Assembly (NCBI GenBank): GCA_947179485.1
Contig: OX359245.1
Span: forward strand, 22,617,067 to 22,681,066
Length of the DNA stretch: 64,000 nucleotides
Source: Allacma fusca
Lineage: Eukaryota > Arthropoda > Collembola > Symphypleona > Sminthuridae
Direction: 5' to 3'
Under the pieces are notes generated by a model, which saw only the letters and a list, made by a program, of their open reading frames with translations, did no database searches and was not told the origin of the DNA. Below, piece by piece: positions 1-64,000 of the stretch (its first letter is position 1; each line of letters begins with the position of its first letter). Position numbers and translations under genes: made by a program.

Positions 1-649
1 CCTCATTTTCTTTGCTATGCTTAAAGTTTTTCGATTCAACCCCAATTCGAGAGTTGAGCTTTGGCAGACCGCCCAAGTGTATTACCAAAATTTAAAGAGA
101 TTCAGGCGAGCTCAGCAAACACGTTAAACAGTGACCATATCAACGAGACCTCATTTTCATCGCTATGTTTAAAGTTTTTCGATTCAACCCCAATTCGAGA
201 TTTGTGCTTTGGCAGACTTCCTGAGTGTATTCCCAAAGTTTAAGGAGATTCGGACGAGCTCAAAAAACACGTTAAACAGTGATCATAGCAACGAAACCTA
301 TTTTCATCGCTTTGCTTAGTTTTTCGATTCTTTCAAAATTCGAGAATTGAGCTTTGGCAGCCTGCCCGAGTGTATCCCCAAAGTTTAAGGAGATTAGGAC
401 GAGTTCGGCAAATCCCTTAAAAAGTGACCATAGCAACGAGACCTCATTTTCTTTGCTATGCTTAAAGTTTTTCGAATCATCCCAAATCCAAGGATTGAGT
501 TTTAGAAGACTTCCTGAGTGTATTTTCATAGTTTGAAGAGATTCGGGCGAGTTTGGCTAACACGTTAAACAGCTACCATCGCAACGAGACCTCATTTTCA
601 TCGCTATTTTTAAAGTTTTTCGATTCATCCTAAATTTGAGAATTGAGCT

Positions 650-797
650 TTGGCAGACTGCCCGAGTTTATTCCCAAAGTTTAAAGAGATTCGGACGAGT
701 TAAGCAAACAACTTAAAAAGTGACCATAGCAACGAGACCTCATTTTCTTTGCTATGCTTAAAGTTTTTCGAATCATCCCAAATCCAAGGATTGAGTT
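650..797. repeat. Chimeric monomer FD (exemplar)
   Basis: The 5' half is F (gagtttattcccaaag, gagttaagcaaacaac) and the 3' half is D (gtgaccatagc through aatccaaggattg). The switch occurs at cttaaaaa. FD is followed by E, and this FD-E dimer is the 296-bp module that extends the 6-mer to an 8-mer or 10-mer. It is the commonest chimera in the window. Confidence 0.87.
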
Positions 798-1090
798 TTA
801 GAAGACTTCCTGAGTGTATTTTCATAGTTTGAAGAGATTCGGGCGAGTTTGGCTAATACGTTAAACAGCTACCATCGCAACGAGACCTCATTTTCATCGC
901 TATTTTTAAAGTTTTTCGATTCATCCTAAATTTGAGAATTGAGCTTTGGCAGACTGCCCGAGTTTATTCCCAAAGTTTAAAGAGATTCGGACGAGTTAAG
1001 CAAACAACTTAAAAAATGACCTGAGCGACACGTCATTTTCATTGCTTTTTTCAAATATTTTCGATTCATCTCAGATTCGAGAATTAAACT

Positions 1091-2268
1091 TTGGCAGACT
1101 GCCCGAGTGTATCCCCAAAGTTTAATGAGATTCGGACGAGTTCGGCAAACCCCTTAAAAAGTGATCATAGCAACGAGACCTCATTTTCTTTGCTATGCTT
1201 AAAGTTTTTCGATTCAACCCCAATTCGAGAGTTGAGCTTTGGCAGACCGCCCAAGTGTATTACCAAAATTTAAAGAGATTCAGGCGAGCTCAGCAAACAC
1301 GTTAAACAGTGACCATATCAACGAGACCTCATTTTCATCGCTATGTTTAAAGTTTTTCGATTCAACCCCAATTCGAGATTTGTGCTTTGGCAGACTTCCT
1401 GAGTGTATTCCCAAAGTTTAAGGAGATTCGGACGAGCTCAAAAAACACGTTAAACAGTGATCATAGCAACGAAACCTATTTTCATCGCTTTGCTTAGTTT
1501 TTCGATTCTTTCAAAATTCGAGAATTGAGCTTTGGCAGCCTGCCCGAGTGTATCCCCAAAGTTTAAGGAGATTAGGACGAGTTCGGCAAATCCCTTAAAA
1601 AGTGACCATATCAACGAGACCTCATTTTCTTTGCTATGCTTAAAGTTTTTCGAATCATCCCAAATCCAAGGATTGAGTTTTAGAAGACTTCCTGAGTGTA
1701 TTTTCATAGTTTGAAGAGATTCGGGCGAGTTTGGCTAACACGTTAAACAGCTACCATCGCAACGAGACCTCATTTTCATCGCTATTTTTAAAGTTTTTCG
1801 ATTCATCCTAAATTTGAGAATTGAGCTTTGGCAGACTGCCCGAGTTTATTCCAAAAGTTTAAAGAGATTCGGACGAGTTAAGCAAACAACTTAAAAAGTG
1901 ACCATAGCAACGAGACCTCATTTTCTTTGCTATGCTTAAAGTTTTTCGAATCATCCCAAATCCAAGGATTGAGTTTTAGAAGACTTCCTGAGTGTATTTT
2001 CATAGTTTGAAGAGATTCGGGCGAGTTTGGCTAACACGTGAAACAGCTACCATCGCAACGAGACCTCATTTTCATCGCTATTTTTAAAGTTTTTCGATTC
2101 ATCCTAAATTTGAGAACTGAGCTTTGGCAGACTGCCCGAGTTTATTCCCAAAGTTTAAAGAGATTCGGACGAGTTAAGCAAACAACTTAAAAAATGACCT
2201 GAGCGACACGTCATTTTCATTGCTTTTTTCAAATATTTTCGATTCATCTCAGATTCGAGAATTAAACT
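1091..2268. repeat. 8-monomer higher-order repeat (1,178 bp): A-B-C-D-E-FD-E-F
   Basis: Monomers start at 1091 (A), 1239 (B), 1387 (C), 1532 (D), 1680 (E), 1828 (FD chimera), 1976 (E) and 2124 (F). The next A begins at 2269. The spacings 148, 148, 145, 148, 148, 148, 148 and 145 sum to 1,178. This is the six-monomer unit extended by one FD-E dimer. The same layout precedes it (B at 61 to A at 1091) and recurs at 4919, 8747, 9925, 26390, 34643 and 35821. Confidence 0.92.
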
Positions 2269-5200
2269 TTGGCAGACTGCCCGAGTGTATCCCCAAAGTT
2301 TAATGAGATTCGGACGAGTTCGGCAAACCCCTTAAAAAGTGACCATAGCAACGAGACCTCATTTTCTTTGCTATGCTTAAAGTTTTTCGATTCAACCCCA
2401 ATTCGAGAGTTGAGCTTTGGCAGACCGCCCAAGTGTATTACCAAAATTTAAAGAGATTCAGGCGAGCTCAGCAAACACGTTAAACAGTGACCATATCAAC
2501 GAGACCTCATTTTCATCGCTATGTTTAAAGTTTTTCGATTCAACCCCAATTCGAGATTTGTGCTTTGGCAGACTTCCTGAGTGTATTCCCAAAGTTTAAG
2601 GAGATTCGGACGAGCTCAAAAAACACGTTAAACAGTGATCATAGCAACGAAACCTATTTTCATCGCTTTGCTTAGTTTTTCGATTCTTTCAAAATTCGAG
2701 AATTGAGCTTTGGCAGCCTGCCCGAGTGTATCCCCAAAGTATAAGGAGATTAGGACGAGTTCGGCAAATCCCTTAAAAAGTGACCATAGCAACGAGACCT
2801 CATTTTCTTTGCTATGCTTAAAGTTTTTCGAATCATCCCAAATCCAAGGATTGAGTTTTAGAAGACTTCCTGAGTGTATTTTCATAGTTTGAAGAGATTC
2901 GGGCGAGTTTGGCTAACACGTTAAACAGCTACCATCGCAACGAGACCTCATTTTCATCGCTATTTTTAAAGTTTTTCGATTCATCCTAAATTTGAGAATT
3001 GAGCTTTGGCAGACTGCCCGAGTTTATTCCCAAAGTTTAAAGAGATTCGGACGAGTTAAGCAAACAACAAAAAGTGACCATAGCAACGAGACCTCATTTT
3101 CTTTGCTATGCTTAAAGTTTTTCGAATCATCCCAAATCCAAGGATTGAGTTTTAGAAGACTTCCTGAGTGTATTTTCATAGTTTGAAGAGATTCGGGCGA
3201 GTTTGGCTAACACGTGAAACAGCTACCATCGCAACGAGACCTCATTTTCATCGCTATTTTTAAAGTTTTTCGATTCATCCTAAATTTGAGAATTGAGCTT
3301 TGGCAGACTGCCCGAGTTTATTCCCAAAGTTTAAAGAGATTCGGACGAGTTAAGCAAACAACTTAAAAAATGACCTGAGCGACACGTCATTTTCATTGCT
3401 TTTTTCAAATATTTTCGATTCATCTCAGATTCGAGAATTAAACTTTGGCAGACTGCCCGAGTGTATCCCCAAAGTTTAATGAGATTCGGACGAGTTCGGC
3501 AAACCCCTTAAAAAGTGACCATAGCAACGAGACCTCATTTTCTTTGCTATGCTTAAAGTTTTTCGATTCAACCCCAATTCGAGAGTTGAGCTTTGGCAGA
3601 CCGCCCAAGTGTATTACCAAAATTTAAAGAGATTCAGGCGAGCTCAGCAAACACGTTAAACAGTGACCATATCAACGAGACCTCATTTTCATCGCTATGT
3701 TTAAAGTTTTTCGATTCAACCCCAATTCGAGATTTGTGCTTTGGCAGACTTCCTGAGTGTATTCCCAAAGTTTAAGGAGATTCGGACGAGCTCAAAAAAC
3801 ACGTTAAACAGTGATCATAGCAACGAAACCTATTTTCATCGCTTTGTTTAGTTTTTCGATTCTTTCAAAATTCGAGAATTGAGCTTTGGCAGCCTGCCCG
3901 AGTGTATCCCCAAAGTTTAAGGAGATTAGGACGAGTTCGGCAAATCCCTTAAAAAGTGACCATAGCAACGAGACCTCATTTTCTTTGCTATGCTTAAAGT
4001 TTTTCGAATCATCCCAAATCCAAGGATTGAGTTTTAGAAGACTTCCTGAGTGTATTTTCATAGTTTGAAGAGATTCGGGCGAGTTTGGCTAACACGTTAA
4101 ACAGCTACCATCGCAACGAGACCTCATTTTCATCGCTATTTTTAAAGTTTTTCGATTCATCCTAAATTTGAGAATTGAGCTTTGGCAGACTGCCCGAGTT
4201 TATTCCCAAAGTTTAAAGAGATTCGGACGAGTTAAGCAAACAACTTAAAAAGTGACCATAGCAACGAGACCTCATTTTCTTTGCTATGCTTAAAGTTTTT
4301 CGAATCATCCCAAATCCAAGGATTGAGTTTTAGAAGACTTCCTGAGTGTATTTTCATAGTTTGAAGAGATTCGGGCGAGTTTGGCTAATACGTTAAACAG
4401 CTACCATCGCAACGAGACCTCATTTTCATCGCTATTTTTAAAGTTTTTCGATTCATCCTAAATTTGAGAATTGAGCTTTGGCAGACTGCCCGAGTTTATT
4501 CCCAAAGTTTAAAGAGATTCGGACGAGTTAAGCAAACAACTTAAAAAGTGACCATAGCAACGAGACCTCATTTTCTTTGCTATGCTTAAAGTTTTTCGAA
4601 TCATCCCAAATCCAAGGATTGAGTTTTAGAAGACTTCCTGAGTGTATTTTCATAGTTTGAAGAGATTCGGGCGAGTTTGGCTAACACGTGAAACAGCTAC
4701 CATCGCAACGAGACCTCATTTTCATCGCTATTTTTAAAGTTTTTCGATTCATCCTAAATTTGAGAATTGAGCTTTGGCAGACTGCCCGAGTTTATTCCCA
4801 AAGTTTAAAGAGATTCGGACGAGTTAAGCAAACAACTTAAAAAATGACCTGAGCGACACGTCATTTTCATTGCTTTTTTCAAATATTTTCGATTCATCTC
4901 AGATTCGAGAATTAAACTTTGGCAGACTGCCCGAGTGTATCCCCAAAGTTTAATGAGATTCGGACGAGTTCGGCAAACCCCTTAAAAAGTGACCATAGCA
5001 ACGAGACCTCATTTTCTTTGCTATGCTTAAAGTTTTTCGATTCAACCCCAATTCGAGAGTTGAGCTTTGGCAGACCGCCCAAGTGTATTACCAAAATTTA
5101 AAGAGATTCAGGCGAGCTCAGCAAACACGTTAAACAGTGACCATATCAACGAGACCTCATTTTCATCGCTATGTTTAAAGTTTTTCGATTCAACCCCAAT

Positions 5201-6096
5201 TCGAGATTTGTGCTTTGGCAGACTTCCTGAGTGTATTCCCAAAGTTTAAGGAGATTCGGACGAGCTCAAAAAACACGTTAAACAGTGATCATAGCAACGA
5301 AATCTATTTTCATCGCTTTGCTTAGTTTTTCGATTCTTTCAAAATTCGAGAATTGAGCTTTGGCAGCCTGCCCGAGTGTATCCCCAAAGTTTAATGAGAT
5401 TCGGACGAGTTCGGCAAATCCCTTAAAAAGTGACCATAGCAACGAGACCTCATTTTCTTTGCTATGCTTAAAGTTTTTCGAATCATCCCAAATCCAAGGA
5501 TTGAGTTTTAGAAGACTTCCTGAGTGTATTTTCATAGTTTGAAGAGATTCGGGCGAGTTTGGCTAACACGTTAAACAGCTACCATCGCAACGAGACCTCA
5601 TTTTCATCGCTATTTTTAAAGTTTTTCGATTCATCCTAAATTTGAGAATTGAGCTTTGGCAGACTGCCCGAGTTTATTCCCAAAGTTTAAAGAGATTCGG
5701 ACGAGTTAAGCAAACAACTTAAAAAGTGACCATAGCAACGAGACCTCATTTTCTTTGCTATGCTTAAAGTTTTTCGAATCATCCCAAATCCAAGGATTGA
5801 GTTTTAGAAGACTTCCTGAGTGTATTTTCATAGTTTGAAGAGATTCGGGCGAGTTTGGCTAACACGTGAAACAGCTACCATCGCAACGAGACCTCATTTT
5901 CATCGCTATTTTTAAAGTTTTTCGATTCATCCTAAATTTGAGAATTGAGCTTTGGCAGACTGCCCGAGTTTATTCCCAAAGTTTAAAGAGATTCGGACGA
6001 GTTAAGCAAACAACTTAAAAAATGACCTGAGCGACACGTCATTTTCATTGCTTTTTTCAAATATTTTCGATTCATCTCAGATTCGAGAATTAAACT
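2269..6096. repeat. 3,828-bp 26-monomer block, first copy
   Basis: This block holds an 8-mer shortened to 1,176 bp (2269), a 10-mer of 1,474 bp with two FD-E dimers (3445) and an 8-mer of 1,178 bp (4919). The 2-bp shortening is in the FD monomer near 3068, where caaacaacttaaaaag becomes caaacaacaaaaag. Diagnostic variants (gtttagt near 3845, gaaatctatt near 5300) recur exactly 3,828 bp downstream. I noticed one private substitution here, at 2741. Confidence 0.88.
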
Positions 6097-9000
6097 TTGG
6101 CAGACTGCCCGAGTGTATCCCCAAAGTTTAATGAGATTCGGACGAGTTCGGCAAACCCCTTAAAAAGTGACCATAGCAACGAGACCTCATTTTCTTTGCT
6201 ATGCTTAAAGTTTTTCGATTCAACCCCAATTCGAGAGTTGAGCTTTGGCAGACCGCCCAAGTGTATTACCAAAATTTAAAGAGATTCAGGCGAGCTCAGC
6301 AAACACGTTAAACAGTGACCATATCAACGAGACCTCATTTTCATCGCTATGTTTAATGTTTTTCGATTCAACCCCAATTCGAGATTTGTGCTTTGGCAGA
6401 CTTCCTGAGTGTATTCCCAAAGTTTAAGGAGATTCGGACGAGCTCAAAAAACACGTTAAACAGTGATCATAGCAACGAAACCTATTTTCATCGCTTTGCT
6501 TAGTTTTTCGATTCTTTCAAAATTCGAGAATTGAGCTTTGGCAGCCTGCCCGAGTGTATCCCCAAAGTTTAAGGAGATTAGGACGAGTTCGGCAAATCCC
6601 TTAAAAAGTGACCATAGCAACGAGACCTCATTTTCTTTGCTATGCTTAAAGTTTTTCGAATCATCCCAAATCCAAGGATTGAGTTTTAGAAGACTTCCTG
6701 AGTGTATTTTCATAGTTTGAAGAGATTCGGGCGAGTTTGGCTAACACGTTAAACAGCTACCATCGCAACGAGACCTCATTTTCATCGCTATTTTTAAAGT
6801 TTTTCGATTCATCCTAAATTTGAGAATTGAGCTTTGGCAGACTGCCCGAGTTTATTCCCAAAGTTTAAAGAGATTCGGACGAGTTAAGCAAACAACAAAA
6901 AGTGACCATAGCAACGAGACCTCATTTTCTTTGCTATGCTTAAAGTTTTTCGAATCATCCCAAATCCAAGGATTGAGTTTTAGAAGACTTCCTGAGTGTA
7001 TTTTCATAGTTTGAAGAGATTCGGGCGAGTTTGGCTAACACGTGAAACAGCTACCATCGCAACGAGACCTCATTTTCATCGCTATTTTTAAAGTTTTTCG
7101 ATTCATCCTAAATTTGAGAATTGAGCTTTGGCAGACTGCCCGAGTTTATTCCCAAAGTTTAAAGAGATTCGGACGAGTTAAGCAAACAACTTAAAAAATG
7201 ACCTGAGCGACACGTCATTTTCATTGCTTTTTTCAAATATTTTCGATTCATCTCAGATTCGAGAATTAAACTTTGGCAGACTGCCCGAGTGTATCCCCAA
7301 AGTTTAATGAGATTCGGACGAGTTCGGCAAACCCCTTAAAAAGTGACCATAGCAACGAGACCTCATTTTCTTTGCTATGCTTAAAGTTTTTCGATTCAAC
7401 CCCAATTCGAGAGTTGAGCTTTGGCAGACCGCCCAAGTGTATTACCAAAATTTAAAGAGATTCAGGCGAGCTCAGCAAACACGTTAAACAGTGACCATAT
7501 CAACGAGACCTCATTTTCATCGCTATGTTTAAAGTTTTTCGATTCAACCCCAATTCGAGATTTGTGCTTTGGCAGACTTCCTGAGTGTATTCCCAAAGTT
7601 TAAGGAGATTCGGACGAGCTCAAAAAACACGTTAAACAGTGATCATAGCAACGAAACCTATTTTCATCGCTTTGTTTAGTTTTTCGATTCTTTCAAAATT
7701 CGAGAATTGAGCTTTGGCAGCCTGCCCGAGTGTATCCCCAAAGTTTAAGGAGATTAGGACGAGTTCGGCAAATCCCTTAAAAAGTGACCATAGCAACGAG
7801 ACCTCATTTTCTTTGCTATGCTTAAAGTTTTTCGAATCATCCCAAATCCAAGGATTGAGTTTTAGAAGACTTCCTGAGTGTATTTTCATAGTTTGAAGAG
7901 ATTCGGGCGAGTTTGGCTAACACGTTAAACAGCTACCATCGCAACGAGACCTCATTTTCATCGCTATTTTTAAAGTTTTTCGATTCATCCTAAATTTGAG
8001 AATTGAGCTTTGGCAGACTGCCCGAGTTTATTCCCAAAGTTTAAAGAGATTCGGACGAGTTAAGCAAACAACTTAAAAAGTGACCATAGCAACGAGACCT
8101 CATTTTCTTTGCTATGCTTAAAGTTTTTCGAATCATCCCAAATCCAAGGATTGAGTTTTAGAAGACTTCCTGAGTGTATTTTCATAGTTTGAAGAGATTC
8201 GGGCGAGTTTGGCTAATACGTTAAACAGCTACCATCGCAACGAGACCTCATTTTCATCGCTATTTTTAAAGTTTTTCGATTCATCCTAAATTTGAGAATT
8301 GAGCTTTGGCAGACTGCCCGAGTTTATTCCCAAAGTTTAAAGAGATTCGGACGAGTTAAGCAAACAACTTAAAAAGTGACCATAGCAACGAGACCTCATT
8401 TTCTTTGCTATGCTTAAAGTTTTTCGAATCATCCCAAATCCAAGGATTGAGTTTTAGAAGACTTCCTGAGTGTATTTTCATAGTTTGAAGAGATTCGGGC
8501 GAGTTTGGCTAACACGTGAAACAGCTACCATCGCAACGAGACCTCATTTTCATCGCTATTTTTAAAGTTTTTCGATTCATCCTAAATTTGAGAATTGAGC
8601 TTTGGCAGACTGCCCGAGTTTATTCCCAAAGTTTAAAGAGATTCGGACGAGTTAAGCAAACAACTTAAAAAATGACCTGAGCGACACGTCATTTTCATTG
8701 CTTTTTTCAAATATTTTCGATTCATCTCAGATTCGAGAATTAAACTTTGGCAGACTGCCCGAGTGTATCCCCAAAGTTTAATGAGATTCGGACGAGTTCG
8801 GCAAACCCCTTAAAAAGTGACCATAGCAACGAGACCTCATTTTCTTTGCTATGCTTAAAGTTTTTCGATTCAACCCCAATTCGAGAGTTGAGCTTTGGCA
8901 GACCGCCCAAGTGTATTACCAAAATTTAAAGAGATTCAGGCGAGCTCAGCAAACACGTTAAACAGTGACCATATCAACGAGACCTCATTTTCATCGCTAT

Positions 9001-9924
9001 GTTTAAAGTTTTTCGATTCAACCCCAATTCGAGATTTGTGCTTTGGCAGACTTCCTGAGTGTATTCCCAAAGTTTAAGGAGATTCGGACGAGCTCAAAAA
9101 ACACGTTAAACAGTGATCATAGCAACGAAATCTATTTTCATCGCTTTGCTTAGTTTTTCGATTCTTTCAAAATTCGAGAATTGAGCTTTGGCAGCCTGCC
9201 CGAGTGTATCCCCAAAGTTTAATGAGATTCGGACGAGTTCGGCAAATCCCTTAAAAAGTGACCATAGCAACGAGACCTCATTTTCTTTGCTATGCTTAAA
9301 GTTTTTCGAATCATCCCAAATCCAAGGATTGAGTTTTAGAAGACTTCCTGAGTGTATTTTCATAGTTTGAAGAGATTCGGGCGAGTTTGGCTAACACGTT
9401 AAACAGCTACCATCGCAACGAGACCTCATTTTCATCGCTATTTTTAAAGTTTTTCGATTCATCCTAAATTTGAGAATTGAGCTTTGGCAGACTGCCCGAG
9501 TTTATTCCCAAAGTTTAAAGAGATTCGGACGAGTTAAGCAAACAACTTAAAAAGTGACCATAGCAACGAGACCTCATTTTCTTTGCTATGCTTAAAGTTT
9601 TTCGAATCATCCCAAATCCAAGGATTGAGTTTTAGAAGACTTCCTGAGTGTATTTTCATAGTTTGAAGAGATTCGGGCGAGTTTGGCTAACACGTGAAAC
9701 AGCTACCATCGCAACGAGACCTCATTTTCATCGCTATTTTTAAAGTTTTTCGATTCATCCTAAATTTGAGAATTGAGCTTTGGCAGACTGCCCGAGTTTA
9801 TTCCCAAAGTTTAAAGAGATTCGGACGAGTTAAGCAAACAACTTAAAAAATGACCTGAGCGACACGTCATTTTCATTGCTTTTTTCAAATATTTTCGATT
9901 CATCTCAGATTCGAGAATTAAACT
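6097..9924. repeat. 3,828-bp 26-monomer block, second copy
   Basis: This repeats the 2269-6096 block in direct tandem with the same 1,176, 1,474 and 1,178 bp sub-units and the same diagnostic variants. The one private change I noticed is at 6357 (gtttaatgtt instead of gtttaaagtt). The near-identity over 3.8 kb indicates a very recent tandem duplication of a multi-HOR segment rather than independent amplification of single monomers. Confidence 0.88.
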
Positions 9925-11102
9925 TTGGCAGACTGCCCGAGTGTATCCCCAAAGTTTAATGAGATTCGGACGAGTTCGGCAAACCCCTTAAAAAGTGACC
10001 ATAGCAACGAGACCTCATTTTCTTTGCTATGCTTAAAGTTTTTCGATTCAACCCCAATTCGAGAGTTGAGCTTTGGCAGACCGCCCAAGTGTATTACCAA
10101 AATTTAAAGAGATTCAGGCGAGCTCAGCAAACACGTTAAACAGTGACCATATCAACGAGACCTCATTTTCATCGCTATGTTTAAAGTTTTTCGATTCAAC
10201 CCCAATTCGAGATTTGTGCTTTGGCAGACTTCCTGAGTGTATTCCCAAAGTTTAAGGAGATTCGGACGAGCTCAAAAAACACGTTAAACAGTGATCATAG
10301 CAACGAAACCTATTTTCATCGCTTTGCTTAGTTTTTCGATTCTTTCAAAATTCGAGAATTGAGCTTTGGCAGCCTGCCCGAGTGTATCCCCAAAGTTTAA
10401 GGAGATTAGGACGAGTTCGGCAAATCCCTTAAAAAGTGACCATAGCAACGAGACCTCATTTTCTTTGCTATGCTTAAAGTTTTTCGAATCATCCCAAATC
10501 CAAGGATTGAGTTTTAGAAGACTTCCTGAGTGTATTTTCATAGTTTGAAGAGATTCGGGCGAGTTTGGCTAACACGTTAAACAGCTACCATCGCAACGAG
10601 ACCTCATTTTCATCGCTATTTTTAAAGTTTTTCGATTCATCCTAAATTTGAGAATTGAGCTTTGGCAGACTGCCCGAGTTTATTCCCAAAGTTTAAAGAG
10701 ATTCGGACGAGTTAAGCAAACAACTTAAAAAGTGACCATAGCAACGAGACCTCATTTTCTTTGCTATGCTTAAAGTTTTTCGAATCATCCCAAATCCAAG
10801 GATTGAGTTTTAGAAGACTTCCTGAGTGTATTTTCATAGTTTGAAGAGATTCGGGCGAGTTTGGCTAACACGTTAAACAGCTACCATCGCAACGAGACCT
10901 CATTTTCATCGCTATTTTTAAAGTTTTTTGATTCATCCTAAATTTGAGAATTGAGCTTTGGCAGACTGCCCGAGTTTATTCCCAAAGTTTAAAGAGATTC
11001 GGACGAGTTAAGCAAACAACTTAAAAAATGACCTGAGCGACACGTCATTTTCATTGCTTTTTTCAAATATTTTCGATTCATCTCAGATTCGAGAATTAAA
11101 CT
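9925..11102. repeat. 8-monomer higher-order repeat (1,178 bp)
   Basis: The order is A-B-C-D-E-FD-E-F, directly following the second 3,828-bp block. It lacks the 2-bp FD deletion that marks the middle HORs of those blocks, so it marks where the 3,828-bp periodicity stops. A private change near 10927 gives gttttttgattc in one E monomer. Confidence 0.85.
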
Positions 11103-11250
11103 TTGGCAGACTGCCCGAGTGTATCCCCAAAGTTTAATGAGATTCGGACGAGTTCGGCAAACCCCTTAAAAAGTGACCATAGCAACGAGACCTCATTTTC
11201 TTTGCTATGCTTAAAGTTTTTCGAATCATCCCAAATCCAAGGATTGAGTT
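11103..11250. repeat. Chimeric monomer AD (exemplar)
   Basis: It starts as A (preceded by gaattaaac, with tttaatgagattcgg) and ends as D (cgaatcatcccaaatccaagg). A and D are almost identical over roughly 80 bp in between, so the crossover lies somewhere in that stretch. AD is always followed by E-F to make a 441-bp three-monomer unit, seen many times (for example 13319, 14650, 28598, 29039, 38029, 48493, 52029, 55557). Confidence 0.85.
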
Positions 11251-12428
11251 TTAGAAGACTTCCTGAGTGTATTTTCATAGTTTGAAGAGATTCGGGCGAG
11301 TTTGGCTAACACGTGAAACAGCTACCATCGCAACGAGACCTCATTTTCATCGCTATTTTTAAAGTTTTTCGATTCATCCTAAATTTGAGAATTGAGCTTT
11401 GGCAGACTGCCCGAGTTTATTCCCAAAGTTTAAAGAGATTCGGACGAGTTAAGCAAACAACTTAAAAAATGACCTGAGCGACACGTCATTTTCATTGCTT
11501 TTTTCAAATATTTTCGATTCATCTCAGATTCGAGAATTAAACTTTGGCAGACTGCCCGAGTGTATCCCCAAAGTTTAATGAGATTCGGACGAGTTCGGCA
11601 AACCCCTTAAAAAGTGACCATAGCAACGAGACCTCATTTTCTTTGCTATGCTTAAAGTTTTTCGATTCAACCCCAATTCGAGAGTTGAGCTTTGGCAGAC
11701 CGCCCAAGTGTATTACCAAAATTTAAAGAGATTCAGGCGAGCTCAGCAAACACGTTAAACAGTGACCATATCAACGAGACCTCATTTTCATCGCTATGTT
11801 TAAAGTTTTTCGATTCAACCCCAATTCGAGATTTGTGCTTTGGCAGACTTCCTGAGTGTATTACCAAAATTTAAAGAGATTCAGGCGAGCTCAGCAAACA
11901 CGTTAAACAGTGACCATATCAACGAGACCTCATTTTCATCGCTATGTTTAAAGTTTTTCGATTCAACCCCAATTCGAGATTTGTGCTTTGGCAGACTTCC
12001 TGAGTGTATTCCCAAAGTTTAAGGAGATTCGGACGAGCTCAAAAAACACGTTAAACAGTGATCATAGCAACGAAACCTATTTTCATCGCTTTGCTTAGTT
12101 TTTCGATTCTTTCAAAATTCGAGAATTGAGCTTTGGCAGCCTGCCCGAGTGTATCCCCAAAGTTTAAGGAGATTAGGACGAGTTCGGCAAATCCCTTAAA
12201 AAGTGACCATAGCAACGAGACCTCATTTTCTTTGCTATGCTTAAAGTTTTTCGAATCATCCCAAATCCAAGGATTGAGTTTTAGAAGACTTCCTGAGTGT
12301 ATTTTCATAGTTTGAAGAGATTCGGGCGAGTTTGGCTAACACGTTAAACAGCTACCATCGCAACGAGACCTCATTTTCATCGCTATTTTTAAAGTTTTTC
12401 GATTCATCCTAAATTTGAGAATTGAGCT

Positions 12429-12576
12429 TTGGCAGACTGCCCGAGTTTATTCCCAAAGTTTAAAGAGATTCGGACGAGTTAAGCAAACAACTTAAAAAGT
12501 GACCATAGCAACGAGACCTCATTTTCTTTGCTATGCTTAAAGTTTTTCGATTCAACCCCAATTCGAGAGTTGAGCT
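12429..12576. repeat. Chimeric monomer FA (exemplar)
   Basis: The 5' part has the F signature (gagtttattccc, gagttaagcaaac). The 3' part is A (tttgctatgcttaaag, then aaccccaattcgagagttg), so it leads directly into a B monomer at 12577. The switch lies in the shared stretch around cttaaaaagtgaccatag. Other FA copies are at about 17455, 33018 and 43037. Confidence 0.8.
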
Positions 12577-13017
12577 TTGGCAGACCGCCCAAGTGTATTA
12601 CCAAAATTTAAAGAGATTCAGGCGAGCTCAGCAAACACGTTAAACAGTGACCATATCAACGAGACCTCATTTTCATCGCTATGTTTAAAGTTTTTCGATT
12701 CAACCCCAATTCGAGATTTGTGCTTTGGCAGACTTCCTGAGTGTATTCCCAAAGTTTAAGGAGATTCGGACGAGCTCAAAAAACACGTTAAACAGTGATC
12801 ATAGCAACGAAACCTATTTTCATCGCTTTGCTTAGTTTTTCGATTCTTTCAAAATTCGAGAATTGAGCTTTGGCAGCCTGCCCGAGTGTATCCCCAAAGT
12901 TTAAGGAGATTAGGACGAGTTCGGCAAATCCCTTAAAAAGTGACCATAGCAACGAGACCTCATTTTCTTTGCTATGCTTAAAGTTTTTCGAATCATCCCA
13001 AATCCAAGGATTGAGTT

Positions 13018-13173
13018 TTAGAAGACTTCCTGAGTGTATTTTCATAGTTTGAAGAGATTCGGGCGAGTTTGGCTAACACGTACGTTTGGCTAACAGCTAC
13101 CATCGCAACGAGACCTCATTTTCATCGCTATTTTTAAAGTTTTTCGATTCATCCTAAATTTGAGAATTGAGCT
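13018..13173. repeat. E' monomer with 8-bp internal insertion (exemplar)
   Basis: Where E reads cacgttaaacagc, E' reads cacgtacgtttggctaacagc, giving 156 instead of 148 bp. The extra bases repeat the neighbouring gtttggctaac, so this looks like a short tandem duplication or slippage event. Ten E' copies are visible, starting at about 13018, 14349, 15680, 18044, 31980, 33607, 42440, 43626, 48192 and 51728. In each, the following F monomer carries ctatggcag instead of ctttggcag, so the two variants are inherited as one haplotype. Confidence 0.85.
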
Positions 13174-16100
13174 ATGGCAGACTGCCCGAGTTTATTCCCA
13201 AAGTTTAAAGAGATTCGGACGAGTTAAGCAAACAACTTAAAAAATGACCTGAGCGACACGTCATTTTCATTGCTTTTTTCAAATATTTTCGATTCATCTC
13301 AGATTCGAGAATTAAACTTTGGCAGACTGCCCGAGTGTATCCCCAAAGTTTAATGAGATTCGGACGAGTTCGGCAAACCCCTTAAAAAGTGACCATAGCA
13401 ACGAGACCTCATTTTCTCTGCTATGCTTAAAGTTTTTCGAATCATCCCAAATCCAAGGATTGAGTTTTAGAAGACTTCCTGAGTGTATTTTCATAGTTTG
13501 AAGAGATTCGGGCGAGTTTGGCTAACACGTGAAACAGCTACCATCGCAACGAGACCTCATTTTCATCGCTATTTTTAAAGTTTTTCGATTCATCCTAAAT
13601 TTGAGAATTGAGCTTTGGCAGACTGCCCGAGTTTATTCCCAAAGTTTAAAGAGATTCGGACGAGTTAAGCAAACAACTTAAAAAATGACCTGAGCGACAC
13701 GTCATTTTCATTGCTTTTTTCAAATATTTTCGATTCATCTCAGATTCGAGAATTAAACTTTGGCAGACTGCCCGAGTGTATCCCCAAAGTTTAATGAGAT
13801 TCGGACGAGTTCGGCAAACCCCTTAAAAAGTGACCATAGCAACGAGACCTCATTTTCTTTGCTATGCTTAAAGTTTTTCGATTCAACCCCAATTCGAGAG
13901 TTGAGCTTTGGCAGACCGCCCAAGTGTATTACCAAAATTTAAAGAGATTCAGGCGAGCTCAGCAAACACGTTAAACAGTGACCATATCAACGAGACCTCA
14001 TTTTCATCGCTATGTTTAAAGTTTTTCGATTCAACCCCAATTCGAGATTTGTGCTTTGGCAGACTTCCTGAGTGTATTCCCAAAGTTTAAGGAGATTCGG
14101 ACGAGCTCAAAAAACACGTTAAACAGTGATCATAGCAACGAAACCTATTTTCATCGCTTTGCTTAGTTTTTCGATTCTTTCAAAATTCGAGAATTGAGCT
14201 TTGGCAGCCTGCCCGAGTGTATCCCCAAAGTTTAAGGAGATTAGGACGAGTTCGGCAAATCCCTTAAAAAGTGACCATAGCAACGAGACCTCATTTTCTT
14301 TGCTATGCTTAAAGTTTTTCGAATCATCCCAAATCCAAGGATTGAGTTTTAGAAGACTTCCTGAGTGTATTTTCATAGTTTGAAGAGATTCGGGCGAGTT
14401 TGGCTAACACGTACGTTTGGCTAACAGCTACCATCGCAACGAGACCTCATTTTCATCGCTATTTTTAAAGTTTTTCGATTCATCCTAAATTTGAGAATTG
14501 AGCTATGGCAGACTGCCCGAGTTTATTCCCAAAGTTTAAAGAGATTCGGACGAGTTAAGCAAACAACTTAAAAAATGACCTGAGCGACACGTCATTTTCA
14601 TTGCTTTTTTCAAATATTTTCGATTCATCTCAGATTCGAGAATTAAACTTTGGCAGACTGCCCGAGTGTATCCCCAAAGTTTAATGAGATTCGGACGAGT
14701 TCGGCAAACCCCTTAAAAAGTGACCATAGCAACGAGACCTCATTTTCTTTGCTATGCTTAAAGTTTTTCGAATCATCCCAAATCCAAGGATTGAGTTTTA
14801 GAAGACTTCCTGAGTGTATTTTCATAGTTTGAAGAGATTCGGGCGAGTTTGGCTAACACGTTAAACAGCTACCATCGCAACGAGACCTCATTTTCATCGC
14901 TATTTTTAAAGTTTTTCGATTCATCCTAAATTTGAGAATTGAGCTTTGGCAGACTGCCCGAGTTTATTCCCAAAGTTTAAAGAGATTCGGACGAGTTAAG
15001 CAAACAACTTAAAAAATGACCTGAGCGACACGTCATTTTCATTGCTTTTTTCAAATATTTTCGATTCATCTCAGATTCGAGAATTAAACTTTGGCAGACT
15101 GCCCGAGTGTATCCCCAAAGTTTAATGAGATTCGGACGAGTTCGGCAAACCCCTTAAAAAGTGACCATAGCAACGAGACCTCATTTTCTTTGCTATGCTT
15201 AAAGTTTTTCGATTCAACCCCAATTCGAGAGTTGAGCTTTGGCAGACCGCCCAAGTGTATTACCAAAATTTAAAGAGATTCAGGCGAGCTCAGCAAACAC
15301 GTTAAACAGTGACCATATCAACGAGACCTCATTTTCATCGCTATGTTTAAAGTTTTTCGATTCAACCCCAATTCGAGATTTGTGCTTTGGCAGACTTCCT
15401 GAGTGTATTCCCAAAGTTTAAGGAGATTCGGACGAGCTCAAAAAACACGTTAAACAGTGATCATAGCAACGAAACCTATTTTCATCGCTTTGCTTAGTTT
15501 TTCGATTCTTTCAAAATTCGAGAATTGAGCTTTGGCAGCCTGCCCGAGTGTATCCCCAAAGTTTAAGGAGATTAGGACGAGTTCGGCAAATCCCTTAAAA
15601 AGTGACCATAGCAACGAGACCTCATTTTCTTTGCTATGCTTAAAGTTTTTCGAATCATCCCAAATCCAAGGATTGAGTTTTAGAAGACTTCCTGAGTGTA
15701 TTTTCATAGTTTGAAGAGATTCGGGCGAGTTTGGCTAACACGTACGTTTGGCTAACAGCTACCATCGCAACGAGACCTCATTTTCATCGCTATTTTTAAA
15801 GTTTTTCGATTCATCCTAAATTTGAGAATTGAGCTATGGCAGACTGCCCGAGTTTATTCCCAAAGTTTAAAGAGATTCGGACGAGTTAAGCAAACAACTT
15901 AAAAAATGACCTGAGCGACACGTCATTTTCATTGCTTTTTTCAAATATTTTCGATTCATCTCAGATTCGAGAATTAAACTTTGGCAGACTGCCCGAGTGT
16001 ATCCCCAAAGTTTAATGAGATTCGGACGAGTTCGGCAAACCCCTTAAAAAGTGACCATAGCAACGAGACCTCATTTTCTTTGCTATGCTTAAAGTTTTTC

Positions 16101-18615
16101 GAATCATCCCAAATCCAAGGATTGAGTTTTAGAAGACTTCCTGAGTGTATTTTCATAGTTTGAAGAGATTCGGGCGAGTTTGGCTAACACGTTAAACAGC
16201 TACCATCGCAACGAGACCTCATTTTCATCGCTATTTTTAAAGTTTTTCGATTCATCCTAAATTTGAGAATTGAGCTTTGGCAGACTGCCCGAGTTTATTC
16301 CCAAAGTTTAAAGAGATTCGGACGAGTTAAGCAAACAACTTAAAAAGTGACCATAGCAACGAGACCTCATTTTCTTTGCTATGCTTAAAGTTTTTCGAAT
16401 CATCCCAAATCCAAGGATTGAGTTTTAGAAGACTTCCTGAGTGTATTTTCATAGTTTGAAGAGATTCGGGCGAGTTTGGCTAACACGTTAAACAGCTACC
16501 ATCGCAACGAGACCTCATTTTCATCGCTATTTTTAAAGTTTTTCGATTCATCCTAAATTTGAGAATTGAGCTTTGGCAGACTGCCCGAGTTTATTCCCAA
16601 AGTTTAAAGAGATTCGGACGAGTTAAGCAAACAACTTAAAAAATGACCTGAGCGACACGTCATTTTCATTGCTTTTTTCAAATATTTTCGATTCATCTCA
16701 GATTCGAGAATTAAACTTTGGCAGACTGCCCGAGTGTATCCCCAAAGTTTAATGAGATTCGGACGAGTTCGGCAAACCCCTTAAAAAGTGACCATAGCAA
16801 CGAGACCTCATTTTCTTTGCTATGCTTAAAGTTTTTCGATTCAACCCCAATTCGAGAGTTGAGCTTTGGCAGACCGCCCAAGTGTATTACCAAAATTTAA
16901 AGAGATTCAGGCGAGCTCAGCAAACACGTTAAACAGTGACCATATCAACGAGACCTCATTTTCATCGCTATGTTTAAAGTTTTTCGATTCAACCCCAATT
17001 CGAGATTTGTGCTTTGGCAGACTTCCTGAGTGTATTCCCAAAGTTTAAGGAGATTCGGACGAGCTCAAAAAACACGTTAAACAGTGATCATAGCAACGAA
17101 ACCTATTTTCATCGCTTTGCTTAGTTTTTCGATTCTTTCAAAATTCGAGAATTGAGCTTTGGCAGCCTGCCCGAGTGTATCCCCAAAGTTTAAGGAGATT
17201 AGGACGAGTTCGGCAAATCCCTTAAAAAGTGACCATAGCAACGAGACCTCATTTTCTTTGCAATGCTTAAAGTTTTTCGAATCATCCCAAATCCAAGGAT
17301 TGAGTTTTAGAAGACTTCCTGAGTGTATTTTCATAGTTTGAAGAGATTCGGGCGAGTTTGGCTAACACGTTAAACAGCTACCATCGCAACGAGACCTCAT
17401 TTTCATCGCTATTTTTAAAGTTTTTCGATTCATCCTAAATTTGAGAATTGAGCTTTGGCAGACTGCCCGAGTTTATTCCCAAAGTTTAAAGAGATTCGGA
17501 CGAGTTAAGCAAACAACTTAAAAAGTGACCATAGCAACGAGACCTCATTTTCTTTGCTATGCTTAAAGTTTTTCGATTCAACCCCAATTCGAGAGTTGAG
17601 CTTTGGCAGACCGCCCAAGTGTATTACCAAAATTTAAAGAGATTCAGGCGAGCTCAGCAAACACGTTAAACAGTGACCATATCAACGAGACCTCATTTTC
17701 ATTGCTATGTTTAAAGTTTTTCGATTCAACCCCAATTCGAGATTTGTGCTTTGGCAGACTTCCTGAGTGTATTCCCAAAGTTTAAGGAGATTCGGACGAG
17801 CTCAAAAAACACGTTAAACAGTGATCATAGCAACGAAACCTATTTTCATCGCTTTGCTTAGTTTTTCGATTCTTTCAAAATTCGAGAATTGAGCTTTGGC
17901 AGCCTGCCCGAGTGTATCCCCAAAGTTTAAGGAGATTAGGACGAGTTCGGCAAATCCCTTAAAAAGTGACCATAGCAACGAGACCTCATTTTCTTTGCTA
18001 TGCTTAAAGTTTTTCGAATCATCCCAAATCCAAGGATTGAGTTTTAGAAGACTTCCTGAGTGTATTTTCATAGTTTGAAGAGATTCGGGCGAGTTTGGCT
18101 AACACGTACGTTTGGCTAACAGCTACCATCGCAACGAGACCTCATTTTCATCGCTATTTTTAAAGTTTTTCGATTCATCCTAAATTTGAGAATTGAGCTA
18201 TGGCAGACTGCCCGAGTTTATTCCCAAAGTTTAAAGAGATTCGGACGAGTTAAGCAAACAACTTAAAAAATGACCTGAGCGACACGTCATTTTCATTGCT
18301 TTTTTCAAATATTTTCGATTCATCTCAGATTCGAGAATTAAACTTTGGCAGACTGCCCGAGTGTATCCCCAAAGTTTAATGAGATTCGGACGAGTTCGGC
18401 AAACCCCTTAAAAAGTGACCATAGCAACGAGACCTCATTTTCTTTGCTATGCTTAAAGTTTTTCGAATCATCCCAAATCCAAGGATTGTTTTAGAAGACT
18501 TCCTGAGTGTATTTTCATAGTTTGAAGAGATTCGGGCGAGTTTGGCTAACACGTTAAACAGCTACCATCGCAACGAGACCTCATTTTCATCGCTATTTTT
18601 AAAGTTTTTCGATTC

Positions 18616-18620
18616 ATCCT
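18616..18620. repeat. Target-site duplication, left copy (atcct)
   Basis: The five bases atcct precede the 5' LTR and recur at 25926-25930 straight after the 3' LTR. Removing the element and one copy restores the normal E monomer sequence gattcatcctaaatttgag. A 5-bp duplication is usual for Ty1/copia integrases. Confidence 0.95.
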
Positions 18621-18710
18621 TGTGATGACATATTAATTATGATCATGTCTTGTACTCGTATTTATGCTATTACACATTTATTGGAATCATGTATGAATGA
18701 GTTTACATGT

Positions 18711-18886
18711 ATGTCATACCGTCTATTGCATGAGTACTGTATGTCATACCCCCTATTGTATGTGTATTGTATGTCATACCCCCTATTGTATGTGGAGTGT
18801 ATGCCATACCCCCTATTGTATGTGTACTGTATGTCATACCCCCTATTGTATGTGTACTGTATGCCATACCCCCTATTTACACGTGT
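18711..18886 (+). repeat. 30-bp tandem repeats in U3 of the 5' LTR
   Basis: Nearly six units of 30 bp start at 18711, 18741, 18771, 18801, 18831 and 18861 (the last partial). The unit core is atg(t/c)cataccccctattgta. At each junction it forms GTATG(T/C)CATAC, a short palindrome with a one-base centre. The position upstream of the TATA box suggests enhancer or transcription-factor sites. The open frames translating this cluster (rich in Cys/Tyr/Pro on one strand and Tyr/Asn/Arg/Gly on the other) are artefacts of the repeat. The same cluster is at 25408-25583 in the 3' LTR. Confidence 0.9.
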
Positions 18887-18906
18887 CATGTAATGCTTGT
18901 ATGGCC

Positions 18907-18923
18907 CCAGTACTGTGTACTGG
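18907..18923. promoter_or_regulatory. Inverted repeat in U3
   Basis: CCAGTAC and GTACTGG form 7-bp arms around a TGT centre. The site is downstream of the 30-bp repeats and could be a dimeric protein site or small hairpin. Its function is unknown. The second copy is at 25604-25620. Confidence 0.45.
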
Positions 18924-19074
18924 AATACCCTTTCTAAAAACCAAAGGTATGACTAAGCCTAGTTCCTGGAATTAGGGCTTAGCCTTTTTATATGCCATGA
19001 GTCATAGCTGGCAATCCCAAATACTGTACTGGACCTGACCGTCCCTTTCACTTTTGTTACTCGGCCTTTTGCCA

Positions 19075-19080
19075 TATAAG
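19075..19080 (+). promoter_or_regulatory. Putative TATA box of the LTR promoter
   Basis: TATAAG lies within gccatataagcaaagg, about 150 bp before the end of the LTR and upstream of the AATAAA, as expected for a U3/R junction promoter. Transcription would begin roughly 25-35 bp downstream, near 19100-19115. I see no clear initiator element, so the start is uncertain. Confidence 0.6.
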
Positions 19081-19152
19081 CAAAGGCCCTTTCTCTTTCC
19101 ATACACTTGAATTTTGTCTCTTGAGGAGGTTACTCTGCCCAATTCACTCCTG

Positions 19153-19158
19153 AATAAA
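19153..19158 (+). terminator. Poly(A) signal in the 5' LTR (AATAAA)
   Basis: AATAAA is in tgaataaacttt, followed about 30 bp later by a GT-rich stretch (tgttcttgtta). In the 5' LTR it must be bypassed; the equivalent copy at 25850-25855 would be used to end the transcript. The R region would run from the unknown start near 19105 to a cleavage site near 19175-19190. Confidence 0.7.
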
Positions 19159-19228
19159 CTTTTACTACGGTTTATAACTTTATTGAAATCTGTTCTTGTT
19201 ACGAACCATTTCTTGATTATTCATCACA

Positions 19229-19241
19229 TGGTAGCTAGAGC
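19229..19241 (+). other. Primer-binding site resembling initiator Met-tRNA
   Basis: TGGTAGC immediately follows the LTR and is complementary to the 3' end (GCTACCA) of eukaryotic initiator methionine tRNA, the usual primer for copia elements. The next bases TAGAGC match the tRNA complement (AGAG...) only if one extra T is allowed. The primer assignment is good for the first seven bases and inferential beyond. Confidence 0.65.
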
Positions 19242-19419
19242 GTTAGGTATTTTCTACGGAATTTAAATTGTGGATACTGGAATTTAGTTTACAAATTCAG
19301 TTCAATTTGAAGTTAGAATATTCTACGCAAGTTTTGATCAGTTCTAGTGAAGTTTCAGTTGGTTTTGAGAGTATTTTGATTAAATAAATTCAATTTGTGT
19401 CAAATTTTACCCGAGCAAA
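19229..19419 (+). other. 5' leader of the retrotransposon
   Basis: These 191 AT-rich bases lie between the LTR and the start codon. They hold the primer-binding site and presumably dimerisation or packaging signals and any splice donor, none of which I can identify. The start codon context is gagcaaaATG, with A at -3. Confidence 0.75.
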
Positions 19420-20340
19420 ATGTCTAAAGTCAAGTCTGACGTCATCGTGAAGTTGAACGGATCAAACTTCAACCGGTGGAAGTTCCAGGTTACCTTGCTG
19501 CTGAAGACCCACGACCTATGGGAAATAGTACTAGGAGTTGCAGACAGACCAGACGATGATGAAGGGATCAAGGCCTGGATCAAGAAGGATTTGGAAGCTC
19601 AAAACATCATCTCCTCAACGGTGGATGACGTCCAATTCAATCACATTTACACGTGTGAGTCATCCTACGAGATGTTCGAGAAGCTGAAGGAGGCAAACTC
19701 AGACTGCAGCTCACTGAATATCCAGCATACGTTGACCAAATTCATGACGTACACCATTGGGAAGGATGAGTCACCGGTTGCTGCCATGATGGAGATTGAG
19801 AAGTTGGCCCACGCACTCGCGGAAATGGGGATGGGACAACCGGAGCAGACGGTAATTACCAAAATTGTATCATCTCTCCCCAGGAAATATTCAACTTTAA
19901 GGACAGCCTGGAATATCATCCCACTGAAGCACCAAACCCTGGTTGCTTTGAAGGCCCTGCTAAAGAAGGAGGAATTTCAGATGCAGGCGGATGAGTCACA
20001 AGTCCAGGAGGAAGAGGCAACGGCTGCAAAGGCGTTCCGGTTCAACGTTAAAGGGGAGAAGAAAGACTCCAAGGAACTGCCCAAGAAGGACGATGGAAGA
20101 CCTGCCAAACCCAAGGGGAAGTGTTTCAACTGTGGAAAAGCAGGACACTTCAAGAGGGATTGCAGATCCAAGCCTAAGGAGCAGTCCAGGGACGATGAAA
20201 GAAGCGGGAACGGCCGGGCATTTGGGTTCAATGCAGCAAGCACATCCAGAGCACCGACAAATGGACAAGGAAGGAGAGGGAACTCCAAGGATACAACAGT
20301 GGTTAGAGCATTCACAGGAAGATCCGATGACTCATCAGCT
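19420..20340 (+). other. Gag region with CCHC zinc knuckle
   Basis: Residues 1-307. The N-terminus carries the LNGSNFNRWK motif typical of copia-type Gag (Retrotran_gag_2/UBN2 families), followed by a mostly helical capsid-like region. The knuckle CX2CX4HX4C is at residues 235-248 (nt 20122-20163) in a basic Lys/Arg-rich context suited to RNA binding. There is no stop or slippery site between Gag and protease, so the Gag:Pol ratio cannot be set by frameshifting as in Ty1. Drosophila copia makes extra Gag by splicing, and a similar route is possible. Confidence 0.9.
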
Positions 20341-23300
20341 GGTGACTGGATCAGTGACTCAGGCGCTACAAACCATGTATGTGGGAACAAGGACTGGTTT
20401 TCATCCTACACGCCTTTCCCAGAGGACGAGACGAGGAAAATCATCCTTGCTGACAACGCGAGCATCCAAGCTATAGGACAAGGCGTTGTAACTCTGGAGG
20501 CATTCCTAGGCAACAAATGGGAGGAAATTAGGATAGAAGACGTGTTCTACATCCCTGGAGCTGCTAACCTGTTCTCGGAAGGACTTGTGGCCCGTAAGAC
20601 TGGATACAACATCCTGAGGTCAGCGGAAAAGGCTGTGTACTACCGCAAGGACAAGCTTCCAGGACCAGTGGCGTATGTCAAAAACAACGTCTACGTGATG
20701 AAGTTCCGGCCCATCTGCATGGAAATCCGCGCCAACGTAATCAAGTTTCTTCCCAAGGATCAAACGGCTAAACTTTGGCACGACAGGATGACTCACATCA
20801 ACCCACGCTACGTCAAGGAGACGGCACGCAAAGGAGCTGTCAAGGGATTGGACTCCGTGGACGTGAGAGGGGACTTCCATTGTGAAGACTGCATCATGGG
20901 AAAACAGGCCCGAAAACCTTTTCCAAGGGTCACTACAGTGGACAACTTCAAACCAGCCGAGAAGCTCTACGCTGATTTAGCGGGAAAGATGCCGGTTCCA
21001 TCACTTGGAGGGGCAAACTACTACCTCCTGATCAAGGATCATGCTACGGGATTCCGGTTTGCATACTTCCTGAATACGAAGGATGAGACCACGGCATGTG
21101 TCAAGGACTGCGTAGCCTACCTGGAGAACCAGACCGGGACTACAGTAAAGAAGTTCATGACTGACAACGGTACGGAATTCGTAAATAAAAACTTGAAAAC
21201 TTTTTTCCGGGAGAACGGCATCCATCATGAGACGTCGGCTCCATATTGCCCCGAGAGCAACGGGAAAATCGAGAGGGAGAATAGGACCATCAAGGACTGC
21301 GCCAGGACCATCCTCGTTGCAGCTGATCTCCCACAATTCCTATGGGCTGAGGCAGTGTCGACAACTGTTTATGTGCACAACCGTGTACTGGATAAGCAAA
21401 GTCCGGACATCACTGCCTTCGAAGCCATCTTTAAAAAGAAACCGTCCGTTGGCCATTTACGCGTGTTTGGATGCACGGCGTATGCACACATCCCGGATCC
21501 AAAGAGGAAGGCTTTTGACCCCAAAAGCACGAAAATGGTGCTAGTTGGATACTGTGGAGAGAGCAAGTACCGGCTCTACAACGAAGCAACCAACGAAATC
21601 CACGAATCCAGGAACGTCACCTTTTGCGAAGAAAAGGAGGAATACGTCGAACTGAAGAGGCCTGTTGCAGCCAACAAGCCAGCAGTTCCAACCCCGAGAA
21701 GGAAGATCATCCCTCAGCCCATTTACTCTTCATCAAGCGATGACAGCGATGGAAATGATGATGACAACTCATTCCATGACGCAAATGGCGCAGAACACCT
21801 GCCTGACGACGCTCCACTGTTCTCGGATGCAGAAACGACGGAATCGTCAGGAGACTCATCATCACCGCCTACTCCAGGAAGGTCGGACCCAGCCCCAACC
21901 ACATCAACTCCAGGGTCATCCAGGACTCGTCGAGTGATTGTCCATACGCCGGATGGAGACTTTGTGGCTGATGTTCCAGAAGGACAGGATGCCGAGCTAA
22001 CCATCCCAGGTCAGAAGAAATACAAAGGATGGTTCAAGCCAACTATAACGAAGTCTAGACTCAGGTCAGGAGCCAAGGATGCAGCCAAGGATGCTGCCAG
22101 CAACGCTCCAAAGAAGCTCTTTGCATCACGGATAGTAGATGAGCCAACCACTTACAAGCAAGCCTTGGCGTCTCCAAATAAACTGAATTGGATCCAAGCC
22201 ATGGCAGAGGAAGTTGCCAGCCAGGAAGCCAACCAGTCGTGGGAAGTTGTGCCAAAACCACCCCGTGTAAAGCTCCTGGACACTAAATGGGTATTCAAGG
22301 TCAAGACCAACCAGGATGGATCCATTCAGCGTTACAAGGCTCGCTTGGTCATCCGTGGATACCGACAGGAAGAAGGAGTGGATTACTTCGAGACGTTTGC
22401 AGCTGTAGCCCGCTACGAGTCAATCCGACTTCTCCTCAACATTGCGGCCTCGCAGAAACTCTTCATGGAGCAGTTTGATGTCAAAACTGCATTCCTGCAT
22501 GGAGACCTGGACGAGGAAATATACGTCAAGATACCCCAAGGATATGAAGTCGACGGGGATGACAAGGTCTTGCGGCTCCTAAAAAGCATCTACGGATTGA
22601 AGCAATCACCCCGATGCTGGAATAAGAAGCTATCGGATTGCCTAGCCGCCCTTGGACTCCAAGCTGCCCAACACGAGCCCAGCGTGTTTTTCGGGAAGAT
22701 CAGCGGCCAACTCGTAATTCTTGCTATATATGTGGATGATGGGCTCATCATGTCTGCCAACAAGGCCGTGCTGCATGGAGTTCTGGACGGAATTTCAAAA
22801 TCTTTTGAAATCACCCGTGGATCCCCAACAAGCTACGTGGGATTGGAAATTCACCAATCCGCATCTGGAAGCATCAGGATCACCCAGCGGAAGTACGTGG
22901 AGAAGATGCTGGAAAAATTCCACATGGATGATTCTCACCCTTGCAGCGTTCCCCTGCAGCCCTATACGGACTTGGTCCCTCCAAAGGAAATCAACGAGGA
23001 TCTTCCTTATAGGCAATTAATTGGCTCCCTTATCTTTTTAGCCAAGTGTTCGCGCCCGGACATTTCCTTTTCCGTATCCAGATTGGCCCAATTCATGAGC
23101 GGATACGACGAAACTCACTGGAAAGCTGCCAAAAACGTGCTGCGTTACCTCAAAGGAACACTGGACATGGGCATCACATACAGCACCGGGGGCAACATGA
23201 GACTCGTTGGATACACGGACTCGGATTACGCTGGAGACAAGCTCAGCAGGAAATCCACCACAGGGACAGCAATCTTCCTTAACGACGGGATCGTGTCTTG

Positions 23301-25260
23301 GACAAGCCAGAAGCAACCCTGTGTAGCCCTGTCATCAACGGAGGCTGAGTACATCGCTTTGGCATCCGGAGCAAGGGAAGCAGTCTGGCTAAGGTCTCTG
23401 TTGGACGAATTGGACTTCCCCCAGGACGAACCTACAAAAATCCTGGTGGACAACCAGAGTGCCATACGATTGGTGAAGAATCCCGAGATGCACTCCAGGA
23501 CGAAGCACATTGATGTGCGTTACCATTACATCAGGGAACTTGTAGAGGACGACCAAATCAGCGTGGACTACATCCCAACAACGGAGCAGCTTGCTGACGG
23601 CTTAACGAAGCCTCTGATGAAGGGAAAGCTGGAGGAGAATCGCACCGGACTAGGACTTACGCAAGTCACCCCAACCAGCAAGAGGACGCAGGGAAAGGGT
23701 CCATTCTCCCCTCTTCTAGCCGTGGCAATCCTTTCGGTGCTAACCGTATGCAGCGCAACCCCGGATCACCACACGCCGCCCGTATTATGGAGGAAAAGCG
23801 ACACCCCTATAACTACTGGGCATCACCAAATCAGCCTACAAGTGGATTTTGTCAACCCCTGTGACATTATAGGCAATTCATCATTTCACCACGATCTGAC
23901 GAAAGAGGCGCGGCTACGATGCCTACAGGCCTACGACAGCATCTTTGTAAAGGAACTTAAGATGATGTGCCCCCAAAACCGATGGACGCAAATTGGAAGT
24001 CGCCAGAAGCGTTTTGTGGACCTGTTAATCCTGCTTATTGTAATTTCAGTAGTTGCCAGCATCTCACTGGGAGTTGGAGGAACGGCAACCGCTGCTGTCA
24101 ATTCTGCTAAACTGGGATCTCTGGAAAATCGGGAAATTTTGGTGGGAGACATGCTGAACGATTTGGAGCGCCAAATCAAACGAAATCACGAGGACATTCG
24201 GAACCTGACGATCAAGTTCAACAGTGCAATGGGAAACTTGAGCATCTTACAAGCCGACCACGATGAGCTGAAGGGAAAGTCAATAGGAACAAACTTCGCC
24301 ATTTCCTACTTTATCAGCCGGTTCTTGATTGGAAAGACTGTGATCCAGGAGGCCAACAGGGAATGGAAGCAAGGACGAGTCAGCGGGGCATTCTTGGACT
24401 ATTTCAACCTGACGCTGCCGTGCGGGGACCAGTGCCCCATTCACCTCGCAAAACCCCAAAGATGTGGCATCTCCGAGGACGGAACCAAACTCTACATGGA
24501 GTTCTCCTCACCCGTAGTCAGCCAGGATCTTACCCTAGTTGAAGCGGACCCTTTTGACCTGATGGCGAGGAAAGGAGACAAGACGTGCATGATCAAGTAC
24601 ACAGGACCTAGGAACGCCATCCTTTCGGAAGTTAACCAATGCGTTTACTCCGTCAACGTGAAGCATCCGATCAAGCACGATCTCATCCTGGCCCCATCCA
24701 GAGGATGCATGCCCAGGACGAAGAGCTCCAACGAAACCAAGCACTTCAGCATCGATCATTGCGAGAAGCGCCAACCGTTGGATGAGCTCAACTTTATCCA
24801 AATCAAGCCCTACAATGGTCAATACCATATCTACTGCCCAGAATCCAACCTAACCGTTGAAGGAGTAGAAAACCGATGTCCAAACGACGTGGTCATCTTC
24901 CCAATGAGGACGAACTTCACCATCAACGACTTGGAGTTCTCTGGATCCCGGATCAGCATATCCCATCAGGAGACCTTGGACCCAGTCTTTACTGTGAAGA
25001 CAAATTGGCATCTCCAACCAATGGTCAACTGGACCTCACTTATGAAGGAAATCAACGCAACGGACGATTTCCATGAAGTCAGCATTGCAGACTTCCATTA
25101 CATTAACAACTATTGGTCAACCATAGGATGCGTGTCAATTATTTTCCTGATGGCCATTGTACTCATCTGCATGCTGAAAAGACGAAACAATGAACCATTG
25201 AGAGTCTCTGTACTAGCTACACCTATTTCTGATAATATACAAATGCGTGCTATTAATTAA
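19420..25260 (+). CDS. Gag-Pol-Env-like polyprotein of a Ty1/copia retrotransposon
   Basis: A single 1,946-residue frame opens with ATG in a favourable context and ends with TAA at 25258-25260, with no frameshift or internal stop. Domains in order: copia-type Gag (1-230); zinc knuckle (C235, C238, H243, C248); protease with DSGA (D313); HHCC zinc domain (H454, H459, C488, C491); integrase core (D519, D582, E618; D-35-E spacing); acidic Ser/Asp-rich linker (about 770-835); reverse transcriptase (905-1150, D1020 and YVDD 1104-1107); RNase H (1255-1400; D1267, E1310, D1344, D1393); then an envelope-like region (about 1404-1946). Residues 1-1405 match the size of a normal copia Gag-Pol (Drosophila copia is about 1,409 residues), so the last 540 are an addition. 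All catalytic residues expected for the family are present. The products would assemble particles, copy the RNA and integrate the cDNA. How the envelope part is made separately is unknown. Confidence 0.96.
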   Translation: MSKVKSDVIVKLNGSNFNRWKFQVTLLLKTHDLWEIVLGVADRPDDDEGIKAWIKKDLEAQNIISSTVDDVQFNHIYTCESSYEMFEKLKEANSDCSSLNIQHTLTKFMTYTIGKDESPVAAMMEIEKLAHALAEMGMGQPEQTVITKIVSSLPRKYSTLRTAWNIIPLKHQTLVALKALLKKEEFQMQADESQVQEEEATAAKAFRFNVKGEKKDSKELPKKDDGRPAKPKGKCFNCGKAGHFKRDCRSKPKEQSRDDERSGNGRAFGFNAASTSRAPTNGQGRRGNSKDTTVVRAFTGRSDDSSAGDWISDSGATNHVCGNKDWFSSYTPFPEDETRKIILADNASIQAIGQGVVTLEAFLGNKWEEIRIEDVFYIPGAANLFSEGLVARKTGYNILRSAEKAVYYRKDKLPGPVAYVKNNVYVMKFRPICMEIRANVIKFLPKDQTAKLWHDRMTHINPRYVKETARKGAVKGLDSVDVRGDFHCEDCIMGKQARKPFPRVTTVDNFKPAEKLYADLAGKMPVPSLGGANYYLLIKDHATGFRFAYFLNTKDETTACVKDCVAYLENQTGTTVKKFMTDNGTEFVNKNLKTFFRENGIHHETSAPYCPESNGKIERENRTIKDCARTILVAADLPQFLWAEAVSTTVYVHNRVLDKQSPDITAFEAIFKKKPSVGHLRVFGCTAYAHIPDPKRKAFDPKSTKMVLVGYCGESKYRLYNEATNEIHESRNVTFCEEKEEYVELKRPVAANKPAVPTPRRKIIPQPIYSSSSDDSDGNDDDNSFHDANGAEHLPDDAPLFSDAETTESSGDSSSPPTPGRSDPAPTTSTPGSSRTRRVIVHTPDGDFVADVPEGQDAELTIPGQKKYKGWFKPTITKSRLRSGAKDAAKDAASNAPKKLFASRIVDEPTTYKQALASPNKLNWIQAMAEEVASQEANQSWEVVPKPPRVKLLDTKWVFKVKTNQDGSIQRYKARLVIRGYRQEEGVDYFETFAAVARYESIRLLLNIAASQKLFMEQFDVKTAFLHGDLDEEIYVKIPQGYEVDGDDKVLRLLKSIYGLKQSPRCWNKKLSDCLAALGLQAAQHEPSVFFGKISGQLVILAIYVDDGLIMSANKAVLHGVLDGISKSFEITRGSPTSYVGLEIHQSASGSIRITQRKYVEKMLEKFHMDDSHPCSVPLQPYTDLVPPKEINEDLPYRQLIGSLIFLAKCSRPDISFSVSRLAQFMSGYDETHWKAAKNVLRYLKGTLDMGITYSTGGNMRLVGYTDSDYAGDKLSRKSTTGTAIFLNDGIVSWTSQKQPCVALSSTEAEYIALASGAREAVWLRSLLDELDFPQDEPTKILVDNQSAIRLVKNPEMHSRTKHIDVRYHYIRELVEDDQISVDYIPTTEQLADGLTKPLMKGKLEENRTGLGLTQVTPTSKRTQGKGPFSPLLAVAILSVLTVCSATPDHHTPPVLWRKSDTPITTGHHQISLQVDFVNPCDIIGNSSFHHDLTKEARLRCLQAYDSIFVKELKMMCPQNRWTQIGSRQKRFVDLLILLIVISVVASISLGVGGTATAAVNSAKLGSLENREILVGDMLNDLERQIKRNHEDIRNLTIKFNSAMGNLSILQADHDELKGKSIGTNFAISYFISRFLIGKTVIQEANREWKQGRVSGAFLDYFNLTLPCGDQCPIHLAKPQRCGISEDGTKLYMEFSSPVVSQDLTLVEADPFDLMARKGDKTCMIKYTGPRNAILSEVNQCVYSVNVKHPIKHDLILAPSRGCMPRTKSSNETKHFSIDHCEKRQPLDELNFIQIKPYNGQYHIYCPESNLTVEGVENRCPNDVVIFPMRTNFTINDLEFSGSRISISHQETLDPVFTVKTNWHLQPMVNWTSLMKEINATDDFHEVSIADFHYINNYWSTIGCVSIIFLMAIVLICMLKRRNNEPLRVSVLATPISDNIQMRAIN
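20341..20700 (+). other. Aspartic protease domain
   Basis: Residues about 308-427. The active-site motif is WISDSGATNHVC with catalytic D313, the classic copia form D-S-G-A. A downstream hydrophobic GAANLFSEGLVARK segment matches the usual C-terminal part of copia proteases. It would act as a dimer to cut the polyprotein. Domain edges are approximate. Confidence 0.88.
20752..21690 (+). other. Integrase: HHCC zinc domain and DDE core
   Basis: The pre-integrase zinc domain has H454, H459, C488 and C491. The core has D519 (LYADLAG), D582 (MTDNGTEF) and E618 (SNGKIERENR), with exactly 35 residues between the last two. A C-terminal segment with VGYCGESKYRLY corresponds to the copia GKGY-like region. 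All catalytic residues are intact. The enzyme makes staggered 5-bp cuts, in agreement with the flanking 5-bp duplication. Confidence 0.92.
22132..22870 (+). other. Reverse transcriptase domain (RVT_2 type)
   Basis: Residues about 905-1150. It contains NWIQAMAEE, TKWVFKVK, YKARLVIRGYRQ, the FDVKTAFLHGDL motif with D1020, IYGLKQSPR and the YVDD box at 1104-1107. These are hallmarks of Ty1/copia RT. No substitution at catalytic positions is visible. Confidence 0.95.
23182..23620 (+). other. RNase H domain
   Basis: Residues about 1255-1400. Motifs: GYTDSDYAGD (D1267), SSTEAEYIAL (E1310), LVDNQSAI (D1344), HIDVRYHYIRE, and LADGLTKPL (D1393) at the end. Drosophila copia ends soon after this point, so the position marks the junction with the extra C-terminal module. 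Confidence 0.92.
23629..25257 (+). other. Envelope-like fusion glycoprotein module
   Basis: Residues about 1404-1946. Seen in order: hydrophobic signal-like segment 1431-1446; a short segment with three cysteines; a furin-type RQKR site at 1528-1531; a 30-residue hydrophobic Gly/Ala-rich stretch 1532-1561 placed like a fusion peptide; heptad-rich helix about 1565-1618; a cysteine-rich region starting with a CX3C pair (C1668, C1672); a membrane anchor about 1902-1919; and a 27-residue tail beginning with Lys-Arg-Arg. Nine N-X-S/T sequons lie outside the membrane segments. This is the layout of class I fusion proteins. The small part before the cleavage site (about 85 residues) and large part after it resemble F-type proteins (baculovirus F, errantivirus Env) more than retroviral SU/TM, but I do not recognise the family. 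Export to the cell surface is inferred. Confidence 0.72.
23701..23719 (+). promoter_or_regulatory. Candidate 3' splice site before the envelope-like module
   Basis: A pyrimidine-rich run (ttctcccctcttctag) ends in AG at 23718-23719, directly before the codons for the hydrophobic signal-like segment. A splice here could produce a subgenomic envelope message with its start codon donated from upstream. I found no convincing matching donor with the right phase, so this is speculative. Confidence 0.3.
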
Positions 25261-25308
25261 ATCATCTCATCGTGTTTGTGTATTTGCTTTTGTTTTATAT
25301 TTGTGATT
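25261..25308 (+). other. Short 3' non-coding segment
   Basis: A T/G-rich stretch between the stop codon and the polypurine tract. No other signal is seen. Confidence 0.7.
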
Positions 25309-25317
25309 GAGGGAAAG
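25309..25317 (+). other. Polypurine tract
   Basis: GAGGGAAAG lies immediately before the 3' LTR. This is the standard position for the plus-strand DNA primer left by RNase H. Confidence 0.85.
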
Positions 25318-25407
25318 TGTGATGACATATTAATTATGATCATGTCTTGTACTCGTATTTATGCTATTACACATTTATTGGAATCATGTATGAATGAGTT
25401 TACATGT

Positions 25408-25583
25408 ATGTCATACCGTCTATTGCATGAGTACTGTATGTCATACCCCCTATTGTATGTGTATTGTATGTCATACCCCCTATTGTATGTGGAGTGTATG
25501 CCATACCCCCTATTGTATGTGTACTGTATGTCATACCCCCTATTGTATGTGTACTGTATGCCATACCCCCTATTTACACGTGT
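25408..25583 (+). repeat. 30-bp tandem repeats in U3 of the 3' LTR
   Basis: Exact counterpart of the 18711-18886 cluster, with the same order of unit variants. After reverse transcription this copy would supply U3 for both LTRs. Confidence 0.9.
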
Positions 25584-25849
25584 CATGTAATGCTTGTATG
25601 GCCCCAGTACTGTGTACTGGAATACCCTTTCTAAAAACCAAAGGTATGACTAAGCCCAGTTCCTGGAATTAGGGCTTAGCCTTTTTATATGCCATGAGTC
25701 ATAGCTGGCAATCCCAAATACTGTACTGGACCTGACCGTCCCTTTCACTTTTGTTACTCGGCCTTTTGCCATATAAGCAAAGGCCCTTTCTCTTTCCATA
25801 CACTTGAATTTTGTCTCTTGAGGAGGTTACTCTGCCCAATTCACTCCTG

Positions 25850-25855
25850 AATAAA
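25850..25855 (+). terminator. Poly(A) signal in the 3' LTR (AATAAA)
   Basis: Counterpart of 19153-19158 and the one expected to be used for the element's transcript. A GT-rich stretch follows about 30 bp later. Confidence 0.75.
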
Positions 25856-25925
25856 CTTTTACTACGGTTTATAACTTTATTGAAATCTGTTCTTGTTACG
25901 AACCATTTCTTGATTATTCATCACA

Positions 25926-25930
25926 ATCCT
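25926..25930 (+). repeat. Target-site duplication, right copy (atcct)
   Basis: Matches 18616-18620. The satellite resumes in phase as the rest of the interrupted E monomer. Confidence 0.95.
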
Positions 25931-26389
25931 AAATTTGAGAATTGAGCTTTGGCAGACTGCCCGAGTTTATTCCCAAAGTTTAAAGAGATTCGGACGAGTT
26001 AAGCAAACAACTTAAAAAGTGACCATAGCAACGAGACCTCATTTTCTTTGCTATGCTTAAAGTTTTTCGAATCATCCCAAATCCAAGGATTGAGTTTTAG
26101 AAGACTTCCTGAGTGTATTTTCATAGTTTGAAGAGATTCGGGCGAGTTTGGCTAACACGTGAAACAGCTACCATCGCAACGAGACCTCATTTTCATCGCT
26201 ATTTTTAAAGTTTTTCGATTCATCCTAAATTTGAGAATTGAGCTTTGGCAGACTGCCCGAGTTTATTCCCAAAGTTTAAAGAGATTCGGACGAGTTAAGC
26301 AAACAACTTAAAAAATGACCTGAGCGACACGTCATTTTCATTGCTTTTTTCAAATATTTTCGATTCATCTCAGATTCGAGAATTAAACT

Positions 26390-27567
26390 TTGGCAGACTG
26401 CCCGAGTGTATCCCCAAAGTTTAATGAGATTCGGACGAGTTCGGCAAACCCCTTAAAAAGTGACCATAGCAACGAGACCTCATTTTCTTTGCTATGCTTA
26501 AAGTTTTTCGATTCAACCCCAATTCGAGAGTTGAGCTTTGGCAGACCGCCCAAGTGTATTACCAAAATTTGAAGAGATTCAGGCGAGCTCAGCAAACACG
26601 TTAAACAGTGACCATATCAACGAGACCTCATTTTCATCGCTATGTTTAAAGTTTTTCGATTCAACCCCAATTCGAGATTTGTGCTTTGGCAGACTTCCTG
26701 AGTGTATTCCCAAAGTTTAAGGAGATTCGGACGAGCTCAAAAAACACGTTAAACAGTGATCATAGCAACGAAACCTATTTTCATCGCTTTGCTTAGTTTT
26801 TCGATTCTTTCAAAATTCGAGAATTGAGCTTTGGCAGCCTGCCCGAGTGTATCCCCAAAGTTTAAGGAGATTAGGACGAGTTCGGCAAACCCCTTAAAAA
26901 GTGACCATAGCAACGAGACCTCATTTTCTTTGCTATGCTTAAAGTTTTTCGAATCATCCCAAATCCAAGGATTGAGTTTTAGAAGACTTCCTGAGTGTAT
27001 TTTCATAGTTTGAAGAGATTCGGGCGAGTTTGGCTAACACGTTAAACAGCTACCATCGCAACGAGACCTCATTTTCATCGCTATTTTTAAAGTTTTTCGA
27101 TTCATCCTAAATTTGAGAATTGAGCTTTGGCAGACTGCCCGAGTTTATTCCCAAAGTTTAAAGAGATTCGGACGAGTTAAGCAAACAACTTAAAAAGTGA
27201 CCATAGCAACGAGACCTCATTTTCTTTGCTATGCTTAAAGTTTTTCGAATCATCCCAAATCCAAGGATTGAGTTTTAGAAGACTTCCTGAGTGTATTTTC
27301 ATAGTTTGAAGAGATTCGGGCGAGTTTGGCTAACACGTGAAACAGCTACCATCGCAACGAGACCTCATTTTCATCGCTATTTTTAAAGTTTTTCGATTCA
27401 TCCTAAATTTGAGAATTGAGCTTTGGCAGACTGCCCGAGTTTATTCCCAAAGTTTAAAGAGATTCGGACGAGTTAAGCAAACAACTTAAAAAATGACCTG
27501 AGCGACACGTCATTTTCATTGCTTTTTTCAAATATTTTCGATTCATCTCAGATTCGAGAATTTAACT
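26390..27567. repeat. 8-monomer HOR with marker substitution
   Basis: A-B-C-D-E-FD-E-F, 1,178 bp. Its B monomer begins ccaaaatttgaag instead of ccaaaatttaaag. The same mark occurs at 9,431 bp downstream, in the HOR at 35821, linking the two segments. Confidence 0.85.
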
Positions 27568-27715
27568 TTGGCAGACTGCCCGAGTGTATCCCCAAAGTTT
27601 AATGAGATTCGGACGAGTTCGGCAAACCCCTTAAAAAGTGACCATATCAACGAGACCTCATTTTCATCGCTATGTTTAAAGTTTTTCGATTCAACCCCAA
27701 TTCGAGATTTGTGCT
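27568..27715. repeat. Chimeric monomer AB (exemplar)
   Basis: The 5' part is A (tttaatgagattcgg) and the 3' part is B (atatcaacgagacc, catcgctatgtttaaag, ttcgagatttgtg). It removes exactly one monomer from the usual order and leads into C at 27716. Similar AB copies are at 30362, 36999, 38911, 40822, 45544 and 46574; those at 30362, 38911, 40822 and 46574 lack one A in ccccaaag. Confidence 0.83.
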
Positions 27716-29479
27716 TTGGCAGACTTCCTGAGTGTATTCCCAAAGTTTAAGGAGATTCGGACGAGCTCAAAAAACACGTTAAACAGTGATCATAGCAACG
27801 AAACCTATTTTCATCGCTTTGCTTAGTTTTTCGATTCTTTCAAAATTTGAGAATTGAGCTTTGGCAGCCTGCCCGAGTTTATCCCCAAAGTTTAAGGAGA
27901 TTAGGACGAGTTCGGCAAATCCCTTAAAAAGTGACCATAGCAACGAGACCTCATTTTCTTTGCTATGCTTAAAGTTTTTCGAATCATCCCAAATCCAAGG
28001 ATTGAGTTTTAGAAGACTTCCTGAGTGTATTTTCATAGTTTGAAGAGATTCGGGCGAGTTTGGCTAACACGTTAAACAGCTACCATCGCAACGAGACCTC
28101 ATTTTCATCGCTATTTTTAAAGTTTTTCGATTCATCCTAAATTTGAGAATTGAGCTTTGGCAGACTGCCCGAGTTTATTCCCAAAGTTTAAAGAGATTCG
28201 GACGAGTTAAGCAAACAACTTAAAAAGTGACCATAGCAACGAGACCTCATTTTCTTTGCTATGCTTAAAGTTTTTCGAATCATCCCAAATCCAAGGATTG
28301 AGTTTTAGAAGACTTCCTGAGTGTATTTTCATAGTTTGAAGAGATTCGGGCGAGTTTGGCTAACACGTGAAACAGCTACCATCGCAACGAGACCTCATTT
28401 TCATCGCTATTTTTAAAGTTTTTCGATTCATCCTAAATTTGAGAATTGAGCTTTGGCAGACTGCCCGAGTTTATTCCCAAAGTTTAAAGAGATTCGGACG
28501 AGTTAAGCAAACAACTTAAAAAATGACCTGAGCGACACGTCATTTTCATTGCTTTTTTCAAATATTTTCGATTCATCTCAGATTCGAGAATTAAACTTTG
28601 GCAGACTGCCCGAGTGTATCCCCAAAGTTTAATGAGATTCGGACGAGTTCGGCAAACCCTTTAAAAAGTGACCATAGCAACGAGACCTCATTTTCTTTGC
28701 TATGCTTAAAGTTTTTCGAATCATCCCAAATCCAAGGATTGAGTTTTAGAAGACTTCCTGAGTGTATTTTCATAGTTTGAAGAGATTCGGGCGAGTTTGG
28801 CTAACACGTTAAACAGCTACCATCGCAACGAGACCTCATTTTCATCGCTATTTTTAAAGTTTTTCGATTCATCCTAAATTTGAGAATTGAGCTATGGCAG
28901 ACAACCCGAGTTTATTCCCAAAGTTTAAAGAGATTCGGACGAGTTAAGCAAACAACTTAAAAAATGACCTGAGCGACACGTCATTTTCATTGCTTTTTTC
29001 AAATATTTTCGATTCATCTCAGATTCGAGAATTAAACTTTGGCAGACTGCCCGAGTGTATCCCCAAAGTTTAATGAGATTCGGACGAGTTCGGCAAACCC
29101 TTTAAAAAGTGACCATAGCAACGAGACCTCATTTTCTTTGCTATGCTTAAAGTTTTTCGAATCATCCCAAATCCAAGGATTGAGTTTTAGAAGACTTCCT
29201 GAGTGTATTTTCATAGTTTGAAGAGATTCGGGCGAGTTTGGCTAACACGTTAAACAGCTACCATCGCAACGAGACCTCATTTTCATCGCTATTTTTAAAG
29301 TTTTTCGATTCATCCTAAATTTGAGAATTGAGCTTTGGCAGACTGCCCGAGTTTATTCCCAAAGTTTAAAGAGATTCGGACGAGTTAAGCAAACAACTTA
29401 AAAAATGACCTGAGCGACACGTCATTTTCATTGCTTTTTTCAAATATTTTCGATTCATCTCAGATTCGAGAATTAAACT
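27568..29479. repeat. 13-monomer HOR (1,912 bp): AB-C-D-E-FD-E-F-(AD-E-F)x2
   Basis: It starts with an A/B chimera (A up to cccttaaaaagtgaccata, then B) that replaces the A-B pair, then C onward, followed by two 441-bp AD-E-F trimers at 28598 and 29039. The F before the second AD carries gctatggcagacaacccg, an uncommon variant. The same 13-mer recurs at 36999 and 38911 (the latter 1,911 bp). Confidence 0.83.
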
Positions 29480-31390
29480 TTGGCAGACTGCCCGAGTGTA
29501 TCCCCAAAGTTTAATGAGATTCGGACGAGTTCGGCAAGCCCCTTAAAAAGTGACCATAGCAACGAGACCTCATTTTCTTTGCTATGCTTAAAGTTTTTCG
29601 ATTCAACCCCAATTCGAGAGTTGAGCTTTGGCAGACCGCCCAAGTGTATTACCAAAATTTAAAGAGATTCAGGCGAGCTCAGCAAACACGTTAAACAGTG
29701 ACCATATCAACGAGACCTCATTTTCATCGCTATGTTTAAAGTTTTTCGATTCAACCCCAATTCGAGATTTGTGCTTTGGCAGACTTCCTGAGTGTATTCC
29801 CAAAGTTTAAGGAGATTCGGACGAGCTCAAAAAACACGTTAAACAGTGATCATAGCAACGAAACCTATTTTCATCGCTTTGCTTAGTTTTTCGATTCTTT
29901 CAAAATTCGAGAATTGAGCTTTGGCAGCCTGCCCGAGTGTATCCCCAAAGTTTAAGGAGATTAGGACGAGTTCGGCAAATCCCTTAAAAAGTGACTATAG
30001 CAACGAGACCTCATTTTCTTTGCTATGCTTAAAGTTTTTCGAATCATCCCAAATCCAAGGATTGAGTTTTAGAAGACTTCCTGAGTGTATTTTCATAGTT
30101 TGAAGAGATTCGGGCGAGTTTGGCTAACACGTTAAACAGCTACCATCGCAACGAGACCTCATTTTCATCGCTATTTTTAAAGTTTTTCGATTCATCCTAA
30201 ATTTGAGAATTGAGCTTTGGCAGACTGCCCGAGTTTATTCCCAAAGTTTAAAGAGATTCGGACGAGTTAAGCAAACAACTTAAAAAATGACCTGAGCGAC
30301 ACGTCATTTTCATTGCTTTTTTCAAATATTTTCGATTCATCTCAGATTCGAGAATTAAACTTTGGCAGACTGCCCGAGTGTATCCCCAAGTTTAATGAGA
30401 TTCGGACGAGTTCGGCAAACCCCTTAAAAAGTGACCATATCAACGAGACCTCATTTTCATCGCTATGTTTAAAGTTTTTCGATTCAACCCCAATTCGAGA
30501 TTTGTGCTTTGGCAGACTTCCTGAGTGTATTCCCAAAGTTTAAGGAGATTCGGACGAGCTCAAAAAACACGTTAAACAGTGATCATAGCAACGAAACCTA
30601 TTTTCATCGCTTTGCTTAGTTTTTCGATTCTTTCAAAATTTGAGAATTGAGCTTTGGCAGCCTGCCCGAGTTTATCCCCAAAGTTTAAGGAGATTAGGAC
30701 GAGTTCGGCAAATCCCTTAAAAAGTGACCATAGCAACGAGACCTCATTTTCTTTGCTATGCTTAAAGTTTTTCGAATCATCCCAAATCCAAGGATTGAGT
30801 TTTAGAAGACTTCCTGAGTGTATTTTCATAGTTTGAAGAGATTCGGGCGAGTTTGGCTAACACGTTAAACAGCTACCATCGCAACGAGACCTCATTTTCA
30901 TCGCTATTTTTAAAGTTTTTCGATTCATCCTAAATTTGAGAATTGAGCTTTGGCAGACTGCCCGAGTTTATTCCCAAAGTTTAAAGAGATTCGGACGAGT
31001 TAAGCAAACAACTTAAAAAGTGACCATAGCAACGAGACCTCATTTTCTTTGCTATGCTTAAAGTTTTTCGAATCATCCCAAATCCAAGGATTGAGTTTTA
31101 GAAGACTTCCTGAGTGTATTTTCATAGTTTGAAGAGATTCGGGCGAGTTTGGCTAACACGTGAAACAGCTACCATCGCAACGAGACCTCATTTTCATCGC
31201 TATTTTTAAAGTTTTTCGATTCATCCTAAATTTGAGAATTGAGCTTTGGCAGACTGCCCGAGTTTATTCCCAAAGTTTAATGAGATTCGGACGAGTTAAG
31301 CAAACAACTTAAAAAATGACCTGAGCGACACGTCATTTTCATTGCTTTTTTCAAATATTTTCGATTCATCTCAGATTCGAGAATTAAACT
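29480..31390. repeat. 6-mer (882 bp) plus 7-mer (1,029 bp)
   Basis: 29480-30361 is a plain A-B-C-D-E-F unit with two private marks (ggcaagcccc near 29536 and gtgactatag near 29993). 30362-31390 is AB-C-D-E-FD-E-F, one base short because of ccccaagttt. The F before 31391 has tttaatgag where most F/FD monomers have tttaaagag. Confidence 0.8.
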
Positions 31391-34300
31391 TTGGCAGACT
31401 GCCCGAGTGTATCCCCAAAGTTTAATGAGATTCGGACGAGTTCGGCAAACCCCTTAAAAAGTGACCATAGCAACGAGACCTCATTTTCTTTGCTATGCTT
31501 AAAGTTTTTCGATTCAACCCCAATTCGAGAGTTGAGCTTTGGCAGACCGCCCAAGTGTATTACCAAAATTTAAAGAGATTCAGGCGAGCTCAGCAAACAC
31601 GTTAAACAGTGACCATATCAACGAGACCTCATTTTCATCGCTATGTTTAAAGTTTTTCGATTCAACCCCAATTCGAGATTTGTGCTTTGGCAGACTTCCT
31701 GAGTGTATTCCCAAAGTTTAAGGAGATTCGGACGAGCTCAAAAAACACGTTAAACAGTGATCATAGCAACGAAACCTATTTTCATCGCTTTGCTTAGTTT
31801 TTCGATTCTTTCAAAATTCGAGAATTGAGCTTTGGCAGCCTGCCCGAGTGTATCCCCAAAGTTTAAGGAGATTAGGACGAGTTCGGCAAATCCCTTAAAA
31901 AGTGACCATAGCAACGAGACCTCATTTTCTTTGCTATGCTTAAAGTTTTTCGAATCATCCCAAATCCTAGGATTGAGTTTTAGAAGACTTCCTGAGTGTA
32001 TTTTCATAGTTTGAAGAGATTCGGGCGAGTTTGGCTAACACGTACGTTTGGCTAACAGCTACCATCGCAACGAGACCTCATTTTCATCGCTATTTTTAAA
32101 GTTTTTCGATTCATCCTAAATTTGAGAATTGAGCTATGGCAGACTGCCCGAGTTTATTCCCAAAGTTTAAAGAGATTCGGACGAGTTAAGCAAACAACCT
32201 AAAAAATGACCTGAGCGACACGTCATTTTCATTGCTTTTTTCAAATATTTTCGATTCATCTCAGATTCGAGAATTAAACTTTGGCAGCCTGCCCGAGTGT
32301 ATCCCCAAAGTTTAAGGAGATTAGGACGAGTTCGGCAAACCCTTTAAAAAGTGACCATAGCAACGAGACCTCATTTTCTTTGCTATGCTTAAAGTTTTTC
32401 GATTCAACCCCAATTCGAGAGTTGAGCTTTGGCAGACCGCCCAAGTGTATTACCAAAATTTAAAGAGATTCAGGCGAGCTCAGCAAACACGTTAAACAGT
32501 GACCATATCAACGAGACCTCATTTTCATCGCTATGTTTAAAGTTTTTCGATTCAACCCCAATTCGAGATTTGTGCTTTGGCAGACTTCCTGAGTGTATTC
32601 CCAAAGTTTAAGGAGATTCGGACGAGCTCAAAAAACACGTTAAACAGTGATCATAGCAACGAAACCTATTTTCATCGCTTTGCTTAGTTTTTCGATTCTT
32701 TCAAAATTCGAGAATTGAGCTTTGGCAGCCTGCCCGAGTGTATCCCCAAAGTTTAAGGAGATTAGGACGAGTTCGGCAAATCCCTTAAAAAGTGACCATA
32801 GCAACGAGACCTCATTTTCTTTGCTATGCTTAAAGTTTTTCGAATCATCCCAAATCCAAGGATTGAGTTTTAGAAGACTTCCTGAGTGTATTTTCATAGT
32901 TTGAAGAGATTCGGGCGAGTTTGGCTAACACGTTAAACAGCTACCATCGCAACGAGACCTCATTTTCATCGCTATTTTTAAAGTTTTTCGATTCATCCTA
33001 AATTTGAGAATTGAGCTTTGGCAGACTGCCCGAGTTTATTCCCAAAGTTTAAAGAGATTCGGACGAGTTAAGCAAACAACTTAAAAAGTGACCATAGCAA
33101 CGAGACCTCATTTTCTTTGCTATGCTTAAAGTTTTTCGATTCAACCCCAATTCGAGAGTTGAGCTTTGGCAGACCGCCCAAGTGTATTACCAAAATTTAA
33201 AGAGATTCAGGCGAGCTCAGCAAACACGTTAAACAGTGACCATATCAACGAGACCTCATTTTCATCGCTATGTTTAAAGTTTTTCGATTCAACCCCAATT
33301 CGAGATTTGTGCTTTGGCAGACTTCCTGAGTGTATTCCCAAAGTTTAAGGAGATTCGGACGAGCTCAAAAAACACGTTAAACAGTGATCATAGCAACGAA
33401 ACCTATTTTCATCGCTTTGCTTAGTTTTTCGATTCTTTCAAAATTCGAGAATTGAGCTTTGGCAGCCTGCCCGATTGTATCCCCAAAGTTTAAGGAGATT
33501 AGGACGAGTTCGGCAAATCCCTTAAAAAGTGACCATAGCAACGAGACCTCATTTTCTTTGCTATGCTTAAAGTTTTTCGAATCATCCCAAATCCAAGGAT
33601 TGAGTTTTAGAAGACTTCCTGAGTGTATTTTCATAGTTTGAAGAGATTCGGGCGAGTTTGGCTAACACGTACGTTTGGCTAACAGCTACCATCGCAACGA
33701 GACCTCATTTTCATCGCTATTTTTAAAGTTTTTCGATTCATCCTAAATTTGAGAATTGAGCTATGGCAGACTGCCCGAGTTTATTCCCAAAGTTTAAAGA
33801 GATTCGGACGAGTTAAGCAAACAACTTAAAAAATGACCTGAGCGACACGTCATTTTCATTGCTTTTTTCAAATATTTTCGATTCATCTCAGATTCGAGAA
33901 TTAAACTTTGGCAGACTGCCCGAGTGTATCCCCAAAGTTTAATGAGATTCGGACGAGTTCGGCAAACCCCTTAAAAAGTGACCATAGCAACGAGACCTCA
34001 TTTTCTTTGCTATGCTTAAAGTTTTTCGAATCATCCCAAATCCAAGGATTGTTTTAGAAGACTTCCTGAGTGTATTTTCATAGTTTGAAGAGATTCGGGC
34101 GAGTTTGGCTAACACGTTAAACAGCTACCATCGCAACGAGACCTCATTTTCATCGCTATTTTTAAAGTTTTTCGATTCATCCTAAATTTGAGAATTGAGC
34201 TTTGGCAGACTGCCCGAGTTTATTCCCAAAGTTTAAAGAGATTCGGACGAGTTAAGCAAACAACTTAAAAAGTGACCATAGCAACGAGACCTCATTTTCT

Positions 34301-34642
34301 TTGCTATGCTTAAAGTTTTTCGAATCATCCCAAATCCAAGGATTGAGTTTTAGAAGACTTCCTGAGTGTATTTTCATAGTTTGAAGAGATTCGGGCGAGT
34401 TTGGCTAACACGTGAAACAGCTACCATCGCAACGAGACCTCATTTTCATCGCTATTTTTAAAGTTTTTCGATTCATCCTAAATTTGAGAATTGAGCTTTG
34501 GCAGACTGCCCGAGTTTATTCCCAAAGTTTAAAGAGATTCGGACGAGTTAAGCAAACAACTTAAAAAATGACCTGAGCGACACGTCATTTTCATTGCTTT
34601 TTTCAAATATTTTCGATTCATCTCAGATTCGAGAATTAAACT
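31391..34642. repeat. Mixed block similar to the sequence flanking the retrotransposon
   Basis: A-B-C-D-E'-F (31391, 890 bp), then DA-B-C-D-E-FA-B-C-D-E'-F (32281), AD with a 2-bp deletion (33908), then E-FD-E-F up to 34643. The segment from about 32.4 to 34.6 kb has the same monomer order as 16.9-18.6 plus 25.9-26.4 kb, including the ggattgttttag deletion, but lacks the retrotransposon. D near 31968 has the private change aatcctagg. Confidence 0.82.
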
Positions 34643-36998
34643 TTGGCAGACTGCCCGAGTGTATCCCCAAAGTTTAATGAGATTCGGACGAGTTCGGCAA
34701 ACCCCTTAAAAAGTGACCATAGCAACGAGACCTCATTTTCTTTGCTATGCTTAAAGTTTTTCGATTCAACCCCAATTCGAGAGTTGAGCTTTGGCAGACC
34801 GCCCAAGTGTATTACCAAAATTTAAAGAGATTCAGGCGAGCTCAGCAAACACGTTAAACAGTGACCATATCAACGAGACCTCATTTTCATCGCTATGTTT
34901 AAAGTTTTTCGATTCAACCCCAATTCGAGATTTGTGCTTTGGCAGACTTCCTGAGTGTATTCCCAAAGTTTAAGGAGATTCGGACGAGCTCAAAAAACAC
35001 GTTAAACAGTGATCATAGCAACGAAACCTATTTTCATCGCTTTGCTTAGTTTTTCGATTCTTTCAAAATTCGAGAATTGAGCTTTGGCAGCCTGCCCGAG
35101 TGTATCCCCAAAGTTTAAGGAGATTAGGACGAGTTCGGCAAACCCCTTAAAAAGTGACCATAGCAACGAGACCTCATTTTCTTTGCTATGCTTAAAGTTT
35201 TTCGAATCATCCCAAATCCAAGGATTGAGTTTTAGAAGACTTCCTGAGTGTATTTTCATAGTTTGAAGAGATTCGGGCGAGTTTGGCTAACACGTTAAAC
35301 AGCTACCATCGCAACGAGACCTCATTTTCATCGCTATTTTTAAAGTTTTTCGATTCATCCTAAATTTGAGAATTGAGCTTTGGCAGACTGCCCGAGTTTA
35401 TTCCCAAAGTTTAAAGAGATTCGGACGAGTTAAGCAAACAACTTAAAAAGTGACCATAGCAACGAGACCTCATTTTCTTTGCTATGCTTAAAGTTTTTCG
35501 AATCATCCCAAATCCAAGGATTGAGTTTTAGAAGACTTCCTGAGTGTATTTTCATAGTTTGAAGAGATTCGGGCGAGTTTGGCTAACACGTGAAACAGCT
35601 ACCATCGCAACGAGACCTCATTTTCATCGCTATTTTTAAAGTTTTTCGATTCATCCTAAATTTGAGAATTGAGCTTTGGCAGACTGCCCGAGTTTATTCC
35701 CAAAGTTTAAAGAGATTCGGACGAGTTAAGCAAACAACTTAAAAAATGACCTGAGCGACACGTCATTTTCATTGCTTTTTTCAAATATTTTCGATTCATC
35801 TCAGATTCGAGAATTAAACTTTGGCAGACTGCCCGAGTGTATCCCCAAAGTTTAATGAGATTCGGACGAGTTCGGCAAACCCCTTAAAAAGTGACCATAG
35901 CAACGAGACCTCATTTTCTTTGCTATGCTTAAAGTTTTTCGATTCAACCCCAATTCGAGAGTTGAGCTTTGGCAGACCGCCCAAGTGTATTACCAAAATT
36001 TGAAGAGATTCAGGCGAGCTCAGCAAACACGTTAAACAGTGACCATATCAACGAGACCTCATTTTCATCGCTATGTTTAAAGTTTTTCGATTCAACCCCA
36101 ATTCGAGATTTGTGCTTTGGCAGACTTCCTGAGTGTATTCCCAAAGTTTAAGGAGATTCGGACGAGCTCAAAAAACACGTTAAACAGTGATCATAGCAAC
36201 GAAACCTATTTTCATCGCTTTGCTTAGTTTTTCGATTCTTTCAAAATTCGAGAATTGAGCTTTGGCAGCCTGCCCGAGTGTATCCCCAAAGTTTAAGGAG
36301 ATTAGGACGAGTTCGGCAAACCCCTTAAAAAGTGACCATAGCAACGAGACCTCATTTTCTTTGCTATGCTTAAAGTTTTTCGAATCATCCCAAATCCAAG
36401 GATTGAGTTTTAGAAGACTTCCTGAGTGTATTTTCATAGTTTGAAGAGATTCGGGCGAGTTTGGCTAACACGTTAAACAGCTACCATCGCAACGAGACCT
36501 CATTTTCATCGCTATTTTTAAAGTTTTTCGATTCATCCTAAATTTGAGAATTGAGCTTTGGCAGACTGCCCGAGTTTATTCCCAAAGTTTAAAGAGATTC
36601 GGACGAGTTAAGCAAACAACTTAAAAAGTGACCATAGCAACGAGACCTCATTTTCTTTGCTATGCTTAAAGTTTTTCGAATCATCCCAAATCCAAGGATT
36701 GAGTTTTAGAAGACTTCCTGAGTGTATTTTCATAGTTTGAAGAGATTCGGGCGAGTTTGGCTAACACGTGAAACAGCTACCATCGCAACGAGACCTCATT
36801 TTCATCGCTATTTTTAAAGTTTTTCGATTCATCCTAAATTTGAGAATTGAGCTTTGGCAGACTGCCCGAGTTTATTCCCAAAGTTTAAAGAGATTCGGAC
36901 GAGTTAAGCAAACAACTTAAAAAATGACCTGAGCGACACGTCATTTTCATTGCTTTTTTCAAATATTTTCGATTCATCTCAGATTCGAGAATTAAACT
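34643..36998. repeat. Two 8-monomer HORs (2 x 1,178 bp)
   Basis: A-B-C-D-E-FD-E-F at 34643 and 35821. In both, the D monomer has ggcaaaccccttaaaa where most D copies have ggcaaatccc, a mark shared with the HOR at 26390 and with 44662. The second carries the ccaaaatttgaag mark. Confidence 0.85.
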
Positions 36999-39900
36999 TT
37001 GGCAGACTGCCCGAGTGTATCCCCAAAGTTTAATGAGATTCGGACGAGTTCGGCAAACCCCTTAAAAAGTGACCATATCAACGAGACCTCATTTTCATCG
37101 CTATGTTTAAAGTTTTTCGATTCAACCCCAATTCGAGATTTGTGCTTTGGCAGACTTCCTGAGTGTATTCCCAAAGTTTAAGGAGATTCGGACGAGCTCA
37201 AAAAACACGTTAAACAGTGATCATAGCAACGAAACCTATTTTCATCGCTTTGCTTAGTTTTTCGATTCTTTCAAAATTTGAGAATTGAGCTTTGGCAGCC
37301 TGCCCGAGTTTATCCCCAAAGTTTAAGGAGATTAGGACGAGTTCGGCAAATCCCTTAAAAAGTGACCATAGCAACGAGACCTCATTTTCTTTGCTATGCT
37401 TAAAGTTTTTCGAATCATCCCAAATCCAAGGATTGAGTTTTAGAAGACTTCCTGAGTGTATTTTCATAGTTTGAAGAGATTCGGGCGAGTTTGGCTAACA
37501 CGTTAAACAGCTACCATCGCAACGAGACCTCATTTTCATCGCTATTTTTAAAGTTTTTCGATTCATCCTAAATTTGAGAATTGAGCTTTGGCAGACTGCC
37601 CGAGTTTATTCCCAAAGTTTAAAGAGATTCGGACGAGTTAAGCAAACAACTTAAAAAGTGACCATAGCAACGAGACCTCATTTTCTTTGCTATGCTTAAA
37701 GTTTTTCGAATCATCCCAAATCCAAGGATTGAGTTTTAGAAGACTTCCTGAGTGTATTTTCATAGTTTGAAGAGATTCGGGCGAGTTTGGCTAACACGTG
37801 AAACAGCTACCATCGCAACGAGACCTCATTTTCATCGCTATTTTTAAAGTTTTTCGATTCATCCTAAATTTGAGAATTGAGCTTTGGCAGACTGCCCGAG
37901 TTTATTCCCAAAGTTTAAAGAGATTCGGACGAGTTAAGCAAACAACTTAAAAAATGACCTGAGCGACACGTCATTTTCATTGCTTTTTTCAAATATTTTC
38001 GATTCATCTCAGATTCGAGAATTAAACTTTGGCAGACTGCCCGAGTGTATCCCCAAAGTTTAATGAGATTCGGACGAGTTCGGCAAACCCTTTAAAAAGT
38101 GACCATAGCAACGAGACCTCATTTTCTTTGCTATGCTTAAAGTTTTTCGAATCATCCCAAATCCAAGGATTGAGTTTTAGAAGACTTCCTGAGTGTATTT
38201 TCATAGTTTGAAGAGATTCGGGCGAGTTTGGCTAACACGTTAAACAGCTACCATCGCAACGAGACCTCATTTTCATCGCTATTTTTAAAGTTTTTCGATT
38301 CATCCTAAATTTGAGAATTGAGCTATGGCAGACAACCCGAGTTTATTCCCAAAGTTTAAAGAGATTCGGACGAGTTAAGCAAACAACTTAAAAAATGACC
38401 TGAGCGACACGTCATTTTCATTGCTTTTTTCAAATATTTTCGATTCATCTCAGATTCGAGAATTAAACTTTGGCAGACTGCCCGAGTGTATCCCCAAAGT
38501 TTAATGAGATTCGGACGAGTTCGGCAAACCCTTTAAAAAGTGACCATAGCAACGAGACCTCATTTTCTTTGCTATGCTTAAAGTTTTTCGAATCATCCCA
38601 AATCCAAGGATTGAGTTTTAGAAGACTTCCTGAGTGTATTTTCATAGTTTGAAGAGATTCGGGCGAGTTTGGCTAACACGTTAAACAGCTACCATCGCAA
38701 CGAGACCTCATTTTCATCGCTATTTTTAAAGTTTTTCGATTCATCCTAAATTTGAGAATTGAGCTTTGGCAGACTGCCCGAGTTTATTCCCAAAGTTTAA
38801 AGAGATTCGGACGAGTTAAGCAAACAACTTAAAAAATGACCTGAGCGACACGTCATTTTCATTGCTTTTTTCAAATATTTTCGATTCATCTCAGATTCGA
38901 GAATTAAACTTTGGCAGACTGCCCGAGTGTATCCCCAAGTTTAATGAGATTCGGACGAGTTCGGCAAACCCCTTAAAAAGTGACCATATCAACGAGACCT
39001 CATTTTCATCGCTATGTTTAAAGTTTTTCGATTCAACCCCAATTCGAGATTTGTGCTTTGGCAGACTTCCTGAGTGTATTCCCAAAGTTTAAGGAGATTC
39101 GGACGAGCTCAAAAAACACGTTAAACAGTGATCATAGCAACGAAACCTATTTTCATCGCTTTGCTTAGTTTTTCGATTCTTTCAAAATTTGAGAATTGAG
39201 CTTTGCCAGCCTGCCCGAGTTTATCCCCAAAGTTTAAGGAGATTAGGACGAGTTCGGCAAATCCCTTAAAAAGTGACCATAGCAACGAGACCTCATTTTC
39301 TTTGCTATGCTTAAAGTTTTTCGAATCATCCCAAATCCAAGGATTGAGTTTTAGAAGACTTCCTGAGTGTATTTTCATAGTTTGAAGAGATTCGGGCGAG
39401 TTTGGCTAACACGTTAAACAGCTACCATCGCAACGAGACCTCATTTTCATCGCTATTTTTAAAGTTTTTCGATTCATCCTAAATTTGAGAATTGAGCTTT
39501 GGCAGACTGCCCGAGTTTATTCCCAAAGTTTAAAGAGATTCGGACGAGTTAAGCAAACAACTTAAAAAGTGACCATAGCAACGAGACCTCATTTTCTTTG
39601 CTATGCTTAAAGTTTTTCGAATCATCCCAAATCCAAGGATTGAGTTTTAGAAGACTTCCTGAGTGTATTTTCATAGTTTGAAGAGATTCGGGCGAGTTTG
39701 GCTAACACGTGAAACAGCTACCATCGCAACGAGACCTCATTTTCATCGCTATTTTTAAAGTTTTTCGATTCATCCTAAATTTGAGAATTGAGCTTTGGCA
39801 GACTGCCCGAGTTTATTCCCAAAGTTTAAAGAGATTCGGACGAGTTAAGCAAACAACTTAAAAAATGACCTGAGCGACACGTCATTTTCATTGCTTTTTT

Positions 39901-41850
39901 CAAATATTTTCGATTCATCTCAGATTCGAGAATTAAACTTTGGCAGACTGCCCGAGTGTATCCCCAAAGTTTAATGAGATTCGGACGAGTTCGGCAAACC
40001 CTTTAAAAAGTGACCATAGCAACGAGACCTCATTTTCTTTGCTATGCTTAAAGTTTTTCGAATCATCCCAAATCCAAGGATTGAGTTTTAGAAGACTTCC
40101 TGAGTGTATTTTCATAGTTTGAAGAGATTCGGGCGAGTTTGGCTAACACGTTAAACAGCTACCATCGCAACGAGACCTCATTTTCATCGCTATTTTTAAA
40201 GTTTTTCGATTCATCCTAAATTTGAGAATTGAGCTATGGCAGACAACCCGAGTTTATTCCCAAAGTTTAAAGAGATTCGGACGAGTTAAGCAAACAACTT
40301 AAAAAATGACCTGAGCGACACGTCATTTTCATTGCTTTTTTCAAATATTTTCGATTCATCTCAGATTCGAGAATTAAACTTTGGCAGACTGCCCGAGTGT
40401 ATCCCCAAAGTTTAATGAGATTCGGACGAGTTCGGCAAACCCTTTAAAAAGTGACCATAGCAACGAGACCTCATTTTCTTTGCTATGCTTAAAGTTTTTC
40501 GAATCATCCCAAATCCAAGGATTGAGTTTTAGAAGACTTCCTGAGTGTATTTTCATAGTTTGAAGAGATTCGGGCGAGTTTGGCTAACACGTTAAACAGC
40601 TACCATCGCAACGAGACCTCATTTTCATCGCTATTTTTAAAGTTTTTCGATTCATCCTAAATTTGAGAATTGAGCTTTGGCAGACTGCCCGAGTTTATTC
40701 CCAAAGTTTAAAGAGATTCGGACGAGTTAAGCAAACAACTTAAAAAATGACCTGAGCGACACGTCATTTTCATTGCTTTTTTCAAATATTTTCGATTCAT
40801 CTCAGATTCGAGAATTAAACTTTGGCAGACTGCCCGAGTGTATCCCCAAGTTTAATGAGATTCGGACGAGTTCGGCAAACCCCTTAAAAAGTGACCATAT
40901 CAACGAGACCTCATTTTCATCGCTATGTTTAAAGTTTTTCGATTCAACCCCAATTCGAGATTTGTGCTTTGGCAGACTTCCTGAGTGTATTCCCAAAGTT
41001 TAAGGAGATTCGGACGAGCTCAAAAAACACGTTAAACAGTGATCATAGCAACGAAACCTATTTTCATCGCTTTGCTTAGTTTTTCGATTCTTTCAAAATT
41101 TGAGAATTGAGCTTTGGCAGCCTGCCCGAGTTTATCCCCAAAGTTTAAGGAGATTAGGACGAGTTCGGCAAATCCCTTAAAAAGTGACCATAGCAACGAG
41201 ACCTCATTTTCTTTGCTATGCTTAAAGTTTTTCGAATCATCCCAAATCCAAGGATTGAGTTTTAGAAGACTTCCTGAGTGTATTTTCATAGTTTGAAGAG
41301 ATTCGGGCGAGTTTGGCTAACACGTTAAACAGCTACCATCGCAACGAGACCTCATTTTCATCGCTATTTTTAAAGTTTTTCGATTCATCCTAAATTTGAG
41401 AATTGAGCTTTGGCAGACTGCCCGAGTTTATTCCCAAAGTTTAAAGAGATTCGGACGAGTTAAGCAAACAACTTAAAAAGTGACCATAGCAACGAGACCT
41501 CATTTTCTTTGCTATGCTTAAAGTTTTTCGAATCATCCCAAATCCAAGGATTGAGTTTTAGAAGACTTCCTGAGTGTATTTTCATAGTTTGAAGAGATTC
41601 GGGCGAGTTTGGCTAACACGTGAAACAGCTACCATCGCAACGAGACCTCATTTTCATCGCTATTTTTAAAGTTTTTCGATTCATCCTAAATTTGAGAATT
41701 GAGCTTTGGCAGACTGCCCGAGTTTATTCCCAAAGTTTAATGAGATTCGGACGAGTTAAGCAAACAACTTAAAAAATGACCTGAGCGACACGTCATTTTC
41801 ATTGCTTTTTTCAAATATTTTCGATTCATCTCAGATTCGAGAATTAAACT
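36999..41850. repeat. 13-mers in tandem (1,912 + 1,911 bp) plus a 7-mer
   Basis: Starts at 36999, 38911 and 40822, each beginning with AB-C-D-E-FD-E-F. The first two continue with two AD-E-F trimers, and the third passes directly into A at 41851. The copies at 38911 and 40822 have the one-base deletion ccccaagttt. A private change near 39206 gives tttgccagcc. Confidence 0.83.
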
Positions 41851-44800
41851 TTGGCAGACTGCCCGAGTGTATCCCCAAAGTTTAATGAGATTCGGACGAG
41901 TTCGGCAAACCCCTTAAAAAGTGACCATAGCAACGAGACCTCATTTTCTTTGCTATGCTTAAAGTTTTTCGATTCAACCCCAATTCGAGAGTTGAGCTTT
42001 GGCAGACCGCCCAAGTGTATTACCAAAATTTAAAGAGATTCAGGCGAGCTCAGCAAACACGTTAAACAGTGACCATATCAACGAGACCTCATTTTCATCG
42101 CTGTGTTTAAAGTTTTTCGATTCAACCCCAATTCGAGATTTGTGCTTTGGCAGACTTCCTGAGTGTATTCCCAAAGTTTAAGGAGATTCGGACGAGCTCA
42201 AAAAACACGTTAAACAGTGATCATAGCAACGAAACCTATTTTCATCGCTTTGCTTAGTTTTTCGATTCTTTCAAAATTCGAGAATTGAGCTTTGGCAGCC
42301 TGCCCGAGTGTATCCCCAAAGTTTAAGGAGATTAGGACGAGTTCGGCAAATCCCTTAAAAAGTGACCATAGCAACGAGACCTCATTTTCTTTGCTATGCT
42401 TAAAGTTTTTCGAATCATCCCAAATCCTAGGATTGAGTTTTAGAAGACTTCCTGAGTGTATTTTCATAGTTTGAAGAGATTCGGGCGAGTTTGGCTAACA
42501 CGTACGTTTGGCTAACAGCTACCATCGCAACGAGACCTCATTTTCATCGCTATTTTTAAAGTTTTTCGATTCATCCTAAATTTGAGAATTGAGCTATGGC
42601 AGACTGCCCGAGTTTATTCCCAAAGTTTAAAGAGATTCGGACGAGTTAAGCAAACAACCTAAAAAATGACCTGAGCGACACGTCATTTTCATTGCTTTTT
42701 TCAAATATTTTCGATTCATCTCAGATTCGAGAATTAAACTTTGGCAGCCTGCCCGAGTGTATCCCCAAAGTTTAAGGAGATTAGGACGAGTTCGGCAAAC
42801 CCTTTAAAAAGTGACCATAGCAACGAGACCTCATTTTCTTTGCTATGCTTAAAGTTTTTCGAATCATCCCAAATCCAAGGATTGAGTTTTAGAAGACTTC
42901 CTGAGTGTATTTTCATAGTTTGAAGAGATTCGGGCGAGTTTGGCTAACACGTTAAACAGCTACCATCGCAACGAGACCTCATTTTCATCGCTATTTTTAA
43001 AGTTTTTCGATTCATCCTAAATTTGAGAATTGAGCTTTGGCAGACTGCCCGAGTTTATTCCCAAAGTTTAAAGAGATTCGGACGAGTTAAGCAAACAACT
43101 TAAAAAGTGACCATAGCAACGAGACCTCATTTTCTTTGCTATGCTTAAAGTTTTTCGATTCAACCCCAATTCGAGAGTTGAGCTTTGGCAGACCGCCCAA
43201 GTGTATTACCAAAATTTAAAGAGATTCAGGCGAGCTCAGCAAACACGTTAAACAGTGACCATATCAACGAGACCTCATTTTCATCGCTATGTTTAAAGTT
43301 TTTCGATTCAACCCCAATTCGAGATTTGTGCTTTGGCAGACTTCCTGAGTGTATTCCCAAAGTTTAAGGAGATTCGGACGAGCTCAAAAAACACGTTAAG
43401 CAGTGATCATAGCAACGAAACCTATTTTCATCGCTTTGCTTAGTTTTTCGATTCTTTCAAAATTCGAGAATTGAGCTTTGGCAGCCTGCCCGAGTGTATC
43501 CCCAAAGTTTAAGGAGATTAGGACGAGTTCGGCAAATCCCTTAAAAAGTGACCATAGCAACGAGACCTCATTTTCTTTGCTATGCTTAAAGTTTTTCGAA
43601 TCATCCCAAATCCAAGGATTGAGTTTTAGAAGACTTCCTGAGTGTATTTTCATAGTTTGAAGAGATTCGGGCGAGTTTGGCTAACACGTACGTTTGGCTA
43701 ACAGCTACCATCGCAACGAGACCTCATTTTCATCGCTATTTTTAAAGTTTTTCGATTCATCCTAAATTTGAGAATTGAGCTATGGCAGACTGCCCGAGTT
43801 TATTCCCAAAGTTTAAAGAGATTCGGACGAGTTAAGCAAACAACTTAAAAAATGACCTGAGCGACACGTCATTTTCATTGCTTTTTTCAAATATTTTCGA
43901 TTCATCTCAGATTCGAGAATTAAACTTTGGCAGACTGCCCGAGTGTATCCCCAAAGTTTAATGAGATTCGGACGAGTTCGGCAAACCCCTTAAAAAGTGA
44001 CCATAGCAACGAGACCTCATTTTCTTTGCTATGCTTAAAGTTTTTCGAATCATCCCAAATCCAAGGATTGTTTTAGAAGACTTCCTGAGTGTATTTTCAT
44101 AGTTTGAAGAGATTCGGGCGAGTTTGGCTAACACGTTAAACAGCTACCATCGCAACGAGACCTCATTTTCATCGCTATTTTTAAAGTTTTTCGATTCATC
44201 CTAAATTTGAGAATTGAGCTTTGGCAGACTGCCCGAGTTTATTCCCAAAGTTTAAAGAGATTCGGACGAGTTAAGCAAACAACTTAAAAAGTGACCATAG
44301 CAACGAGACCTCATTTTCTTTGCTATGCTTAAAGTTTTTCGAATCATCCCAAATCCAAGGATTGAGTTTTAGAAGACTTCCTGAGTGTATTTTCATAGTT
44401 TGAAGAGATTCGGGCGAGTTTGGCTAACACGTGAAACAGCTACCATCGCAACGAGACCTCATTTTCATCGCTATTTTTAAAGTTTTTCGATTCATCCTAA
44501 ATTTGAGAATTGAGCTTTGGCAGACTGCCCGAGTTTATTCCCAAAGTTTAAAGAGATTCGGACGAGTTAAGCAAACAACTTAAAAAATGACCTGAGCGAC
44601 ACGTCATTTTCATTGCTTTTTTCAAATATTTTCGATTCATCTCAGATTCGAGAATTAAACTTTGGCAGACTGCCCGAGTGTATCCCCAAAGTTTAATGAG
44701 ATTCGGACGAGTTCGGCAAACCCCTTAAAAAGTGACCATAGCAACGAGACCTCATTTTCTTTGCTATGCTTAAAGTTTTTCGATTCAACCCCAATTCGAG

Positions 44801-47602
44801 AGTTGAGCTTTGGCAGACCGCCCAAGTGTATTACCAAAATTTAAAGAGATTCAGGCGAGCTCAGCAAACACGTTAAACAGTGACCATATCAACGAGACCT
44901 CATTTTCATCGCTATGTTTAAAGTTTTTCGATTCAACCCCAATTCGAGATTTGTGCTTTGGCAGACTTCCTGAGTGTATTCCCAAAGTTTAAGGAGATTC
45001 GGACGAGCTCAAAAAACACGTTAAACAGTGATCATAGCAACGAAACCTATTTTCATCGCTTTGCTTAGTTTTTTGATTCTTTCAAAATTCGAGAATTGAG
45101 CTTTGGCAGCCTGCCCGAGTGTATCCCCAAAGTTTAAGGAGATTAGGACGAGTTCGGCAAACCCCTTAAAAAGTGACCATAGCAACGAGACCTCATTTTC
45201 TTTGCTATGCTTAAAGTTTTTCGAATCATCCCAAATCCAAGGATTGAGTTTTAGAAGACTTCCTGAGTGTATTTTCATAGTTTGAAGAGATTCGGGCGAG
45301 TTTGGCTAACACGTTAAACAGCTACCATCGCAACGAGACCTCATTTTCATCGCTATTTTTAAAGTTTTTCGATTCATCCTAAATTTGAGAATTGAGCTTT
45401 GGCAGACTGCCCGAGTTTATTCCCAAAGTTTAAAGAGATTCGGACGAGTTAAGCAAACAACTTAAAAAATGACCTGAGCGACACGTCATTTTCATTGCTT
45501 TTTTCAAATATTTTCGATTCATCTCAGATTCGAGAATTAAACTTTGGCAGACTGCCCGAGTGTATCCCCAAAGTTTAATGAGATTCGGACGAGTTCGGCA
45601 AACCCCTTAAAAAGTGACCATATCAACGAGACCTCATTTTCATCGCTATGTTTAAAGTTTTTCGATTCAACCCCAATTCGAGATTTGTGCTTTGGCAGAC
45701 TTCCTGAGTGTATTCCCAAAGTTTAAGGAGATTCGGACGAGCTCAAAAAACACGTTAAACAGTGATCATAGCAACGAAACCTATTTTCATCGCTTTGCTT
45801 AGTTTTTCGATTCTTTCAAAATTTGAGAATTGAGCTTTGGCAGCCTGCCCGAGTTTATCCCCAAAGTTTAAGGAGATTAGGACGAGTTCGGCAAATCCCT
45901 TAAAAAGTGACCATAGCAACGAGACCTCATTTTCTTTGCTATGCTTAAAGTTTTTCGAATCATCCCAAATCCAAGGATTGAGTTTTAGAAGACTTCCTGA
46001 GTGTATTTTCATAGTTTGAAGAGATTCGGGCGAGTTTGGCTAACACGTTAAACAGCTACCATCGCAACGAGACCTCATTTTCATCGCTATTTTTAAAGTT
46101 TTTCGATTCATCCTAAATTTGAGAATTAAGCTTTGGCAGACTGCCCGAGTTTATTCCCAAAGTTTAAAGAGATTCGGACGAGTTAAGCAAACAACTTAAA
46201 AAGTGACCATAGCAACGAGACCTCATTTTCTTTGCTATGCTTAAAGTTTTTCGAATCATCCCAAATCCAAGGATTGAGTTTTAGAAGACTTCCTGAGTGT
46301 ATTTTCATAGTTTGAAGAGATTCGGGCGAGTTTGGCTAACACGTGAAACAGCTACCATCGCAACGAGACCTCATTTTCATCGCTATTTTTAAAGTTTTTC
46401 GATTCATCCTAAATTTGAGAATTGAGCTTTGGCAGACTGCCCGAGTTTATTCCCAAAGTTTAAAGAGATTCGGACGAGTTAAGCAAACAACTTAAAAAAT
46501 GACCTGAGCGACACGTCATTTTCATTGCTTTTTTCAAATATTTTCGATTCATCTCAGATTCGAGAATTAAACTTTGGCAGACTGCCCGAGTGTATCCCCA
46601 AGTTTAATGAGATTCGGACGAGTTCGGCAAACCCCTTAAAAAGTGACCATATCAACGAGACCTCATTTTCATCGCTATGTTTAAAGTTTTTCGATTCAAC
46701 CCCAATTCGAGATTTGTGCTTTGGCAGACTTCCTGAGTGTATTCCCAAAGTTTAAGGAGATTCGGACGAGCTCAAAAAACACGTTAAACAGTGATCATAG
46801 CAACGAAACCTATTTTCATCGCTTTGCTTAGTTTTTCGATTCTTTCAAAATTTGAGAATTGAGCTTTGGCAGCCTGCCCGAGTTTATCCCCAAAGTTTAA
46901 GGAGATTAGGACGAGTTCGGCAAATCCCTTAAAAAGTGACCATAGCAACGAGACCTCATTTTCTTTGCTATGCTTAAAGTTTTTCGAATCATCCCAAATC
47001 CAAGGATTGAGTTTTAGAAGACTTCCTGAGTGTATTTTCATAGTTTGAAGAGATTCGGGCGAGTTTGGCTAACACGTTAAACAGCTACCATCGCAACGAG
47101 ACCTCATTTTCATCGCTATTTTTAAAGTTTTTCGATTCATCCTAAATTTGAGAATTGAGCTTTGGCAGACTGCCCGAGTTTATTCCCAAAGTTTAAAGAG
47201 ATTCGGACGAGTTAAGCAAACAACTTAAAAAGTGACCATAGCAACGAGACCTCATTTTCTTTGCTATGCTTAAAGTTTTTCGAATCATCCCAAATCCAAG
47301 GATTGAGTTTTAGAAGACTTCCTGAGTGTATTTTCATAGTTTGAAGAGATTCGGGCGAGTTTGGCTAACACGTGAAACAGCTACCATCGCAACGAGACCT
47401 CATTTTCATCGCTATTTTTAAAGTTTTTCGATTCATCCTAAATTTGAGAATTGAGCTTTGGCAGACTGCCCGAGTTTATTCCCAAAGTTTAATGAGATTC
47501 GGACGAGTTAAGCAAACAACTTAAAAAATGACCTGAGCGACACGTCATTTTCATTGCTTTTTTCAAATATTTTCGATTCATCTCAGATTCGAGAATTAAA
47601 CT
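41851..47602. repeat. Mixed block: 6-mers, 7-mers and a shortened flank-like segment
   Basis: A-B-C-D-E'-F (41851), D-E-FA-B-C-D-E'-F (42741), AD with 2-bp deletion (43927), E-FD-E-F, A-B-C-D-E-F (44662), AB-C-D-E-FD-E-F (45544, 1,030 bp) and the one-base-short version (46574, 1,029 bp). It parallels 31391-35820 at offsets of 10,460 then 10,019 bp. The 441-bp change in offset corresponds to loss of three monomers near 42.8 kb. Confidence 0.8.
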
Positions 47603-50600
47603 TTGGCAGACTGCCCGAGTGTATCCCCAAAGTTTAATGAGATTCGGACGAGTTCGGCAAACCCCTTAAAAAGTGACCATAGCAACGAGACCTCATTTTC
47701 TTTGCTATGCTTAAAGTTTTTCGATTCAACCCCAATTCGAGAGTTGAGCTTTGGCAGACCGCCCAAGTGTATTACCAAAATTTAAAGAGATTCAGGCGAG
47801 CTCAGCAAACACGTTAAACAGTGACCATATCAACGAGACCTCATTTTCATCGCTATGTTTAAAGTTTTTCGATTCAACCCCAATTCGAGATTTGTGCTTT
47901 GGCAGACTTCCTGAGTGTATTCCCAAAGTTTAAGGAGATTCGGACGAGCTCAAAAAACACGTTAAACAGTGATCATAGCAACGAAACCTATTTTCATCGC
48001 TTTGCTTAGTTTTTCGATTCTTTCAAAATTCGAGAATTGAGCTTTGGCAGCCTGCCCGAGTGTATCCCCAAAGTTTAAGGAGATTAGGACGAGTTCGGCA
48101 AATCCCTTAAAAAGTGACCATAGCAACGAGACCTCATTTTCTTTGCTATGCTTAAAGTTTTTCGAATCATCCCAAATCCTAGGATTGAGTTTTAGAAGAC
48201 TTCCTGAGTGTATTTTCATAGTTTGAAGAGATTCGGGCGAGTTTGGCTAACACGTACGTTTGGCTAACAGCTACCATCGCAACGAGACCTCATTTTCATC
48301 GCTATTTTTAAAGTTTTTCGATTCATCCTAAATTTGAGAATTGAGCTATGGCAGACTGCCCGAGTTTATTCCCAAAGTTTAAAGAGATTCGGACGAGTTA
48401 AGCAAACAACCTAAAAAATGACCTGAGCGACACGTCATTTTCATTGCTTTTTTCAAATATTTTCGATTCATCTCAGATTCGAGAATTAAACTTTGGCAGA
48501 CTGCCCGAGTGTATCCCCAAAGTTTAATGAGATTCGGACGAGTTCGGCAAACCCTTTAAAAAGTGACCATAGCAACGAGACCTCATTTTCTTTGCTATGC
48601 TTAAAGTTTTTCGAATCATCCCAAATCCAAGGATTGAGTTTTAGAAGACTTCCTGAGTGTATTTTCATAGTTTGAAGAGATTCGGGCGAGTTTGGCTAAC
48701 ACGTTAAACAGCTACCATCGCAACGAGACCTCATTTTCATCGCTATTTTTAAAGTTTTTCGATTCATCCTAAATTTGAGAATTGAGCTATGGCAGACAAC
48801 CCGAGTTTATTCCCAAAGTTTAAAGAGATTCGGACGAGTTAAGCAAACAACTTAAAAAATGACCTGAGCGACACGTCATTTTCATTGCTTTTTTCAAATA
48901 TTTTCGATTCATCTCAGATTCGAGAATTAAACTTTGGCAGACTGCCCGAGTGTATCCCCAAAGTTTAATGAGATTCGGACGAGTTCGGCAAACCCTTTAA
49001 AAAGTGACCATAGCAACGAGACCTCATTTTCTTTGCTATGCTTAAAGTTTTTCGAATCATCCCAAATCCAAGGATTGAGTTTTAGAAGACTTCCTGAGTG
49101 TATTTTCATAGTTTGAAGAGATTCGGGCGAGTTTGGCTAACACGTTAAACAGCTACCATCGCAACGAGACCTCATTTTCATCGCTATTTTTAAAGTTTTT
49201 CGATTCATCCTAAATTTGAGAATTGAGCTTTGGCAGACTGCCCGAGTTTATTCCCAAAGTTTAAAGAGATTCGGACGAGTTAAGCAAACAACTTAAAAAA
49301 TGACCTGAGCGACACGTCATTTTCATTGCTTTTTTCAAATATTTTCGATTCATCTCAGATTCGAGAATTAAACTTTGGCAGACTGCCCGAGTGTATCCCC
49401 AAAGTTTAATGAGATTCGGACGAGTTCGGCAAACCCTTTAAAAAGTGACCATAGCAACGAGACCTCATTTTCTTTGCTATGCTTAAAGTTTTTCGATTCA
49501 ACCCCAATTCGAGAGTTGAGCTTTGGCAGACCGCCCAAGTGTATTACCAAAATTTAAAGAGATTCAGGCGAGCTCAGCAAACACGTTAAACAGTGACCAT
49601 ATCAACGAGACCTCATTTTCATCGCTATGTTTAAAGTTTTTCGATTCAACCCCAATTCGAGATTTGTGCTTTGGCAGACTTCCTGAGTGTATTCCCAAAG
49701 TTTAAGGAGATTCGGACGAGCTCAAAAAACACGTTAAACAGTGATCATAGCAACGAAACCTATTTTCATCGCTTTGCTTAGTTTTTCGATTCTTTCAAAA
49801 TTCGAGAATTGAGCTTTGGCAGCCTGCCCGAGTGTATCCCCAAAGTTTAAGGAGATTAGGACGAGTTCGGCAAATCCCTTAAAAAGTGACTATAGCAACG
49901 AGACCTCATTTTCTTTGCTATGCTTAAAGTTTTTCGAATCATCCCAAATCCAAGGATTGAGTTTTAGAAGACTTCCTGAGTGTATTTTCATAGTTTGAAG
50001 AGATTCGGGCGAGTTTGGCTAACACGTGAAACAGCTACCATCGCAACGAGACCTCATTTTCATCGCTATTTTTAAAGTTTTTCGATTCATCCTAAATTTG
50101 AGAATTGAGCTTTGGCAGACTGCCCGAGTTTATTCCCAAAGTTTAAAGAGATTCGGACGAGTTAAGCAAACAACTTAAAAAATGACCTGAGCGACACGTC
50201 ATTTTCATTGCTTTTTTCAAATATTTTCGATTCATCTCAGATTCGAGAATTAAACTTTGGCAGACTGCCCGAGTGTATCCCCAAAGTTTAATGAGATTCG
50301 GACGAGTTCGGCAAACCCTTTAAAAAGTGACCATAGCAACGAGACCTCATTTTCTTTGCTATGCTTAAAGTTTTTCGATTCAACCCCAATTCGAGAGTTG
50401 AGCTTTGGCAGACCGCCCAAGTGTATTACCAAAATTTAAAGAGATTCAGGCGAGCTCAGCAAACACGTTAAACAGTGACCATATCAACGAGACCTCATTT
50501 TCATCGCTATGTTTAAAGTTTTTCGATTCAACCCCAATTCGAGATTTGTGCTTTGGCAGACTTCCTGAGTGTATTCCCAAAGTTTAAGGAGATTCGGACG

Positions 50601-51138
50601 AGCTCAAAAAACACGTTAAACAGTGATCATAGCAACGAAACCTATTTTCATCGCTTTGCTTAGTTTTTCGATTCTTTCAAAATTCGAGAATTGAGCTTTG
50701 GCAGACTGCCCGAGTTTATTCCCAAAGTTTAAAGAGATTCGGACGAGTTAAGCAAACAACTTAAAAAGTGACCATAGCAACGAGACCTCATTTTCTTTGC
50801 TATGCTTAAAGTTTTTCGAATCATCCCAAATCCAAGGATTGAGTTTTAGAAGACTTCCTGAGTGTATTTTCATAGTTTGAAGAGATTCGGGCGAGTTTGG
50901 CTAACACGTGAAACAGCTACCATCGCAACGAGACCTCATTTTCATCGCTATTTTTAAAGTTTTTCGATTCATCCTAAATTTGAGAATTGAGCTTTGGCAG
51001 ACTGCCCGAGTTTATTCCCAAAGTTTAATGAGATTCGGACGAGTTAAGCAAACAACTTAAAAAATGACCTGAGCGACACGTCATTTTCATTGCTTTTTTC
51101 AAATATTTTCGATTCATCTCAGATTCGAGAATTAAACT
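47603..51138. repeat. 3,536-bp 24-monomer block, first copy
   Basis: A-B-C-D-E'-F (47603), AD-E-F (48493), AD-E-F (48934), A-B-C-D-E-F (49375) and A-B-C-FD-E-F (50257). In the last unit C at 50553 is followed by FD at 50698, so the usual D-E pair is missing although the length stays 882 bp. D of the first unit carries aatcctagg. Confidence 0.85.
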
Positions 51139-53792
51139 TTGGCAGACTGCCCGAGTGTATCCCCAAAGTTTAATGAGATTCGGACGAGTTCGGCAAACCC
51201 CTTAAAAAGTGACCATAGCAACGAGACCTCATTTTCTTTGCTATGCTTAAAGTTTTTCGATTCAACCCCAATTCGAGAGTTGAGCTTTGGCAGACCGCCC
51301 AAGTGTATTACCAAAATTTAAAGAGATTCAGGCGAGCTCAGCAAACACGTTAAACAGTGACCATATCAACGAGACCTCATTTTCATCGCTATGTTTAAAG
51401 TTTTTCGATTCAACCCCAATTCGAGATTTGTGCTTTGGCAGACTTCCTGAGTGTATTCCCAAAGTTTAAGGAGATTCGGACGAGCTCAAAAAACACGTTA
51501 AACAGTGATCATAGCAACGAAACCTATTTTCATCGCTTTGCTTAGTTTTTCGATTCTTTCAAAATTCGAGAATTGAGCTTTGGCAGCCTGCCCGAGTGTA
51601 TCCCCAAAGTTTAAGGAGATTAGGACGAGTTCGGCAAATCCCTTAAAAAGTGACCATAGCAACGAGACCTCATTTTCTTTGCTATGCTTAAAGTTTTTCG
51701 AATCATCCCAAATCCTAGGATTGAGTTTTAGAAGACTTCCTGAGTGTATTTTCATAGTTTGAAGAGATTCGGGCGAGTTTGGCTAACACGTACGTTTGGC
51801 TAACAGCTACCATCGCAACGAGACCTCATTTTCATCGCTATTTTTAAAGTTTTTCGATTCATCCTAAATTTGAGAATTGAGCTATGGCAGACTGCCCGAG
51901 TTTATTCCCAAAGTTTAAAGAGATTCGGACGAGTTAAGCAAACAACCTAAAAAATGACCTGAGCGACACGTCATTTTCATTGCTTTTTTCAAATATTTTC
52001 GATTCATCTCAGATTCGAGAATTAAACTTTGGCAGACTGCCCGAGTGTATCCCCAAAGTTTAATGAGATTCGGACGAGTTCGGCAAACCCTTTAAAAAGT
52101 GACCATAGCAACGAGACCTCATTTTCTTTGCTATGCTTAAAGTTTTTCGAATCATCCCAAATCCAAGGATTGAGTTTTAGAAGACTTCCTGAGTGTATTT
52201 TCATAGTTTGAAGAGATTCGGGCGAGTTTGGCTAACACGTTAAACAGCTACCATCGCAACGAGACCTCATTTTCATCGCTATTTTTAAAGTTTTTCGATT
52301 CATCCTAAATTTGAGAATTGAGCTATGGCAGACAACCCGAGTTTATTCCCAAAGTTTAAAGAGATTCGGACGAGTTAAGCAAACAACTTAAAAAATGACC
52401 TGAGCGACACGTCATTTTCATTGCTTTTTTCAAATATTTTCGATTCATCTCAGATTCGAGAATTAAACTTTGGCAGACTGCCCGAGTGTATCCCCAAAGT
52501 TTAATGAGATTCGGACGAGTTCGGCAAACCCTTTAAAAAGTGACCATAGCAACGAGACCTCATTTTCTTTGCTATGCTTAAAGTTTTTCGAATCATCCCA
52601 AATCCAAGGATTGAGTTTTAGAAGACTTCCTGAGTGTATTTTCATAGTTTGAAGAGATTCGGGCGAGTTTGGCTAACACGTTAAACAGCTACCATCGCAA
52701 CGAGACCTCATTTTCATCGCTATTTTTAAAGTTTTTCGATTCATCCTAAATTTGAGAATTGAGCTTTGGCAGACTGCCCGAGTTTATTCCCAAAGTTTAA
52801 AGAGATTCGGACGAGTTAAGCAAACAACTTAAAAAATGACCTGAGCGACACGTCATTTTCATTGCTTTTTTCAAATATTTTCGATTCATCTCAGATTCGA
52901 GAATTAAACTTTGGCAGACTGCCCGAGTGTATCCCCAAAGTTTAATGAGATTCGGACGAGTTCGGCAAACCCTTTAAAAAGTGACCATAGCAACGAGACC
53001 TCATTTTCTTTGCTATGCTTAAAGTTTTTCGATTCAACCCCAATTCGAGAGTTGAGCTTTGGCAGACCGCCCAAGTGTATTACCAAAATTTAAAGAGATT
53101 CAGGCGAGCTCAGCAAACACGTTAAACAGTGACCATATCAACGAGACCTCATTTTCATCGCTATGTTTAAAGTTTTTCGATTCAACCCCAATTCGAGATT
53201 TGTGCTTTGGCAGACTTCCTGAGTGTATTCCCAAAGTTTAAGGAGATTCGGACGAGCTCAAAAAACACGTTAAACAGTGATCATAGCAACGAAACCTATT
53301 TTCATCGCTTTGCTTAGTTTTTCGATTCTTTCAAAATTCGAGAATTGAGCTTTGGCAGCCTGCCCGAGTGTATCCCCAAAGTTTAAGGAGATTAGGACGA
53401 GTTCGGCAAATCCCTTAAAAAGTGACTATAGCAACGAGACCTCATTTTCTTTGCTATGCTTAAAGTTTTTCGAATCATCCCAAATCCAAGGATTGAGTTT
53501 TAGAAGACTTCCTGAGTGTATTTTCATAGTTTGAAGAGATTCGGGCGAGTTTGGCTAACACGTGAAACAGCTACCATCGCAACGAGACCTCATTTTCATC
53601 GCTATTTTTAAAGTTTTTCGATTCATCCTAAATTTGAGAATTGAGCTTTGGCAGACTGCCCGAGTTTATTCCCAAAGTTTAAAGAGATTCGGACGAGTTA
53701 AGCAAACAACTTAAAAAATGACCTGAGCGACACGTCATTTTCATTGCTTTTTTCAAATATTTTCGATTCATCTCAGATTCGAGAATTAAACT

Positions 53793-53940
53793 TTGGCAGA
53801 CTGCCCGAGTGTATCCCCAAAGTTTAATGAGATTCGGACGAGTTCGGCAAACCCTTTAAAAAGTGACCATAGCAACGAGACCTCATTTTCTTTGCTATGC
53901 TTAAAGTTTTTCGATTCAACCCCAATTCGAGAGTTGAGCT
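53793..53940. repeat. Monomer A (148 bp, exemplar)
   Basis: Recognised by the preceding gaattaaac, tttaatgagattcgg, tttgctatgcttaaag and the end aaccccaattcgagagttg. Nearly identical to D in its middle part. Confidence 0.9.
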
Positions 53941-54088
53941 TTGGCAGACCGCCCAAGTGTATTACCAAAATTTAAAGAGATTCAGGCGAGCTCAGCAAAC
54001 ACGTTAAACAGTGACCATATCAACGAGACCTCATTTTCATCGCTATGTTTAAAGTTTTTCGATTCAACCCCAATTCGAGATTTGTGCT
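53941..54088. repeat. Monomer B (148 bp, exemplar)
   Basis: Recognised by cagaccgcccaagtgtatta, gattcaggcgagctcagc, ccatatcaacgag, and the end ccaattcgagatttgtg. Confidence 0.9.
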
Positions 54089-54233
54089 TTGGCAGACTTC
54101 CTGAGTGTATTCCCAAAGTTTAAGGAGATTCGGACGAGCTCAAAAAACACGTTAAACAGTGATCATAGCAACGAAACCTATTTTCATCGCTTTGCTTAGT
54201 TTTTCGATTCTTTCAAAATTCGAGAATTGAGCT
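54089..54233. repeat. Monomer C (145 bp, exemplar)
   Basis: Recognised by cagacttcctgagtgtattc, gagctcaaaaaacacg, gatcatagcaacgaaacc and ttctttcaaaattcgag. It is 3 bp shorter than A, B, D and E, with losses around acctattttc and tgcttagttt. Confidence 0.9.
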
Positions 54234-54381
54234 TTGGCAGCCTGCCCGAGTGTATCCCCAAAGTTTAAGGAGATTAGGACGAGTTCGGCAAATCCCTTAA
54301 AAAGTGACCATAGCAACGAGACCTCATTTTCTTTGCTATGCTTAAAGTTTTTCGAATCATCCCAAATCCAAGGATTGAGTT
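54234..54381. repeat. Monomer D (148 bp, exemplar)
   Basis: Recognised by cagcctgcccgagtgtatcc, gagattaggacgag and the end cgaatcatcccaaatccaag. Confidence 0.9.
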
Positions 54382-54529
54382 TTAGAAGACTTCCTGAGTG
54401 TATTTTCATAGTTTGAAGAGATTCGGGCGAGTTTGGCTAATACGTTAAACAGCTACCATCGCAACGAGACCTCATTTTCATCGCTATTTTTAAAGTTTTT
54501 CGATTCATCCTAAATTTGAGAATTGAGCT
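54382..54529. repeat. Monomer E (148 bp, exemplar)
   Basis: Recognised by ttagaagacttcctgag, ttttcatagtttgaag, cagctaccatcgcaac and the end catcctaaatttgagaattg. This is the type that holds the retrotransposon. Confidence 0.9.
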
Positions 54530-54674
54530 TTGGCAGACTGCCCGAGTTTATTCCCAAAGTTTAAAGAGATTCGGACGAGTTAAGCAAACAACTTAAAAAA
54601 TGACCTGAGCGACACGTCATTTTCATTGCTTTTTTCAAATATTTTCGATTCATCTCAGATTCGAGAATTAAACT
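54530..54674. repeat. Monomer F (145 bp, exemplar)
   Basis: Recognised by gcccgagtttattcccaaag, gagttaagcaaacaac, aatgacctgagcgacacg and tttttcaaatattttcg. It is the most diverged of the six. Confidence 0.9.
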
Positions 54675-57600
54675 TTGGCAGACTGCCCGAGTGTATCCCC
54701 AAAGTTTAATGAGATTCGGACGAGTTCGGCAAACCCCTTAAAAAGTGACCATAGCAACGAGACCTCATTTTCTTTGCTATGCTTAAAGTTTTTCGATTCA
54801 ACCCCAATTCGAGAGTTGAGCTTTGGCAGACCGCCCAAGTGTATTACCAAAATTTAAAGAGATTCAGGCGAGCTCAGCAAACACGTTAAACAGTGACCAT
54901 ATCAACGAGACCTCATTTTCATCGCTATGTTTAAAGTTTTTCCAATCAACCCCAATTCGAGATTTGTGCTTTGGCAGACTTCCTGAGTGTATTCCCAAAG
55001 TTTAAGGAGATTCGGACGAGCTCAAAAAACACGTTAAACAGTGATCATAGCAACGAAACCTATTTTCATCGCTTTGCTTAGTTTTTCGATTCTTTCAAAA
55101 TTCGAGAATTGAGCTTTGGCAGCCTGCCCGAGTGTATCCCCAAAGTTTAAGGAGATTAGGACGAGTTCGGCAAATCCCTTAAAAAGTGACCATAGCAACG
55201 AGACCTCATTTTCTTTGCTATGCTTAAAGTTTTTCGAATCATCCCAAATCCAAGGATTGAGTTTTAGAAGACTTCCTGAGTGTATTTTCATAGTTTGAAG
55301 AGATTCGGGCGAGTTTGGCTAACACGTTAAACAGCTACCATCGCAACGAGACCTCATTTTCATCGCTATTTTTAAAGTTTTTCGATTCATCCTAAATTTG
55401 AGAATTGAGCTATGGCAGACAACCCGAGTTTATTCCCAAAGTTTAAAGAGATTCGGACGAGTTAAGCAAACAACTTAAAAAATGACCTGAGCGACACGTC
55501 ATTTTCATTGCTTTTTTCAAATATTTTCGATTCATCTCAGATTCGAGAATTAAACTTTGGCAGACTGCCCGAGTGTATCCCCAAAGTTTAATGAGATTCG
55601 GACGAGTTCGGCAAACCCTTTAAAAAGTGACCATAGCAACGAGACCTCATTTTCTTTGCTATGCTTAAAGTTTTTCGAATCATCCCAAATCCAAGGATTG
55701 AGTTTTAGAAGACTTCCTGAGTGTATTTTCATAGTTTGAAGAGATTCGGGCGAGTTTGGCTAACACGTTAAACAGCTACCATCGCAACGAGACCTCATTT
55801 TCATCGCTATTTTTAAAGTTTTTCGATTCATCCTAAATTTGAGAATTGAGCTTTGGCAGACTGCCCGAGTTTATTCCCAAAGTTTAAAGAGATTCGGACG
55901 AGTTAAGCAAACAACTTAAAAAATGACCTGAGCGACACGTCATTTTCATTGCTTTTTTCAAATATTTTCGATTCATCTCAGATTCGAGAATTAAACTTTG
56001 GCAGACTGCCCGAGTGTATCCCCAAAGTTTAATGAGATTCGGACGAGTTCGGCAAACCCCTTAAAAAGTGACCATAGCAACGAGACCTCATTTTCTTTGC
56101 TATGCTTAAAGTTTTTCGATTCAACCCCAATTCGAGAGTTGAGCTTTGGCAGACCGCCCAAGTGTATTACCAAAATTTAAAGAGATTCAGGCGAGCTCAG
56201 CAAACACGTTAAACAGTGACCATATCAACGAGACCTCATTTTCATCGCTATGTTTAAAGTTTTTCGATTCAACCCCAATTCGAGATTTGTGCTTTGGCAG
56301 ACTTCCTGAGTGTATTCCCAAAGTTTAAGGAGATTCGGACGAGCTCAAAAAACACGTTAAACAGTGATCATAGCAACGAAACCTATTTTCATCGCTTTGC
56401 TTAGTTTTTCGATTCTTTCAAAATTCGAGAATTGAGCTTTGGCAGCCTGCCCGAGTGTATCCCCAAAGTTTAAGGAGATTAGGACGAGTTCGGCAAATCC
56501 CTTAAAAAGTGACTATAGCAACGAGACCTCATTTTCTTTGCTATGCTTAAAGTTTTTCGAATCATCCCAAATCCAAGGATTGAGTTTTAGAAGACTTCCT
56601 GAGTGTATTTTCATAGTTTGAAGAGATTCGGGCGAGTTTGGCTAACACGTGAAACAGCTACCATCGCAACGAGACCTCATTTTCATCGCTATTTTTAAAG
56701 TTTTTCGATTCATCCTAAATTTGAGAATTGAGCTTTGGCAGACTGCCCGAGTTTATTCCCAAAGTTTAAAGAGATTCGGACGAGTTAAGCAAACAACTTA
56801 AAAAATGACCTGAGCGACACGTCATTTTCATTGCTTTTTTCAAATATTTTCGATTCATCTCAGATTCGAGAATTAAACTTTGGCAGACTGCCCGAGTGTA
56901 TCCCCAAAGTTTAATGAGATTCGGACGAGTTCGGCAAACCCTTTAAAAAGTGACCATAGCAACGAGACCTCATTTTCTTTGCTATGCTTAAAGTTTTTCG
57001 ATTCAACCCCAATTCGAGAGTTGAGCTTTGGCAGACCGCCCAAGTGTATTACCAAAATTTAAAGAGATTCAGGCGAGCTCAGCAAACACGTTAAACAGTG
57101 ACCATATCAACGAGACCTCATTTTCATCGCTATGTTTAAAGTTTTTCGATTCAACCCCAATTCGAGATTTGTGCTTTGGCAGACTTCCTGAGTGTATTCC
57201 CAAAGTTTAAGGAGATTCGGACGAGCTCAAAAAACACGTTAAACAGTGATCATAGCAACGAAACCTATTTTCATCGCTTTGCTTAGTTTTTCGATTCTTT
57301 CAAAATTCGAGAATTGAGCTTTGGCAGCCTGCCCGAGTGTATCCCCAAAGTTTAAGGAGATTAGGACGAGTTCGGCAAATCCCTTAAAAAGTGACCATAG
57401 CAACGAGACCTCATTTTCTTTGCTATGCTTAAAGTTTTTCGAATCATCCCAAATCCAAGGATTGAGTTTTAGAAGACTTCCTGAGTGTATTTTCATAGTT
57501 TGAAGAGATTCGGGCGAGTTTGGCTAATACGTTAAACAGCTACCATCGCAACGAGACCTCATTTTCATCGCTATTTTTAAAGTTTTTCGATTCATCCTAA

Positions 57601-60407
57601 ATTTGAGAATTGAGCTTTGGCAGACTGCCCGAGTTTATTCCCAAAGTTTAAAGAGATTCGGACGAGTTAAGCAAACAACTTAAAAAATGACCTGAGCGAC
57701 ACGTCATTTTCATTGCTTTTTTCAAATATTTTCGATTCATCTCAGATTCGAGAATTAAACTTTGGCAGACTGCCCGAGTGTATCCCCAAAGTTTAATGAG
57801 ATTCGGACGAGTTCGGCAAACCCCTTAAAAAGTGACCATAGCAACGAGACCTCATTTTCTTTGCTATGCTTAAAGTTTTTCGATTCAACCCCAATTCGAG
57901 AGTTGAGCTTTGGCAGACCGCCCAAGTGTATTACCAAAATTTAAAGAGATTCAGGCGAGCTCAGCAAACACGTTAAACAGTGACCATATCAACGAGACCT
58001 CATTTTCATCGCTATGTTTAAAGTTTTTCGATTCAACCCCAATTCGAGATTTGTGCTTTGGCAGACTTCCTGAGTGTATTCCCAAAGTTTAAGGAGATTC
58101 GGACGAGCTCAAAAAACACGTTAAACAGTGATCATAGCAACGAAACCTATTTTCATCGCTTTGCTTAGTTTTTCGATTCTTTCAAAATTCGAGAATTGAG
58201 CTTTGGCAGCCTGCCCGAGTGTATCCCCAAAGTTTAAGGAGATTAGGACGAGTTCGGCAAATCCCTTAAAAAGTGACTATAGCAACGAGACCTCATTTTC
58301 TTTGCTATGCTTAAAGTTTTTCGAATCATCCCAAATCCAAGGATTGAGTTTTAGAAGACTTCCTGAGTGTATTTTCATAGTTTGAAGAGATTCGGGCGAG
58401 TTTGGCTAACACGTGAAACAGCTACCATCGCAACGAGACCTCATTTTCATCGCTATTTTTAAAGTTTTTCGATTCATCCTAAATTTGAGAATTGAGCTTT
58501 GGCAGACTGCCCGAGTTTATTCCCAAAGTTTAAAGAGATTCGGACGAGTTAAGCAAACAACTTAAAAAATGACCTGAGCGACACGTCATTTTCATTGCTT
58601 TTTTCAAATATTTTCGATTCATCTCAGATTCGAGAATTAAACTTTGGCAGACTGCCCGAGTGTATCCCCAAAGTTTAATGAGATTCGGACGAGTTCGGCA
58701 AACCCTTTAAAAAGTGACCATAGCAACGAGACCTCATTTTCTTTGCTATGCTTAAAGTTTTTCGATTCAACCCCAATTCGAGAGTTGAGCTTTGGCAGAC
58801 CGCCCAAGTGTATTACCAAAATTTAAAGAGATTCAGGCGAGCTCAGCAAACACGTTAAACAGTGACCATATCAACGAGACCTCATTTTCATCGCTATGTT
58901 TAAAGTTTTTCGATTCAACCCCAATTCGAGATTTGTGCTTTGGCAGACTTCCTGAGTGTATTCCCAAAGTTTAAGGAGATTCGGACGAGCTCAAAAAACA
59001 CGTTAAACAGTGATCATAGCAACGAAACCTATTTTCATCGCTTTGCTTAGTTTTTCGATTCTTTCAAAATTCGAGAATTGAGCTTTGGCAGCCTGCCCGA
59101 GTGTATCCCCAAAGTTTAAGGAGATTAGGACGAGTTCGGCAAATCCCTTAAAAAGTGACCATAGCAACGAGACCTCATTTTCTTTGCTATGCTTAAAGTT
59201 TTTCGAATCATCCCAAATCCAAGGATTGAGTTTTAGAAGACTTCCTGAGTGTATTTTCATAGTTTGAAGAGATTCGGGCGAGTTTGGCTAATACGTTAAA
59301 CAGCTACCATCGCAACGAGACCTCATTTTCATCGCTATTTTTAAAGTTTTTCGATTCATCCTAAATTTGAGAATTGAGCTTTGGCAGACTGCCCGAGTTT
59401 ATTCCCAAAGTTTAAAGAGATTCGGACGAGTTAAGCAAACAACTTAAAAAATGACCTGAGCGACACGTCATTTTCATTGCTTTTTTCAAATATTTTCGAT
59501 TCATCTCAGATTCGAGAATTAAACTTTGGCAGACTGCCCGAGTGTATCCCCAAAGTTTAATGAGATTCGGACGAGTTCGGCAAACCCCTTAAAAAGTGAC
59601 CATAGCAACGAGACCTCATTTTCTTTGCTATGCTTAAAGTTTTTCGATTCAACCCCAATTCGAGAGTTGAGCTTTGGCAGACCGCCCAAGTGTATTACCA
59701 AAATTTAAAGAGATTCAGGCGAGCTCAGCAAACACGTTAAACAGTGACCATATCAACGAGACCTCATTTTCATCGCTATGTTTAAAGTTTTTCCAATCAA
59801 CCCCAATTCGAGATTTGTGCTTTGGCAGACTTCCTGAGTGTATTCCCAAAGTTTAAGGAGATTCGGACGAGCTCAAAAAACACGTTAAACAGTGATCATA
59901 GCAACGAAACCTATTTTCATCGCTTTGCTTAGTTTTTCGATTCTTTCAAAATTCGAGAATTGAGCTTTGGCAGCCTGCCCGAGTGTATCCCCAAAGTTTA
60001 AGGAGATTAGGACGAGTTCGGCAAATCCCTTAAAAAGTGACCATAGCAACGAGACCTCATTTTCTTTGCTATGCTTAAAGTTTTTCGAATCATCCCAAAT
60101 CCAAGGATTGAGTTTTAGAAGACTTCCTGAGTGTATTTTCATAGTTTGAAGAGATTCGGGCGAGTTTGGCTAACACGTTAAACAGCTACCATCGCAACGA
60201 GACCTCATTTTCATCGCTATTTTTAAAGTTTTTCGATTCATCCTAAATTTGAGAATTGAGCTTTGGCAGACTGCCCGAGTTTATTCCCAAAGTTTAAAGA
60301 GATTCGGACGAGTTAAGCAAACAACTTAAAAAATGACCTGAGCGACACGTCATTTTCATTGCTTTTTTCAAATATTTTCGATTCATCTCAGATTCGAGAA
60401 TTAAACT
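54675..60407. repeat. Regular 882-bp HOR stretch with a 1,764-bp super-period
   Basis: Six-monomer units start at 54675, 55998, 56880, 57762, 58644 and 59526, with one AD-E-F trimer at 55557. D monomers alternate between gtgactatag (56439, 58203) and gtgaccatag (57321, 59085). The E after the latter reads ggctaatacg, giving a 12-monomer, 1,764-bp period. Units at 54675 and 59526 share the rare change tttttccaatcaacc in B, 4,851 bp apart. Confidence 0.85.
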
Positions 60408-62911
60408 TTGGCAGACTGCCCGAGTGTATCCCTAAAGTTTAATGAGATTCGGACGAGTTCGGCAAACCCCTTAAAAAGTGACCATAGCAACGAGACCTCA
60501 TTTTCTTTGCTATGCTTAAAGTTTTTCGAATCATCCCAAATCCAAGGATTGAGTTTTAGAAGACTTCCTGAGTGTATTTTCATAGTTTGAAGAGATTCGG
60601 GCGAGTTTGGCTAATACGTTAAACAGCTACCATCGCAACGAGACCTCATTTTCATCGCTATTTTTAAAGTTTTTCGATTCATCCTAAATTTGAGAATTGA
60701 GCTTTGGCAGACTGCCCGAGTTTATTCCCAAAGTTTAAAGAGATTCGGACGAGTTAAGCAAACAACTTAAAAATGACCTGAGCGACACGTCATTTTCATT
60801 GCTTTTTTCAAATATTTTCGATTCATCTCAGATTCGAGAATTAAACTTTGGCAGACTGCCCGAGTGTATCCCCAAAGTTTAATGAGATTCGGACGAGTTC
60901 GGCAAATCCCTTAAAAAGTGACCATAGCAACGAGACCTCATTTTCTTTGCTATGCTTAAAGTTTTTCGAATCATCCCAAATCCAAGGATTGAGTTTTAGA
61001 AGACTTCCTGAGTGTATTTTCATAGTTTGAAGAGATTCGGGCGAGTTTGGCTAACACGTTAAACAGTTACCATCGCAACGAGACCTCATTTTCTTTGCTA
61101 TGCTTAAAGTTTTTCGATTCAACCCCAATTCGAGAGTTGAGCTTTGGCAGACCGCCCAAGTGTATTACCAAAATTTAAAGAGATTCAGGCGAGCTCAGCA
61201 AACACGTTAAACAGTGACCATATCAACGAGACCTCATTTTCATCGCTATGTTTAAAGTTTTTCGATTCAACCCCAATTCGAGATTTGTGCTTTGGCAGAC
61301 TTCCTGAGTGTATTCCCAAAGTTTAAGGAGATTCGGACGAGCTCAAAAAACACGTTAAACAGTGATCATAGCAACGAAACCTATTTTCATCGCTTTGCTT
61401 AGTTTTTCGATTCTTTCAAAATTCGAGAATTGAGCTTTGGCAGCCTGCCCGAGTGTATCCCCAAAGTTTAAGGAGATTAGGACGAGTTCGGCAAATCCCT
61501 TAAAAAGTGACCATAGCAACGAGACCTCATTTTCTTTGCTATGCTTAAAGTTTTTCGAATCATCCCAAATCCAAGGATTGAGTTTTAGAAGACTTCCTGA
61601 GTGTATTTTCATAGTTTGAAGAGATTCGGGCGAGTTTGGCTAACACGTTAAACAGCTACCATCGCAACGAGACCTCATTTTCATCGCTATTTTTAAAGTT
61701 TTTCGATTCATCCTAAATTTGAGAATTGAGCTTTGGCAGACTGCCCGAGTTTATTCCCAAAGTTTAAAGAGATTCGGACGAGTTAAGCAAACAACTTAAA
61801 AAGTGACCATAGCAACGAGACCTCATTTTCTTTGCTATGCTTAAAGTTTTTCGAATCATCCCAAATCCAAGGATTGAGTTTTAGAAGACTTCCTGAGTGT
61901 ATTTTCATAGTTTGAAGAGATTCGGGCGAGTTTGGCTAACACGTTAAACAGCTACCATCGCAACGAGACCTCATTTTCATCGCTATTTTTAAAGTTTTTC
62001 GATTCATCCTAAATTTGAGAATTGAGCTTTGGCAGACTGCCCGAGTTTATTCCCAAAGTTTAAAGAGATTCGGACGAGTTAAGCAAACAACTTAAAAAGT
62101 GACCATAGCAACGAGACCTCATTTTCTTTGCTATGCTTAAAGTTTTTCGAATCATCCCAAATCCAAGGATTGAGTTTTAGAAGACTTCCTGAGTGTATTT
62201 TCATAGTTTGAAGAGATTCGGGCGAGTTTGGCTAACACGTTAAACAGCTACCATCGCAACGAGACCTCATTTTCATCGCTATTTTTAAAGTTTTTCGATT
62301 CATCCTAAATTTGAGAATTGAGCTTTGGCAGACTGCCCGAGTTTAATCCCAGTTTAAAGAGATTCGGACGAGTTAAGCAAACAACTTAAAAAGTGACCAT
62401 AGCAACGAGACCTCATTTTCTTTGCTATGCTTAAAGTTTTTCGAATCATCCCAAATCCAAGGATTGAGTTTTAGAAGACTTCCTGAGTGTATTTTCATAG
62501 TTTGAAGAGATTCGGGCGAGTTTGGCTAACACGTTAAACAGCTACCATCGCAACGAGACCTCATTTTCATCGCTATTTTTAAAGTTTTTCGATTCATCCT
62601 AAATTTGAGAATTGAGCTTTGGCAGACTGCCCGAGTTTATTCCCAAAGTTTAAAGAGATTCGGACGAGTTAAGCAAACAACTTAAAAAGTGACCATAGCA
62701 ACGAGACCTCATTTTCTTTGCTATGCTTAAAGTTTTTCGAATCATCCCAAATCCAAGGATTGAGTTTTAGAAGACTTCCTGAGTGTATTTTCATAGTTTG
62801 AAGAGATTCGGACGAGTTAAGCAAACAACTTAAAAAATGACCTGAGCGACACGTCATTTTCATTGCTTTTTTCAAATATTTTCGATTCATCTCAGATTCG
62901 AGAATTAAACT
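60408..62911. repeat. Irregular satellite segment with FD-E dimers
   Basis: AD-E-F with one base missing (60408, 440 bp), AD (60848), an E/A chimera (60996-61143), B-C-D (61144-61584), four E-FD dimers (61585-62766; one FD near 62345 is 2 bp short, reading gtttaatcccagttt) and an E/F chimera (62767-62911). It is less ordered than the rest of the right arm. Confidence 0.8.
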
Positions 62912-64000
62912 TTGGCAGACTGCCCGAGTGTATCCCCAAAGTTTAATGAGATTCGGACGAGTTCGGCAAACCCCTTAAAAAGTAACCATAGCAACGAGAC
63001 CTCATTTTCTTTGCTATGCTTAAAGTTTTTCGATTCAACCCCAATTCGAGATTTGTGCTTTGGCAGACTTCCTGAGTGTATTCCCAAAGTTTAAGGAGAT
63101 TCGGACGAGCCCAAAAAACACGTTTAACAGTGATCATAGCAACGAAACCTATTTTCATCGCTTTGCTTAGTTTTTCGATTCTTTCAAAATTCGAGAATTG
63201 AGCTTTGGCAGCCTGCCCGAGTGTATCCCCAAAGTTAAAGGAGATTAGGACGAGTTCGGCAAATCCCTTAAAAAGTGACCATAGCAACGAGACCTCATTT
63301 TCTTTGCTATGCTTAAAGTTTTTCGAATCATCCCAAATCCAAGGATTGAGTTTTAGAAGACTTCCTGAGTGTATTTTCATAGTTTGAAGAGATTCGGGCG
63401 AGTTTGGCTAACACGTTAAACAGCTACCATCGCAACGAGACCTCATTTTCATCGCTATTTTTAAAGTTTTTCGATTCATCCTAAATTTGAGAATTGAGCT
63501 TTGGCAGACTGCCCGAGTTTATTCCCAAAGTTTAAAGAGATTCGGACGAGTTAAGCAAACAACTTAAAAAGTGACCATAGCAACGAGACCTCATTTTCTT
63601 TGCTATGCTTAAAGTTTTTCGAATCATCCCAAATCCAAGGATTGAGTTTTAGAAGACTTCCTGAGTGTATTTTCATAGTTTGAAGAGATTCGGGCGAGTT
63701 TGGCTAACACGTGAAACAGCTACCATCGCAACGAGACCTCATTTTCATCGCTATTTTTAAAGTTTTTCGATTCATCCTAAATTTGAGAATTGAGCTTTGG
63801 CAGACTGCCCGAGTTTATTCCCAAAGTTTAAAGAGATTCGGACGAGTTAAGCAAACAACTTAAAAAATGACCTGAGCGACACGTCATTTTCATTGCTTTT
63901 TTCAAATATTTTCGATTCATCTCAGATTCGAGAATTAAACTTTGGCAGACTGCCCGAGTGTATCCCCAAAGTTTAATGAGATTCGGACGAGTTCGGCAAA
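62912..64000. repeat. Terminal partial HOR
   Basis: Begins with an A/B chimera whose switch lies further 3' than in the common AB type (A features up to tttgctatgcttaaag, B end ttcgagatttgtg), then C (63060), D (63205), E (63353), FD (63501), E (63649), F (63797) and A (63942, cut by the window edge). Several private changes (aaaagtaacc, gagcccaaaaaac, gtttaacag, aaagttaaagg) make it more diverged than other units. Confidence 0.82.

What the first reader, a model, noticed from the sequence alone, without database searches (positions are those of the whole stretch)
19420..25260. Ty1/copia element with an envelope-like glycoprotein fused in frame to Gag-Pol
The frame runs without interruption from Gag through RNase H (ending near residue 1400, the normal size of copia Gag-Pol) into about 540 residues with signal-like segment, furin-type site, fusion-peptide-like segment, heptads, nine sequons and a membrane anchor. 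Envelope genes in animal LTR elements are known mainly from Ty3/gypsy (errantiviruses) and BEL/Pao; in copia they are known chiefly from plant sireviruses, with a different protein. An animal copia element of this build could be an endogenous-retrovirus-like lineage that gained an envelope independently.
Basis: partly seen in the sequence, partly recalled or inferred. Interest (0 to 1): 0.9.

Follow-up and report, generated by a model that had tools for sequence, protein, structure and literature searches.

The report
Springtail copia element with viral envelope
A young jumping gene of the Ty1/copia kind in a springtail genome carries, fused in one reading frame to its usual proteins, a virus-type membrane-fusion protein, and whole families of such elements have kept this protein under selection, which suggests that springtails host retrovirus-like agents that arose from a branch of retroelements thought never to leave the cell.

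The parts
18616..18620 (.). target-site duplication, left copy (ATCCT)
18621..19228 (+). 5' LTR, 608 bp, TGTGATGA...TCATCACA
   Evidence: one mismatch against the 3' LTR
19420..25260 (+). single open frame Gag-Pol-Env, 1946 codons
19495..19992 (+). Gag capsid region (Retrotran_gag_2)
   Evidence: E 1e-20
20116..20166 (+). CCHC zinc knuckle
   Evidence: E 1.3e-6
20347..20592 (+). Pol_BBD domain; holds the DSGA protease motif near its start (motif recalled)
   Evidence: E 2.3e-19
20689..20907 (+). GAG-pre-integrase domain
   Evidence: E 2.1e-12
20953..21252 (+). integrase core (rve), upstream of RT as in copia
   Evidence: E 1.1e-10
21430..21639 (+). integrase SH3-like domain
   Evidence: E 2.8e-28
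22231..22959 (+). copia-type reverse transcriptase (RVT_2)
   Evidence: E 4.6e-67
23233..23568 (+). RNase H region (weak Pfam match), ending in the copia ADGLTKP motif just downstream
   Evidence: E 0.11
23698..23766 (+). internal signal-like hydrophobic segment at the Env start
24001..24012 (+). furin-type site RQKR; its KR is invariant in the 22 rows of A4 (one other database row, P0009, has ER)
24013..24102 (+). fusion-peptide-like hydrophobic segment directly after the site
24151..24369 (+). long helix after the fusion segment (heptad repeat A-like)
24451..24939 (+). beta-rich ectodomain core; nine conserved cysteines lie across 24421-24879
25111..25188 (+). membrane anchor helix
25189..25257 (+). 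short cytoplasmic tail
25309..25317 (+). polypurine tract candidate GAGGGAAAG
   Evidence: sequence
25318..25925 (+). 3' LTR
25926..25930 (.). target-site duplication, right copy (ATCCT)

Best explanation
The element belongs to a lineage of Ty1/copia (Pseudoviridae) retroelements of springtails that once acquired an F-type class I fusion glycoprotein gene from a virus, joined it in frame to the end of Pol, and has kept it under purifying selection since. Proposed mechanism: the genomic RNA is translated into one polyprotein. The Gag-Pol part stays in the cytosol and assembles copia-type particles. A signal sequence buried about 30 residues after the RNase H end motif directs the C-terminal part into the ER, where signal peptidase frees it. 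Furin cuts it at RQKR into a small F2 and a larger F1. F1 carries the fusion peptide, a long helix, a disulphide-rich beta core and a membrane anchor. Particles wrapped in a membrane that bears F trimers could then enter other cells, for example germ line from soma, as enveloped errantiviruses do. Shown here: the intact frame, the domains, the fold resemblance, one RT clade, selection, recent multiplication. Inferred: expression mode, processing, budding, infectivity.
Confidence: 0.85

Rival explanations
1. The Env is real and functional but is made from a spliced subgenomic RNA, as in errantiviruses, and the in-frame fusion to Pol is incidental.
For: Insect errantiviruses make Env from a spliced transcript, in one subclade from within gag (PMC12992720 passages). 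Some linkers hold a Met close to the signal, e.g. P0011, P0041. 13 of the 27 open junctions are database proteins, which are predicted open frames and could not have shown a stop.
Against: The window and 13 genome rows from three further families are open and in the pol frame at the junction, and 32 of 84 genome matches lie in frames of 1900 codons or more. My consensus scan found one weak donor-like site in 19101-20000; the best acceptor-like site (23718) lies inside the signal-coding stretch. In the window the only linker Met lies about 27 codons before the signal.
Confidence: 0.3
2. The Env is a member of the baculovirus F / errantivirus Env-F family, gained from a gypsy-type insect retrovirus or a baculovirus rather than from an RNA virus.
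For: Baculovirus F proteins rank 6, 7 and 13 among viral models; same F2-F1 order, furin site and anchor (errantivirus Env is F-type: PMC12992720 passages).
Against: No Pfam Baculo_F line at E 0.01 for any of 22 members. Rank 1 is Canya virus (unclassified) and rank 2 a lispivirus; five of the top 15 are lispiviruses or arli-related. Differences in E-value between these groups are small, so this is not excluded.
Confidence: 0.3
3. The C-terminal part is a host-derived or chance membrane protein without fusion function, kept for another role such as particle docking or exclusion.
For: No biochemical data; no consistent Pfam family.
Against: KR cleavage motif directly before a hydrophobic segment in the 22 rows of A4, F-protein matches over the ectodomain, and no copy seen joined to another kind of gene, though P0010, P0014 and P0016 have short or decayed upstream parts that cannot be read as copia.
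Confidence: 0.08
4. A private chimera or assembly artefact.
For: None found; the element sits in a satellite, where assemblies can err.
Against: Same fusion in many of 84 genome matches and in three springtail genera plus unnamed records.
Confidence: 0.01

Closest known systems
Ty1/copia elements of animals (Pseudoviridae)
   Same: Gag-PR-IN-RT-RH order, RVT_2, 5-bp target duplication, RT placed among copia of ants, a beetle, a pseudoscorpion and unnamed records
   Different: Adds an F-type Env; the ICTV profile says pseudoviruses have no extracellular phase and names a putative Env only for Sirevirus (PMC8515867, whole text)
Sirevirus (plant copia with env-like ORF)
   Same: copia with an added gene after pol
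   Different: Plant-restricted and a third ORF downstream; here a springtail host and one fused frame; the proteins were not compared here
Insect errantiviruses (gypsy/ZAM) with baculovirus-type Env-F
   Same: LTR retroelement with F-type Env: signal, furin site, fusion peptide, anchor (PMC12992720 passages)
   Different: Ty3/gypsy, Env from a spliced RNA; here copia and fused to Pol
Paramyxovirus and pneumovirus F; lispivirus glycoproteins
   Same: Fold resemblance and order of parts
   Different: 6-13% identity in the 50 listed rows; no significant sequence match outside the coil
Anakin elements with a chuvirus envelope; Atlas virus with a phlebovirus-like envelope
   Same: capture of an RNA-virus glycoprotein by an LTR element (PMC12440569 passage; PMC9094657 abstract in listing)
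   Different: other retroelement families (recalled) and other glycoproteins

Membership tests
Ty1/copia (Pseudoviridae) | integrase upstream of reverse transcriptase | tested here: met
Ty1/copia (Pseudoviridae) | copia-type RT (RVT_2) and RT phylogeny | tested here: met
   only copia rows were in the trees, no gypsy or BEL outgroup
Ty1/copia (Pseudoviridae) | LTRs with TG..CA ends and 5-bp target duplication | tested here: met
Ty1/copia (Pseudoviridae) | primer site for initiator tRNA-Met | tested here: inconclusive
   bases after the LTR begin TGGTAGC, which agrees with the tRNA-iMet end only over 7 bases (recalled)
Sirevirus | plant host | tested here: not met
   springtail genome
Endogenous retrovirus-like element | LTR - gag - pol - env, intact | tested here: met
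Endogenous retrovirus-like element | cell-to-cell infectivity | not testable with these tools
   needs experiments
F-type class I fusion glycoprotein | F2-furin site-fusion peptide-heptad helix-beta core-anchor, in that order | tested here: met
F-type class I fusion glycoprotein | fold of the ectodomain | tested here: met
F-type class I fusion glycoprotein | second heptad region before the anchor | tested here: inconclusive
   residues 421-473 under pLDDT 50
Baculovirus F / errantivirus Env-F | sequence profile match | tested here: inconclusive
   no Pfam Baculo_F line among 22 members at E 0.01, but baculovirus F rank 6, 7, 13 by fold
Lispivirus (Mononegavirales) glycoprotein | closest fold among viral models | tested here: inconclusive
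   ranks 2, 5, 14 by taxonomy and 12, 15 by name; E-values close to baculovirus and paramyxovirus F

The most novel reading that the evidence does not exclude
A further independent origin of retroviruses in animals, from Ty1/copia: springtails carry many lineages of copia-derived, enveloped, probably infectious retroviruses whose fusion protein came from an arthropod RNA virus (lispivirus-like) and is made as the C-terminal end of a single Gag-Pol-Env polyprotein through a buried signal sequence, an expression mode that I know from no reverse-transcribing virus (recalled, not searched).
Probability: 0.45. Interest if true: 0.93.

Novelty: new variant of a known kind. Interest (0 to 1): 0.85.

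Why it matters
Env capture has repeatedly turned LTR elements of other families into retrovirus-like agents (e.g. PMC12440569 passage). Copia elements are described as staying inside the cell (ICTV profile). A large, diverse, selected and recently active copia lineage with an F-type fusogen makes the question of what a retroelement needs to become a virus directly testable in a laboratory arthropod group (Folsomia candida is a standard test species, recalled). The single polyprotein also raises how one chain can supply both cytosolic capsids and a secreted-pathway glycoprotein.

Tried and rejected
Private chimera or artefact: rejected, the fusion occurs in many places of the genome and in other springtails. 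Placement outside copia: not supported. Sequence-level identification of the donor: failed; Pfam gives nothing consistent (single weak lines such as TLV_coat, 1 of 22 members, E 0.0061, and GP41, 1 of 8, E 0.15, are taken as chance), PDB profiles give coiled coils and F proteins at E 0.01-2.2. Viral contig scan: 22 pattern stretches, none a relative. Phage records: none. Whether Allacma also holds Env-less copia: not answered, the search with an Env-less RT failed each time. Foldseek against PDB was not accepted; the VIA-align second look ran instead. Splice scan: one weak donor, no convincing acceptor; a scan of consensus only. Heptads: 6 of 12 scored proteins significant, 6 not; two more could not be scored. 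dN/dS: of 210 pairs one is identical, 4 have dS above 0 and under 1.6, and 205 were dropped as saturated. Tree: 59 rows, 46 of the 123 domain rows plus 13 genome loci; proteins with under 55% RT coverage (P0087, P0013, P0015, P0009, P0018 among Env-bearing ones) and surplus Env-less rows were left out. Junctions: 46 rows scanned, 27 had both motifs; the other 19, some with broken frames, were not counted.

Full report
What is there. The window is a 148-bp satellite array (441-bp higher unit) from end to end, interrupted once. The interruption is an LTR element: LTRs 18621-19228 and 25318-25925, 608 bp, one mismatch, TGTGATGA...TCATCACA, flanked by the duplication ATCCT, with a purine tract before the 3' LTR. 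One frame, 19420-25260, 1946 codons, runs through it. Pfam finds copia Gag, zinc knuckle, Pol_BBD, GAG-pre-integrase, integrase, SH3 and RVT_2 in copia order. The part after RNase H matches no family beyond a chance line at E 0.11.

Where it is. The genome search places the window on C1 of a 392,743,791-base genome in 91 contigs. The five long contigs seen, 81.89, 75.61, 66.08, 58.81 and 48.06 Mb, agree with five of the six Allacma fusca chromosomes, 81.9, 75.61, 66.08, 58.81 and 48.07 Mb, of a 392.8-Mb assembly in 95 scaffolds (PMC10427803, passages). Two of four proteins named Allacma fusca match genome pieces at 100% over 111 and 99.6% over 471 residues; the other two (P0023, P0087) match the pieces that I held only at 52% and 31%.

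The tail. It begins with a signal-like hydrophobic stretch, then about 70 residues with three conserved cysteines, RQKR, a hydrophobic stretch that starts at the cut, a long helix, a region with nine conserved cysteines, an anchor and a short tail. It holds 9 sequons against 4.1 in shuffles (p 0.012); the excess reaches p 0.05 in 6 of 29 rows. The KR of the site is invariant in 22 of 22 rows of A4, though P0009, not in that set, has ER. Twelve cysteines are kept in at least 20 of 21-22 rows.

Relatives. A protein search with the tail found 10 proteins, a profile search 16. An RT-RH search returned 6953 copia proteins, 120 listed. A profile of the tail matched 28 of the 140 database proteins held. 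Six of the 28 carry an organism name and these six are springtails: Allacma fusca (4), Folsomia candida, Orchesella dallaii; 22 carry none. Of 46 rows scanned, 27 showed both the RNase H end and the start of the tail, and in 27 of 27 these are in one frame without a stop. The distance between the motifs, signal included, is 51-82 residues; for genome rows another RNase H motif had to be used. Thirteen of the 27 are database proteins, which are open frames by construction; 13 are genome rows from three families; one is the window.

Within the genome. 84 tail matches at E 1e-3 or better, a lower bound, identity 100 to 30%; 32 of 84 lie in open frames of 1900 codons or more without stops. 16 full-length rows, the window's included, are 98-100% identical to the window. 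An RT search gave 90 matches, also a lower bound. For 17 rows of it that had no listed tail I fetched the downstream DNA: 16 of 17 hold the tail, 11 of 17 in one intact frame, 5 broken; one (L044) holds none.

One origin. With IQ-TREE, 11 Env-bearing RT-RH domains form one clade at 100/100 among 52 rows. With 13 genome domains added, including five only 42-44% identical to the window, 24 of 24 form one clade at 99/99 among 59 rows, rooted on 5 plant copia, next to Env-less copia of ants, a beetle, a pseudoscorpion and unnamed records. Env and RT identities correlate over 8 elements (r 0.57, p 0.005). The simplest reading is one gain followed by long common descent. That the Env-less rows lack an Env was judged from the protein held, not from their flanking DNA.

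Selection. Nei-Gojobori dN/dS is 0.11-0.23 in 15 pairs of one family and 0.05-0.09 in 6 pairs of another (these stretches also hold the short linker), and 0.09-0.16 in four further pairs. The tail is therefore maintained as protein in the replicating lineages. The pairs within a family are not independent.

How it may work. Open junctions in the genome families argue that translation runs from Pol into Env. Such a chain would need SRP to engage a buried signal; basic residues before the hydrophobic stretch fit an orientation with Pol in the cytosol. Signal peptidase and furin would then release F2-F1. This is inference. Copia of Drosophila is reported to form capsids that transfer between cells (PMC11835246, abstract in listing), and Env-less MDG1-group elements use a small fusogen-like protein (PMC11952523, passages), so Env is one of several routes out of the cell.

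Insertion sites. I examined ten young units of the family, the window's and nine more. For nine both ends were located and these nine lie in the same satellite (75-91% identity for flanks); the tenth (L058/L059) lacked a recognisable 3' end and its flanks were not tested. Seven of the nine have perfect 5-bp duplications, all different, so these are separate insertions and not satellite amplification. Two without duplications share their 3' flank with another copy, which suggests recombination. Whether the element targets this satellite or only survives there is open; I could not measure the satellite's share of the genome.

Literature. Eight answered searches of open-access papers (lists capped, e.g. 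10 of 950 shown) gave no animal copia element with an envelope. The ICTV Pseudoviridae profile (whole text) states that pseudoviruses have no extracellular phase and names a putative Env only for plant sireviruses; its table says virions might be enveloped. Most subscription papers are outside this library, so priority cannot be claimed.

Noticed in passing
1-18615 and 25931-64000: Continuous satellite with a 148-bp unit and a 441-bp higher-order unit (148+148+145); no other interruption seen.
   Followed up: partly
L046-L063: Young copies of this family sit in the same satellite on several chromosomes with different 5-bp duplications: possible insertion preference for, or shelter in, satellite DNA.
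   Followed up: partly
18708-18877 and 25405-25574: A 30-bp tandem repeat (5.7 copies) inside each LTR.
   Followed up: no
G000 C8:51155441-51169502 (L062, L063): Two copies in tandem appear to share a middle LTR, with one duplication at the outer ends.
   Followed up: partly
19229-19247: Bases after the 5' LTR begin TGGTAGC; primer tRNA not identified.
   Followed up: no
L038-L041 and related rows: Allacma families with longer frames (2146-2216 codons) and Env only about 30% identical to the window's; the extra coding length was not analysed.
   Followed up: no
L029, L030: Two almost identical copies about 14 kb apart on C1 share the same frame break in Env.
   Followed up: no
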